Positions 1 to 41,114 of a DNA stretch of 41,114 nucleotides are shown here, piece after piece (the first letter of the stretch is position 1; each line of letters begins with the position of its first letter). The DNA comes from Candidatus Bipolaricaulota bacterium. Lineage in GTDB: Bacteria > Bipolaricaulota > Bipolaricaulia > UBA7950 > UBA9294. Made by a program: the position numbers and the translations under genes. The DNA is taken from assembly GCA_030603215.1 (NCBI GenBank), contig JAUVYF010000005.1, forward strand, positions 1-41,114. The letters are read 5' to 3'. The notes under the pieces are model-generated. The model was not told the origin of the DNA. It was given only the letters and a program-made list of their open reading frames with translations, and searched no databases.

Positions 1-31
1 GGTGTTCTGTAATCTTCCCTTCCCAACCTCG

Positions 32-68
32 CCCCGTGTAGTAGTAGGATTGGAGTTACTACATGGGG
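32..68. repeat. 12-bp imperfect palindrome (stem-loop)
   Basis: CCCCGTGTAGTA (32-43) pairs with TACTACATGGGG (57-68) over 12 bp with a single G-U wobble, around a 13-nt loop. Neither strand has a T-run after the stem, so it does not look like an intrinsic terminator. It sits in the repeat island and may be a REP-like palindrome. Confidence 0.6.
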
Positions 69-140
69 TAAAGGGAGAGGGATGTCTCATGATCTGGAAT
101 CTGCCTCTTCCTTGTTTGTCCATCGGTCTTCCCGTTTCGC

Positions 141-165
141 ACTCCGCACTCCGCAATCCGCAATT
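141..165. repeat. heptanucleotide tandem repeat (ACTCCGC)
   Basis: ACTCCGC, ACTCCGC, AATCCGC and a partial AATT follow head to tail, about 3.5 units. This resembles short tandemly repeated repetitive sequences found between genes in some bacteria. Confidence 0.6.
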
Positions 166-171
166 GTCTTT

Positions 172-203
172 GCTCCTCCGCACCTCTGCGCCCTCTGCGG
201 TTA
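172..203 (-). repeat. CGCAGAGG-type dispersed repeat, minus orientation
   Basis: Read on the minus strand this begins AACCGCAGAGGGCGCAGAGG. It matches closely the start of the 32-bp repeats on the plus strand at 40711 and 40833. The family is therefore present at both ends of the window in opposite orientation. Confidence 0.6.
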
Positions 204-347
204 GATGACTTTGTCTTTTTGACCCATATTGTGCTTTTCTCTGTGGTCAACTGCTTGTTTGGGCGGCTTTCCATACGTCAATATCTTCAAACCGCTTGAT
301 GGCCATTGTTTTCCCTTTTCCCGTCGACGTTGCTTGGACTATCGACC

Positions 348-372
348 TTGGACGTTGGACTTTGGACGTTGG
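348..372. repeat. heptanucleotide tandem repeat (TTGGACN)
   Basis: TTGGACG, TTGGACT, TTGGACG and a partial TTGG follow head to tail. The 7-bp period is the same as in the repeat at 141-165 but the unit sequence is different. Confidence 0.65.
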
Positions 373-463
373 CCCATGATTTTCGCTGCGATCTCCGCGA
401 TTAACTAGTGTCTTTTTTGGCGACGTGGGAAGGGTTTAGCCTTATACCCCTTTCTTCCTTCCC

Positions 464-1303
464 TTATGCGTTCTTCCCTTTGCGGATGTAGATCACCCAG
501 TATAGTGTCGCTACAAAGAATGCTCCTCCGACGATGTTCCCCAACGTCACCGGTATCAGGTTCATCACCATTCCTCCAACCGTAAGATGGGAGAGCTTTT
601 CGCCGAGACCGGCCGCGGTGACGACAGCGGCCTGACCCTTCAACACAAGGCCCATCGGGATAAAGAACATGTTGGCCACGCTGTGCTCGAATCCGCTAGC
701 AACAAAAGCCATGATCGGAAAGAAGATCGCCCATACCTTTCCCACGACTGTGCGGGCAGAGACGGCCATCCACACCGCAAGGCAGACAAGCCAATTGCAC
801 AGGATCCCGCGGGCAAATGCCTCTAAGAATGTCAGATTTATCTTAGCATTGGCAATAGACAGGGCTTGGGCTCCGACCAGGCTGCCGTTCGTCTTCCACA
901 GTCCGCTCCAGTACATAAGAAGGACGAGAAGAAGTGAGCCAGCAAGATTAGCGAAGTAGACGATCGTCCAGTTTCGCAGCAACCCGCTAAACTTTGCTTT
1001 CCCGCCAAGGACGGAGATAGCGATCAGATTGTTGCCGGTGAATAGCTCAGCTCCAGCGATCACAACCAGCATTAGCCCCACGCTAAACACCGCACCGGCG
1101 ATCAGCTTCGCCATTCCAGCGCCAAGGAAGCTTGACATATCGTGAGTGACCATGATCGCGAGCTGGGCACCAAAACCGATATACACGCCCGCAAATATGC
1201 CAAGGATCGTTAGACGTAAGGTATTTGCTTTCGTCTTTGCAACACCTATCGTCTCTGTCAACGCTTCAGCGATCGCCGCTGGGGTCTTGCTGTTCATCTC
1301 CAT
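464..1303 (-). CDS. focA: formate/nitrite transporter (FNT) family channel
   Basis: A 279-residue inner-membrane channel of the FocA/NirC family, expected to form a pentamer that moves formate or a similar small monovalent anion. About six hydrophobic helices can be seen. The motifs ELFTGNN (Thr89) and GFEHSVANM (His207) match the pore threonine and histidine of E. coli FocA (Thr91, His209). I chose the ATG at 1303 because AAGGAGG stands 8 nt upstream; an in-frame ATG at 1402 would only add a basic, non-homologous leader. It is the last gene of the hydrogenase operon but is separated from the protease gene by a 255-nt gap with an inverted repeat, so its expression may be tuned separately. The hydrogenase context favours formate as substrate, but the sequence alone cannot exclude nitrite or hydrosulfide. 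Confidence 0.9.
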   Translation of the reverse strand: MEMNSKTPAAIAEALTETIGVAKTKANTLRLTILGIFAGVYIGFGAQLAIMVTHDMSSFLGAGMAKLIAGAVFSVGLMLVVIAGAELFTGNNLIAISVLGGKAKFSGLLRNWTIVYFANLAGSLLLVLLMYWSGLWKTNGSLVGAQALSIANAKINLTFLEAFARGILCNWLVCLAVWMAVSARTVVGKVWAIFFPIMAFVASGFEHSVANMFFIPMGLVLKGQAAVVTAAGLGEKLSHLTVGGMVMNLIPVTLGNIVGGAFFVATLYWVIYIRKGKNA

Positions 1304-1437
1304 TGATACTGCCTCCTTACGGGTTTCTTGTTGGAAAAGTTCTTTCGATCTGACACGCTGCAACCTTGATCTCTGGCATCTTCGCTTTCGGACCCGGGGC
1401 ATCGTTGGTCAGTCTGTCGCGGTCGCCCCGACGAAAT

Positions 1438-1463
1438 GGAAGGGTACGAATACTGACCCTTCC
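1438..1463. other. 8-bp perfect inverted repeat between hycI and focA
   Basis: GGAAGGGT (1438-1445) and ACCCTTCC (1456-1463) flank a 10-nt loop. On the transcribed minus strand the stem is followed by ATTTCGTC, which is too poor in T for a strong terminator. It could attenuate read-through into focA or stabilise an mRNA end. Confidence 0.5.
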
Positions 1464-1558
1464 TCCACTCTTTCCTTCATTTTCCCCCGCCGAGCTTGGC
1501 CGTGTCACTTGGGAGGATATCGCCCACCACGAGGGAATGGAGGTTTCTCAGTCCTACC

Positions 1559-2044
1559 TTACTCTGTAAGCGGGAAAGCCTCGGTGAGAGCATCCACAAG
1601 CCATTGGACCGCTTGTGTTACCTCAAGAGACATGGATTGCCCGAGTTGCGTCTGTGCGGGCTGGATCCCAACAAAATACGGATCAGCTTCAGTCTCCTGG
1701 CAGATCGCATTGACAAATACGCGAGGCGAAAGCGTGTGCGTAGAGATGATCGCGGAGTTTAACTGCTCGGGTTTGAACATACGTATCATTCCGGCCAAGG
1801 CCCCAAAGTCAATCGCATCGATGACGAGTAGATTCTCAGGACCGCTGTTGACGATGGGCTGAATGTAGTTCTCAGGCACAGTACCGACATCCATTACTCT
1901 GGCACAAACCTTCCCGTAGAGTTGTTGACACACCAAGGGACCGGCTCCATCATCACCTTTCAAGGTGTTGCCAATCCCGACGATAATCGTCCTACACCCT
2001 CGCAGTTCTCTTAGCTTCTCAAGAACTTCGTCAGCGGCGCTCAC
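1559..2044 (-). CDS. hycI: HycI-type [NiFe]-hydrogenase maturation endopeptidase
   Basis: A 161-residue cytoplasmic protease that should trim the C-terminal tail of the hydrogenase large subunit once nickel is in place. The family signature GIGNTLKGDDGAGP is at residues 23-36. The likely metal-sensing residues are Asp31/Asp32, the aspartates of DAIDFG (76-81) and His103 in STHTLSP. The fold matches the HycI branch, which serves formate-hydrogenlyase-type enzymes. Its probable substrate is the large subunit at 8572-10293, which ends in a cleavable tail after DPCYSCTER. Translation starts at a GTG, with AGGA upstream, 7 nt after the stop of the ferredoxin gene before it. A second, different protease gene (17193-17726) serves the other hydrogenase. 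Confidence 0.9.
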   Translation of the reverse strand: MSAADEVLEKLRELRGCRTIIVGIGNTLKGDDGAGPLVCQQLYGKVCARVMDVGTVPENYIQPIVNSGPENLLVIDAIDFGALAGMIRMFKPEQLNSAIISTHTLSPRVFVNAICQETEADPYFVGIQPAQTQLGQSMSLEVTQAVQWLVDALTEAFPLTE

Positions 2045-2051
2045 AGCATTC

Positions 2052-2657
2052 CTACAACCGAATATTCAGTTCGTATTTACACTTAGGGCACAGGATTCGC
2101 ATAAAATCGCTTGTTTGGACGGTTTTGTCGGCCTGTGGTTGAATAGCTTCCAGTTCTATGGACAGTTCCCTGCTTTTCGCAATCAAGAGTGAAGGATTGG
2201 TATAGGCTAGTGGGCCAAGTTTTTCATAGAGCCAAATGAGATGTTTCTTGGTGCCTATCACTGCACCACACTTTTCGCATAGTTGAAGTTCATATTCGTG
2301 GGTCTCAATTGTGCTCCCCCTATCCATGGTGGCCAGATCCCACTCATTTGAGAGCCCTATACCTTCTTCTGTTATGCAATTGTCTCTACAATTGCCGCAA
2401 AAGATGCAGGTATCATACCGAAGGGTAAGTCTTCTCACCGGTGGACTGGCATCAAGATCGTCGACTTGAGTGAGTGCTTCGGTCGGACACACATTCACAC
2501 ACGCACCACAGCCAATACAGGTATCAAGATCGAACTCCGGTTTTCCTCTATACCTTTCAGGCACCACGCAAGGCTCAGCGGGAAACCGAGTGGTGAATCG
2601 CGGTGAGAAAACCGCTGTCACTGCTTCTTTCAGTTCTCTTAGCTTGGGCAGACGCAC
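2052..2657 (-). CDS. HycF/NuoI-like polyferredoxin subunit of the membrane hydrogenase
   Basis: A 201-residue iron-sulfur protein expected to carry electrons to the small subunit on the cytoplasmic face. Two [4Fe-4S] motifs are visible: Cys47-50-53-57 (CIGCGACVNVCP) and Cys84-87-90-94 (CIFCGNCRDNC, without the usual proline). A C-terminal pair of CxxC knuckles (Cys127/130 and Cys190/193) could bind zinc or iron, as in some HycF/HyfH-type proteins. It starts at GTG 2657, two bases after the mrpG stop, with GGGAG upstream. Its place after the Mrp genes matches the MbhN position in archaeal membrane-bound hydrogenases. The general role is well supported; the role of the C-terminal knuckles is inferred. 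Confidence 0.82.
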   Translation of the reverse strand: MRLPKLRELKEAVTAVFSPRFTTRFPAEPCVVPERYRGKPEFDLDTCIGCGACVNVCPTEALTQVDDLDASPPVRRLTLRYDTCIFCGNCRDNCITEEGIGLSNEWDLATMDRGSTIETHEYELQLCEKCGAVIGTKKHLIWLYEKLGPLAYTNPSLLIAKSRELSIELEAIQPQADKTVQTSDFMRILCPKCKYELNIRL

Positions 2658-2659
2658 GG

Positions 2660-3022
2660 TCAGGCTCCCTTCGTACTACTGTCTTCTTGGCTCTGATTGT
2701 CGATATCTTCTCCATACATGTCGACTACACTCTCTTTCCACAGCTTGACGCCGAAGGAATATGCGCCCTTGGCAATGGCATGGGCAGCGGTGGGAGAGGT
2801 TAGCACAATAAACACAATGCAAACCAGCGCCTTAGCACTGATCGAGCCTGAACCACAAGCGATGGCCACTCCTGCCAGCAGCAGACATGTGCCAAGGGTA
2901 ACACACTTTGTGGCTGCCTGTAGGCGGTTGTAGACATCAGGGAAGCGGACAAGCCCGATACACCCGAACACATCGAATAGTACCCCGATCGTTATCAGCG
3001 TATATCCTGTAATTTCAGTCAT
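2660..3022 (-). CDS. mrpG: Mrp/MnhG (MbhC-like) antiporter subunit G
   Basis: A 120-residue membrane protein of the MnhG/PhaG family, with about three transmembrane helices. The family block FGCIGLVRFPDVYNRLQAA lies near residue 19 and the following PTAAHAIAKGAY segment is also typical. It is a small accessory subunit of the Mrp Na+/H+ antiporter module that is fused to the hydrogenase here. The ATG overlaps the end of mrpF by 8 nt and has GGAGGG upstream. The C-terminus is hydrophilic and probably cytoplasmic. Confidence 0.93.
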   Translation of the reverse strand: MTEITGYTLITIGVLFDVFGCIGLVRFPDVYNRLQAATKCVTLGTCLLLAGVAIACGSGSISAKALVCIVFIVLTSPTAAHAIAKGAYSFGVKLWKESVVDMYGEDIDNQSQEDSSTKGA

Positions 3023-3272
3023 CGAAATGCCTACCCTCCAGGAACTTGGACAACGCTATCGTACCGATGAAACTCAGAAGCGCCCAGGCAAGGGCGACGT
3101 TAAGATAGAAGTCGCTCTTTGTCACCATCCCTAGGATGGCGCAGAACCCTACGACCACTGTGCCAAGGATGTCGATGGCTACGGTTCTGTCCGGAGCAGT
3201 AGGGCCGCGCCCTAATCGATATAGGCACAGGAAGCAACACACGCACAAACCGGTGTAGAACAGCGTTATCAT
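3015..3272 (-). CDS. mrpF: Mrp/MnhF (MbhB-like) antiporter subunit F
   Basis: An 85-residue protein with three transmembrane helices of the MnhF family. The conserved GPTAPDRTVAIDILGT segment has the family's Asp-Arg pair in the first loop, followed by the second and third helices. I chose ATG 3272 because AAGGGGAAG lies just upstream and the helix begins at once; ATG 3311 would add a charged leader overlapping mrpE. It is one of seven Mrp-type subunits in the same order as in free-standing mrp operons, so it probably supports ion translocation driven by the hydrogenase. Confidence 0.9.
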   Translation of the reverse strand: MITLFYTGLCVCCFLCLYRLGRGPTAPDRTVAIDILGTVVVGFCAILGMVTKSDFYLNVALAWALLSFIGTIALSKFLEGRHFDD

Positions 3273-3283
3273 AACTTCCCCTT

Positions 3284-3787
3284 CTACTCGAACACCTTCT
3301 CCAAGAACCACTCAAACCTTTTACCGATGCGCTTTGTCGTCTCCTCGATATCAGTAGCTTTCACGTTTATCCAGTGCACGTACAACACGCCCTCCTCTCC
3401 AACGTCTACGGTAAGCGTGCCTGGCGTAAGGGTAATAGAATTGGCCAATGCCGTAACGCCTGAGTCTGAACTCAGGTTGGTCTTGATCTTCACGATGCCG
3501 GGATGTATCGGCATCCTTGGATGCAGAGCGCGATAGACAACGTCCAGATTCGCTACCACGATGTAGTAGAACAGTACCGGCAGATAGACAAGGAACCAGA
3601 ATATGCGTACCGGCGAAACAAAGATGTAGTGCTCCTTTGGCAGGATTTCGTGGAACAGAACAGCCACAACTGCGGAAGCAATCAACCCTGCTACCAGTAC
3701 CTGGATGTCGATCTTGCCGTCAACAAATGGCCATGTGTACACTATCCAAACGACAAACCCCAGGCCGAAGTAAACGAGTCGTCTCAT
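3284..3787 (-). CDS. mrpE: Mrp/MnhE (MbhA-like) antiporter subunit E
   Basis: A 167-residue MnhE-family protein. The N-terminal half has two or three membrane helices. The soluble C-terminal half carries the family block around PGIVKIKTNLSSDSGV and SITLTPGTLTVDV, ending in a typical HWINV motif. It starts at ATG 3787, 10 nt after the mrpD stop. MnhE is needed for assembly or activity of Mrp complexes, and in archaeal membrane hydrogenases the homologue MbhA lies in the sodium-translocating module. No unusual residue was noticed. Confidence 0.93.
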   Translation of the reverse strand: MRRLVYFGLGFVVWIVYTWPFVDGKIDIQVLVAGLIASAVVAVLFHEILPKEHYIFVSPVRIFWFLVYLPVLFYYIVVANLDVVYRALHPRMPIHPGIVKIKTNLSSDSGVTALANSITLTPGTLTVDVGEEGVLYVHWINVKATDIEETTKRIGKRFEWFLEKVFE

Positions 3788-3797
3788 ACTAACACCT

Positions 3798-5315
3798 CTA
3801 TTGCGTACCGATTACCTTGGTCGAGTACTCCAATCCATCCACCAACGCCTTCACTGCCGGATCAAGGATACTGCTCCTCAGCGAAGGAATTATCACTAAC
3901 AGGCACATCAGGATGCATAGACACGCCAGGCTGATCATGGCAACGACCATTGCTCCCCTGTGTTCCCGTATCTGCTTCAGTGTCTTCGGCAGCTCACCAA
4001 GAAACACGTGCCGTTGAACCTTCAAGTACATGATCAGCGTGCATAGGCTGACAAAAACGATCACTGCAGCTACCCAGATGAAATGAGCCTGAACAGCGGC
4101 AATCACAAGAATCAGCTTACTCCAGAAGCCGCTGAACGGGGGGACGCCGGCAACTGAAGCCGAGGCCACCGTACAAGCTGCACGTGTGAACGGCAGCTTG
4201 CCTCCCAAGCCTCCCATCTTCCTCATATCGCGTGTGCCGGTAGACATCTCCACTGAACCACTTGTCAAGAACAGCAGAGACTTGTAAACAGAGTGATTGG
4301 CCAGATGGAACAGACCGCCAAGGAGGGCCAGTGAGGCCCAAGCCGGGTTACCTCCCCTGGCGAGGATGAGCCCCCCAAGACCTATACCAAGCACAACATA
4401 CCCTATCTGACTGATGCTTGAGTATGCAAGGAGGCGCTTTAAATCCCACTGCCCTAATGCCAGGAACGCGCCGGCAACCATGCTGGTGAGACCAAGGATA
4501 ACCAGGATCCATCCTGTGTGAAGCGAGATACCGAACACGTTGAACAAGATGCGAGCAAGGGCGTAGACGCCAAGCGTCTTGATCAATACACCGGAAAGCA
4601 TCGCTGAAATAGGGGCCGGCGCCGACGGATGCGCATCAGGTAGCCAAGCGTGGAATGGCACCAACGCTGCTTTCAGAGAGAAACCGGCAATAAAGAGGCT
4701 TAGGGCGAACGTAAGTCCTAGATTCAGTCCTGATGCCTGGATCGCCTTGCCGATGTAGGCCATGTTAAGGGATCCTGTATTTCCGTAGACAAGACCGACT
4801 GCAAACAGGACGAATATCGATGCAATACTTCCCAGCACCATATACTTAAACGCTGCTTCCAACTCCTCGGCCCCACAACCAAATCCAACAAGGGCATACG
4901 ATGCAATAGATGCAATCTCCAGGAACACAAACAGGTTGAAGATATCCCCGGAGAGCACTACGCCGTTCATGCCAGCGATCATGAGTAAGAACAGACTTAG
5001 ATACTTCGCCTTGGCGGTGTACTGCTCCATGTAACGGGCGCTAAACAGCATCGCCGCGGTGCCGACTGTACCGATCACCAACAGCATCAGCGAACTCAGT
5101 CCGTCAAGGACGAGGTTGATCCCAAGCGGTATCGACCAGTTACCGATCTCATAGACACCGGACTTGCCAATAACAGCGATTGCCAGTCCCAGCAACGAGG
5201 CGGTAGCCAGGTTGGCTAGTAGGGTGGCAATCCGCTTGCCTCTCTCGCCAAAGATCGGAAGCAGAAATGCTGTTACCAATGGCACAGCGACAAAGACGGG
5301 TAACGGTATGCTCAT
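3798..5315 (-). CDS. mrpD: Mrp/MnhD (MbhH/NuoN-like) ion-translocating antiporter subunit D
   Basis: A 505-residue protein with about 14 transmembrane helices, from the NuoL/M/N and MrpA/D family of ion-pumping subunits. The expected charged residues are present within helices: Glu133 in FVFLEIAS, Lys215 in SLKAALVPFHAW, and Lys246 in GVLIKTLGVYAL. The motif FHAWLPDAHPSAPAPISAML is typical of MrpD. It starts at ATG 5315, overlapping the mrpC stop as ATGA. In MBH-type complexes this subunit lies next to the hydrogenase module and may carry a coupling ion. The operon has a second pump subunit (6714-8570), so two ion paths are likely. Confidence 0.95.
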   Translation of the reverse strand: MSIPLPVFVAVPLVTAFLLPIFGERGKRIATLLANLATASLLGLAIAVIGKSGVYEIGNWSIPLGINLVLDGLSSLMLLVIGTVGTAAMLFSARYMEQYTAKAKYLSLFLLMIAGMNGVVLSGDIFNLFVFLEIASIASYALVGFGCGAEELEAAFKYMVLGSIASIFVLFAVGLVYGNTGSLNMAYIGKAIQASGLNLGLTFALSLFIAGFSLKAALVPFHAWLPDAHPSAPAPISAMLSGVLIKTLGVYALARILFNVFGISLHTGWILVILGLTSMVAGAFLALGQWDLKRLLAYSSISQIGYVVLGIGLGGLILARGGNPAWASLALLGGLFHLANHSVYKSLLFLTSGSVEMSTGTRDMRKMGGLGGKLPFTRAACTVASASVAGVPPFSGFWSKLILVIAAVQAHFIWVAAVIVFVSLCTLIMYLKVQRHVFLGELPKTLKQIREHRGAMVVAMISLACLCILMCLLVIIPSLRSSILDPAVKALVDGLEYSTKVIGTQ

Positions 5316-5680
5316 CCTCTCAACCTCCGTATCTTGGTAATGTCGAATGTCCTATACTTGCCGTATATTCTGATGCACAAGGAGATCATCAGTGCTAGTG
5401 ATCCCAGACTGATGACGATTGAAGTGAGGACGAGCGCTTGGGGTAACGGGTCGACAGATCCGTTGATAAAGCTAGACAAGACCTGTCCCGTCTCTGGATT
5501 CAGGTCACCCTTGCCGATTATCGGAGCTATTCCGTTTGTGCGATAGCCAAGCATGATAAGAAACAGGTTAACGGCATATTCCATAACCATGATGCCGATC
5601 ACGATCTTGACCATGTTCTTCTTTGTAATCGCGCAGTACAGCCCGATCATGAACAGAAGAAAGCACAGCGCATACAACAT
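5312..5680 (-). CDS. mrpC: Mrp/MnhC (MbhG/NuoK-like) antiporter subunit C
   Basis: A 122-residue NuoK-like protein with three transmembrane helices. The diagnostic MnhC segment DPLPQALVLTSIVI is present, as is the buried glutamate in GIMVMEYAVNLF. The first helices are followed by a loop (about residues 46-75) and a basic cytoplasmic tail. It starts at ATG 5680, 4 nt after the mrpB stop. The subunit contributes to the lateral ion pathway between the B and D subunits in Mrp and MBH structures. Confidence 0.95.
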   Translation of the reverse strand: MLYALCFLLFMIGLYCAITKKNMVKIVIGIMVMEYAVNLFLIMLGYRTNGIAPIIGKGDLNPETGQVLSSFINGSVDPLPQALVLTSIVISLGSLALMISLCIRIYGKYRTFDITKIRRLRG

Positions 5681-5684
5681 GGTG

Positions 5685-6170
5685 TCACTCCTCGTCGTCG
5701 TTAGGTTCTTCGCTCCCGGCTTCGTAATGACAGCAGATCGATAGGGTTAGGATGATCAAGAAGAGTGATGCCCCCACCTTAAGACCGATAGCGATATTGG
5801 AAAGCGGTATCGTCCCCGCGCTGATGAGTCTCAACGACTCTCCGGGCAGGTAGTTCTGATACAAGAAGTTGGCAAAGAATGCTCCGCCAAAGGCAAACCC
5901 GAGGATTGCCACTAGCGCGAACAGAAACGCGCCAACGGAATCCAATTTCGATGCCAATCCCAGCGGCAGATTAGCCTCAACGAACTCTCTCCCGTAGGCA
6001 AACATAAGCAGCACGTAGGAAGAAGCCAAGATTATGCCGCCGGCAAATCCTCCACCAGGTGTAAGGTGACCGAACAGAACAATGTAGATACCAAACAGGA
6101 AGATAAGCAGCTTTACCCAGCTGCTAATCGTCTTGACTATCACTGTCATCCCTTTCATTCCGTCGATCAT
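5685..6170 (-). CDS. mrpB: Mrp/MnhB (MbhF-like) antiporter subunit B
   Basis: A 161-residue membrane protein of the MnhB family with four helices. The signature FGHLTPGGGFAGGIILAS is at about residues 33-50. The C-terminus is acidic (EEPNDDEE) and probably cytoplasmic. Its ATG overlaps the stop of the preceding gene as ATGA, with AGGAGA upstream, which suggests translational coupling. Together with the 179-residue protein before it, it completes the part of the antiporter equivalent to MrpA C-terminus plus MrpB. Confidence 0.95.
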   Translation of the reverse strand: MIDGMKGMTVIVKTISSWVKLLIFLFGIYIVLFGHLTPGGGFAGGIILASSYVLLMFAYGREFVEANLPLGLASKLDSVGAFLFALVAILGFAFGGAFFANFLYQNYLPGESLRLISAGTIPLSNIAIGLKVGASLFLIILTLSICCHYEAGSEEPNDDEE

Positions 6171-6706
6171 CCTAGTCTCCTCCTGCTCTTCTTCCGTAGT
6201 ATCGCACTGGCACCGAGGATCGAGGTGAACAAGACAGTCGCCTCTCCGAGTGTGTCGTAGGCACGGAAGTCAAGGATCACCGAGGTGACGATGTTCGCTG
6301 CTCCTGTTCTCTGGAGTCCTTCACTGAGATAGACCTGTGAAGCGGCGTCAGGAACCTGAGTGAAGATGGCTGTACCAAAAGCAGGGAGCGTATCCAGGAC
6401 CTTCATGCCGGCCAGGAAGATGACAGCAATAAGAACGATCGATACGACGACCCCGAAGAACTCCTTGTCCCCGCTGATGAAGGTAAGATCACGAGAGATG
6501 GTAGCACGAATCAAGATAATCAACCCTAGAACTTCTACCACAATCTGTGTTATTGCAATATCCGGTGCACACAGGAACAAGAACATCAATGAGCCGACAA
6601 ACCCGATCGAGCCGACACAGATCACCGCGCTGAGCAGGTTTCTGGTCTCCACCGCGATGACGGCGGCGATTATCATGAACAGCATTAATACGTAGAGTAT
6701 CAGCAT
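6167..6706 (-). CDS. MbhD/MbhE-like protein (detached C-terminal part of MrpA)
   Basis: A 179-residue membrane protein corresponding to the DUF4040 plus MbhE-like region that forms the C-terminus of MrpA in ordinary antiporters. Visible family blocks are APDIAITQIVVEVLG (N-terminal half) and LDFRAYDTLGEATVLFTS (C-terminal half). Five or so helices are expected. I chose ATG 6706, with GGTGAT upstream, which falls 7 nt after the stop of the NuoL-like gene; the upstream ATG at 6736 would lie inside that gene. With the NuoL-like protein at 6714-8570 it makes up a split MrpA. In archaeal MBH these two pieces are MbhD and MbhE, here joined in one protein. Confidence 0.87.
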   Translation of the reverse strand: MLILYVLMLFMIIAAVIAVETRNLLSAVICVGSIGFVGSLMFLFLCAPDIAITQIVVEVLGLIILIRATISRDLTFISGDKEFFGVVVSIVLIAVIFLAGMKVLDTLPAFGTAIFTQVPDAASQVYLSEGLQRTGAANIVTSVILDFRAYDTLGEATVLFTSILGASAILRKKSRRRLG

Positions 6707-6713
6707 AGTTTTA

Positions 6714-8570
6714 TCACCAGATCCTGCACAATACAAACAGCAGCACCACTAAGCCGAACGTCACCCATGTCAGGTACATCGGCAATAGTCCCGAATGCAA
6801 CCATCGCAACAGGCCTGTTACGGCCAGTCCTACCCTTCCTGATTGATTGTAGGGATCGAAGAAACCCCTTTCTTGCCAGTTGTAGAGTTGGCGTAACCCG
6901 TTCATAGAGGAGACCGTCTTATAGAAATGCGTCCCTGGAATGATCATCTGGTCGTTCGGCTGCACCTCGCCGCACGTCCAGGTAGGTACCAGTCGGACTT
7001 TCTTTGATAATTGCCCGATGGCCAGTATGAGCAGGCCTAGAAGAACCCCGACAGCGATCAGGCCAGTAGCCAGTGTGGAATTCCACGTTCCAAGTAGTGT
7101 GGTGCTGGCATCCAGACCCAGTGCCGGATAGATGAACAGCTTGAGCGGTATGTAGTAGAAGACCCCGAAGAAGACGCACAGCGCAGCCAGGACGATCATC
7201 GGCGTTGTCTGCAACCATGAGGCCTCTTTCACGTTCTTCAGCCTGCTTGGCAGACGGGAGAGGAAAACAGAGTGGATGAGCTTGACAAACGAGGCCAGCG
7301 TCAATGCACTGCCGAACATGGCTGCAACAAGCCACACGGGCCAGAGCTTTGCAGCGGCGCTCGTTTGCGATGATCCCATATTGATTATACCCTGATAGAC
7401 CATCCACTTGGAGACAAATCCGTTCAGTGGCGGGATCCCGGAGATGCTAAGCGCGGCGATCAGACAAGCCGTGAACGTGATGGACATTTTCTTGCCCAAC
7501 CCCCCGAGCTTGTCCAGTTCTGCCGTGCCGGCCTGTTGCTCCACAGCACCGCCGCACAAGAATAGGCAACACTTGTATATCGCATGATTCAGCATGTGAA
7601 ATACGCCACCAGCAACGCCCACGGGGGTCATAGTCGCTATGCCCAGGATCATATAGCCGACCTGGCTGATGGCGTGATAGGATAGAAGCTTCTTCAGGTT
7701 ATGTTGAACCATGGCAATCATTACTGCGACGACTATCGTGCCCGCACCTATCAATGCCAGCAGTACGCTCAGCGCGCCTGACTGGAGGCTGAACAACCCC
7801 TTCACGACCAACACTAGCAGGTAGATCCCCAAAAGCTTGTCAATCGCGGCAGGCAGAAGCGCCATCACAGAGGCCGAAGCATATTCACCACTGGTGGGTA
7901 ACCAGGTATGCAAAGGCATTGCACCTGCCTTAGTGATCGCTGCTGTCATAAGCAATAAGAAGGCTGCAATTGGAATAGCTGAGGTGGTTGCCAGGTTGAT
8001 ATCCGACATGACAAATGTACCCGAAAGTGTCCATACCATTGATATCCCAAGGAGGAAGGCTGCGTCTGATGCTCCAATCATTGCAAAGCTCTTTGTCGCT
8101 GCGAAATTGGAGTTCTTGCCTCCTGTAGTTATCAGGAGATACAGCGAAGCGGTGACGATCTCCCAGAATATAAGCAAGAACAGTAAGTGATTAGAAAGGA
8201 GTATTCCTGCTGAACCACCTATTGTTAATAGAATGGCTCCGTAGTACTCGTTCAGGCGTTTCGCCCCAGCCATCGATTTCAGGGAATACAAGGTTATTAG
8301 CAGCCCAAACCCCATGGCAAACAGCAAAATAAAGGCTCCTAGTGGTTTAGCGTGTAACAATAGGTCCAGTCTCAGGTTGTCTATCTGGAGAACGGACCAA
8401 GCATATGTTAGTGAGCCTTGGGTAAATATTAGGATGGCTACTGCGAATGCGACGATGGAAATGCACAACGTCAATACCTTAGGTAAGGCTCTTATTCTGT
8501 TTGGACAGAACAGCAGCACAAAGCCTGCAACCAACGGCAGGAAGATAGGGATCAGTAGAGTAGTATTCAC
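6714..8570 (-). CDS. NuoL/HyfB/MrpA-like ion-pumping membrane subunit
   Basis: A 618-residue protein with about 14-16 transmembrane helices, homologous to NuoL, HyfB/HycC and the N-terminal part of MrpA. Charged residues expected of a pump are present: Glu137 in FWEIVTASL, Lys214 and His221 in ITKAGAMPLHTWLP, and Lys245 in IDKLLGIY. The C-terminal part after about residue 530 contains a TWTCGE motif and a final helix, more like HycC/HyfB than MrpD. It starts at GTG 8570 just after the large-subunit stop, with GGAGG upstream. It is the first of two pump-type subunits in the operon. Whether it moves H+ or Na+ cannot be read from the sequence. Confidence 0.9.
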   Translation of the reverse strand: MNTTLLIPIFLPLVAGFVLLFCPNRIRALPKVLTLCISIVAFAVAILIFTQGSLTYAWSVLQIDNLRLDLLLHAKPLGAFILLFAMGFGLLITLYSLKSMAGAKRLNEYYGAILLTIGGSAGILLSNHLLFLLIFWEIVTASLYLLITTGGKNSNFAATKSFAMIGASDAAFLLGISMVWTLSGTFVMSDINLATTSAIPIAAFLLLMTAAITKAGAMPLHTWLPTSGEYASASVMALLPAAIDKLLGIYLLVLVVKGLFSLQSGALSVLLALIGAGTIVVAVMIAMVQHNLKKLLSYHAISQVGYMILGIATMTPVGVAGGVFHMLNHAIYKCCLFLCGGAVEQQAGTAELDKLGGLGKKMSITFTACLIAALSISGIPPLNGFVSKWMVYQGIINMGSSQTSAAAKLWPVWLVAAMFGSALTLASFVKLIHSVFLSRLPSRLKNVKEASWLQTTPMIVLAALCVFFGVFYYIPLKLFIYPALGLDASTTLLGTWNSTLATGLIAVGVLLGLLILAIGQLSKKVRLVPTWTCGEVQPNDQMIIPGTHFYKTVSSMNGLRQLYNWQERGFFDPYNQSGRVGLAVTGLLRWLHSGLLPMYLTWVTFGLVVLLFVLCRIW

Positions 8571-8571
8571 T

Positions 8572-10293
8572 TTATGAATCCTCCAGCTTCAGGTGTTGCG
8601 AGCCGATCTCTTCTCTAATCCGGTCAGTTTCGTCACGACTCAACCGCAACAGTGCCTCATAGTCGTGAGTGATCCTGCTATTCTTATCGGCAACAGCCAG
8701 CCTTTCTGTGCAACTGTAACACGGGTCGACCGCGGCAAGTGTAATTGTCACATCGGGAATACTCTCTCCGATACAGGAGGCCTTGAATGACGGCACATTG
8801 ACGTAACTCGGGGCTCTAACCTTGTGACGGACCGGCCTGTTACCGCCGTCACTGCGGACGTAGTGGAAGGTTTCACCTCTTGGCGCCTCAACGCGTCCGA
8901 CCGCTTCGCCAGCAGGGATCTCCTTTACCTCAACGGCAATGGGTCCGTCAGGAAGCTTCTCTACAGCCTGTCTTATGATCTTGATCGATTCCAGGACTTC
9001 GAGCAGACGAACGACCGCCTTGGCGAAGACATCCCCTTCCGGCCGGGTAATCACATTCCAGTTCAAATCGGCGTATGTTGCATAGGGATCGTCGCGCCTC
9101 ACATCAATGGGAAGACCGCTTGCTCTGGCCGTCGGCCCTGTCACGGCGTATCTTATTGCATCGGCTTTAGTCAATATGCCAACACCCTTGAGCCGTACGT
9201 GTAAGACAGGGTCATCGAGTACCGCCTTGATAAGCATATCCATCTTTCTCTCGGTTTCGTCCATATCTTTCAGTATTCTAGGTTTCAGCTCATTGGGAAT
9301 ATCCTCCCGACATCCACCTATCTTGACGTTACCATAGTTGTTCCTGTTGCCCGTTATCTCCTCAAGCAGGTCAAGGATGGGCTCGCGGTACTTCCACGCC
9401 CACATGAACACGGTATCGTACCCAATGAAGTGTCCGGCCAATCCGAGCCAGAGCACGTGGCTGTGGATCCGTTCAAGTTCGTTGATAATCGTCCGCACAT
9501 ACAGAGCACGCTCGGGTGGCGTTACACCTGCAAGCTCTTCCACCGCCTGGACGTAAGCTAACGGATGCGAGGCTGAACAAATCCCACATATACGCGATAT
9601 CAAGAACGGCACTTGGTCGAACTGCAGTGATTCACTGATCTTCTCTATTCCTCGGTGATTGTACGACAACCGCATGTCGATGTCTGTCACGATCTCACCC
9701 TCGACGGAAAGTTGAAAGTATTCCATCTCTTCCTGTAACGGATGAGACGGCCCAATCGGGACGATCGGCTTCGACAGTCGGATGGTTCGCCGGGCTGGAC
9801 ACTTCGCCTGGTCAACCGGACGCTTGGCTGGATCTCCACCCAGGCGCTTTCCCGGCTTCTCTGCGTCCTTTCTCAACGGATAGACGCCTTCGGGCCAATC
9901 ATCGGATAGGATTAACCTCCTCATATCCGGATGATTCTTGAACTCTATTCCCAATACGTCGTGCGTCTCCCGTTCTGCCCAGTCGGCGCCCGGAAGGAAC
10001 GGCGCGATAGATTCGATTATCGGGTTCTCGCGGTCGCGAATGAAAGCTTTTGCAGTCACAATGCAGCCGGTCTCATCATCTGAATAATGATACAGGACTT
10101 CAAAACAATCATCAGAATCGATACCGGTAGCAATCACGAACCTTAAAGGGACCTCTTCAAATAGAAACTTGTTGACCGCGTAACTGTTCTCTGACTCACA
10201 GTAAAGATAGATTCGAGTCTCGCTCATCTTGTCTATCTTCGTGACTTTGTCCTTTATTCCGGACAGCTTGTTGTTCAATTCTTCCTGCGTCAA
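8572..10293 (-). CDS. hycE: group 4 [NiFe]-hydrogenase large subunit, NuoC-NuoD fusion (HycE-like)
   Basis: A 573-residue catalytic subunit. Residues 1-170 are a NuoC-like 30-kDa domain, with the signature WAERETHDVLGIEFKNHPD (105-123). Residues 171 to the end are the NiFe large-subunit domain. All four nickel-binding cysteines are present: Cys236 and Cys239 in RICGICSASH, and Cys525 and Cys528 in DPCYSCTER. This separates it from complex I NuoD, which lacks them. The 42 residues after Arg531 look like the C-terminal peptide that HycI removes from E. coli HycE after DPCYSCTDR, and a HycI-type gene lies in the same operon. The start is TTG 10293, with GAGGT 8 nt upstream. It should oxidise or form H2 on the cytoplasmic side of the membrane. 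Confidence 0.95.
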   Translation of the reverse strand: MTQEELNNKLSGIKDKVTKIDKMSETRIYLYCESENSYAVNKFLFEEVPLRFVIATGIDSDDCFEVLYHYSDDETGCIVTAKAFIRDRENPIIESIAPFLPGADWAERETHDVLGIEFKNHPDMRRLILSDDWPEGVYPLRKDAEKPGKRLGGDPAKRPVDQAKCPARRTIRLSKPIVPIGPSHPLQEEMEYFQLSVEGEIVTDIDMRLSYNHRGIEKISESLQFDQVPFLISRICGICSASHPLAYVQAVEELAGVTPPERALYVRTIINELERIHSHVLWLGLAGHFIGYDTVFMWAWKYREPILDLLEEITGNRNNYGNVKIGGCREDIPNELKPRILKDMDETERKMDMLIKAVLDDPVLHVRLKGVGILTKADAIRYAVTGPTARASGLPIDVRRDDPYATYADLNWNVITRPEGDVFAKAVVRLLEVLESIKIIRQAVEKLPDGPIAVEVKEIPAGEAVGRVEAPRGETFHYVRSDGGNRPVRHKVRAPSYVNVPSFKASCIGESIPDVTITLAAVDPCYSCTERLAVADKNSRITHDYEALLRLSRDETDRIREEIGSQHLKLEDS

Positions 10294-10323
10294 GATTTCT
10301 ACCTCGCTTCTTACTTCAGCGTA

Positions 10324-10755
10324 TCATAAAGCCGACAGGGCTTTTACTATGCCTGATATCATCGCTTCCGGTTTTGGCGGACAGCCCGGCACATAAGCAA
10401 TAATCGCATTGGGGTCTATTTCTTTTATTATTTTGTCTACCGGCCCTACCATATGATAACCTGTAGTGAATATACCTTTGTCACAGGCGCAGGCGCCGAT
10501 TGCAAAAACAACACATGGCTTTGGGGTTTGACGATATACTTCACGCAGACGCGGAGCTGCCTGCGCAGTGACACCGCCCGTTACCAATAACGCATCGGCA
10601 TGCCTTGGCGAGCCGACAAGCTTGATGCCAAACCGTTCCACGTCAAATCTCGGCGTCAACAAATCAACGATCTCAATGTCGCAATTGTTGCATGCACCGG
10701 TATTGACGTGAAATACCCACGGCGATTTCTTTAGTGCCCGTATCCTCCAATTCAT
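10324..10755 (-). CDS. group 4 [NiFe]-hydrogenase small subunit (NuoB/HycG/MbhJ-like)
   Basis: A 143-residue protein holding the proximal [4Fe-4S] cluster next to the NiFe site. The four ligands are in the blocks GACNNCDIEIVD (two cysteines), IGACACDKG and YVPGCPPKPEA. The compact length, without the extra ferredoxin domain of soluble hydrogenases, is typical of group 4 enzymes and NuoB. It starts at ATG 10755, with GGTGG upstream, between the NuoH-like and large-subunit genes, an order shared with Mbh and Hyf operons. No Tat signal is present, so the subunit stays on the cytoplasmic side. Confidence 0.94.
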   Translation of the reverse strand: MNWRIRALKKSPWVFHVNTGACNNCDIEIVDLLTPRFDVERFGIKLVGSPRHADALLVTGGVTAQAAPRLREVYRQTPKPCVVFAIGACACDKGIFTTGYHMVGPVDKIIKEIDPNAIIAYVPGCPPKPEAMISGIVKALSAL

Positions 10756-10764
10756 ATATCCACC

Positions 10765-11706
10765 TTAAAGCCAATTGATGTCATAATAGCTTCCTATTGC
10801 AGCCAGGACAACGGCAAGTACCAGGGCAATACCGCAGTAAACCCAGAAGAATTTCATTGCTTGGTCGATTCGCACACGTGGATTGGTGTTCTTTATCAGA
10901 ATAACTAGAACCAGAACCAATACATATTTGCCAATACTCCAGGCTAGGGGGCAGCCTGTTGTACCAAACCCACCAAGGAAGACCGTTATAAGGAACAGCG
11001 GAAGGGCAACGAGCATCAGCGCATGCATCACCTTCCACACGGCGAGCAGAGCGCCAGAGTACTCCATCAATACACCACTGGCAATCTCGGTCTCCGACTC
11101 AGCCATATCGAACGGAACAAACCCGAGCTTCGCCTGAATGCACAACAAGCTGACCAAGAAAGCAAGCATCCCCGATATGCTGTAGACCGGCGTCTGTTGG
11201 GCTATTGCGGCTAAATTGAGCTGCCCGCCAGTCTTCACAATAACTACAACAAGAGCAAGCACCAGCGGCAATTCATAGCCCATCACAAGTTTCATTTCCC
11301 GTGAAGCGCCGATTGCAGCGTAAGGGTTGGCACTGGCTGAGCTGCCAAGGATAAGTGCCAGTGAAGGCAACACCATCAAGTAAATTACCACGATAACATC
11401 ACCGACAAAGGCCGACTGCGCGACGGCCACCCGCCAGAGGATGGTGGACAGCAACAGCGTGCCTGCCATCCCTACAAGCGGCGCTGCGATAAACACAATC
11501 CTCTGAGCATCCTCGGGGACGAGGATCTCCTTTCCTAGCAGCTTTGCAACGTCGTAGAACGGCTGCAAAACCGGAGGTCCAACGCGCCACTGCACCAGTG
11601 CACTGACCTTCCGAACTACCCACGTGGCAAGCAAACCCAAGGAAAAAGTGAACAGGAACCCCGGAAAGACGGTGATCCAAAAAAGACTCCACAAAGCTTG
11701 CGTCAT
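10765..11706 (-). CDS. NuoH/HycD/MbhM-like membrane anchor subunit
   Basis: A 313-residue membrane protein with eight or so helices that links the hydrogenase arm to the ion pumps. The motif PFDMAESETEIASGVLMEYS contains the conserved acidic residues of the NuoH/HycD family, and KLLGKEILVPEDAQ is the usual first cytoplasmic loop. I chose ATG 11706 because it overlaps the stop of the preceding ferredoxin gene as ATGA and has AGGAAAAGG upstream; ATG 11745 would lie inside that gene. No quinone is needed in the group 4 enzymes, so this subunit probably couples electron transfer to conformational or proton changes. Confidence 0.93.
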   Translation of the reverse strand: MTQALWSLFWITVFPGFLFTFSLGLLATWVVRKVSALVQWRVGPPVLQPFYDVAKLLGKEILVPEDAQRIVFIAAPLVGMAGTLLLSTILWRVAVAQSAFVGDVIVVIYLMVLPSLALILGSSASANPYAAIGASREMKLVMGYELPLVLALVVVIVKTGGQLNLAAIAQQTPVYSISGMLAFLVSLLCIQAKLGFVPFDMAESETEIASGVLMEYSGALLAVWKVMHALMLVALPLFLITVFLGGFGTTGCPLAWSIGKYVLVLVLVILIKNTNPRVRIDQAMKFFWVYCGIALVLAVVLAAIGSYYDINWL

Positions 11707-12233
11707 GGCGTTGCCTTTTCCTCTTCCCGCAAGAACGGTTCCCAAAGGACACCGCCGGAGACCCGTACGACGATATCCTCAAACACCTCCACCAAATCAT
11801 CTTCGGCCTCTACGTCGACTTCTCTGTACTCTATGCTTCCATCCTGGCAGGTCCTAACGCATAGGGGTTTCTCATCAGGCTCCAATCTGCCTCTGCACAC
11901 GTCACAAACGCTCGTTGGAAACAGGATCAAGTCCGGATAGATCGTGCCAAACGGGCAGGCAAGTGAACAGGTTCCGCACCCGGTGCATAGCATATCCGCA
12001 CGCTTGAGAACACCCGCATCGTTCGTTTCGCTTGACACCTTTTCCAACGCATCACTGGGGCATGCCTCGATGCATGGTGCCAATTCACACCGGCGACAGA
12101 TTAGGGCAAAACGGACCATCTCTAGCAGCGAATCGAACCCCTTATTATCGGGGTGATGCTTGTATGAACACCGTACTCCGGATTCATTCTGGAGCCTGCT
12201 TTTCCCTAGATCGATTATCAGCTTTGCGCCCAT
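11703..12233 (-). CDS. HycB/HydN-like 4Fe-4S ferredoxin subunit
   Basis: A 176-residue cytoplasmic iron-sulfur protein. Cysteine motifs in order are CRRCELAPCIEACP, CTGCGTCSLACP and CDVCRGRL followed by PLCVRTCQ, consistent with three to four [4Fe-4S] clusters of the HycB/DMSO reductase B type. Such proteins carry electrons between a catalytic partner, classically formate dehydrogenase, and a hydrogenase. Here its upstream neighbours are the HydG- and HydB-like flavin and iron-sulfur subunits, so it probably relays electrons between that module and the hydrogenase. It starts at ATG 12233, 18 nt after the HydG-like gene. Confidence 0.87.
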   Translation of the reverse strand: MGAKLIIDLGKSRLQNESGVRCSYKHHPDNKGFDSLLEMVRFALICRRCELAPCIEACPSDALEKVSSETNDAGVLKRADMLCTGCGTCSLACPFGTIYPDLILFPTSVCDVCRGRLEPDEKPLCVRTCQDGSIEYREVDVEAEDDLVEVFEDIVVRVSGGVLWEPFLREEEKATP

Positions 12234-12251
12234 AAAAACCCCGTTTTACCC

Positions 12252-13073
12252 TCAGTCCCAGATGTTGGGATAGTCCTTTATCTGCTCATAGGTAAAGACC
12301 GGTCCGTCCTTACACACGTAGTACTTGCCGATCATGCAATGACCACACTTGCCAAACCCACAGCTCATGTTCTTCTCCATTGAGAGGTAGATCTGAGCTG
12401 GCTTGAAACCAAACTCCAACATCTTCAGCGTGGCGAACTTCATCATGATCGGCGGCCCGCAGATTACTGCTACTGTGTTGCTCACATCAACATCTTGTTC
12501 GTTGCATATCGTTGTCACCACACCAACGTTTCCCTTCCAGTTGTCGTCGGCCTTATCGACGGTGAGTTTCATATCCACACCCTCGATCTCCTGCCAATGC
12601 CCGAAGACCGCTTCCTTGTAGATGAAGTCATCAGGTGTTCTTGCTCCAAACCGGCAAACGATTGATTTGAAGTCCTCTATCCTGTCAATCAGGGTCAAAA
12701 ACAACGACCGGATCGGTGCCAATCCCACACCACCGCCCACGATGTAGACGTGTTTGCCAATGAAGTCATCGAGTGGATAACCGTTGCCGTATGGTCCACG
12801 AATGCCGATCTTCTGTCCCTTCTCGCACTCATGCAGTAACTCAGTGACGTGTCCTACCTTCATGATACTGATCTCCATCTTCTCGGTATCGGCGGGTGAT
12901 GAAGAAGGGGTAAACGGCGCTTCGCCAACGCCAGGCCATGTCAACTCCACAAACTGACCGGTTTCAAACTTGAAAGGTTCTTCCGGAACAATGACATAAC
13001 TCCTAATCGTGGGGGATTCATCAATGATTTTGATGATCTCACTACTTATTGGTTGGTAGAGGTTCTTATTCAC
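12252..13073 (-). CDS. hydG: HydG/AsrB-like FAD/NAD(P)-binding diaphorase subunit
   Basis: A 273-residue flavoprotein of the ferredoxin-NADP reductase superfamily, similar to sulfhydrogenase gamma subunit and anaerobic sulfite reductase subunit B. The FAD-binding block APFTPSSSP is at residues 52-60, the nucleotide-binding GGGVGLAPIRSL at 113-124, and a C-terminal [2Fe-2S] site has Cys238, 243, 246 and 254 (CGFGKCGHC). It should exchange electrons between NAD(P)H and the HydB-like partner. Its ATG overlaps the end of that gene by 4 nt. The coenzyme preference cannot be read safely. Finding it in a group 4 Mrp-type hydrogenase operon, rather than with a soluble group 3b enzyme, is unusual. Confidence 0.88.
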   Translation of the reverse strand: MNKNLYQPISSEIIKIIDESPTIRSYVIVPEEPFKFETGQFVELTWPGVGEAPFTPSSSPADTEKMEISIMKVGHVTELLHECEKGQKIGIRGPYGNGYPLDDFIGKHVYIVGGGVGLAPIRSLFLTLIDRIEDFKSIVCRFGARTPDDFIYKEAVFGHWQEIEGVDMKLTVDKADDNWKGNVGVVTTICNEQDVDVSNTVAVICGPPIMMKFATLKMLEFGFKPAQIYLSMEKNMSCGFGKCGHCMIGKYYVCKDGPVFTYEQIKDYPNIWD

Positions 13074-14158
13074 TTTGCAACTTCCGCCTTTGGCTTGGTC
13101 CGCAATTCCTCGTTCAGTTTCTTCAACACCACTCGAATGTCCATTCCATGGGAATCGGCATCAATACACCTACCGCAGCCGACGCACATGTCGATTCCGT
13201 ATCTATCAAAGAAGTACGAGAACTTATGCATCAGTCGGTGCTTGATCCTATCACCAAGTACCTTCCGCGGATTTGCCCCGCCAGCTACGGCGGCATAGGC
13301 CATTCGCATACAACTGTCCCACATCTTCATCTTGGCGAAGTAATCCTTCTGCCTGGTATCATAGAGATAGAAGCAGTGACATGTGGGGCAAATCCTCGTA
13401 CAGGCTTGACACTCAACACACTTTTGTGATTCGATATCGAAAACTTCAGAATCAGTGCTGTTCTCAAGGACTTTGTTGACGGGAGCGTCAAGCTCGTATT
13501 TAGAGTTGTTCTGTTCGATCTGTTTCTGCGTTTTGGCCCTGGTTTTGTCCCGCTCGATTAACAAGGCTTCAGGCGCATCAGTGAAAAGCTGTGAATGCTT
13601 TTCTACGAAATCTCTACCTTTATTTGAGCCAACTTCAACGATAAAACCATCACTTGTTTTCGAAACATTCAAGTCAAATCCGCTCTGCGCAAAAGGTCGC
13701 CCGCCAAACAGCGTACAGCAACAACTCTCAGCCGGGTCAAAGCAGTCGCTCGAGATGATGAACAGTTTCTCCCGCCGTCTTTGATAGAATGGGTCTTGAA
13801 ATTCCTCTTCCAAGAAAACCTTATCCAGGATCTCAATCGATCGAAGGTCGCAATCCTTGAGCCCAAAGATGGCAAACGGTTTTACCTCATTCGGCTCAAC
13901 CGATTTTGAGAAGACAGCGACAAGTTCCGATAGCGGGAACAGGAAATCCTTTATCGGTGTATAGGCGCGTACATTGTTGAAATGCAGCGGAGTTTCAATG
14001 GAAGAATCGTATTTAGCAAATGTGTAATGGTTTCCGATCTTTTTCGGAGTGTAAAGCTCAATTTGTTCAGCAACAGCATTCAACAGAACGCTTAGTTTGC
14101 TTATCGAAACAATTCCCACTCTTTCACCCCGGTTTATCTGGTGCCTCATCCCAAGCAT
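13070..14158 (-). CDS. hydB: HydB/AsrA-like 4Fe-4S subunit (sulfhydrogenase beta-type)
   Basis: A 362-residue cytoplasmic iron-sulfur protein and the first gene of the membrane-hydrogenase operon. The first C-terminal cluster motif is intact (Cys247-250-253-257 in CVECQACTRICP, with further cysteines at 260 and 262). The second reads CVGCGRCIDAD (Cys325-328-331), with Asp335 where the family usually has the fourth cysteine. It should connect the HydG-like flavoprotein to the ferredoxin chain. The start at ATG 14158 lacks a strong ribosome-binding site; GTG 14119, with GGGGTGA upstream, is a real alternative and would remove 13 non-conserved residues. A good promoter candidate lies about 50-85 nt upstream. 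Confidence 0.87.
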   Translation of the reverse strand: MLGMRHQINRGERVGIVSISKLSVLLNAVAEQIELYTPKKIGNHYTFAKYDSSIETPLHFNNVRAYTPIKDFLFPLSELVAVFSKSVEPNEVKPFAIFGLKDCDLRSIEILDKVFLEEEFQDPFYQRRREKLFIISSDCFDPAESCCCTLFGGRPFAQSGFDLNVSKTSDGFIVEVGSNKGRDFVEKHSQLFTDAPEALLIERDKTRAKTQKQIEQNNSKYELDAPVNKVLENSTDSEVFDIESQKCVECQACTRICPTCHCFYLYDTRQKDYFAKMKMWDSCMRMAYAAVAGGANPRKVLGDRIKHRLMHKFSYFFDRYGIDMCVGCGRCIDADSHGMDIRVVLKKLNEELRTKPKAEVAK

Positions 14159-14214
14159 TTTGCATCTCGTGAGATACGACCATCTTCATGCGGGACTCAA
14201 TTTACAGTTTCGTA

Positions 14215-14243
14215 CGTATAACACATTACTGTTCCTTTTTCAA
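14215..14243 (-). promoter_or_regulatory. candidate sigma70 promoter of the membrane-hydrogenase operon
   Basis: On the minus strand TTGAAA (14243-14238) and TATACG (14220-14215) are 17 nt apart. That is 5/6 and 4/6 matches to the consensus boxes. The leader to the hydB start would be about 50 nt. Confidence 0.5.
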
Positions 14244-14378
14244 GAAGCTGGCACTGATCTTTTCCACCCTACACTGTCGCAGTCTTCTTCAATTGGCGGT
14301 ATCCGTACGAAAACGGGCGGGTCGCCTCTGCGGTTCAAGGCAGCGGCCTTCCACGTACTCATGACGCGTGGGCTTTGT

Positions 14379-14395
14379 CTTGTGAACAGTGCAAG
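14379..14395. promoter_or_regulatory. possible Rex-like operator
   Basis: CTTGTGAACAGTGCAAG has a TTGTGAA half-site like that of the NADH-sensing repressor Rex and symmetric CTTG/CAAG ends, but the second half is imperfect. It lies between the two divergent hydrogenase promoters, where redox control would make sense. Confidence 0.2.
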
Positions 14396-14541
14396 TGTAA
14401 TTCCAACGGAAGGAGTTCTGCCACCGCCAATACAGACCGGTCACCGGGACTATCCAGACACTTAAGTTGGTACCTGGTTAAGAGCAACATGCCCGCGTTT
14501 CCAACTGCTTGCGATCTTCCTGTATAAGAGAGTTCCGTAGC

Positions 14542-14570
14542 TTGAAGACGGTCATTGTCTGCAATAGAAT
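14542..14570 (+). promoter_or_regulatory. candidate sigma70 promoter of the Mvh-like/hyp operon
   Basis: TTGAAG (14542-14547) and TAGAAT (14565-14570) are exactly 17 nt apart, with 4/6 and 5/6 matches. The predicted leader to the GTG at 14626 is about 49 nt. Confidence 0.5.
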
Positions 14571-14625
14571 TGTCCGGACCGATCGATGACCGCGGATCAA
14601 ATGTCTAACAAGGGAGGATAGAACG

Positions 14626-15624
14626 GTGGCCAAACCAAAGGTTGCGTTTTATTGGTGTGCCTCATGTGGAGGGTGTGAAGAGGCCGTCATTGACCTCAAC
14701 GAAGATCTGTTAAAGGTTGCGGACGCGGTGGACATCGTGCTGTGGCCGGTTGCGTTAGACTTCAAGCGCAAGGATATCGAGGCCCTGACCGATAACGAGA
14801 TCGCAGTGAGCTTCATTAATGGGGCAGTGAGGCTGGAAGAACAGCGGGAAATGGTTGAGCTGCTGAGGAAGAAGTCGCAGTTGGTCGTTGCTTTTGGCGC
14901 CTGTGCTTGTATGGGCGGCATTCCCGGCCTCGGGAACTTCTATTCCAGGGAGACAATCTTTCACAAGGCCTACACCGACACTCCCAGCGTGAAAAACCCG
15001 AGCGGCGTTCTCCCCCAACAGGCTACGACAGTCACTGAAGGCGAACTGACCTTGCCCAAGTTCTACGACACGGTGCAGACACTGGACCAAACCATCCCCG
15101 TAGATTACTACCTCCCTGGGTGCCCACCACCGCCAGACCTGATACTAAACGCGGTAAACGCCATTCTTGCCGGAGAGCTTCCCGACAAGGGAGCAGTCCT
15201 CGCACCGGAAAAGGCGCTGTGCGATACTTGTTCCCGCCTGGAGTCCAAACCGGATAAGCTGTCGATAAACGACATAAAGCGTCCGTGGGAGATCAAGATC
15301 GATCCGGAGAAGTGCTTCCTTACCCAAGGCTTGATCTGTCTCGGCCCGGCCACCCGGTCAGGGTGTGGAGAGACGTGCATCCGCGCCAATCAGCCATGCC
15401 GCGGTTGTTTCGGTCCCGTTGCTGGGGTTGCCGATCAGGGCGCGAAAGCCCTTTCCATGATCGCGTCCATCTTGGGCGTTGAGGGAGAGGAAGAGATGAG
15501 CGATGAACAGGTTCAACGGCTCGTAAATCGGATCGCCGATCCGGCAGGAACGTTCTACCGATACAGTCTACCAGCCTCTCTTCTTAGACGAAAGATGATA
15601 CAGGGTCTAGAAGGAGAAGAATGA
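14626..15624 (+). CDS. mvhG: Mvh-like (group 3c-like) soluble [NiFe]-hydrogenase small subunit
   Basis: A 332-residue cytoplasmic subunit without a Tat signal. The N-terminal domain carries the proximal cluster ligands in YWCASCGGCEEA (Cys11 and Cys14), GACACMGG (about 91-98) and LPGCPPPPD. The C-terminal third is cysteine-rich, with CDTC, a long CFLTQGLIC...CGETC stretch and CRGCFGPV, consistent with extra [4Fe-4S] clusters. It resembles MvhG of methanogens and related ferredoxin/heterodisulfide-linked hydrogenases. It starts at GTG 14626, with AGGGAGG 8 nt upstream, and overlaps the large-subunit gene by 4 nt. Its expected electron partner MvhD is encoded 15 kb downstream next to hdrA, so the two loci probably form one complex. 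Confidence 0.9.
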   Translation: MAKPKVAFYWCASCGGCEEAVIDLNEDLLKVADAVDIVLWPVALDFKRKDIEALTDNEIAVSFINGAVRLEEQREMVELLRKKSQLVVAFGACACMGGIPGLGNFYSRETIFHKAYTDTPSVKNPSGVLPQQATTVTEGELTLPKFYDTVQTLDQTIPVDYYLPGCPPPPDLILNAVNAILAGELPDKGAVLAPEKALCDTCSRLESKPDKLSINDIKRPWEIKIDPEKCFLTQGLICLGPATRSGCGETCIRANQPCRGCFGPVAGVADQGAKALSMIASILGVEGEEEMSDEQVQRLVNRIADPAGTFYRYSLPASLLRRKMIQGLEGEE

Positions 15625-17135
15625 AAAAGATAACCATCGACCCCATAACCCGGCTCGAGGGACACGGAAAGATTGAAATCTTCCTCAACGAAGCAGGTAA
15701 CTGTGAGAAGGCCTACCTTCAGATCCCTGAACTTCGAGGCTTCGAACAGTTCTCCATAGGACGAGCCGCCGAGGAGATGCCGCGGATCACCACCATGATC
15801 TGCGGGGTGTGTCCTACGGCACACCACATGGCGGCGACCAAGGCTCTCGATGACCTGTTCAAAGTCGAGCCCACCTCGGCGGCAAAGAAGATCAGGGAGT
15901 TGATGTACTCCGCCTTCCAGGCAGAGGACCACCTGCTTCACTTCTTCTTCCTCGGCGGTCCCGACTTTATTGTCGGCCCGCAGGCGCCCGCTAGGGAGCG
16001 CAACATCCTAGGAGTCATCGCCAAGGTTGGAATCGATACCGGGAGTAAGGTAATCGAGGTACGAAAGAGGCTACGAAACGTGCTACGGATCATCGGTGGC
16101 AAGCCAGTTATGCCCAGCGCCGGTCTGCCAGGCGGGGTTTCGAAAGGGATCAACGAGGAAGAGAAACAGACCATCATCGAGGCCGGAGAGTACGCGGTTG
16201 AGTTCTGTCAGTTCGCGCTTGAGTTTTTCGATGATATCGTCCTAAAGAACAAGGACTACGTCGAGCTTATCACCGGCGACACCTATCAGCACCGCACCTA
16301 CTACATGGGATTGGTGGACAAGAACAATAAGGTCAACTTCTACGATGGCCTTATCCGTGTTGTCGACCCGAACGGCAAGGAATTCGCCAAGTTCAAGGGC
16401 CAGGATTACCTCGATCACATTGAAGAGCGCGTGGAACCGTGGACATATGTCAAGTTCTCCTACCTCAAACAGTTGGGCTGGAAAGGATTTGTCGACGGGG
16501 AACAGAGCGGGGTGTTTCGTGTTGCCCCGTTAGCTCGGTTGAACGCGGCCGATGGAATGGCGACACCACTTGCACAGCAAGCATATGAGAAGATGTATTC
16601 CGTCTTGGGCGGAAAGCCCGTTCACAGCACATTGGCCTACCACTGGGCACGGCTCGTGGAAGCGCTCTACGCCTCAGAGCGGCTGTTGGAGCTCGCCCGT
16701 GACCCGGAGATCACCTCCAAGGATATAATCAACCTGCCAACGGAGACCCCAAGGGAGGGAGTCGGGGTAGTCGAGGCTCCACGAGGGACACTGATCCATC
16801 ACTACAAGACGGACGATGAGGGAATCCTCACTGATGTTAACCTGATCGTCGCTACTCAGAACAATTCTGCCGCAATCAACATGTCGATCGAACGGGCCGC
16901 CAAGTCGCTCATCAAAGATGGTGAAGTGCCAAACGGGATCCTAAACATGATCGAGATGGCGTTTAGGGCATATGATCCGTGCCATGCGTGTGCGACCCAT
17001 TCGCTCCCAGGCAGGATGGCCCTGGATGTAAATGTGTACGACACTAAGAGAAAGCTGATCAAGAGGCTACAGAAAAACAGCTGCACCACGTCGACCAGCG
17101 GGGATGGAGTGGGAGAAGCGGTTTCCAATACCTAG
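15621..17135 (+). CDS. mvhA: Mvh-like (group 3c-like) soluble [NiFe]-hydrogenase large subunit
   Basis: A 504-residue catalytic subunit that splits or makes H2. The NiFe ligands are Cys61 and Cys64 in MICGVCPTAHH and Cys454 and Cys457 in DPCHACATH. The usual N-terminal DPITRLEGHG is at residues 7-16. After His460 comes a 44-residue tail, whose last part is rich in Ser/Thr/Gly; part or all of it may be removed by the protease encoded next. The ATG overlaps the end of the small-subunit gene and has AGAAGGAGAAG upstream. The two-subunit, signal-less layout fits a cytoplasmic MvhAG core that needs MvhD and HdrABC to pass electrons on. Confidence 0.92.
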   Translation: MKKITIDPITRLEGHGKIEIFLNEAGNCEKAYLQIPELRGFEQFSIGRAAEEMPRITTMICGVCPTAHHMAATKALDDLFKVEPTSAAKKIRELMYSAFQAEDHLLHFFFLGGPDFIVGPQAPARERNILGVIAKVGIDTGSKVIEVRKRLRNVLRIIGGKPVMPSAGLPGGVSKGINEEEKQTIIEAGEYAVEFCQFALEFFDDIVLKNKDYVELITGDTYQHRTYYMGLVDKNNKVNFYDGLIRVVDPNGKEFAKFKGQDYLDHIEERVEPWTYVKFSYLKQLGWKGFVDGEQSGVFRVAPLARLNAADGMATPLAQQAYEKMYSVLGGKPVHSTLAYHWARLVEALYASERLLELARDPEITSKDIINLPTETPREGVGVVEAPRGTLIHHYKTDDEGILTDVNLIVATQNNSAAINMSIERAAKSLIKDGEVPNGILNMIEMAFRAYDPCHACATHSLPGRMALDVNVYDTKRKLIKRLQKNSCTTSTSGDGVGEAVSNT

Positions 17136-17192
17136 ATGCGACGCGCGTACCATAAGGCGAGAAACTGCAAGCAAAGGACTTGCCAGAGAAAC

Positions 17193-17726
17193 ATGAAAAC
17201 GATTATCTTGGGGATTGGGAATCCCATCCTGAGCGATGATGGAGTTGGTATCAAAATCGCTCAACAGATCAAAGAGCGCAATCCGGATCTGAAAGTGGTA
17301 GAGACAGGCGGGGTGGGAATCAACCTCCTCGATCACGTCATCGGTTACGATCGACTCATCATCATCGACTCGATTAAGACGGGAGATGGAACCATAGGTG
17401 ATATCTACAAGCTGGACCTTGATGACCTCGACGCCAGTATGGACCTAACCCCCTCACACGGCATGAACATCGCGACCACACTCCGACTCGGGCATGGTTT
17501 AGGTTACGACACGCCTGCACAGATTAGAATCTACGCCATTGAGATCCTAGACAATACCACCTTTCGGGAAAGTTGTACCAAAGAAATAGAACGTCAAATA
17601 CCTACAATTGCGGGAAAAATAATGCGGGAGGAGCAATTATGCGCAATTCACACGCTGGGCTCGCCCCTTTGTCAGCCGTTACAGAACCGGCCTGTATCTA
17701 AGCCGAAGCCGCGCCGCGCGCGGTAG
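17193..17726 (+). CDS. [NiFe]-hydrogenase maturation endopeptidase (HyaD/HybD family)
   Basis: A 177-residue protease that should process the neighbouring large subunit. The signature GIGNPILSDDGVG is at residues 7-19, with Asp15/Asp16, the aspartates in LIIIDSIK (near 59) and His89 in PSHGMN as likely metal ligands. I chose ATG 17193, where homology begins; the in-frame ATG at 17136 directly after the large-subunit stop adds a basic leader unlike the family, although the ribosome-binding site is weak at both. The C-terminal 25 residues (about 152 onward) are basic and proline-rich and not typical. It differs clearly from the HycI-type protease at 1559-2044, so each hydrogenase appears to have its own enzyme. 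Confidence 0.88.
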   Translation: MKTIILGIGNPILSDDGVGIKIAQQIKERNPDLKVVETGGVGINLLDHVIGYDRLIIIDSIKTGDGTIGDIYKLDLDDLDASMDLTPSHGMNIATTLRLGHGLGYDTPAQIRIYAIEILDNTTFRESCTKEIERQIPTIAGKIMREEQLCAIHTLGSPLCQPLQNRPVSKPKPRRAR

Positions 17727-17750
17727 CAAGCGTCATCAGGAGTGATTGGA

Positions 17751-20033
17751 ATGGGAACGCGGGCGAGGATGAGTGTGCGCGGGGTAGTGCAAGGGGTTGG
17801 ATTCAGGCCGTTTGTTTACCGTCTGGCCCGTGAACACAAACTAACTGGCTGGGTACGAAACACCTCCGGAGCTGTGGAGATCGAGGTAGAAGGGGACAAG
17901 AATGCCGTTACTAGTTTCCTTAAGATCTTTGAAGCAAAGGCTCCGCCGCGGGCGAGCATCGAAACACTCGACACTACCTTCTATCCAACCAAGGGGTACA
18001 CCGGTTTTGAAATTCGTGACAGCCTAAGCCAGGAGAGCGAGTATCAGCTTGTCTCCCCGGATATCGCTACCTGCGAGGACTGTAGGCGGGAGATCCTCTC
18101 CCCCGGTGATCGCCGCTACCGTTATCCATTCACCAACTGCACCAACTGCGGACCGCGGTTCACCATTATCCAAGGGATTCCCTACGACCGAGCCGCGACG
18201 ACCATGCGCGCGTTTGTCATGTGCGGTGAGTGTCAGCAAGAATACGAGGACCCGCTCGATCGACGGTTCCACGCTCAACCGAACGCCTGTCCTATCTGCG
18301 GTCCGCGACTGGAGCTTGTCGATTCCAACGGCACTGTGATCGCGTGCGACGATCCCATCGCCGCGACGAGCGAGCTGTTACAACAGGGAAAGGTTGTTGC
18401 TGTCAAGGGGCTGGGAGGATTCCACCTTGTGTGTGACGCCACCAGTGGCCCTGCGGTTATGCGGTTGAGAGAGAGGAAGGGACGCCATGCCAAGCCGTTT
18501 GCGGTCATGATGGAAAGCCTAGAAGAAATCGAACAGCACTGCGTGGTCTCTCGTGAGGAGAGGGAACTTCTGTTAAGCCCTGAGTGCCCGATCGTCCTCT
18601 TGCGGTGGCGACATCGCGCCTCGAGGATCTCCCCCGCGGTCGCGCCCAACCTGTGCTACCTGGGGGCAATGCTTCCGTATACCCCACTACATCACATCCT
18701 TCTTCGAGATTCCGGCCGGCCATTGGTAATGACGAGCGGTAATATCAGCGGGGAGCCTCTGGCTAAGGATAACGAGGAGGCGTTAGCGCGGCTGGGAGAC
18801 ATCGCCGATTACTTCTTACTGCACGACCGCGAGATCCACGTCCGTTGCGACGACAGTGTATGCATGGTTGTGGACACTCCTCAGGTTCTAAGACACGCCC
18901 GCGGCTACGCTCCATCACCGATTTCCCTTCATTTTAAGTCCAAGCAGATCCTCGCCTGCGGAGCCGAACTCAAGAACACGTTCTGCTTCACCAAAGAGAG
19001 ACACGCCTTCTTGAGCCAGCATATCGGCGAGATGGACAACGAAGGGACCATTGAGCACTTCGCGGACACGATAGCCCTGTATCAACACCTATTTCGCGTC
19101 ACTCCAGAGCTTGTCGCCTGCGACATGCACCCAGACTACGCTTCCACCAAATATGCTCACATCCTAGCGAAGAAGCAGGGATTGACCCTGACAGCAGTGC
19201 AACACCACCACGCCCACGTGGTCGCTTGTCTAACCGACAACGGTGTAGAGGGCCCGGTGATCGGGGTCGCGTTCGACGGCACCGGTTACGGCACCGACGA
19301 AACGATCTGGGGAGGCGAGTTCTTAATCGCTGACCGGTACAAGTTTGAACGGGTGGGACACCTGGAACAGGTTCCCTTGCCCGGCGGCGAGGCAGCAATA
19401 AGAAGGCCTTACCGGATGGCCCTTTCTTACCTCTACACCCTCCTGGGAGATGACGTGTCGTTGGACGGGCTCTCGTTGAGCAAGATAGATCCCGCAGAGC
19501 GGGATGTCATAAGACAGCAGTCGCGACAGCGGATAAACGCCCCCTTGACTTCCTCGGCTGGGCGGCTGTTCGATGCGGTCTCCGCGCTCATCGGAGTACG
19601 AGACAAGATCGACTATGACGCCCAGGCAGCGATCGAGCTTGAGATGGTCGCTCTCGGAAGATCCGGAGAGCGCGGGATCTATCCGATCTTGCTGGATAGA
19701 GCGAATGAGATGCAGGTAGTACGGTTAGGTTCACTTTTCGCTCAGATCGTGAAAGAGATAAGAGATAAGGTACCCGCCGCGATTATCGCGGCCAGGTTCC
19801 ACACAACCATGGCTCAAGCGACCGCCCGAGTGTGCACGGCTATAGCAGGCAATCGGGGCTTAAAGAGGGTGGCATTAACCGGCGGCGTCTTCCAAAACCG
19901 CCTACTGCTACGGTTAACCACGGCTATCCTCCGTGAAGAGGGATTTACCGTGTTGACCCACAACAGGGTTCCCTGTAATGACGGTGGCATCTCCGTCGGC
20001 CAGGCCGTGATTGCCAATTTTAAGCACCAGTAA
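17751..20033 (+). CDS. hypF: carbamoyltransferase HypF
   Basis: A 760-residue enzyme that makes thiocarboxamide on HypE from carbamoyl phosphate, the source of the cyanide ligands of the NiFe site. Domains in order are an acylphosphatase-like N-terminus (RGVVQGVGFRPFVYRL, near residue 10), two zinc-finger pairs (CEDC...CTNC and CGEC...CPIC, roughly 105-185), a YrdC/Sua5-like domain (KGLGGFHLVCDA, about 220; MTSGNISGEP, about 328) and a Kae1-like C-terminal half (HHHAHVVA, then VAFDGTGYG and LTGGVFQN). I chose ATG 17751, with AGGAG 8 nt upstream, over the GTG at 17742, which lies within that ribosome-binding site. It opens the hyp block and is full length. Confidence 0.96.
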   Translation: MGTRARMSVRGVVQGVGFRPFVYRLAREHKLTGWVRNTSGAVEIEVEGDKNAVTSFLKIFEAKAPPRASIETLDTTFYPTKGYTGFEIRDSLSQESEYQLVSPDIATCEDCRREILSPGDRRYRYPFTNCTNCGPRFTIIQGIPYDRAATTMRAFVMCGECQQEYEDPLDRRFHAQPNACPICGPRLELVDSNGTVIACDDPIAATSELLQQGKVVAVKGLGGFHLVCDATSGPAVMRLRERKGRHAKPFAVMMESLEEIEQHCVVSREERELLLSPECPIVLLRWRHRASRISPAVAPNLCYLGAMLPYTPLHHILLRDSGRPLVMTSGNISGEPLAKDNEEALARLGDIADYFLLHDREIHVRCDDSVCMVVDTPQVLRHARGYAPSPISLHFKSKQILACGAELKNTFCFTKERHAFLSQHIGEMDNEGTIEHFADTIALYQHLFRVTPELVACDMHPDYASTKYAHILAKKQGLTLTAVQHHHAHVVACLTDNGVEGPVIGVAFDGTGYGTDETIWGGEFLIADRYKFERVGHLEQVPLPGGEAAIRRPYRMALSYLYTLLGDDVSLDGLSLSKIDPAERDVIRQQSRQRINAPLTSSAGRLFDAVSALIGVRDKIDYDAQAAIELEMVALGRSGERGIYPILLDRANEMQVVRLGSLFAQIVKEIRDKVPAAIIAARFHTTMAQATARVCTAIAGNRGLKRVALTGGVFQNRLLLRLTTAILREEGFTVLTHNRVPCNDGGISVGQAVIANFKHQ

Positions 20034-20053
20034 GTGGTGAGGAGGGAGAAACG

Positions 20054-20272
20054 ATGTGTGTTGCTATCCCCGCACGCGTTAACTCAATACAAGGCGAACA
20101 GGCAGAGGTGGGAATTGGCGGGATCACCCGCACGGTGAGTCTCCAGTTGACCCCGGAGGCCAAGGTAGGAGACTATGTAATCGTTCACACCGGTTACGCG
20201 ATTAACGTCCTCGATCAACAGGAGGGAGAGGAGACCCTGCGGTTAATCGAGGCGATCGCGCGCACGGCTTAA
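20054..20272 (+). CDS. hypC: hydrogenase maturation chaperone HypC
   Basis: A 72-residue chaperone with the invariant N-terminus MCVAIPARV, whose Cys2 is needed to hold the Fe(CN)2CO unit with HypD and to pass it to the large-subunit precursor. The fold is a small beta barrel with GDYVIVHTGYAINVLD in the second half, as in the family. It has GGAGGGAG upstream of the ATG and lies 20 nt after hypF. With two hydrogenases in the window but only one hypC here, it may serve both. Confidence 0.96.
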   Translation: MCVAIPARVNSIQGEQAEVGIGGITRTVSLQLTPEAKVGDYVIVHTGYAINVLDQQEGEETLRLIEAIARTA

Positions 20273-20281
20273 GGAGGGGAA

Positions 20282-21373
20282 TTGAAGTACGTCTCCGAGT
20301 TCAGAGACTCTGCGTTGGCTAAGGGGTTGATCGCGCAGGTTTGTCGCCTGTCCAGTACACCGGCCCGGTTTATGGAGTTTTGCGGCGGACACACGGTGAC
20401 CATCTTCCGCTACGGCATCCGCCAGGTTCTTCCACAGACAGTGACCATGGTTTCCGGTCCTGGGTGTCCAGTATGCGTAACCGCAAACAAAGACTTGGAC
20501 AAGACAATAGCCCTGGCGCATTTCCCCGATGTGATCCTTGCCACCTTCGGCGATATGTTGAGGATCCCTGGCAGCCACTCTAGTCTGCAACAGGCCAAGG
20601 CCGAGGGCGCGGATGTGCGGATGGTCTACTCTGCCATGGACGCGCTCAATATCGCGCGGGAAAACCCAGAGAAACATGTGATCTTCGTGGGAATCGGGTT
20701 TGAAACCACAGCCCCGACAATTGCCGCGTCGGTCCTGCAAGCTGCGAAAGAGGGACTGGACAACTACTACATTCTCTCCTTACACAAGCTCTCCCCGCCG
20801 GTGGTTAAAGCCTTGCTCGATTCCGGTGAGGTCAACCTGGATGGGTTCATCTGTCCGGGGCACGTGTCAACAGTCACCGGCTCGCAGGCATGGGAGTTCA
20901 TCTCTCGCGATTACGGTATTCCGTGTGTTGTATCTGGCTTTGAGCCGCTTGATGTCCTACACTCTATAAGTATGTTGGTTTCACAGGTGGAAACGAAGCG
21001 CGCGGAGGTTGAGATAGCCTACCGCAGAGGTGTTCAGCCGGAAGGGAACCCCACCGCCCTGCGGCTGATGCGCGAGGTGTTCGCCCCCTGCCCGGCCGAC
21101 TGGCGCGGGATGGGAGAGATCCCCGCTAGCGGGCTTAAGCTGCGCGAAGCGTACTTAGAGTTCGATGCCGAGACAGCGTTCGACATCGACTCGGGCCCGA
21201 CACGGGAGACTGAAGGGTGTTTGTGCGGCCAGATCCTGCGCGGGGTAGCGACTCCGCAAGACTGTCCGTTGTTCGGCAAGGCGTGCACACCGGAGGAGCC
21301 AGTTGGACCGTGCATGGTTTCTTCGGAGGGAAGCTGTTCCGCCTACTACCGATACGGAGGGGAGCATGCCTGA
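20282..21373 (+). CDS. hypD: iron-sulfur maturation protein HypD
   Basis: A 363-residue scaffold on which the Fe(CN)2CO group is built together with HypC. Conserved blocks are FMEFCGGHTVTIFRYGI (about 31-47), SGPGCPVCVT (about 58-67) and GIGFETTAPTIA. The C-terminal cysteines in EGCLCGQIL...DCPLFGKACTPEEPVGPC should bind its [4Fe-4S] cluster. It starts at TTG 20282, with AAGGAGG just upstream. Its 3' end overlaps hypE by 8 nt. All the motif blocks expected of the family are present. Confidence 0.96.
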   Translation: MKYVSEFRDSALAKGLIAQVCRLSSTPARFMEFCGGHTVTIFRYGIRQVLPQTVTMVSGPGCPVCVTANKDLDKTIALAHFPDVILATFGDMLRIPGSHSSLQQAKAEGADVRMVYSAMDALNIARENPEKHVIFVGIGFETTAPTIAASVLQAAKEGLDNYYILSLHKLSPPVVKALLDSGEVNLDGFICPGHVSTVTGSQAWEFISRDYGIPCVVSGFEPLDVLHSISMLVSQVETKRAEVEIAYRRGVQPEGNPTALRLMREVFAPCPADWRGMGEIPASGLKLREAYLEFDAETAFDIDSGPTRETEGCLCGQILRGVATPQDCPLFGKACTPEEPVGPCMVSSEGSCSAYYRYGGEHA

Positions 21374-22370
21374 TAGGATCCTGTTAGCACACGGAAGCGG
21401 GGGAAAATTGGCGCACCGTCTGGTGACCGAAACCTTCGTAAGTCGCCTGGGGAATCCAATCCTTGCCCAAATGGACGACGCAGCGACCTTCAACCTGAGT
21501 GGCACGGTGGCGTTCACAACCGATAGCTACGTAGTCGATCCGATCTTCTTCCCCGGCGGGGACATAGGGAAGCTCGCCGTCTGCGGGACGGTCAACGATC
21601 TTGCGATGTCCGGGGCACGCCCGTTGTATCTATCCCTTGCCGTCATCATCGAAGAGGGATTCTCTAAGAGTGATCTAGAGAGGATCGTGGACTCCATCCA
21701 CCAAGCTACCATTGAAGCAGGGATGACGATCGTCACGGGGGATACGAAGGTGGTTAATCAGGGAAGCGCTGATAAGCTCTACATCAACACCGCCGGCGTG
21801 GGTATCGTGCCGGAGGGGGTAAATGTTTCCGGGAAGAACGCCAAGCCAGGAGACAAGATCCTCCTCTCAGGACCGATCGGAGATCACGGAATCGCGGTGA
21901 TGAGCAAGCGAGAGGGGCTACGCTTTTCTAGCAAATTAGAGAGCGACTCCGCACCCTTGAATGACATGGTGGAAAGGATCCTCGCAACGGGCCAACAGGT
22001 TCATTGCCTACGCGATCCTACGCGGGGAGGGCTAGCGACCACCCTCAATGAACTGGCCCAACAGTCGCACACGCGGATCGTCATCGAGGAAGCGGCGATC
22101 CCGGTACGTGAAGAGGTTCTGGGAGCATGCGAGATGCTGGGACTCGACCCGCTGTACGTGGCAAACGAGGGGAAGCTGGTCGCTGTATTACCCGCCTCCG
22201 GTGTCGACAAGGTTCTCGCCGCGATGCGAAGCAGTTGCTACGGCAAGAGAGCTGTCATCATCGGGGAGGTGACCGACGGGGAGCCGGGCCGCGTGGTCAT
22301 GAGGACGCACCTTGGATCGTTCCGTGTTATCGATATGTTGACCGGCGACATCCTGCCTAGGATCTGCTAA
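21366..22370 (+). CDS. hypE: hydrogenase maturation protein HypE
   Basis: A 334-residue PurM-like ATPase that dehydrates the carbamoyl group on its C-terminal cysteine to a thiocyanate. The protein ends in LPRIC, the exact C-terminal cysteine motif needed. N-terminal LLAHGSGGKLAHRL and the TDSYVVDPIFFPGGDIGKLAVCG region, about 60 residues later, are typical. I chose ATG 21366, with GGAGGGGAG upstream; the earlier in-frame ATG at 21303 lies well inside hypD and adds residues not found in the family. It overlaps hypD by 8 nt, so the two are likely translationally coupled. Confidence 0.96.
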   Translation: MPDRILLAHGSGGKLAHRLVTETFVSRLGNPILAQMDDAATFNLSGTVAFTTDSYVVDPIFFPGGDIGKLAVCGTVNDLAMSGARPLYLSLAVIIEEGFSKSDLERIVDSIHQATIEAGMTIVTGDTKVVNQGSADKLYINTAGVGIVPEGVNVSGKNAKPGDKILLSGPIGDHGIAVMSKREGLRFSSKLESDSAPLNDMVERILATGQQVHCLRDPTRGGLATTLNELAQQSHTRIVIEEAAIPVREEVLGACEMLGLDPLYVANEGKLVAVLPASGVDKVLAAMRSSCYGKRAVIIGEVTDGEPGRVVMRTHLGSFRVIDMLTGDILPRIC

Positions 22371-22372
22371 CA

Positions 22373-22714
22373 ATGCACGAGCTGTCGATTACACAAATGA
22401 TGCTCGATCTTGTTCTTGAAGAAGCGCGGAAGAACGACGCCGCGCGGGTACAGGCGATCACGCTCGTAATCGGCAAGATGTCAGGGATTGTCGATGACTG
22501 TGTCCGGTTCTACTTTGATTTCTTGAGTCGTGACACCATAGCCAAAGGGGCGCGTCTCGCGTTCAAACCGGTTCCCGCAAAGGCACGGTGCAGGGAATGT
22601 GGCAGAGAGTTTAAGCTGGAGGAACTGAAGTGGGTCTGTCCCGGTTGCGGGACAACCTGTATTGAAATCGTAGGGGGTAAGGAACTCTATGTAGAAAGTA
22701 TCGAGGTGGAATAA
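22373..22714 (+). CDS. hypA: nickel-insertion protein HypA
   Basis: A 113-residue nickel chaperone. The N-terminal MHELSIT supplies the Met-His nickel site. A zinc site is formed by CRECG (about 64-68) and CPGCG (about 82-86). It acts with HypB to insert nickel into the large-subunit precursors. It begins 2 nt after the hypE stop and shares a base with the hypB start (TAATG). Confidence 0.95.
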   Translation: MHELSITQMMLDLVLEEARKNDAARVQAITLVIGKMSGIVDDCVRFYFDFLSRDTIAKGARLAFKPVPAKARCRECGREFKLEELKWVCPGCGTTCIEIVGGKELYVESIEVE

Positions 22715-23364
22715 TGGAAATAAAGGTTCTAAAAGACATCCTCAGCGCTAACGATCAACGGGCCCGTGAAAACCGGGCATTACTGGATGAGCATCACGTC
22801 TTTACGGTGAACATAACCGCCTCACCCGGCGCTGGTAAGACGAGCGTGATCTTGGAGACGATACACCGGCTCAAGGACAGGATCACCTTCGGTGTTGTGG
22901 AGGGGGATGTCAGCTCGAGCATCGACGCAAAGATGGTGGGGAAAGAGGGAGTGCCGGTGGTTCAGATCAATACTGGCGGCACCTGTCACCTCGACGCAAC
23001 CATGGTTTCAAACGCGCTTTCCAACCTGCCGCTCGCCAAGATTGACCTGCTCATCATAGAAAACGTCGGCAACCTAATCTGCCCGGCCTCGTTCGCGCTT
23101 GGCGAGGATCGGAAGGTGCTGGTTGCTAGTGTTCCTGAAGGGCACGATAAGCCACACAAGTACCCGGTAATGTTCAGCCAAGCAGATGTCGTCATACTGA
23201 ACAAGATGGATCTCTTGCCGCACACCGATTTTGACCTCAAGGCATTCGAGAGTGCGGTTGACGGACTGAGCAACAAAGCGCAGATCCTCAGAGTTTCGTG
23301 CAAGACGGGTGAGGGGATAGAGGCCTGGATCGCGTGGCTACTCGAGCAGCTGCCCGCCTGTTGA
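22714..23364 (+). CDS. hypB: nickel-insertion GTPase HypB
   Basis: A 216-residue SIMIBI-class GTPase. The P-loop is ASPGAGKTS (residues 36-44), the metal/switch region contains EGDVSSSIDA and NTGGTCHLDA, and NKMDLLPH gives guanine specificity. It has neither the histidine-rich stretch nor the N-terminal CxxCGC nickel site found in some homologues, so it is the plain form that relies on HypA or other nickel carriers. It is the last gene of the hydrogenase/hyp operon; 89 nt separate it from the convergent apgM gene, and I saw no clear terminator there. Confidence 0.96.
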   Translation: MEIKVLKDILSANDQRARENRALLDEHHVFTVNITASPGAGKTSVILETIHRLKDRITFGVVEGDVSSSIDAKMVGKEGVPVVQINTGGTCHLDATMVSNALSNLPLAKIDLLIIENVGNLICPASFALGEDRKVLVASVPEGHDKPHKYPVMFSQADVVILNKMDLLPHTDFDLKAFESAVDGLSNKAQILRVSCKTGEGIEAWIAWLLEQLPAC

Positions 23365-23453
23365 TTGCTCCAAGGAACGTAGGTACATCGTTAGCGTCAT
23401 TAGAGCTTTCCCTCAGTATCCAAGAGTCGCTGTTTCTGGTCGCTGCGGGTCTT

Positions 23454-24704
23454 TCACGAGCCAAACTTGGGGTTCCAATTGTTGTAGTTAAAGAGCATTG
23501 GAAGAACCCGGCCACTGAACCGGCATAGGCCACCGCGGCATGCTTCGCGCTCCCCAAAGGTTATGGTCGAGTCCTGACGTACGTTCGGCCCCACGAATAA
23601 GACCGGGACTGGCTCTGCCGTGTGATCTCCACAATCGATCGGGGTTGTGTGGTCGCCAGTAAACGCAAGGTGAGTTCTCTCCCAGTCGATATCCTCCATC
23701 AGCGGGCCGATCAACTCAGCGTCGATTCGTTCGATGAACGCGGTCTTCGCCTTTGCATCATGGTCGTGGGCAGCGTTATCCGTCCCCTTGACGTGGAGGA
23801 AGACGTAATCCAACCTCCTAAGGGTCTCAAGCGCGGTCTTCGCCTTGGATGCAAGGTTGGTATCGAGTCCGCCGGTCGCGCCAGGGGCGTCGATTCGTTT
23901 CATCCCACAGGCCAATGCAATCCCGCGGTAGAGAGCGCCGCCGGCGATAACAGCACCGCAGACCCCGTAGATCGCCTCTATCGAATCGAGGCGTGGTAGG
24001 TCAGCGGCACCGCGAGCGAGGATATAGTTTGCGGGATGATCCCCATTCAGCGTTCGCTGCCGGTTCACCGGATGATCGTAAAGGACCTCGTAACTGTACC
24101 TTACCAGTTCGCTCAACGCAGCAGCGGTACGACGCGAGCTCTCATCGTTGTGTCCTTCTACAGGCTGGAAATCAAGCGCTGTTGCATCAACCTTGTGCGG
24201 GTCGTTTTCTGTCACGTACCGTGACAAGCCCTCGCCCCGGAGCAGGAGCGCTCCACGATGCTGTGTACTTGGGCGAAACTCAAATTCAATGCCTAACTTC
24301 TCACCTAAATGGATCTCGTTTAAGGCTTTGGCCAATTGCGCTTGGCCGGAGGCGATCCGGCCGGCCCGCCGATCCTTGACGATGAACCCATCCTTGCCGG
24401 GGGTCACCGTCGCGAAGTTCGCGCGGAAGCAGACGTCGCCAGGTTGCACTGCCATTCCGGTTCCCAAGGCTTCGAACACCCCGCGGCCAGTGTATACCGT
24501 GTACGGGTCGTAACCTAACAACGACAGATGGGCGGTGTCGCTTCCCGGCCTAATCCCGGGACCGATCGGGTCTACCAGTCCGGTCATTCCGCGGCTAGTT
24601 AACTCATCCAGGTTCGGTGTCCATGCCGCTTCCAGGCAGGTCTTTCCGTTGACATCACGTGGACGCCCGGCCAGACCATCCGCGATGATCAAGAGTGCTT
24701 TCAT
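23454..24704 (-). CDS. apgM: cofactor-independent phosphoglycerate mutase, archaeal (ApgM) type
   Basis: A 416-residue metal-dependent enzyme of the alkaline phosphatase superfamily that interconverts 3- and 2-phosphoglycerate. The N-terminal LLIIADGLAGRP holds a metal-binding Asp, and PGSDTAHLSLLGYDP (about 53-67) holds the probable catalytic Ser55. HVKGTDNAAHDHDA and FTGDHTTPIDCGDHT carry the remaining metal ligands. The length fits the archaeal-type family rather than the larger bacterial GpmI. Its ATG has AAGGAGG upstream and a short leader from a plausible promoter (24726-24753). It is a lone minus-strand gene between the hyp and sucCD operons, and its link to them is only general carbon metabolism. 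Confidence 0.93.
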   Translation of the reverse strand: MKALLIIADGLAGRPRDVNGKTCLEAAWTPNLDELTSRGMTGLVDPIGPGIRPGSDTAHLSLLGYDPYTVYTGRGVFEALGTGMAVQPGDVCFRANFATVTPGKDGFIVKDRRAGRIASGQAQLAKALNEIHLGEKLGIEFEFRPSTQHRGALLLRGEGLSRYVTENDPHKVDATALDFQPVEGHNDESSRRTAAALSELVRYSYEVLYDHPVNRQRTLNGDHPANYILARGAADLPRLDSIEAIYGVCGAVIAGGALYRGIALACGMKRIDAPGATGGLDTNLASKAKTALETLRRLDYVFLHVKGTDNAAHDHDAKAKTAFIERIDAELIGPLMEDIDWERTHLAFTGDHTTPIDCGDHTAEPVPVLFVGPNVRQDSTITFGEREACRGGLCRFSGRVLPMLFNYNNWNPKFGS

Positions 24705-24725
24705 CGTTTCCTCCTTACCGATACG

Positions 24726-24753
24726 ATTGTACGTTACCGAACGGGACTCACAA
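24726..24753 (-). promoter_or_regulatory. candidate sigma70 promoter of apgM
   Basis: On the minus strand TTGTGA (24753-24748) and TACAAT (24731-24726) are separated by 16 nt, with 4/6 and 5/6 consensus matches. The leader would be short, about 15 nt, just enough for the AAGGAGG site. Confidence 0.45.
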
Positions 24754-24815
24754 AATCAACGGGAAAGCTGTGCTGTCGATCATGTAGAACCGCGGAGGTC
24801 GTCCCGATAAAACGG

Positions 24816-24843
24816 TTGATCCCTCGGCTGTGTTTCTTATACT
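24816..24843 (+). promoter_or_regulatory. candidate sigma70 promoter of the sucCD-kor-hdr-tfr operon
   Basis: TTGATC (24816-24821) and TATACT (24838-24843) are 16 nt apart, with 4/6 and 5/6 matches. Transcription would start near 24850, about 30 nt before the sucC ATG. It faces away from the apgM promoter in the same 176-nt gap. Confidence 0.5.
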
Positions 24844-24880
24844 GTAGCGGCACTGAAAGAGCGAAGGAGGATTACAGCGT

Positions 24881-26050
24881 ATGAAGATCCACGAGTACCA
24901 GGCAAAGGAGATCTTCGCGTCAGTCGGGATTCCAGTGCCAAGGGGAGAGGTAGCCGCTACTCCACAGGAAGCGCAACGGATCGCGGAGACCCTTGGCTCT
25001 CCAGTAATGGTGAAAGCCCAGGTGCATGCCGGAGGCCGTGGAAAAGCAGGCGGGATCAGGCGCGCCGAGACCCCTAAACAAGTCAACGAGGCGGCCAAGG
25101 ACATTCTTGCCAAACCACTAGTCACCCATCAGACTGGGCCGGGCGGAAAACGGGTCAATCGTGTTCTCGTAGAAAAGACCGTCAATATCGCTAATGAACT
25201 GTATATTGGCCTCGCCATCGATCGTAAGAGACGATCCTCCGCGATCATGGTAAGCTCGCGAGGAGGGGTAGAGATCGAGGAGATAGCACGCCAAGATCCC
25301 GAGGCGATCTTCACCGAGTGGATCGATCCCACGATCGGTCTCCCCGTATTCCAAGCCTACCGGCTGGCGAATTACCTCGGCCTCGATCAAGCGCAAACCC
25401 GTAAGGTAAGTTCACTTATTCAAGCCTTGTATCGTTTGTTTGCCGGTAAGGACTGCTCCTTGGTGGAGATCAATCCGCTGGTGATCGAACGCTCCGGAGA
25501 AGTGGTCGCCCTGGACGCCAAGGTAGATTTCGACGATAACGCTCTGTTCCGACACCCTGAGATCGCCGCACTACAGGACGAAAGCGAGGTCTCCCCATTG
25601 GAGCTTAAGGCGAAGGCGTTCAACCTAAACTATATCAAGCTTGATGGGAACGTAGGCTGCCTAGTCAACGGCGCTGGGTTGGCGATGGCAACCATGGATC
25701 TGATCGAACTGGTGGGCGCCTCCCCAGCCAACTTCCTTGACGTAGGTGGAGGAGCCGACGAGACGATGATCGAAAACGCTTTTTGTATCCTCCTCTCCGA
25801 CCCAGCGGTGGAAGCGGTGTTTATCAACATCTTCGGCGGAATCCTACGCTGTGACGCCCTGGCGCAAGGGATCGTCCGGGCGGCCGAAACGGTCACGATC
25901 GATCTTCCTGTTGTGATCCGACTCGAAGGAACTAACGTGAAAGAGGGGCGCAAGGTGCTCCGCCGATCCAGCTTTCACTTCTCCAGTGCCACCGACATGC
26001 AACAGGCGGCCGCGCTGGTGGCTGCGGCGGTAGAAGGAAGGCGCGCGTGA
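24881..26050 (+). CDS. sucC: succinyl-CoA synthetase (ADP-forming) beta subunit
   Basis: A 389-residue ATP-grasp subunit that binds nucleotide and succinate. The N-terminus [20 protein letters not shown] is canonical, [11 protein letters not shown] (near residue 50) belongs to the ATP-grasp domain, and the C-terminal CoA-ligase-type domain contains [10 protein letters not shown] and [10 protein letters not shown]. It has GAAGGAGG upstream and a promoter candidate about 30 nt before the predicted leader. It links succinate to succinyl-CoA, the substrate of the reductive carboxylation catalysed by Kor further down the operon. In the opposite direction it would make ATP. Confidence 0.96.
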
Positions 26051-26943
26051 GTATCCTAATCGATCAAACGACCAAGGCAATAGTTCAGGGGATCACCGGA
26101 AATGAAGGGCGGTTTCACACCTCACGGATGATCGATTATGGCACCAAGATCGTTGCTGGGGTGACCCCGGGAAAAGAAGGACAGACGGCAGAGGATGTCT
26201 TGGTGTACAACACCGTCTCCGCGGCCATGGCAGCGACAGGCGCCACGGCATCGATCATCTTCGTACCTTCAAGGTTTGCCGCTGACGCGATCATGGAGGC
26301 TGCAGAGGCCGGGATCAAGCTGGTGATCTGTATCACCGAGGGAATCCCTGTTCAAGATATGATCACGGTACGCCGATACCTCGACCGGCTCGGAACAATC
26401 CTGATTGGCCCTAACACGCCGGGGATCATTTCTCCGAACAAGTGCAAGCTAGGGATCATGGCGGGTTACATCCACCGGGAAGGGCCGGTCGGAGTGGTCT
26501 CCCGTAGCGGAACCCTCACCTACGAGGTTGTCCACCAACTGTCTCAGCTCGGAATTGGCCAATCCACTTGCGTTGGGATCGGCGGCGACCCAATCGGCGG
26601 ATTGTCGTTCACCGACCTTCTGATAAGGTTCGAGGAGGATCCGCAAACGCGGGGAATGGTCCTAATCGGAGAGATCGGCGGATCTGCCGAAGAGGAGGCA
26701 GCTGCCTATATCGCCGAGCGCATTAAGAAACCAGTTGTCGCCTTCGTCGCCGGAAGAACTGCCCCTCTGGGACGACGGATGGGTCATGCCGGCGCGATCA
26801 TCACTGGTGGATCGGGTACAGCTTCAGCTAAGATCGCGGCTCTCGCTAAGGCTGGGGTCACGGTCGTTGAGAGCCCAGCAAATGTCGGAGCAACGATGGC
26901 TAAGATCATCCGTCCAAATAATAGGGGGTTATTGATTGCATAA
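26047..26943 (+). CDS. sucD: succinyl-CoA synthetase alpha subunit
   Basis: A 298-residue subunit with the CoA-binding Rossmann domain ([20 protein letters not shown], near the N-terminus) and the phosphorylated active-site histidine in [16 protein letters not shown]. It starts at GTG 26047, overlapping the sucC stop by 4 nt. It is followed by a 127-nt gap before korC, the largest gap within the block apart from that before the lipid kinase. All expected motifs are present and the length is normal. Confidence 0.96.
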
Positions 26944-26980
26944 GGATTGATCCTCGTGTCGATCAGGAACGAAAGTCTCG

Positions 26981-26996
26981 ACAGGTTCCTACCTGT
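26981..26996. other. small inverted repeat before korC
   Basis: ACAGGT (26981-26986) and ACCTGT (26991-26996) form a 6-bp stem with a TCCT loop. It abuts the candidate -35 box of the korC promoter, so it could be an operator or a weak attenuator after sucD. Confidence 0.35.
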
Positions 26997-27024
26997 TGCA
27001 TATTGAAAATATTTATGGTAAAGT
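26996..27024 (+). promoter_or_regulatory. weak candidate promoter ahead of korC
   Basis: TTGCAT (26996-27001) and TAAAGT (27019-27024) are 17 nt apart in an AT-rich patch, with 3/6 and 4/6 matches. It might give separate expression of the kor-hdr-tfr genes, but read-through from sucCD is equally possible. Confidence 0.28.
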
Positions 27025-27070
27025 ACGGGGCGAATATCAAAAACCGGAGGTTCATTCTCACTATATAAGA

Positions 27071-27634
27071 ATGAGCGGCGCCTTGAGATCTGAGATACGC
27101 TTTGCTGGATTTGGTGGCCAAGGGATCATCTCTGCCGGGAAGATCACCGGACGAGCAGCAGCAATTTATGACGGGAAGGAAGTCGTGCTGATGCAGTCCT
27201 ATGGGCCAGAAGCGCGCGGTGGAGCGTGTAATGCCGACTTGGTCGTTGCCGATTCACCGATCGGTTATCCACGCATCAACCTTCCCAATCTCGTTGTCAT
27301 CATGTCTCAGGAGGCCTACGACAAGTACGGGCACACGATCAAGCCAAAAGGCACTCTGATCATCGACGAAGACTTGGTTGAGATCTCCGGAAAACCACCG
27401 GTAGAAAGCGTATACACGATCCCCGCCACCCGTATCGCCGATGGGCTTGGCAAGAGGATCGTAGCTAACGTAGTGATGCTTGGCGCTCTCACCGCAATCA
27501 CTGGAATTGTCGCCAAAGAAGCGATGCTTGAGGCTATCCTTTCTTCTGTTCCACCAAAGACGAAAGATCTAAACGGGAGTGCTTTCACCGCTGGCTACGA
27601 ACGGGGAAAAGGAGTGAAGAGTGCCGCAACCTAG
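27071..27634 (+). CDS. korC: 2-oxoacid:ferredoxin oxidoreductase gamma subunit
   Basis: A 187-residue subunit of the pyruvate/2-oxoglutarate ferredoxin oxidoreductase family. The motif RFAGFGGQGIISAGKITGRA (about 10-29) and QSYGPEARGGACNADLVV are diagnostic. I chose ATG 27071 because homology begins there. CGGAGG is present but about 20 nt upstream, so TTG 27083 or a longer form starting at TTG 26996 cannot be excluded. Its partners KorD, KorA and KorB are encoded 6 kb downstream, after the hdr and tfr genes, whereas these four genes are normally adjacent. Its 3' end overlaps hdrA by 14 nt. The substrate is taken as 2-oxoglutarate from the sucCD context. Confidence 0.9.
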   Translation: MSGALRSEIRFAGFGGQGIISAGKITGRAAAIYDGKEVVLMQSYGPEARGGACNADLVVADSPIGYPRINLPNLVVIMSQEAYDKYGHTIKPKGTLIIDEDLVEISGKPPVESVYTIPATRIADGLGKRIVANVVMLGALTAITGIVAKEAMLEAILSSVPPKTKDLNGSAFTAGYERGKGVKSAAT

Positions 27635-29579
27635 GATTGGGATTTTTGTCTGCCACTGTGGGTTAAACATCAAGAGAACCGTGGACACTCAAGCCATAAC
27701 CGAAGCACTCGGCGAGTATCCAGGGGTGGCCTTTGCCACCGATTACGACTACATGTGCTCCGATCCCGGACAGCGGTTGATCAAGGAGGCAATCACCGAA
27801 CAGCGGTTGACCGGAATCGTTATCGCGGCTTGTTCGCCAGCGATGCATGAGCCAACTTTCCGTCGAGCAGCAGAGGAAGCGGGGATGAACCCGTATCTGT
27901 GCGAGATGGCGAATATCCGCGAGCAGTGTAGTTGGGTGCACCAAGATCGTGAAGCGGCCACGAAGAAGGCGCTTCGAATCGTCAACACCATTATAGAGAA
28001 GGTGCGAGGAAACCACCCTCTGGAACCGGTAGAGATCGATCACGTGAACAAGTGCCTAGTCATCGGCGCTGGGATCGCCGGGATTCAGGCCGCACTGGAT
28101 GTTGCCGAGAGTGGGTTCGCCGTGATCCTGGTCGAAAAGGAGCCAACAATCGGCGGGCACATGGCCCAGCTCTCCGAGACCTTCCCTACCCTGGATTGCT
28201 CACAGTGTATACTTACCCCAAAGATGGTTGAGGTCTCCCGTCATCCGAACATTACTCTGCTCACCTACAGTGAGGTTGTCAATGTTTCAGGGTACGTGGG
28301 GAACTACACCGTGACCATTCGCAAGAACCCGACCTACGTCGATCCGGACAAGTGCAACCTGTGCGGTGACTGCGAAAATGTCTGTCCAGAGAGCACAGAG
28401 AGCGAGTTCGAACGTGGACTGGTACAACGCAAGGCAATCTACATCCCGTTCCGTCAGGCAATTCCCTCTTCCTATACCCTGGATGAGGAAACCTGCTTGG
28501 GCCTGAGGCCGCTCCGTTGCAACGAGTGCGCCAAGGTCTGCGACCCGAAGGCAATCGATTACGACATGCTCCCCGAGATCATCGAGGAGGAAGTAGCAGC
28601 GATCATCGTGGCCACCGGGTATGAGCTTCACCCAATCTCTTCCCTGGGAGAGTACGGGGCGGGTCTGATCCCCGACGTGATTGACGGCTTGCAGTTCGAA
28701 CGGCTCCTCTCCGCTTCTGGGCCAACCGGCGGCGAGGTGCGCCGCCCCTCCGACGGGAAGATACCCAAGAAAGTGGTCTTTGTCCAATGTGCCGGCTCGC
28801 GTGACCCGGAGCATCATAACGCCTACTGCTCGAAGATCTGCTGTATGTATACGTCCAAACACGCCCTTCTTTATCGCCATGTTGTCCCTGACGGAGAAGC
28901 GGTGATCTTCTATATCGATATCCGCGCTGGTGGTAAGGGGTACGAAGAGTTCGTGCAGCACGCAATAGAGGAGGAGCGAATTCTATATTTGCGCGGGAAG
29001 GTGTCAAAGATCTATCGCGAAGGAGATCATGTTATAGTATGGGGAGTGGATACCCTATCTAATCGACTGGTGGAGATCGAGGCTGACCTCGTTGTGTTGG
29101 CAATCTCGATCGATCCACACCCGTCAAACCCCATCCTCTCCAAGGTGCTCAAGATCAGCTGCGACGCAGAGGGTTTCTTTAAAGAAGCACACCCTAAGCT
29201 GCGCCCAGTAGAGAGCCTTACCGCGGGGATCTTTCTCGCTGGTGCAGGAGAGGGGCCAAAGGACATCCCTGAGGCTGTCTCACAGGGAAGTGGGGCAGCG
29301 GCAAAGGCAGTTACTCTCCTCGTGCAGGAGAAGCTGAGCCACTCCCCCGAGGTGGTAGATATCAATGAGAATATCTGCAGCGGCTGCGGAATCTGTGTGA
29401 ATATGTGTCCATACGCCGCCCTTGCGGTAAATGGGGGAGGAGTAGCGGAGGTGAACGAGGTTCTGTGCGAGGGTTGTGGAACGTGTGTTTCCGCTTGTCC
29501 CACAGGCGCAGCTCAACTGAAGAACATGACCACAAAACAATTGAATAACATGATCGAGGTGGCCTTGCGTGATGTCTGA
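27621..29579 (+). CDS. hdrA: HdrA-type flavin-based electron-bifurcating subunit
   Basis: A 652-residue cytoplasmic flavoprotein, the bifurcating core of heterodisulfide reductase-like complexes. The N-terminal domain starts GIFVCHCGLNI. The FAD-binding GAGIAG is at 149-154 and GGHMAQLSETFPTLDCSQC at 178-196. An inserted ferredoxin domain has Cys245-248-251-255 (CNLCGDCENVCP) and Cys300-303-307. A C-terminal ferredoxin has Cys586-589-592-596 and Cys616-619-622-626. It should split electron pairs from MvhD between ferredoxin and the HdrBC branch. It starts at GTG 27621, overlapping korC, and its end overlaps mvhD. The coupling of Kor and Hdr reading frames is striking in an organism with no visible coenzyme M/B genes. 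Confidence 0.94.
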   Translation: MPQPRIGIFVCHCGLNIKRTVDTQAITEALGEYPGVAFATDYDYMCSDPGQRLIKEAITEQRLTGIVIAACSPAMHEPTFRRAAEEAGMNPYLCEMANIREQCSWVHQDREAATKKALRIVNTIIEKVRGNHPLEPVEIDHVNKCLVIGAGIAGIQAALDVAESGFAVILVEKEPTIGGHMAQLSETFPTLDCSQCILTPKMVEVSRHPNITLLTYSEVVNVSGYVGNYTVTIRKNPTYVDPDKCNLCGDCENVCPESTESEFERGLVQRKAIYIPFRQAIPSSYTLDEETCLGLRPLRCNECAKVCDPKAIDYDMLPEIIEEEVAAIIVATGYELHPISSLGEYGAGLIPDVIDGLQFERLLSASGPTGGEVRRPSDGKIPKKVVFVQCAGSRDPEHHNAYCSKICCMYTSKHALLYRHVVPDGEAVIFYIDIRAGGKGYEEFVQHAIEEERILYLRGKVSKIYREGDHVIVWGVDTLSNRLVEIEADLVVLAISIDPHPSNPILSKVLKISCDAEGFFKEAHPKLRPVESLTAGIFLAGAGEGPKDIPEAVSQGSGAAAKAVTLLVQEKLSHSPEVVDINENICSGCGICVNMCPYAALAVNGGGVAEVNEVLCEGCGTCVSACPTGAAQLKNMTTKQLNNMIEVALRDV

Positions 29580-30027
29580 GCCGAAGAATAATGGGTTCGA
29601 GCCAAATATTATTGCTTTCCTCTGCCGCTGGTGTTCCTATGCTGGAGCGGATCTGGCCGGCGTAAGCCGGATGACTTACCCATCCAACATCATCCCGATG
29701 CGCGTCAACTGCTCGGGAAGGGTCGATGCTGAAATGATCATTAGAGCGTTCGAGAAGGGAGCGGATGGCGTGCTCATTGGGGGTTGTCACCCTGGAGATT
29801 GTCACTACGTCAACGGCAACTACAAAACGCGACGCCGCGTCCTGCTACTGAAGCGCGCCCTTGAACAGGTAGGGATCGATCCGAAGCGTCTGCACCTAGA
29901 ATGGATCAGTGCCAGCGAGGGGACGAAGTTTCAGCGTACGGTGACCAGTCTTACTGAGCGGATAAAGCAACTCGGGCCCAGCCCGGTAAAAAATGATCCA
30001 GCAAACCGGTGTTACCGGCCCAAGTGA
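29569..30027 (+). CDS. mvhD: MvhD-family [2Fe-2S] hydrogenase/Hdr linker
   Basis: A 152-residue protein that links an MvhAG hydrogenase to HdrA. Conserved blocks are FLCRWCSYAGADLAGVSR (Cys19 and Cys22), RVNCSGRVD (Cys48) and GADGVLIGGCHPGDCHY (Cys73 and Cys78). It starts at GTG 29569 or ATG 29572, overlapping hdrA by 11 or 8 nt. The mvhA and mvhG genes are not next to it but are present at 14626-17135, which supports a full MvhAGD-HdrABC assembly. It could instead accept electrons from a formate dehydrogenase or NADH module encoded elsewhere. Confidence 0.93.
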   Translation: MMSEPKNNGFEPNIIAFLCRWCSYAGADLAGVSRMTYPSNIIPMRVNCSGRVDAEMIIRAFEKGADGVLIGGCHPGDCHYVNGNYKTRRRVLLLKRALEQVGIDPKRLHLEWISASEGTKFQRTVTSLTERIKQLGPSPVKNDPANRCYRPK

Positions 30028-30041
30028 AGGGAGGAGCCTAA

Positions 30042-30440
30042 TTGGCGATGAAGCAATTAGCCCGAAGTGATACGTTGCGCGAGAAGGTGGAGGAACTCTC
30101 GGGACAGAACGTCTTTGCCTGCTATCAGTGCGGGATGTGTTCGGCTGGGTGTCCCCTAAGCGAGGAGATGGATCTCCTCCCCCATCAAGTGGTCCGTGGG
30201 CTACAGCTGGAGGACTGGACGGTGATGGAGTCAAACACCATGTGGATCTGCGCAAGCTGTCTAACCTGCGAGGCCCGATGTCCTCACGGGGTCGATCTAG
30301 CATGTGTGATGGAGGCGATGCGTCAGCTCTATTTACGAAAGAGCCTCGACCATATAGCGATTGACAAACTTACAACAGAAGAGATCGCGCGACTTCCGCA
30401 GATTGCTCTTGTAGCAAGCTTCCGCAAGAAGACGGGGTGA
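30042..30440 (+). CDS. hdrC: HdrC-like 4Fe-4S subunit
   Basis: A 132-residue iron-sulfur protein with two [4Fe-4S] motifs: Cys27-30-33-37 (CYQCGMCSAGCP) and Cys70-73-76-80 (CASCLTCEARCP). It should wire HdrA to HdrB. Two starts are possible: TTG 30042, 5 nt after GGGAGGAG, and ATG 30048, 11 nt after it; I kept the TTG. There is no membrane segment, so it is the soluble HdrC type and not the DsrM/HdrE-linked form. It lies in the order hdrA-mvhD-hdrC-hdrB. Confidence 0.92.
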   Translation: MAMKQLARSDTLREKVEELSGQNVFACYQCGMCSAGCPLSEEMDLLPHQVVRGLQLEDWTVMESNTMWICASCLTCEARCPHGVDLACVMEAMRQLYLRKSLDHIAIDKLTTEEIARLPQIALVASFRKKTG

Positions 30441-30444
30441 ACAG

Positions 30445-31329
30445 ATGAAAGGGATTGCCTACTTTCCAGGGTGTAGCTTGAAGGAGACAGCAAAGGATTT
30501 CGAGATCTCCGCGATCGCAGTGATGGATGCGCTTGGGATCCCCCTAATCGAACTTAAGCGGTGGAACTGCTGCGGAACCGTCTTCTCTCTCACCTCTGAC
30601 GATCTGATGCATCATATCGCTTCTGTCCGGAACCTGATCCGCGCCCAGGAGATGGAATCGCCTGAAGTCGTCGTTCTCTGCTCGATGTGCTTCAACACCC
30701 TCAAGCGCGTGAGCCTACGCGTAAACAGGGACGAGGAATCACTCACCAAGATCAACGCCTTTATGAACAAGGAACTCGACTATGCGGGGGAAGTTGAGGT
30801 AAAGCACCTCCTTGAGATCCTGCGTGACCGAATAGGCTGGGAACAGGTCTCAGAAAAGGTAATCCATCCCCTCGATGGAGTTAGCATTGCCGCGTACTAT
30901 GGGTGCACGCTCGTGCGTCCACACGAGGTGGGGATCGACGATACCGAGACTCCTACGGTGCTTCAGGAGATGATTGAATCACTCGGGGCCACCGCCGTGT
31001 CGTTCCCTTTTCAGACTGAGTGCTGTGGAAGCTACCAAATCGTCGATCGCCGTGACCTTGTGATCAACCGTTCCTATCGGATCCTGAGTTCGGCGCAGCG
31101 CGCCGGAGCGCAGGTACTAATCACCGCTTGCCCACTCTGTCAGTACAACCTCGACGAAGCGCAGACTGAACTAGCCGAAAGACTCCCTGACTACACCTCG
31201 ATCCCAGTCCTCTACTTCACTCAGGCTATCGCTTTAGCCCTGGGAGTCGAGGCTGGAACCATCCCAGACCTGCTCGCGGAGAGCCTCGTCGGGCAAGAGA
31301 TTCCGAAAAAAGAGGAAACTACTAGATGA
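30445..31329 (+). CDS. hdrB: HdrB-like subunit with two cysteine-rich CCG domains
   Basis: A 294-residue protein. In methanogens HdrB reduces the CoM-S-S-CoB disulfide at two unusual non-cubane [4Fe-4S] clusters. Both CCG motifs are complete here: Cys10, 42, 43, 79, 82 and Cys154, 193, 194, 229, 232. It begins 4 nt after the hdrC stop and overlaps tfrB by 4 nt (ATGA). In methanogen thiol:fumarate reductase, an HdrB-like domain is fused to the iron-sulfur subunit TfrB; here the same two modules are separate neighbouring genes. I infer that it passes electrons to TfrB, or reduces an unknown disulfide. Confidence 0.9.
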   Translation: MKGIAYFPGCSLKETAKDFEISAIAVMDALGIPLIELKRWNCCGTVFSLTSDDLMHHIASVRNLIRAQEMESPEVVVLCSMCFNTLKRVSLRVNRDEESLTKINAFMNKELDYAGEVEVKHLLEILRDRIGWEQVSEKVIHPLDGVSIAAYYGCTLVRPHEVGIDDTETPTVLQEMIESLGATAVSFPFQTECCGSYQIVDRRDLVINRSYRILSSAQRAGAQVLITACPLCQYNLDEAQTELAERLPDYTSIPVLYFTQAIALALGVEAGTIPDLLAESLVGQEIPKKEETTR

Positions 31330-32012
31330 AACAGAACAAGATGATTAAAATCTTCATCATGGGGAAAGCGTACCAGGTTCCCGCTGGCCTCACCATCATG
31401 GATGCAATGGAGTACGCTGGTTATCGGTTCATCCGTGGAGCAGGCTGCCGTTCGGGGTTCTGTGGAGCCTGCGCCACAATCTACCGAAAAGCCGGGGAGT
31501 ACCGATTCGAGTTTGCTCTCGCCTGCCAAGAGATGGTCGAAGAAGGAATACACCTGGCCCAACTCCCGTTCACTCCAGCACCGCGAGCGGGCTACATCCT
31601 TGATGATCTTGATGCCAGTGAGAACGTTCTACTGCAATACTACCCCGAGATCGCGTGCTGCGTCTCCTGCAACACATGCACCAAGGCGTGTCCACAGGAT
31701 ATTGAGGTGATGGATTACATCCAGGCCGCCCTACGGGGAGATATCAAGCAGGTGACGGAACTGTCGTTCGACTGTATCCAATGTGGCCTGTGCTCCATGC
31801 GCTGCCCAGCCGACATCAAGCACTACCACGTTGCTCAATTGGCCCGCAGGCTCTACGCAAAGAGCGCCTCGCCAACCCCACAGCACCTGAAGGACCGGAT
31901 CAAAGAGATCGAAGCTGGGAAGTTCAGCGACGAACTTGAGGAACTGACGACCATGAACCTGGACGAGTTAAAAGAACGCTACGCTGCGCGACAAATCGAA
32001 CCAACCACCTAG
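31326..32012 (+). CDS. tfrB: fumarate reductase iron-sulfur subunit (TfrB/SdhB-like, soluble)
   Basis: A 228-residue iron-sulfur subunit. An N-terminal [2Fe-2S] domain has Cys41, 46, 49 and 67 (CRSGFCGAC). The C-terminal domain has two motifs: Cys112-115-118-122 (CVSCNTCTKACP) and Cys150-153-156-160 (CIQCGLCSMRCP). In ordinary SdhB/FrdB the last site lacks a cysteine and binds [3Fe-4S] close to the quinone; here it has all four, so a second [4Fe-4S] is expected. No membrane-anchor gene follows. Both facts point to a soluble, quinone-independent enzyme that takes electrons from HdrBC. The ATG overlaps the hdrB stop. Confidence 0.9.
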   Translation: MKQNKMIKIFIMGKAYQVPAGLTIMDAMEYAGYRFIRGAGCRSGFCGACATIYRKAGEYRFEFALACQEMVEEGIHLAQLPFTPAPRAGYILDDLDASENVLLQYYPEIACCVSCNTCTKACPQDIEVMDYIQAALRGDIKQVTELSFDCIQCGLCSMRCPADIKHYHVAQLARRLYAKSASPTPQHLKDRIKEIEAGKFSDELEELTTMNLDELKERYAARQIEPTT

Positions 32013-32023
32013 GGAGGGGTAAA

Positions 32024-33694
32024 GTGACTCAAGCGAAACTTCAGGCAGAGCTCGCCGGAGGCTACCCTGCTTACATGCGGGAGTCGATCGAGAAGGTCAA
32101 GGCAACGCGGACGCAGCTCCTCAAGTCCGGCCCGCCAGCGGCCATGAACGCCGAAGCGCGGGACAAGATATTAGACAAGTTCCATCCAGACTATAAACCA
32201 GACAAGAAGCGCGCGCTGGCGATCGGCCCCTCCGCCGGGGCGATGATGCCCCACGAGGTCGCCGACGTTCTCGAGGCGCACCCCTTGATCGATCCTGCTT
32301 CGATTGACTTGAGCAAGGTGGATATCGAAGTTGATGTCTTGATTATAGGCGGTGGAGGGGCAGCAAGTGTAGCCGCCCTGTTCGCCCGTGAACAAGGGAT
32401 CGAAACCGACAAGATCCTCATAGCTACCAAGCTCCGTCACGGCGACTGCAATTCGATCATGGCCCAGGGAGGGATTCAGGCCGCTGACCGGCCGACTGAC
32501 TCCCCGGCGATCCACTACCTTGATGTCCTCGGAGGGGGGCACTACACCAATAAACCGGCGCTCGTCAGGGCACTTGTCAACGACGGGCCGATGATCATCA
32601 ACTGGCATGAGAACCTCGGGGTGACGTACGACAAGGTGAACGGGGATTATCTGGAGGCGCATGGCGGTGGAACCTCTCGGATGCGCATGCACTCAGCCAA
32701 GGACTACACAGGAATGGAACTCATGCGTGTGTTGCGCGATGAAGTACGTAATCTGGAGATTCCGGTCCTCGAGTTCGCTCCTGCGGTGGAACTACTCTTA
32801 GACAAGGATGGTCATGCCGCGGGGGCAGTCCTCTTTAACCTTGAGACCAACGAATATATGGTGGTAAGAGCGAACGCCACCATCTTGGCAACAGGCGGAT
32901 TCGGGCGGCTACACATCCAGGGATTTCCGACGACGAACCACTATGGCGCAACGGCGGACGGGTTGGTCCTTGCTTACCGAGCCGGGGCAAGGCTGATCGA
33001 CATGGACTCGGTCCAGTACCATCCAACAGGGGTAGCCTATCCAGCCGCGATATTGGGACAGCTTGCCACTGAGAAGTTGCGTAACCAAGGTGCAATGCCG
33101 GTAAACGCGCATGGTGAGGCGTTTGTCTATCCCTTGGAGCCGCGCGACGTAGAGGCGGCAGCAATTATCCGTGAGTGCTACGAGCGCAATAATGGTATCA
33201 CTACTCCGAGTGAGATTCGCGGAGTATGGCTCGATACACCGATGATTGAAGAGATCCACGGAAAAGGGACGATCAAGGAACGTCTAGCAGCGATGTGGAT
33301 GATGTGGAACCGCCACGGAATCGATATCACAGTGGATCCGGCTTTGGTCTTTCCCACCCTGCACTACCAAAACGGCGGGGTTGAGATCGGCGCGGAAGCC
33401 CAGACCGATGTTCCAGGCCTGTTCGCCGGCGGCGAAGCGGGAGGTGGTATACACGGAAAGAATCGACTGATGGGAAACTCCCTCCTTGACTACAACGTCT
33501 TTGGTCGGCGAGCGGGGATTTCCGCCGCCCGTTGGGCAAAGAAACACACGGTGAAAGCGCTCTCACTCAAGCACGTGACGAACTATGAGAAGATGCTGAA
33601 GAAGGCAGGACTTAAGACTGACAGGAAGACACCGTTAATTCTCCCGGATTACCGGAATCAGGCAGTGTTGGCCCATTCACTCGACATCATGTAG
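32024..33694 (+). CDS. tfrA: fumarate reductase flavoprotein subunit (TfrA/FrdA-like)
   Basis: A 556-residue FAD enzyme expected to reduce fumarate to succinate. The FAD-binding GGGGAAS is at 109-115, after an unusual N-terminal extension of about 100 residues. Active-site residues match FrdA/SdhA: His333 in QYHPTG, Arg353 in EKLRNQGA, His447 in HYQNGG and Arg481 in HGKNRLMGNSL. Where classical enzymes have the histidine that binds FAD covalently (HTVAAQGG), this protein has Asn143 (NSIMAQGG), so FAD is probably non-covalent, as described for methanogen thiol:fumarate reductase. It starts at GTG 32024, with GGGAGGGG upstream, 11 nt after tfrB. L-aspartate oxidase was considered but fits the context less well. 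Confidence 0.9.
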   Translation: MTQAKLQAELAGGYPAYMRESIEKVKATRTQLLKSGPPAAMNAEARDKILDKFHPDYKPDKKRALAIGPSAGAMMPHEVADVLEAHPLIDPASIDLSKVDIEVDVLIIGGGGAASVAALFAREQGIETDKILIATKLRHGDCNSIMAQGGIQAADRPTDSPAIHYLDVLGGGHYTNKPALVRALVNDGPMIINWHENLGVTYDKVNGDYLEAHGGGTSRMRMHSAKDYTGMELMRVLRDEVRNLEIPVLEFAPAVELLLDKDGHAAGAVLFNLETNEYMVVRANATILATGGFGRLHIQGFPTTNHYGATADGLVLAYRAGARLIDMDSVQYHPTGVAYPAAILGQLATEKLRNQGAMPVNAHGEAFVYPLEPRDVEAAAIIRECYERNNGITTPSEIRGVWLDTPMIEEIHGKGTIKERLAAMWMMWNRHGIDITVDPALVFPTLHYQNGGVEIGAEAQTDVPGLFAGGEAGGGIHGKNRLMGNSLLDYNVFGRRAGISAARWAKKHTVKALSLKHVTNYEKMLKKAGLKTDRKTPLILPDYRNQAVLAHSLDIM

Positions 33695-33709
33695 TTGTTA
33701 GGAGGACCA

Positions 33710-34000
33710 ATGGCTGAAGTGCTCACCAAGCGGTGGAAGACAAAGCACGGCTACCTATACATTCAAGACGATGAGTGCAAAGGGTGTGGATTCTGCATCG
33801 AGTTCTGTCCGAAGCAGGTTCTGGAGGAGTCTGACTACTTCAACGCCAAGGGATTCCACCCTCCACTGGTTAAAGACGCGCTCGCTTGTGTCAATTGCAC
33901 TTTCTGTCAGCTGATTTGCCCTGACTTCGCCATCTGGAGCATAAAGGACCCTGTAGCGTCGAACCTTGAGCCCCACGAGGAGGAACAAAATGCCAGTTAA
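33710..34000 (+). CDS. korD: 2-oxoglutarate:ferredoxin oxidoreductase delta (ferredoxin) subunit
   Basis: A 96-residue ferredoxin-like subunit with two [4Fe-4S] motifs, CKGCGFCIEFCP and CVNCTFCQLICP. It passes electrons between free ferredoxin and the thiamine site in KorB. I chose ATG 33710, with AGGAGG 4 nt upstream; an in-frame TTG at 33695 lies directly after the tfrA stop. Its 3' end overlaps korA by 11 nt. Its place straight after the fumarate reductase gene suggests that both enzymes may share a local ferredoxin pool. Confidence 0.93.
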   Translation: MAEVLTKRWKTKHGYLYIQDDECKGCGFCIEFCPKQVLEESDYFNAKGFHPPLVKDALACVNCTFCQLICPDFAIWSIKDPVASNLEPHEEEQNAS

Positions 34001-35150
34001 TGGGATTCTCTCCGGCGTGCACTTCATGAATGGAGACGAAGCCTGCGCCGAAGGGGCGATCGCTGCCGGGTGTCGCCTGTTTGCAGGTTATCCGATAACC
34101 CCCCAGTCGGAGATCGCCGAGCGCATGTCTTATCGCCTTCCGCAGGTCGGCGGGGTCTTTATCCAGATGGAGGATGAGATTGCGTCGATGGCGGCCGTCC
34201 TTGGGGGGGCGTGGGGCGGAATGAAGGCCATGTCCGCCACCTCCGGCCCCGGCTTCTCGCTGATGATGGAGAATCTGGGATTGGGGATGATGACTGAAAC
34301 CCCATGCGTTGTAATTAACATCCAGCGGGGGGGGCCAAGCACCGGTCTTCCTACCCTTGTCGGACAAGCAGACATGATGCAGGCGCGCTGGGGGTCGCAC
34401 GGCGACTACGGAGTGATCGCCCTTTCTCCATCCTCGCCACAGGAGGCATTCGAGCTTACCATAAGAGCGTTTAATCTTGCCGAAACCTATCGTCTCCCTG
34501 TTTTTGTGATGTCCGACGAGATGGTTGGGCATATGTACGAGCGTGTGGTGATCGACCCTGAGCGGATCGAGACTGTGGAGCGTCGCAAGCCAGCGAAACC
34601 ACCCGAGAAATTCCTCCTCTACGAACCGGGCCCAGACCTCGTTCCTCAAGGAATGCCTCTCTTCGGCGATGGCTACCGCGTACATATCACCGGCCTCACC
34701 CACGACGAGCGTGGTTACCCAGTGATCGACGCAGAGACGCAAAATAGGACGGTGACCCGCCTCAAAGAGAAGATTGCCCATAATGCCGCCCAGATTATCT
34801 CCTACGAAGAACGCGATCTCGATTCGGCCGATATCGTGATCATTACCTACGGCATCGCTGCTCGCACCTCTCTCGGAGCGCTGGAACTGGCAAGAAAGCA
34901 AGGTTTGAAGGTGGGTATGCTTCGCCTGACCACCGTTTGGCCACTTCCCACAACAAAGATCATCGAACTCGCGGAGAGGATAGCGGGGTTCGTTGTCCCG
35001 GAGATCAACCTTGGTCAAGTTGTCCTTGAGGTGGAGCGGGTCGTCGCTGGGAAGGTACCCGTGCGCTGCGTCCCTCATGCCGGCGGTGATATTCACCAAC
35101 CGGAGCAGATTCTGCACGCGATTGAGGAGGTGCTAAAGGATGCCGCTTAA
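33990..35150 (+). CDS. korA: 2-oxoglutarate:ferredoxin oxidoreductase alpha subunit
   Basis: A 386-residue subunit with the pyrimidine-binding half of the thiamine diphosphate site. Visible blocks are GDEACAEGAIAAGCRLFAGY, PITPQSEIAERM, SATSGPGFSLMMENLG and IQRGGPSTGLPT, all typical of KorA/VorB-type subunits. I chose ATG 33990, with GAGGAGG upstream, inside the end of korD. Its own 3' end overlaps korB by 11 nt. With KorB, KorC and KorD it should catalyse succinyl-CoA + CO2 + 2 reduced ferredoxin to 2-oxoglutarate + CoA, or the reverse. A branched-chain substrate cannot be excluded on sequence alone. Confidence 0.92.
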   Translation: MPVNGILSGVHFMNGDEACAEGAIAAGCRLFAGYPITPQSEIAERMSYRLPQVGGVFIQMEDEIASMAAVLGGAWGGMKAMSATSGPGFSLMMENLGLGMMTETPCVVINIQRGGPSTGLPTLVGQADMMQARWGSHGDYGVIALSPSSPQEAFELTIRAFNLAETYRLPVFVMSDEMVGHMYERVVIDPERIETVERRKPAKPPEKFLLYEPGPDLVPQGMPLFGDGYRVHITGLTHDERGYPVIDAETQNRTVTRLKEKIAHNAAQIISYEERDLDSADIVIITYGIAARTSLGALELARKQGLKVGMLRLTTVWPLPTTKIIELAERIAGFVVPEINLGQVVLEVERVVAGKVPVRCVPHAGGDIHQPEQILHAIEEVLKDAA

Positions 35151-36009
35151 GGCAAAAGAGCTTCCTGCTCCTGAGATCCTCCGCGCAGAGAGTCACCCCA
35201 TGAAACGCTACCTGCGTACCGATCGCCTGCCACACATCTGGTGTTCAGCTTGTGGGTTGGGGACAGCACTCTCCTGTTTCGTTTATGCCCTCGACGAGAT
35301 GCAACTTGATCTGGACGATGTAGGTGTAGTCTCGGGAATCGGCTGCACCGGGAGGGTCGCCGGCTACGTCAATCTCGATTCCTATCACACAACGCACGGC
35401 CGGGCGATCCCGTTTGCCAGCGGGCTGAAGGTCGCCAAACCAAAGAAGAAGGTTATCGTATTCAGCGGCGACGGAGATCTGTTCGCTATAGGCGGGAACC
35501 ACTTCATCCACGCAGCGCGGCGAAACATCGACATTACCGTGATCTGTGTCAACAACTTCACCTACGGAATGACCGGCGGGCAGTTCGGTCCAACGACTCC
35601 ACTGGGGTCACGCGGAACGACCGCACCTTACGGAAACTACGAGAACCCGTTCAACCTTCCTTATGTCGCTGCTTCCTGCGGTGCGGTTTATGTTGCGCGT
35701 TGGACATCCCTACACGCGCGGCGGTTAAAGGAGGCGATGGTGGAGGCGATCGCCAAGCCAGGCTTCACCTTCGTGGAGATCATCTCTCCGTGCCCGACCA
35801 ACTATGGTCGGCGCAATCGGCTTGGCGAAGGGATCGATGAGCTTCGCTACTACGCGGAGAAATCCGTCATTCGGCACGGCGCCAACCCTAAGGATGCTGA
35901 CCTCTACCCAGGAAGTGAGATCCTCATCGGAAAGTTCGTTGAGCTTGAGCGTCCCACTTTCCTCGAGGTTTACGAAGAGCGGGTCATGAAGAAAAACTCA
36001 GGTCGATAA
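35140..36009 (+). CDS. korB: 2-oxoglutarate:ferredoxin oxidoreductase beta subunit
   Basis: A 289-residue thiamine diphosphate-binding subunit. The motifs IWCSACGLGT (about 32-41), SGIGCTGRVAGY, FSGDGDLFAIGGNHFIHA (the GDG...N thiamine-Mg site) and NNFTYGMTGGQFGPTTPLGS are typical of KorB. The first cysteine motif is CSAC rather than the more common CPGC. ATG 35140 overlaps the korA stop, which suggests coupled translation. It ends 16 nt before the fumarase start chosen here, keeping the rTCA-type genes on one transcript. Confidence 0.93.
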   Translation: MPLKAKELPAPEILRAESHPMKRYLRTDRLPHIWCSACGLGTALSCFVYALDEMQLDLDDVGVVSGIGCTGRVAGYVNLDSYHTTHGRAIPFASGLKVAKPKKKVIVFSGDGDLFAIGGNHFIHAARRNIDITVICVNNFTYGMTGGQFGPTTPLGSRGTTAPYGNYENPFNLPYVAASCGAVYVARWTSLHARRLKEAMVEAIAKPGFTFVEIISPCPTNYGRRNRLGEGIDELRYYAEKSVIRHGANPKDADLYPGSEILIGKFVELERPTFLEVYEERVMKKNSGR

Positions 36010-36025
36010 TAGAGAGGTGACAAGA

Positions 36026-36889
36026 TTGCAAAATGAGAAACTAAAGAGCGCCCTAGTAACAGCTCTCAAGAAGGCAGCAACAATTCTCCCAACCGATGTT
36101 GTTAACGCGCTAAAGAGCGCAGAAGCTACAGAAAGTTCGAAACTTGCAAAGGAACAGCTTAGGGCGATCTTGCGCAATATTGAGATCGCCCGCGAGGGAT
36201 CAATTCCCATGTGTCAAGATACTGGAATTCAGACCTTTTTTGTCGAGGCCGGGGTAGAGAGCCCTTATCTTGCGAGCTTGAAATCCGTGATCGCGGAAGC
36301 CGTTGCTGAAGCAACAGTGGCGATTCCTCTCCGCCCGAACACGGTCCATCCATTCACCGGAGAGAACCCCGGAGACAACCTGGGCCGATTCATGCCATAT
36401 ATCAACTGGGACCTGGTCGACGGAGACGAGGTATCGATCACTCTACTCCCGAAGGGAGGAGGGAGCGAGAATATGTGCGCTCTCAAGATGCTCCCTCCCG
36501 GTGTAGGAATGAAAGGGATCAAGGAGTTCGTCGTCGATCACGTCATCTCCTGCCAAGGGAAACCCTGTCCGCCAACGATCATTGGTGTGGGGATCGGCGG
36601 CGGAGCGGATATCTCAATGAAGCTCGGAAAACGCGCGATCCTGCGCGAGATCGGAAGTCGGCATCCAGAAGCCGCAGTTGCCGCGTTAGAGGAGGAGCTT
36701 CTCGAATTGATTAACATGAGTGGTGTGGGACCAATGGGTGTGGGTGGCAGAGCGACTTCTCTGGCCGTCCACGTGGAGTACGCATACCGGCATCCGGCCT
36801 CCCTACCCCTGGGAATCCTGGTCCAGTGCTGGGCCGACCGGCGAGCGAGGATTCACATCGCTGCGGACGACTCAATCGAGGTGAATTAA
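36026..36889 (+). CDS. fumarate hydratase class I, alpha subunit
   Basis: A 287-residue subunit of the oxygen-sensitive [4Fe-4S] fumarase. Cluster ligands are likely Cys63 (PMCQDTG), Cys151 (SENMCALK) and Cys176 (VISCQGKPCPP). I chose TTG 36026, because AGAGAGGTGA stands 5 nt upstream; GTG 36017 overlaps that site and would add three residues. It interconverts malate and fumarate, between the malic enzyme and the fumarate reductase of this cluster. The two-subunit form is common in anaerobes and archaea. The closely related tartrate dehydratase was considered but the context favours fumarase. Confidence 0.92.
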   Translation: MQNEKLKSALVTALKKAATILPTDVVNALKSAEATESSKLAKEQLRAILRNIEIAREGSIPMCQDTGIQTFFVEAGVESPYLASLKSVIAEAVAEATVAIPLRPNTVHPFTGENPGDNLGRFMPYINWDLVDGDEVSITLLPKGGGSENMCALKMLPPGVGMKGIKEFVVDHVISCQGKPCPPTIIGVGIGGGADISMKLGKRAILREIGSRHPEAAVAALEEELLELINMSGVGPMGVGGRATSLAVHVEYAYRHPASLPLGILVQCWADRRARIHIAADDSIEVN

Positions 36890-36890
36890 G

Positions 36891-37490
36891 ATGGAACGAG
36901 AGATAACGCTCCCAGCCGCCGAGGAGATGGTGCGCCAGTTTCGTGTAGGAGACATTCTGTACCTCACCGGGAAGCTCTTCACCGCCCGTGATGAGGCTCA
37001 CCACCTGATGCTCGATCGCAAGACGAAAGGTGAGGAGATCCCGTTTGATCCAGCACAGATGGCCTTATTCCACTGCGGGCCGGTGGTAAAAAAAGAGGGG
37101 ACTGGCTGGCGGGTGATTGCGGCAGGACCGACCACGAGTATCCGCATGGAACTCTTTGAGGACCGTTTTCTCGCTGATTTCGGGACGAAGATAGTTATCG
37201 GAAAGGGCGGAATGGGCGACAAGACACAAGCGGTCCTTGAAAAAACCGGAGCGGTTTACACCCACTACACGGGTGGTGCCGGTGCACTGGCAGCAAAGGC
37301 GATCGAACGAATCGAGGAGGTCTTATGGCTTGATGAGTTGGGAATGCCGGAGGCTGTCTGGATCTTTCAGGTGAACCGTTTCGGCCCGCTCCTCGTTACT
37401 ATGGACAGCGCTGGCGGAAACCTGTACAGCGAGCTTGCGAAGACGATCGATCGCAACAAAGAGAAGATCCACGCACGGATCCAAGAATAG
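36891..37490 (+). CDS. fumarate hydratase class I, beta subunit
   Basis: A 199-residue C-terminal-type subunit of class I fumarase. The substrate-binding blocks FHCGPVVKK, AGPTTSIRME and VIGKGGMGDKT are present. It begins one base after the alpha-subunit stop and completes the enzyme. No anomalies were seen; the length is usual for a separate beta subunit. Confidence 0.93.
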   Translation: MEREITLPAAEEMVRQFRVGDILYLTGKLFTARDEAHHLMLDRKTKGEEIPFDPAQMALFHCGPVVKKEGTGWRVIAAGPTTSIRMELFEDRFLADFGTKIVIGKGGMGDKTQAVLEKTGAVYTHYTGGAGALAAKAIERIEEVLWLDELGMPEAVWIFQVNRFGPLLVTMDSAGGNLYSELAKTIDRNKEKIHARIQE

Positions 37491-37536
37491 TATCGATCTT
37501 TAGTACTCGATCATAATGAATAAAGGAGGATTTAAT

Positions 37537-38907
37537 ATGGGTGAAGAAAAGCAGCTCTCCGTGGAGGAACGACTAGCGAAGGCGAAGATCCCCGGAAAGA
37601 AGGCCCCTTCCTGGCATGCTTTTTACCGCGGAAAGATAGAGACAACGCTCAAGTGCGCGGTAACCGAATTGGACGACTTTGGGATTTGGTACACACCTGG
37701 TGTTGCTGCCCCTTGTCGAGAGATTGAACAAGACAAGAACAAAGTGTTCGACTACACAAACAAAGCAAACACCATCGCCGTTGTCTCTGACGGGTCACGC
37801 GTCCTTGGCCTGGGGAATATCGGGCCGCAGGCAGGTCTTCCCGTGATGGAAGGAAAGGCTCTTTTGTTTAAATACCTTGGTGGTGTCGGGGCGTTTCCCA
37901 TCATGCTTGACACACAGGATCCCGCTGAAATTGTGCAAGCCGTCAAGTGGATGGCTCCGGGATTCGGCGGGATCAATCTGGAGGATTTCGCGAACCCGAA
38001 GTGCTTCTATATCCTCGATCGATTGCGCGAAGAGCTTGATATACCGGTGTGGCACGACGATCAACAGGGCACCGCATCGATTACCCTCGCAGGCGTTATC
38101 AATGCGCTAAGAGTCGTAGGCAAGGATATAAATCAAGCTACTTACGCCATTATCGGAACAGGAGCCGCGAACATTGCCTTTGTTCGCATTCTCCTGAGCG
38201 CCGGAGTACCGGCGGGAAACCTGATCCTTGTCGACAGTAGGGGAATCCTCCACTCCAACCGTGAGGACCTAGATAAAAACAAGGCACAGAATCCATACAA
38301 GTGGAAATACGCTTTGGAAACGAATGCCGAAGGCCGCGTCGGAGACATGGCCAGAGCAATCGATGGCGCTGATGTGCTAATCGCCGCCTCTAAGCCCGGA
38401 CCAGGTACAATCAAGAAAGAATGGCTGCGCTCGATGAACAAGGATGCGATCGTATTCGTCATGGCTAACCCGGTCCCTGAGATCTGGCCGTGGGAGGCAA
38501 AGGAAGCGGGAGTAAGAATCGTGGCAACCGGTCGTTCTGACTTCTCCAATCAGGTGAATAACTCAATCGGCTTTCCCGGGATCTTCCGGGGGACACTTGA
38601 TGTACGCGCGCAAACGATCACCGACGAAATGGCAATTGCTGCTTCGCATTCCATTGCGGAAACGGCCCAGGCAAAAGGTATCCACGATGAATATATCGTC
38701 CCCACCATGATGGAGACAGATGTATTTATCAACGAGGCAGTCGCCGTTGGACTGAAGGCAATCGAACAGGGAATTGCGCGAAGATTGCTTACCGCGGATC
38801 AGTTGCGCCGCGAAGCGGAACAGAAGATCCATCATGCACAACAAGAGACAAAAATCCTGATGAATGCCGGACACATTGCACCACCGCCATTGAGCTCAGA
38901 CAAATGA
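37537..38907 (+). CDS. NAD(P)-dependent malic enzyme
   Basis: A 456-residue oxidoreductase that links malate with pyruvate and CO2. Catalytic Tyr52 lies in YTPGVAAP and Lys107 in PVMEGKALLFK. Metal ligands are in INLEDFANP and WHDDQQGTA, and the dinucleotide fold is GTGAANIAF. It is the short bacterial form without a phosphotransacetylase-like tail. I chose ATG 37537, because AGGAGG stands 7 nt upstream; the in-frame ATG at 37516 precedes that site. It closes the carbon block: run reductively it would give malate for fumarase, run oxidatively it would release pyruvate. NAD or NADP preference cannot be assigned. Confidence 0.93.
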   Translation: MGEEKQLSVEERLAKAKIPGKKAPSWHAFYRGKIETTLKCAVTELDDFGIWYTPGVAAPCREIEQDKNKVFDYTNKANTIAVVSDGSRVLGLGNIGPQAGLPVMEGKALLFKYLGGVGAFPIMLDTQDPAEIVQAVKWMAPGFGGINLEDFANPKCFYILDRLREELDIPVWHDDQQGTASITLAGVINALRVVGKDINQATYAIIGTGAANIAFVRILLSAGVPAGNLILVDSRGILHSNREDLDKNKAQNPYKWKYALETNAEGRVGDMARAIDGADVLIAASKPGPGTIKKEWLRSMNKDAIVFVMANPVPEIWPWEAKEAGVRIVATGRSDFSNQVNNSIGFPGIFRGTLDVRAQTITDEMAIAASHSIAETAQAKGIHDEYIVPTMMETDVFINEAVAVGLKAIEQGIARRLLTADQLRREAEQKIHHAQQETKILMNAGHIAPPPLSSDK

Positions 38908-39001
38908 CACAATGATGAACAGTTTTCTCTCTAGATAGAGACGCTGTCCTGTTCTTATTGATAGACGGGACATGATATTTCCCATAACTCAATCTCAAGG
39001 C

Positions 39002-39031
39002 TTGACAAGAGATCGAGACTAGGAGTAGGAT
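39002..39031 (+). promoter_or_regulatory. candidate promoter of the lipid kinase gene
   Basis: A perfect TTGACA -35 box (39002-39007) and TAGGAT (39026-39031, 4/6) are 18 nt apart. If used, transcription would start at or next to the ATG at 39039, giving an almost leaderless mRNA. A farther ribosome-binding-like AGGAG at 39021 argues against this, so it is tentative. Confidence 0.28.
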
Positions 39032-39038
39032 CGATTTC

Positions 39039-39959
39039 ATGGATAACAGAAAGTACTTCCTCATAGTGAACTTGATCGCTGGACGGGGTCATTGCAAGGA
39101 TATCTTCCCTCGAGTGAAAGCTGAATTGGATCGCCGTAATCTCAGCTATGACGCGCATTTCACCAACGAACCCATGGAAGCAGCCAACGTCGCGCAGATG
39201 GTAATCGAGGCTGGATTTACCCACATCATCGCTATGGGTGGGGACGGGACAATCAACGAAGTCGTGAACGGCATTGTAAAGTCGGGAACACCTTACCCTC
39301 TAGGAGTAATCCCAGCAGGGAGTGGTAACGATTTCGCGCGCGTAACGGGAATCCCAATTGATCCAATGGAAGCGATTCAGCTCCTCGTATCCGGGGAGGA
39401 GCGCACGATCGACTTGGGATACATCGTAGGTGATCGGTACTTCGTCAACGGCGTGGGTATCGGAATTGACGCCCAAGCGGCCCGCGATGTCCTAGCTATG
39501 AATCACTTGCGGGGAACAGCTGCCTACCTCTACGCTGCGGTGAAAGAGGTTATTCTATTCAAGGCATTCCCAGTGAAGCTAGTCGGCAAGGACTGGACCG
39601 AGGAAAGAGAGTTCATCTCCATCGGAATAGCGAACGGGAAGTATTCCGGCGGCGGGTTTAAGCTTGCCCCCAGAGCCAAGATCGATGATGGTCTGCTTGA
39701 CATCGCTGTGATTGAAGATTTCCCTTCGAGGATCAAACGGCTAATCAATCTACCACGGGCACGAAAGGGTACACATCTGGGTCTCGCCGAGGTACATTAC
39801 CATCAAGATTCCAAAGTTACAGTCTCCTCGCCAACGAAACTAGTCGCTCACATCGATGGCGAGGTGTACCGCCTGCCGAAAAGCCCATTTGAGATCACTG
39901 TCGCCGCAAAGATGCTCCATGTGATAGCAGCCCCGCCAGAGAGCGGACTGAGCAACTAG
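39039..39959 (+). CDS. diacylglycerol kinase-family lipid kinase (YegS/BmrU-like)
   Basis: A 306-residue cytoplasmic lipid kinase. The nucleotide-binding motif GGDGTINEVVNG is at 67-78, followed by IPAGSGNDFAR (about 95-105), GVGIGIDAQAA and the C-terminal HIDGEVYRLP, all typical of the DAGK catalytic family. The usual product is a phosphorylated lipid such as phosphatidate, but the substrate of individual members is often unknown. It lies 131 nt after the malic enzyme and seems not to belong functionally to the block before it. Its last 4 nt overlap the convergent flavin reductase-like gene. Confidence 0.9.
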   Translation: MDNRKYFLIVNLIAGRGHCKDIFPRVKAELDRRNLSYDAHFTNEPMEAANVAQMVIEAGFTHIIAMGGDGTINEVVNGIVKSGTPYPLGVIPAGSGNDFARVTGIPIDPMEAIQLLVSGEERTIDLGYIVGDRYFVNGVGIGIDAQAARDVLAMNHLRGTAAYLYAAVKEVILFKAFPVKLVGKDWTEEREFISIGIANGKYSGGGFKLAPRAKIDDGLLDIAVIEDFPSRIKRLINLPRARKGTHLGLAEVHYHQDSKVTVSSPTKLVAHIDGEVYRLPKSPFEITVAAKMLHVIAAPPESGLSN

Positions 39960-40522
39960 CTCGAAGCCTCCTGCGGTGATGCTCTTTGCCTTGTACGAAA
40001 TTGGATAGTATCTTCCGCATAACTAAGAAGGATCTCTCCAATGACAAGCATATGGTGATCTTTCTCTTTGTAGTACTTCTGTAGGATCTCTGAGGAGGAA
40101 AAGTCAACTTCTTCCAGCTGTTTACGCAGCAGGATGCGGCACTCGTAGTGAAGGACGCACTTCTCGATGATTGGCGTGTCCACCTTTTCCGAGGCAGCTA
40201 ACGTCAGACCACACGCAGCCACCTTATCAATGTCTCTCCCTGATTTGGTTCCGCAAAAGAGAAGTTCTTCTTTGAGCGTGTTTGGCCCGGGAACACTCAC
40301 CGTAAAACTCTCCGAAGACTGCAAACAGCTATAAGTATGGCGCGACTGCCTGACAAGCACAGTAAAGACTGGCCGACTCCAGACGGTCCCCAGCTCGCCC
40401 CAGCTAATTGTCATCGCGTTTGCCTTGCCATTTCTATCCAGAACCACTAGAAACGCTCCATCTCCGGAAAGGGCTTTCTCCAAGAGATCAGCATGGTCAC
40501 TCCAGGAAAGTAGTTTTTTCAC
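39956..40522 (-). CDS. flavin reductase-like FMN-binding protein
   Basis: A 188-residue protein of the FMN-binding split-barrel (flavin reductase-like) family. The block NAMTISWGELGTVWSRPVFT (about 35-54), followed by VRQSRHTYSCLQ and FTVSVPG, is characteristic of the anaerobe branch, in which FMN often serves electron transfer rather than free flavin reduction. The start is GTG 40522, with AAGGAGG upstream. It converges on the lipid kinase gene with a 4-nt overlap of the two stops. The natural partner is not evident from the neighbourhood. Confidence 0.88.
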   Translation of the reverse strand: MKKLLSWSDHADLLEKALSGDGAFLVVLDRNGKANAMTISWGELGTVWSRPVFTVLVRQSRHTYSCLQSSESFTVSVPGPNTLKEELLFCGTKSGRDIDKVAACGLTLAASEKVDTPIIEKCVLHYECRILLRKQLEEVDFSSSEILQKYYKEKDHHMLVIGEILLSYAEDTIQFRTRQRASPQEASS

Positions 40523-40564
40523 TGCTTCCTCCTTAGTTTTGCGCGAATTCTGATAGCAATCCTA

Positions 40565-40592
40565 ATTGTAGCTCCTCACCCTCCAGGTACAA
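40565..40592 (-). promoter_or_regulatory. weak candidate promoter of the flavin reductase-like gene
   Basis: On the minus strand TTGTAC (40592-40587) and TACAAT (40570-40565) are 16 nt apart, with 3/6 and 5/6 matches. Confidence 0.3.
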
Positions 40593-40710
40593 GAACCGTA
40601 ATTCCTTTCTCTCGCCCGTTCGTTTCACTCACTCAAGCCGCAAAGATCGCAGAGGAAGACAAGAATAGGGTTAAGAACAAAGGCAACTTACTCCAAAGAC
40701 AAAGACAGCT

Positions 40711-40742
40711 AACCGCAGAGGACGCAGAGATCGCAGAGGAAA
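40711..40742 (+). repeat. 32-bp direct repeat, copy A (CGCAGAGGA nonamers)
   Basis: The 32 bases are identical to copy B at 40833. Internally it is built of nonamers CGCAGAGGA, CGCAGAGAT, CGCAGAGGA. A partial relative is at 40638-40657 and an inverted relative at 172-203. Confidence 0.75.
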
Positions 40743-40752
40743 ACAGTTAAAT

Positions 40753-40784
40753 AGTTGATTAGTTGAATAGTTGATTGGTTGAAT
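40753..40784 (+). repeat. octanucleotide tandem repeat (AGTTGATT)
   Basis: Four head-to-tail units: AGTTGATT, AGTTGAAT, AGTTGATT, GGTTGAAT. Confidence 0.7.
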
Positions 40785-40794
40785 TGCAGGGACG

Positions 40795-40815
40795 AACTGA
40801 CAACTGACAACTAAT
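40795..40815 (+). repeat. heptanucleotide tandem repeat (AACTGAC)
   Basis: Units AACTGAC, AACTGAC and the variant AACTAAT follow head to tail between the two 32-bp copies. Confidence 0.55.
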
Positions 40816-40832
40816 ATTACTGATAACTACTT

Positions 40833-40864
40833 AACCGCAGAGGACGCAGAGATCGCAGAGGAAA
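40833..40864 (+). repeat. 32-bp direct repeat, copy B
   Basis: Identical over 32 bases to copy A, whose start lies 122 bp upstream. The sequences outside the two copies differ, so the unit boundary is sharp. Confidence 0.75.
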
Positions 40865-41013
40865 CCGGAAAAGAAAGTTATCAGTGATAAGTTTTCAGAC
40901 CGTTCGTAGCGGCGGAAGACAGGGACAGGCATCTTTTCCCTCAAGTTACTTGAAAAGCAGCCAGTCCCTGACGAGCAACGATGCCATGATCATCGACGAT
41001 AATAACGTCGTAG

Positions 41014-41034
41014 GGGCAGGCCTTGTGCCTGCCC
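41014..41034. repeat. GC-rich hairpin (GGGCAGGC/GCCTGCCC)
   Basis: GGGCAGGC and GCCTGCCC form a perfect 8-bp stem with a CTTGT loop. No T-run follows. It is probably a mobile or dispersed palindromic element rather than a terminator. Confidence 0.65.
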
Positions 41035-41078
41035 ATGCTGTCGTGCCTGCCCATGATGTCGTGTTGTCCGATGATGGA
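41025..41078 (+). repeat. 18-bp tandem repeat at window end
   Basis: Two near-identical 18-bp units, GTGCCTGCCCATGCTGTC and GTGCCTGCCCATGATGTC, are followed by a degenerate third unit at 41061-41078. The array overlaps the right arm of the GGGCAGGC hairpin. Confidence 0.6.
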
Positions 41079-41114
41079 TCGATTGTGGGGGCGTCGGACC
41101 ACGATGTCGTACCG

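Follow-up and report, generated by a model that had tools for sequence, protein, structure and literature searches.

We propose that the flavoprotein and iron-sulfur subunit encoded by a tfrBA gene pair of an uncultured anaerobic Candidatus Bipolaricaulota bacterium form the end at which fumarate is reduced in a soluble complex of the cytoplasm, HdrABC-MvhAGD-TfrAB, in which electrons from H2 would be bifurcated to fumarate and ferredoxin. We regard this assignment as probable. With less assurance, we also lean towards a widespread family of such H2-driven bifurcating complexes in bacteria and archaea, which would deliver ferredoxin to a co-encoded 2-oxoglutarate synthase and use neither quinones nor the membrane. 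The subunits, their metal ligands, a near-intact fumarate reductase active site lacking the FAD histidine, and a conserved gene set are established by the sequence comparisons below; complex formation, bifurcation and direction are what we infer from them.

If true, this would provide a route for fumarate reduction in anaerobes that have no quinones or cytochromes. Fumarate would join the acceptors of Hdr-type bifurcation, in a form linked to ferredoxin-dependent carbon fixation, and two difficult reductions in the TCA arm would pay for each other. One closed Bipolaricaulota genome has been reported without annotated SDH/FRD (PMC6092417), a gap in the literature on this group which the tfrBA locus may fill.

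Gene order and subunit features

The window (the whole 41,114-nucleotide stretch analysed, from a genome that is 87% complete) carries the order sucCD-korC-hdrA-mvhD-hdrCB-tfrBA-korDAB-fumAB-malic enzyme, with mvhGA about 10 kb upstream of the hdr genes. The tfrB and tfrA reading frames lie where the first-pass annotation had placed them. The features are as follows.

14626..15624, + strand: mvhG-like [NiFe] hydrogenase small subunit; displaced here, in relatives mvhGA sits between mvhD and hdrC
15621..17135, + strand: mvhA-like [NiFe] hydrogenase large subunit; match to 5odc_F, E 1.4e-112
24881..26050, + strand: sucC
26047..26943, + strand: sucD
26996..27634, + strand: korC, 2-oxoacid:ferredoxin oxidoreductase gamma
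27621..29579, + strand: hdrA, 652 aa; match to 5odc_A, E 6.8e-212, residues 1-651
29569..30027, + strand: mvhD/FlpD
30042..30440, + strand: hdrC
30445..31329, + strand: hdrB, two CCG cysteine sets intact; 4-base overlap with tfrB
31326..32012, + strand: tfrB-like iron-sulfur subunit, 228 aa; [2Fe-2S] domain N-terminal, then HdrC-like two-[4Fe-4S] domain
31659..31691, + strand: first CxxCxxCxxxCP of TfrB (C112-C122), by alignment
31773..31805, + strand: second CxxCxxCxxxCP of TfrB (C150-C160), complete, at the position of the FrdB [3Fe-4S] motif
32024..33694, + strand: tfrA-like flavoprotein, 556 aa, GTG start; FAD_binding_2 at residues 104-487
32450..32452, + strand: Asn143 codon of tfrA, aligned with the covalent-FAD His of FrdA/SdhA
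33143..33145, + strand: Arg374 codon of tfrA, aligned with an FrdA arginine taken to be the catalytic acid
33695..34000, + strand: korD, delta (ferredoxin) subunit
33966..35150, + strand: korA, alpha, reading frame as listed; real start perhaps further downstream
35140..36009, + strand: korB, beta
36017..36889, + strand: fumarase alpha
36891..37490, + strand: fumarase beta
37516..38907, + strand: malic enzyme

Promoter-like sites (6 observed versus 7.3 expected) and terminator-like sites (17 versus 12.3, sd 4.3) are both near expectation between 24500 and 39100, so they give no basis for placing the transcript ends.

The complete motif that the first-pass annotation had noted at the normal [3Fe-4S] position of TfrB is present as C150xxC153xxC156xxxC160P, C-terminal to C112xxC115xxC118xxxC122P. 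C153 is the additional ligand; the aligned stretch of E. coli FrdB reads CTFVGYC. Among 74 aligned homologues, 73-74 keep the eight [4Fe-4S] cysteines and 72-73 the four [2Fe-2S] cysteines; no substitution occurs, as the rows lacking a cysteine are unaligned there. C111 lies outside the cluster motif. A domain search finds no CCG (HdrB) half in the 228 residues of TfrB, HdrB being encoded by its own gene. FrdB and SdhB are not among the 50 matches listed in the fold comparison of TfrB, which has no bearing on kinship.

Asn143 of TfrA does occupy the position of the covalent-FAD histidine, as proposed earlier: it aligns with His45 of E. coli FrdA (Met-numbered) and is Asn in 80/80 homologues. 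The active-site residues listed with it are also retained, H333, R353, H447 and R481 aligning with FrdA H233, R249, H356 and R391 (H333 kept in 79/80, with one X; the others in 80/80). The catalytic-acid arginine, however, is R374 and not R353: R374, kept in 80/80 homologues, aligns with FrdA R288 (Met-numbered), which we take to be the catalytic acid. The AlphaFold model is weak (pLDDT <50) at residues 169-175 and at 479-485, the latter surrounding R481. Residues 1-100 form a conserved N-terminal extension for which Pfam yields nothing at E values as high as 1; against the PDB, 11 sequences are listed at E up to 1, and the three below 0.001 were rejected as long RecA chains of which no stretch passes alone.

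Conservation of the gene set

Out of 238 confirmed places, the 80 best serve as the named loci here, and many contigs are short. In 73/80, fewer than 200 bases separate the end of tfrB from the tfrA match downstream of it. Four of the seven exceptions start within 40 bases of tfrA, L041 has a 100-base N run just upstream, and L075 and L103 carry tfrB at another spacing. Flanks of 4.5 kb or more are available on both sides of 43 loci, and the genes nearby in these include hdrA (40), hdrB (39), hdrC (39), mvhD (38), korA (29) and mvhA (22); the two in which no hdr gene is seen (L041 and L104) both contain 100-base N runs. Gene membership is constant while order varies between lineages, and comparable sets of genes are found in further anaerobes, both bacterial and archaeal. 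TfrA is carried by 25 of 60 relatives' genomes and is absent from the three other genomes of the same genus that were searched. mvhA lies inside the locus in 32/80 named loci, and a [NiFe] hydrogenase large-subunit match is found 3.3-4.1 kb from tfrA in at least 17 of the 25 TfrA-bearing genomes.

What is expected of an HdrABC-MvhD module is encoded here: a full-length HdrA with FAD and iron-sulfur domains, MvhD, HdrC, an HdrB with two CCG cysteine sets (both kept in 62-63 of 63 loci), and, alongside, a dedicated electron-input module, mvhGA. A homologous hdrB-hdrC-hdrA-mvhD-...-tfrB-tfrA cluster lies downstream of aspartate ammonia-lyase in Ilyobacter polytropus, described as an organism in which cytochromes were not detected and which ferments fumarate without using succinate (PMC3035301). 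As this species is cultured, the proposal is testable.

Proposed electron flow and its direction

In the complex that we favour, electron pairs from H2 would pass through MvhAG and enter via MvhD to reach the HdrA flavin, where they would be bifurcated. One branch would run through HdrC and HdrB to the TfrB clusters and on to the FAD bound non-covalently in TfrA, where fumarate would be reduced to succinate, and the other would reduce ferredoxin, which KOR would spend in carboxylating succinyl-CoA to 2-oxoglutarate. The path from pyruvate/malate through fumarate, succinate and succinyl-CoA to 2-oxoglutarate would then be one coupled, quinone-free reductive arm. NADH-type or F420-type input modules would replace H2 as electron source in other lineages.

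The opposite direction is conceivable, if unlikely: in vivo the complex might act as a succinate dehydrogenase that confurcates electrons from succinate and reduced ferredoxin to H2 or NAD, in a peptide or glutamate fermentation via KOR and SucCD. The operon would serve a route from glutamate through 2-oxoglutarate and malate to pyruvate equally well, and some TfrA carriers are members of groups that presumably ferment peptides. Genes of the same kind in Culexarchaeia are read in this way in their published description (PMC9723716). On the other hand, non-covalent FAD variants of the superfamily are reported to have lost succinate oxidation (PMC2680327), so the flavin argues for fumarate reduction over succinate oxidation, a point distinct from whether the enzyme is quinone-free. 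The energetics also oppose reversal, at about +70 kJ/mol under standard conditions, while 2 H2 + fumarate + Fd yields about -70 kJ/mol at Fd -500 mV, as computed from assumed potentials. In addition, this genome encodes ATP-citrate lyase, its subunits consecutive with isocitrate dehydrogenase, and its sole citrate-synthase-family match is that enzyme.

Class membership of TfrA

The tree was built after removal of five rows whose sequences are truncated or broken (L103, L136, L138, L128 and L172). The TfrA family forms a clade of its own on a very long stem branch, and methanogen TfrA forms a separate one, both with support of 100/100 in a bootstrap that is not fully settled. Clustering of TfrA with L-aspartate oxidases, the outcome set beforehand as fatal to the first-pass reading, was looked for in this tree and is not seen.

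The likeness to methanogen thiol:fumarate reductase is a resemblance only. The methanogen TfrA equivalog is the best-scoring NCBIfam model for TfrA, but at 309 bits against a cut-off of 718; the GGC motif, present in the 7 methanogen rows for which there are data, is absent from the window TfrA; and TfrB is unfused, with no CCG half. We therefore rejected membership of that class. These same points, together with the co-occurrence of hdrA and mvhD with the tfr genes, make it improbable that TfrAB is a methanogen-like, thiol-driven fumarate reductase, in which HdrB would oxidise a thiol pair and pass electrons to TfrB and TfrA with no need for HdrA, even though HdrB retains its two CCG cysteine sets and the top-scoring model is that of methanogen TfrA.

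Gly214 stands at the position of NadB Glu121, which we take to bind substrate, and of FrdA Phe117, in 28/28 family rows of the tree set. NadB membership was rejected for this reason and because TfrA falls outside the NadB clade, as far as the bootstrap has settled. Since Gly replaces both the Phe of FRD/SDH and the Glu of NadB, the substrate of TfrA is read from its context. Reduction of a different unsaturated acid, or an oxidase activity resembling that of aspartate oxidase, is similarly improbable for TfrA. Such a function would suit Gly214, the long stem branch and the Asn found at the FAD-His position in 4/9 NadB-clade rows, which makes the Asn sign unspecific; it fits poorly with the other active-site residues examined, all of which are kept, with the missing Glu121 and the place in the tree, and with neighbours encoding fumarase, SucCD and malic enzyme (and aspartase in Ilyobacter).

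Probable quinone independence

Membership of the classical SQR/QFR enzymes (types A-D) was rejected, since C153 leaves no [3Fe-4S] motif and N143 no covalent-FAD histidine. From these two signs the first-pass annotation had concluded that the enzyme is soluble and quinone-free. This is probably correct, but it does not follow from the signs: the MFR of Wolinella is reported to combine a second [4Fe-4S], which replaces [3Fe-4S], with a non-covalent FAD, yet to oxidise quinol (PMC2680327), so the pair is insufficient and by itself does not identify quinone-free enzymes.

Support comes instead from the gene context and from missing families. Neither the MqnA/D family (PF02621) nor MenD over cut-off was found in any of the 60 relatives' genomes, and of the anchor families Sdh_cyt (PF01127) was searched, and is found neither in this 87% complete genome nor in any of the 25 TfrA-bearing genomes. 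UbiA-family genes are absent from 19/25 TfrA-bearing genomes, this one included; their presence in 6/25, and MenD matches below cut-off in 8/25, mean that some relatives may make a quinone.

The E-type MFR/SQOR enzymes share with our locus a second [4Fe-4S] in the SdhB counterpart and an HdrB-like third subunit. However, it is very improbable that the enzyme reduces fumarate with quinol at the membrane as Wolinella MFR does, with HdrB as its SdhE anchor, for all that HdrB matches the MFR SdhE model (163 bits, cut-off 500) and the FAD of MFR is likewise described as non-covalent (PMC2680327), given an operon that holds HdrA, HdrC and MvhD, a TfrA score of 167 against 1100 on the MFR SdhA model, the lack of PF02621 and of MenD over cut-off, and no hydrophobic anchor in a simple hydropathy scan (which leaves amphipathic helices aside).

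Comparison with known systems

Methanogen TfrAB (NF004900/NF004898) resembles the window pair in combining a flavoprotein without the FAD histidine with an iron-sulfur subunit and an HdrB-like partner; it differs in its separate clade, its GGC motif and a TfrB model of 488 positions that includes the HdrB-like part. To our knowledge it has no HdrA or MvhD partners. Methanogen HdrABC-MvhAGD (5ODC) matches the window in HdrA (residues 1-651 of 652 aligned), two-CCG HdrB, HdrC, MvhD and MvhAG, but its acceptor is the CoM-S-S-CoB site alone, whereas we propose a TfrAB end.

Wolinella SdhABE shares the second [4Fe-4S], the non-covalent FAD and the HdrB-like third subunit, and is described, unlike the window system, as a periplasmic (Tat) enzyme with a quinol donor (8-methylmenaquinol) and a three-gene operon, sdhABE (PMC2680327). 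In Culexarchaeia, the Ehe cluster that includes SdhA and HdrA2B2C2 is similar in that a family member of Culexmicrobium (L093) adjoins hdrA, hdrC and hdrB; in its published account, however, H2 is formed by coupling to the oxidation of CO or succinate, and fumarate is not reduced by bifurcation (PMC9723716). In acetogen MetVF-HdrABC-MvhD, as described, an Hdr-MvhD module is likewise joined to another reductase that replaces the heterodisulfide, there methylene-THF reductase and not fumarate reductase (PMC7325909, PMC5861303).

The idea of a bifurcating, Hdr-linked fumarate reductase is already known, from an earlier proposal for the "succinate operon" of Pseudoclostridium thermosuccinogenes, which combines Flx-Hdr with fumarate reductase (PMC7282089). 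That operon, in its published description, has NADH input through Flx in place of MvhAG and is presented without KOR or SucCD, the two flavoproteins being comparable by description only. Like the window, it brings together fumarase, an Hdr bifurcation module and a two-gene fumarate reductase, and there too fumarate reduction is proposed to be coupled to the reduction of ferredoxin.

Ligands and active site of the TfrB/TfrA pair

The two reading frames of the fumarate-reductase-like pair lie where the first-pass annotation placed them (window 31326-33694), and encode a TfrB-like protein of 228 residues with [2Fe-2S] and two [4Fe-4S] motifs, and a TfrA-like protein of 556 residues with an FAD_binding_2 domain.

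31326-32012 (+), TfrB-like protein
32024-33694 (+), TfrA-like protein
32024-32323, TfrA residues 1-100, conserved helical extension ahead of the FAD domain
32660-32665, TfrA His213-Gly214, with Gly where FrdA has Phe117 and NadB has Glu121

The second TfrB motif, read earlier as complete, is indeed a [4Fe-4S] motif, and none of the aligned copies has lost a TfrB ligand (72-74 of 74 homologues, the remainder being unaligned). In TfrA, N143 aligns with the FAD-binding His of E. coli FrdA and SdhA, as first proposed, and is Asn in 80/80 homologues (the best 80 of 238, on named contigs). H333, R353, R374, H447 and R481 align with E. coli FrdA H233, R249, R288, H356 and R391 (Met-numbered); in the same best 80 of 238, H333 is kept in 79 (one X) and the others in all 80. 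The conservation of H333, R353, H447 and R481 noted in the first pass therefore stands, but R374 was missing from that set: we take it to be the catalytic acid, and R353 to be a different conserved arginine.

The N-terminal extension, in which R29, H54, P55 and D56 are invariant in the alignment of homologues, has no Pfam match and no counterpart in E. coli FrdA, SdhA or NadB; it could be a docking surface for TfrB or the Hdr part. At the site equivalent to NadB Glu121, all 28 family rows of our tree set have Gly, the nine NadB-clade rows Glu and the remaining rows Phe, and Gly214 is thus predicted to mark an altered substrate pocket in the TfrA family.

That the intact second [4Fe-4S] motif and the missing FAD His together imply a quinone-free enzyme does not hold. 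Wolinella methylmenaquinol:fumarate reductase carries both, with a second [4Fe-4S] cluster in SdhB and non-covalent FAD (Ala86 replacing His), yet oxidises a quinol; it is reported to oxidise neither succinate nor CoM-SH/CoB-SH (PMC2680327). Asn at the FAD-His position also occurs in 4/9 NadB-clade rows. The missing His suggests fumarate reduction rather than succinate oxidation.

Family placement

In a midpoint-rooted tree of 60 rows, whose bootstrap had not settled, the TfrA-like protein falls in a clade of 28 rows (support 100/100, stem 1.94). It does not cluster with the L-aspartate oxidases, lying outside the NadB clade (9 rows, 99/89), and is likewise outside the SdhA/FrdA clade (11 rows, 100/97) and that of methanogen TfrA (7 rows chosen by passing NCBIfam NF004900, 100/100). 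Its NCBIfam scores are all below cut-off (in brackets): TfrA 309 (718), NadB 258 (453) and SdhA/FrdA 247 (567). The AlphaFold model of TfrA (pLDDT 83.7, pTM 0.86) is closest to Shewanella flavocytochrome c fumarate reductase (Z 36.0, rmsd 2.4, 387 aligned), followed by E. coli QFR (Z 34.4, rmsd 4.0, 425 aligned); aspartate oxidase gives Z 29.1 (rmsd 2.8, 377 aligned). The first part of the TfrB model (pLDDT 86.1, pTM 0.72) resembles NuoG/HydA-type [2Fe-2S] domains (Z 9.7, rmsd 1.9, 73 aligned) and the second HdrC (Z 11.5, rmsd 2.2, 87 aligned).

Gene context and distribution

The pair is embedded in the order sucC-sucD-korC-hdrA-mvhD-hdrC-hdrB-tfrB-tfrA-korD-korA-korB-fumA-fumB-malic enzyme, all on the + strand, with hdrB and tfrB overlapping by 4 bases and tfrB and tfrA separated by 11. 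HdrA aligns over 651 residues with its counterpart in the HdrABC-MvhAGD structure (5odc_A; E 6.8e-212). In relatives, mvhGA is placed between mvhD and hdrC.

Window 14626-17135, MvhG/MvhA pair
Window 3798-11745 (-) and 12252-14158 (-), Complex-I/Fpo-like cluster and adjoining NAD-binding/Fer4_22 pair
L053 3959-7855, NAD-binding and Fer4_22 pair beside hdr, possible input module
L070 2403-4753, FrhB-type protein beside hdr, possible input module
L177 11297-13596, distant TfrA/TfrB pair (46%/33%) on the Cupriavidus metallidurans CH34 megaplasmid
L119 7429-11918 (-), consecutive genes for ATP-citrate lyase subunits and NADP isocitrate dehydrogenase, source genome

The Complex-I/Fpo-like cluster adjoins the hydrogenase and hyp genes of the window, and its NAD-binding/Fer4_22 pair resembles sulfhydrogenase beta and gamma subunits.

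Among the best 80 of 238 homologous loci, neighbours include tfrB (75), hdrB (63), hdrC (61), hdrA (60), mvhD (57), korA (46), mvhA (32) and mvhG (30). The 43 named loci with 4.5 kb on both sides have hdrA in 40, hdrB and hdrC in 39 each, mvhD in 38, korA in 29, mvhA in 22, sucC and malic enzyme in 19 each and fumarase alpha in 15. Loci where mvhGA was not detected hold candidate alternative input modules (L053, L070), and the differences between lineages suggest a modular complex.

By record title, the nearest of these best 80 include Candidatus Bipolaricaulota/Acetothermia, and carriers include Bipolaricaulota, Chloroflexota, Thermoplasmata, Bathyarchaeota, Culexmicrobium, Methanofastidiosum, Mnemosynella and single Acidobacteria and Gammaproteobacteria bins. 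A plasmid collection search added Ilyobacter polytropus (57% identity), where all residues checked are conserved and the cluster reads aspartase-hdrB-hdrC-hdrA-mvhD-three redox genes-tfrB-tfrA; less similar copies (46-48%) were found in Cupriavidus and Paraburkholderia. For the C. metallidurans CH34 pair, the only distant copy examined, no hdr match was found within the stretch examined; this organism is an aerobe, and partner and substrate may be different.

The contig also encodes a phosphoglycerate mutase that shares 77-82% identity with those of three same-genus genomes (G001-G003) and 81% with that of a genome from another genus of the family, so the contig fits its bin. No TfrA was found in G001-G003, reflecting either patchy loss or gain in the genus or incomplete bins.

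Quinones and carbon pathway

Across 60 related genomes, the MqnA/D family and above-cut-off MenD were both absent (0/60), with sub-cut-off MenD matches in 16, Sdh_cyt in 5 and UbiA in 19. The 25 TfrA-bearing genomes (>600 bits) have no Sdh_cyt match, UbiA in 6 and below-cut-off MenD in 8. As the source genome is 87% complete, gene absences there are suggestive only.

Bipolaricaulota are often described as users of the Wood-Ljungdahl pathway. The sole citrate-synthase-family match in the source genome (87% complete) is ATP-citrate lyase, and its gene set with isocitrate dehydrogenase (L119) agrees with a reductive TCA arm. An IclR-type regulator gene precedes this row.

Proposed mechanism and known systems

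At the level of sequence, the components, metal ligands and gene context of HdrABC-MvhAGD-TfrAB are established. The Hdr, Mvh and Tfr subunits would assemble as one complex, in which electrons from H2 would enter via MvhAG, pass to MvhD and be bifurcated at the HdrA flavin. One branch would run through HdrC, HdrB and TfrB to the non-covalent FAD of TfrA and on to fumarate; the other would reduce ferredoxin, to be consumed by the 2-oxoacid:ferredoxin oxidoreductase (KOR). Potentials of +33, -414 and -500 mV give an overall energy sum of about -70 kJ/mol.

Coupling of an Hdr-MvhD module to another reductase has a precedent in MetVF (PMC7325909, PMC5861303). In other accounts, a Flx-Hdr-linked, ferredoxin-coupled fumarate reductase is proposed for Pseudoclostridium thermosuccinogenes (PMC7282089, citing a 2019 preprint); SdhA beside HdrA2B2C2 in Culexarchaeia is read as oxidative (PMC9723716); an MSBL1 archaeon contig has hdrABC and succinate dehydrogenase subunits, with no reading as a bifurcating fumarate reductase (PMC4725937); and SDH/FRD is not annotated in a closed Acetothermia genome (PMC6092417). 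Searches of the open-licence literature yielded no paper that interprets the H2-type gene set as encoding a fumarate reductase, and none on its spread.
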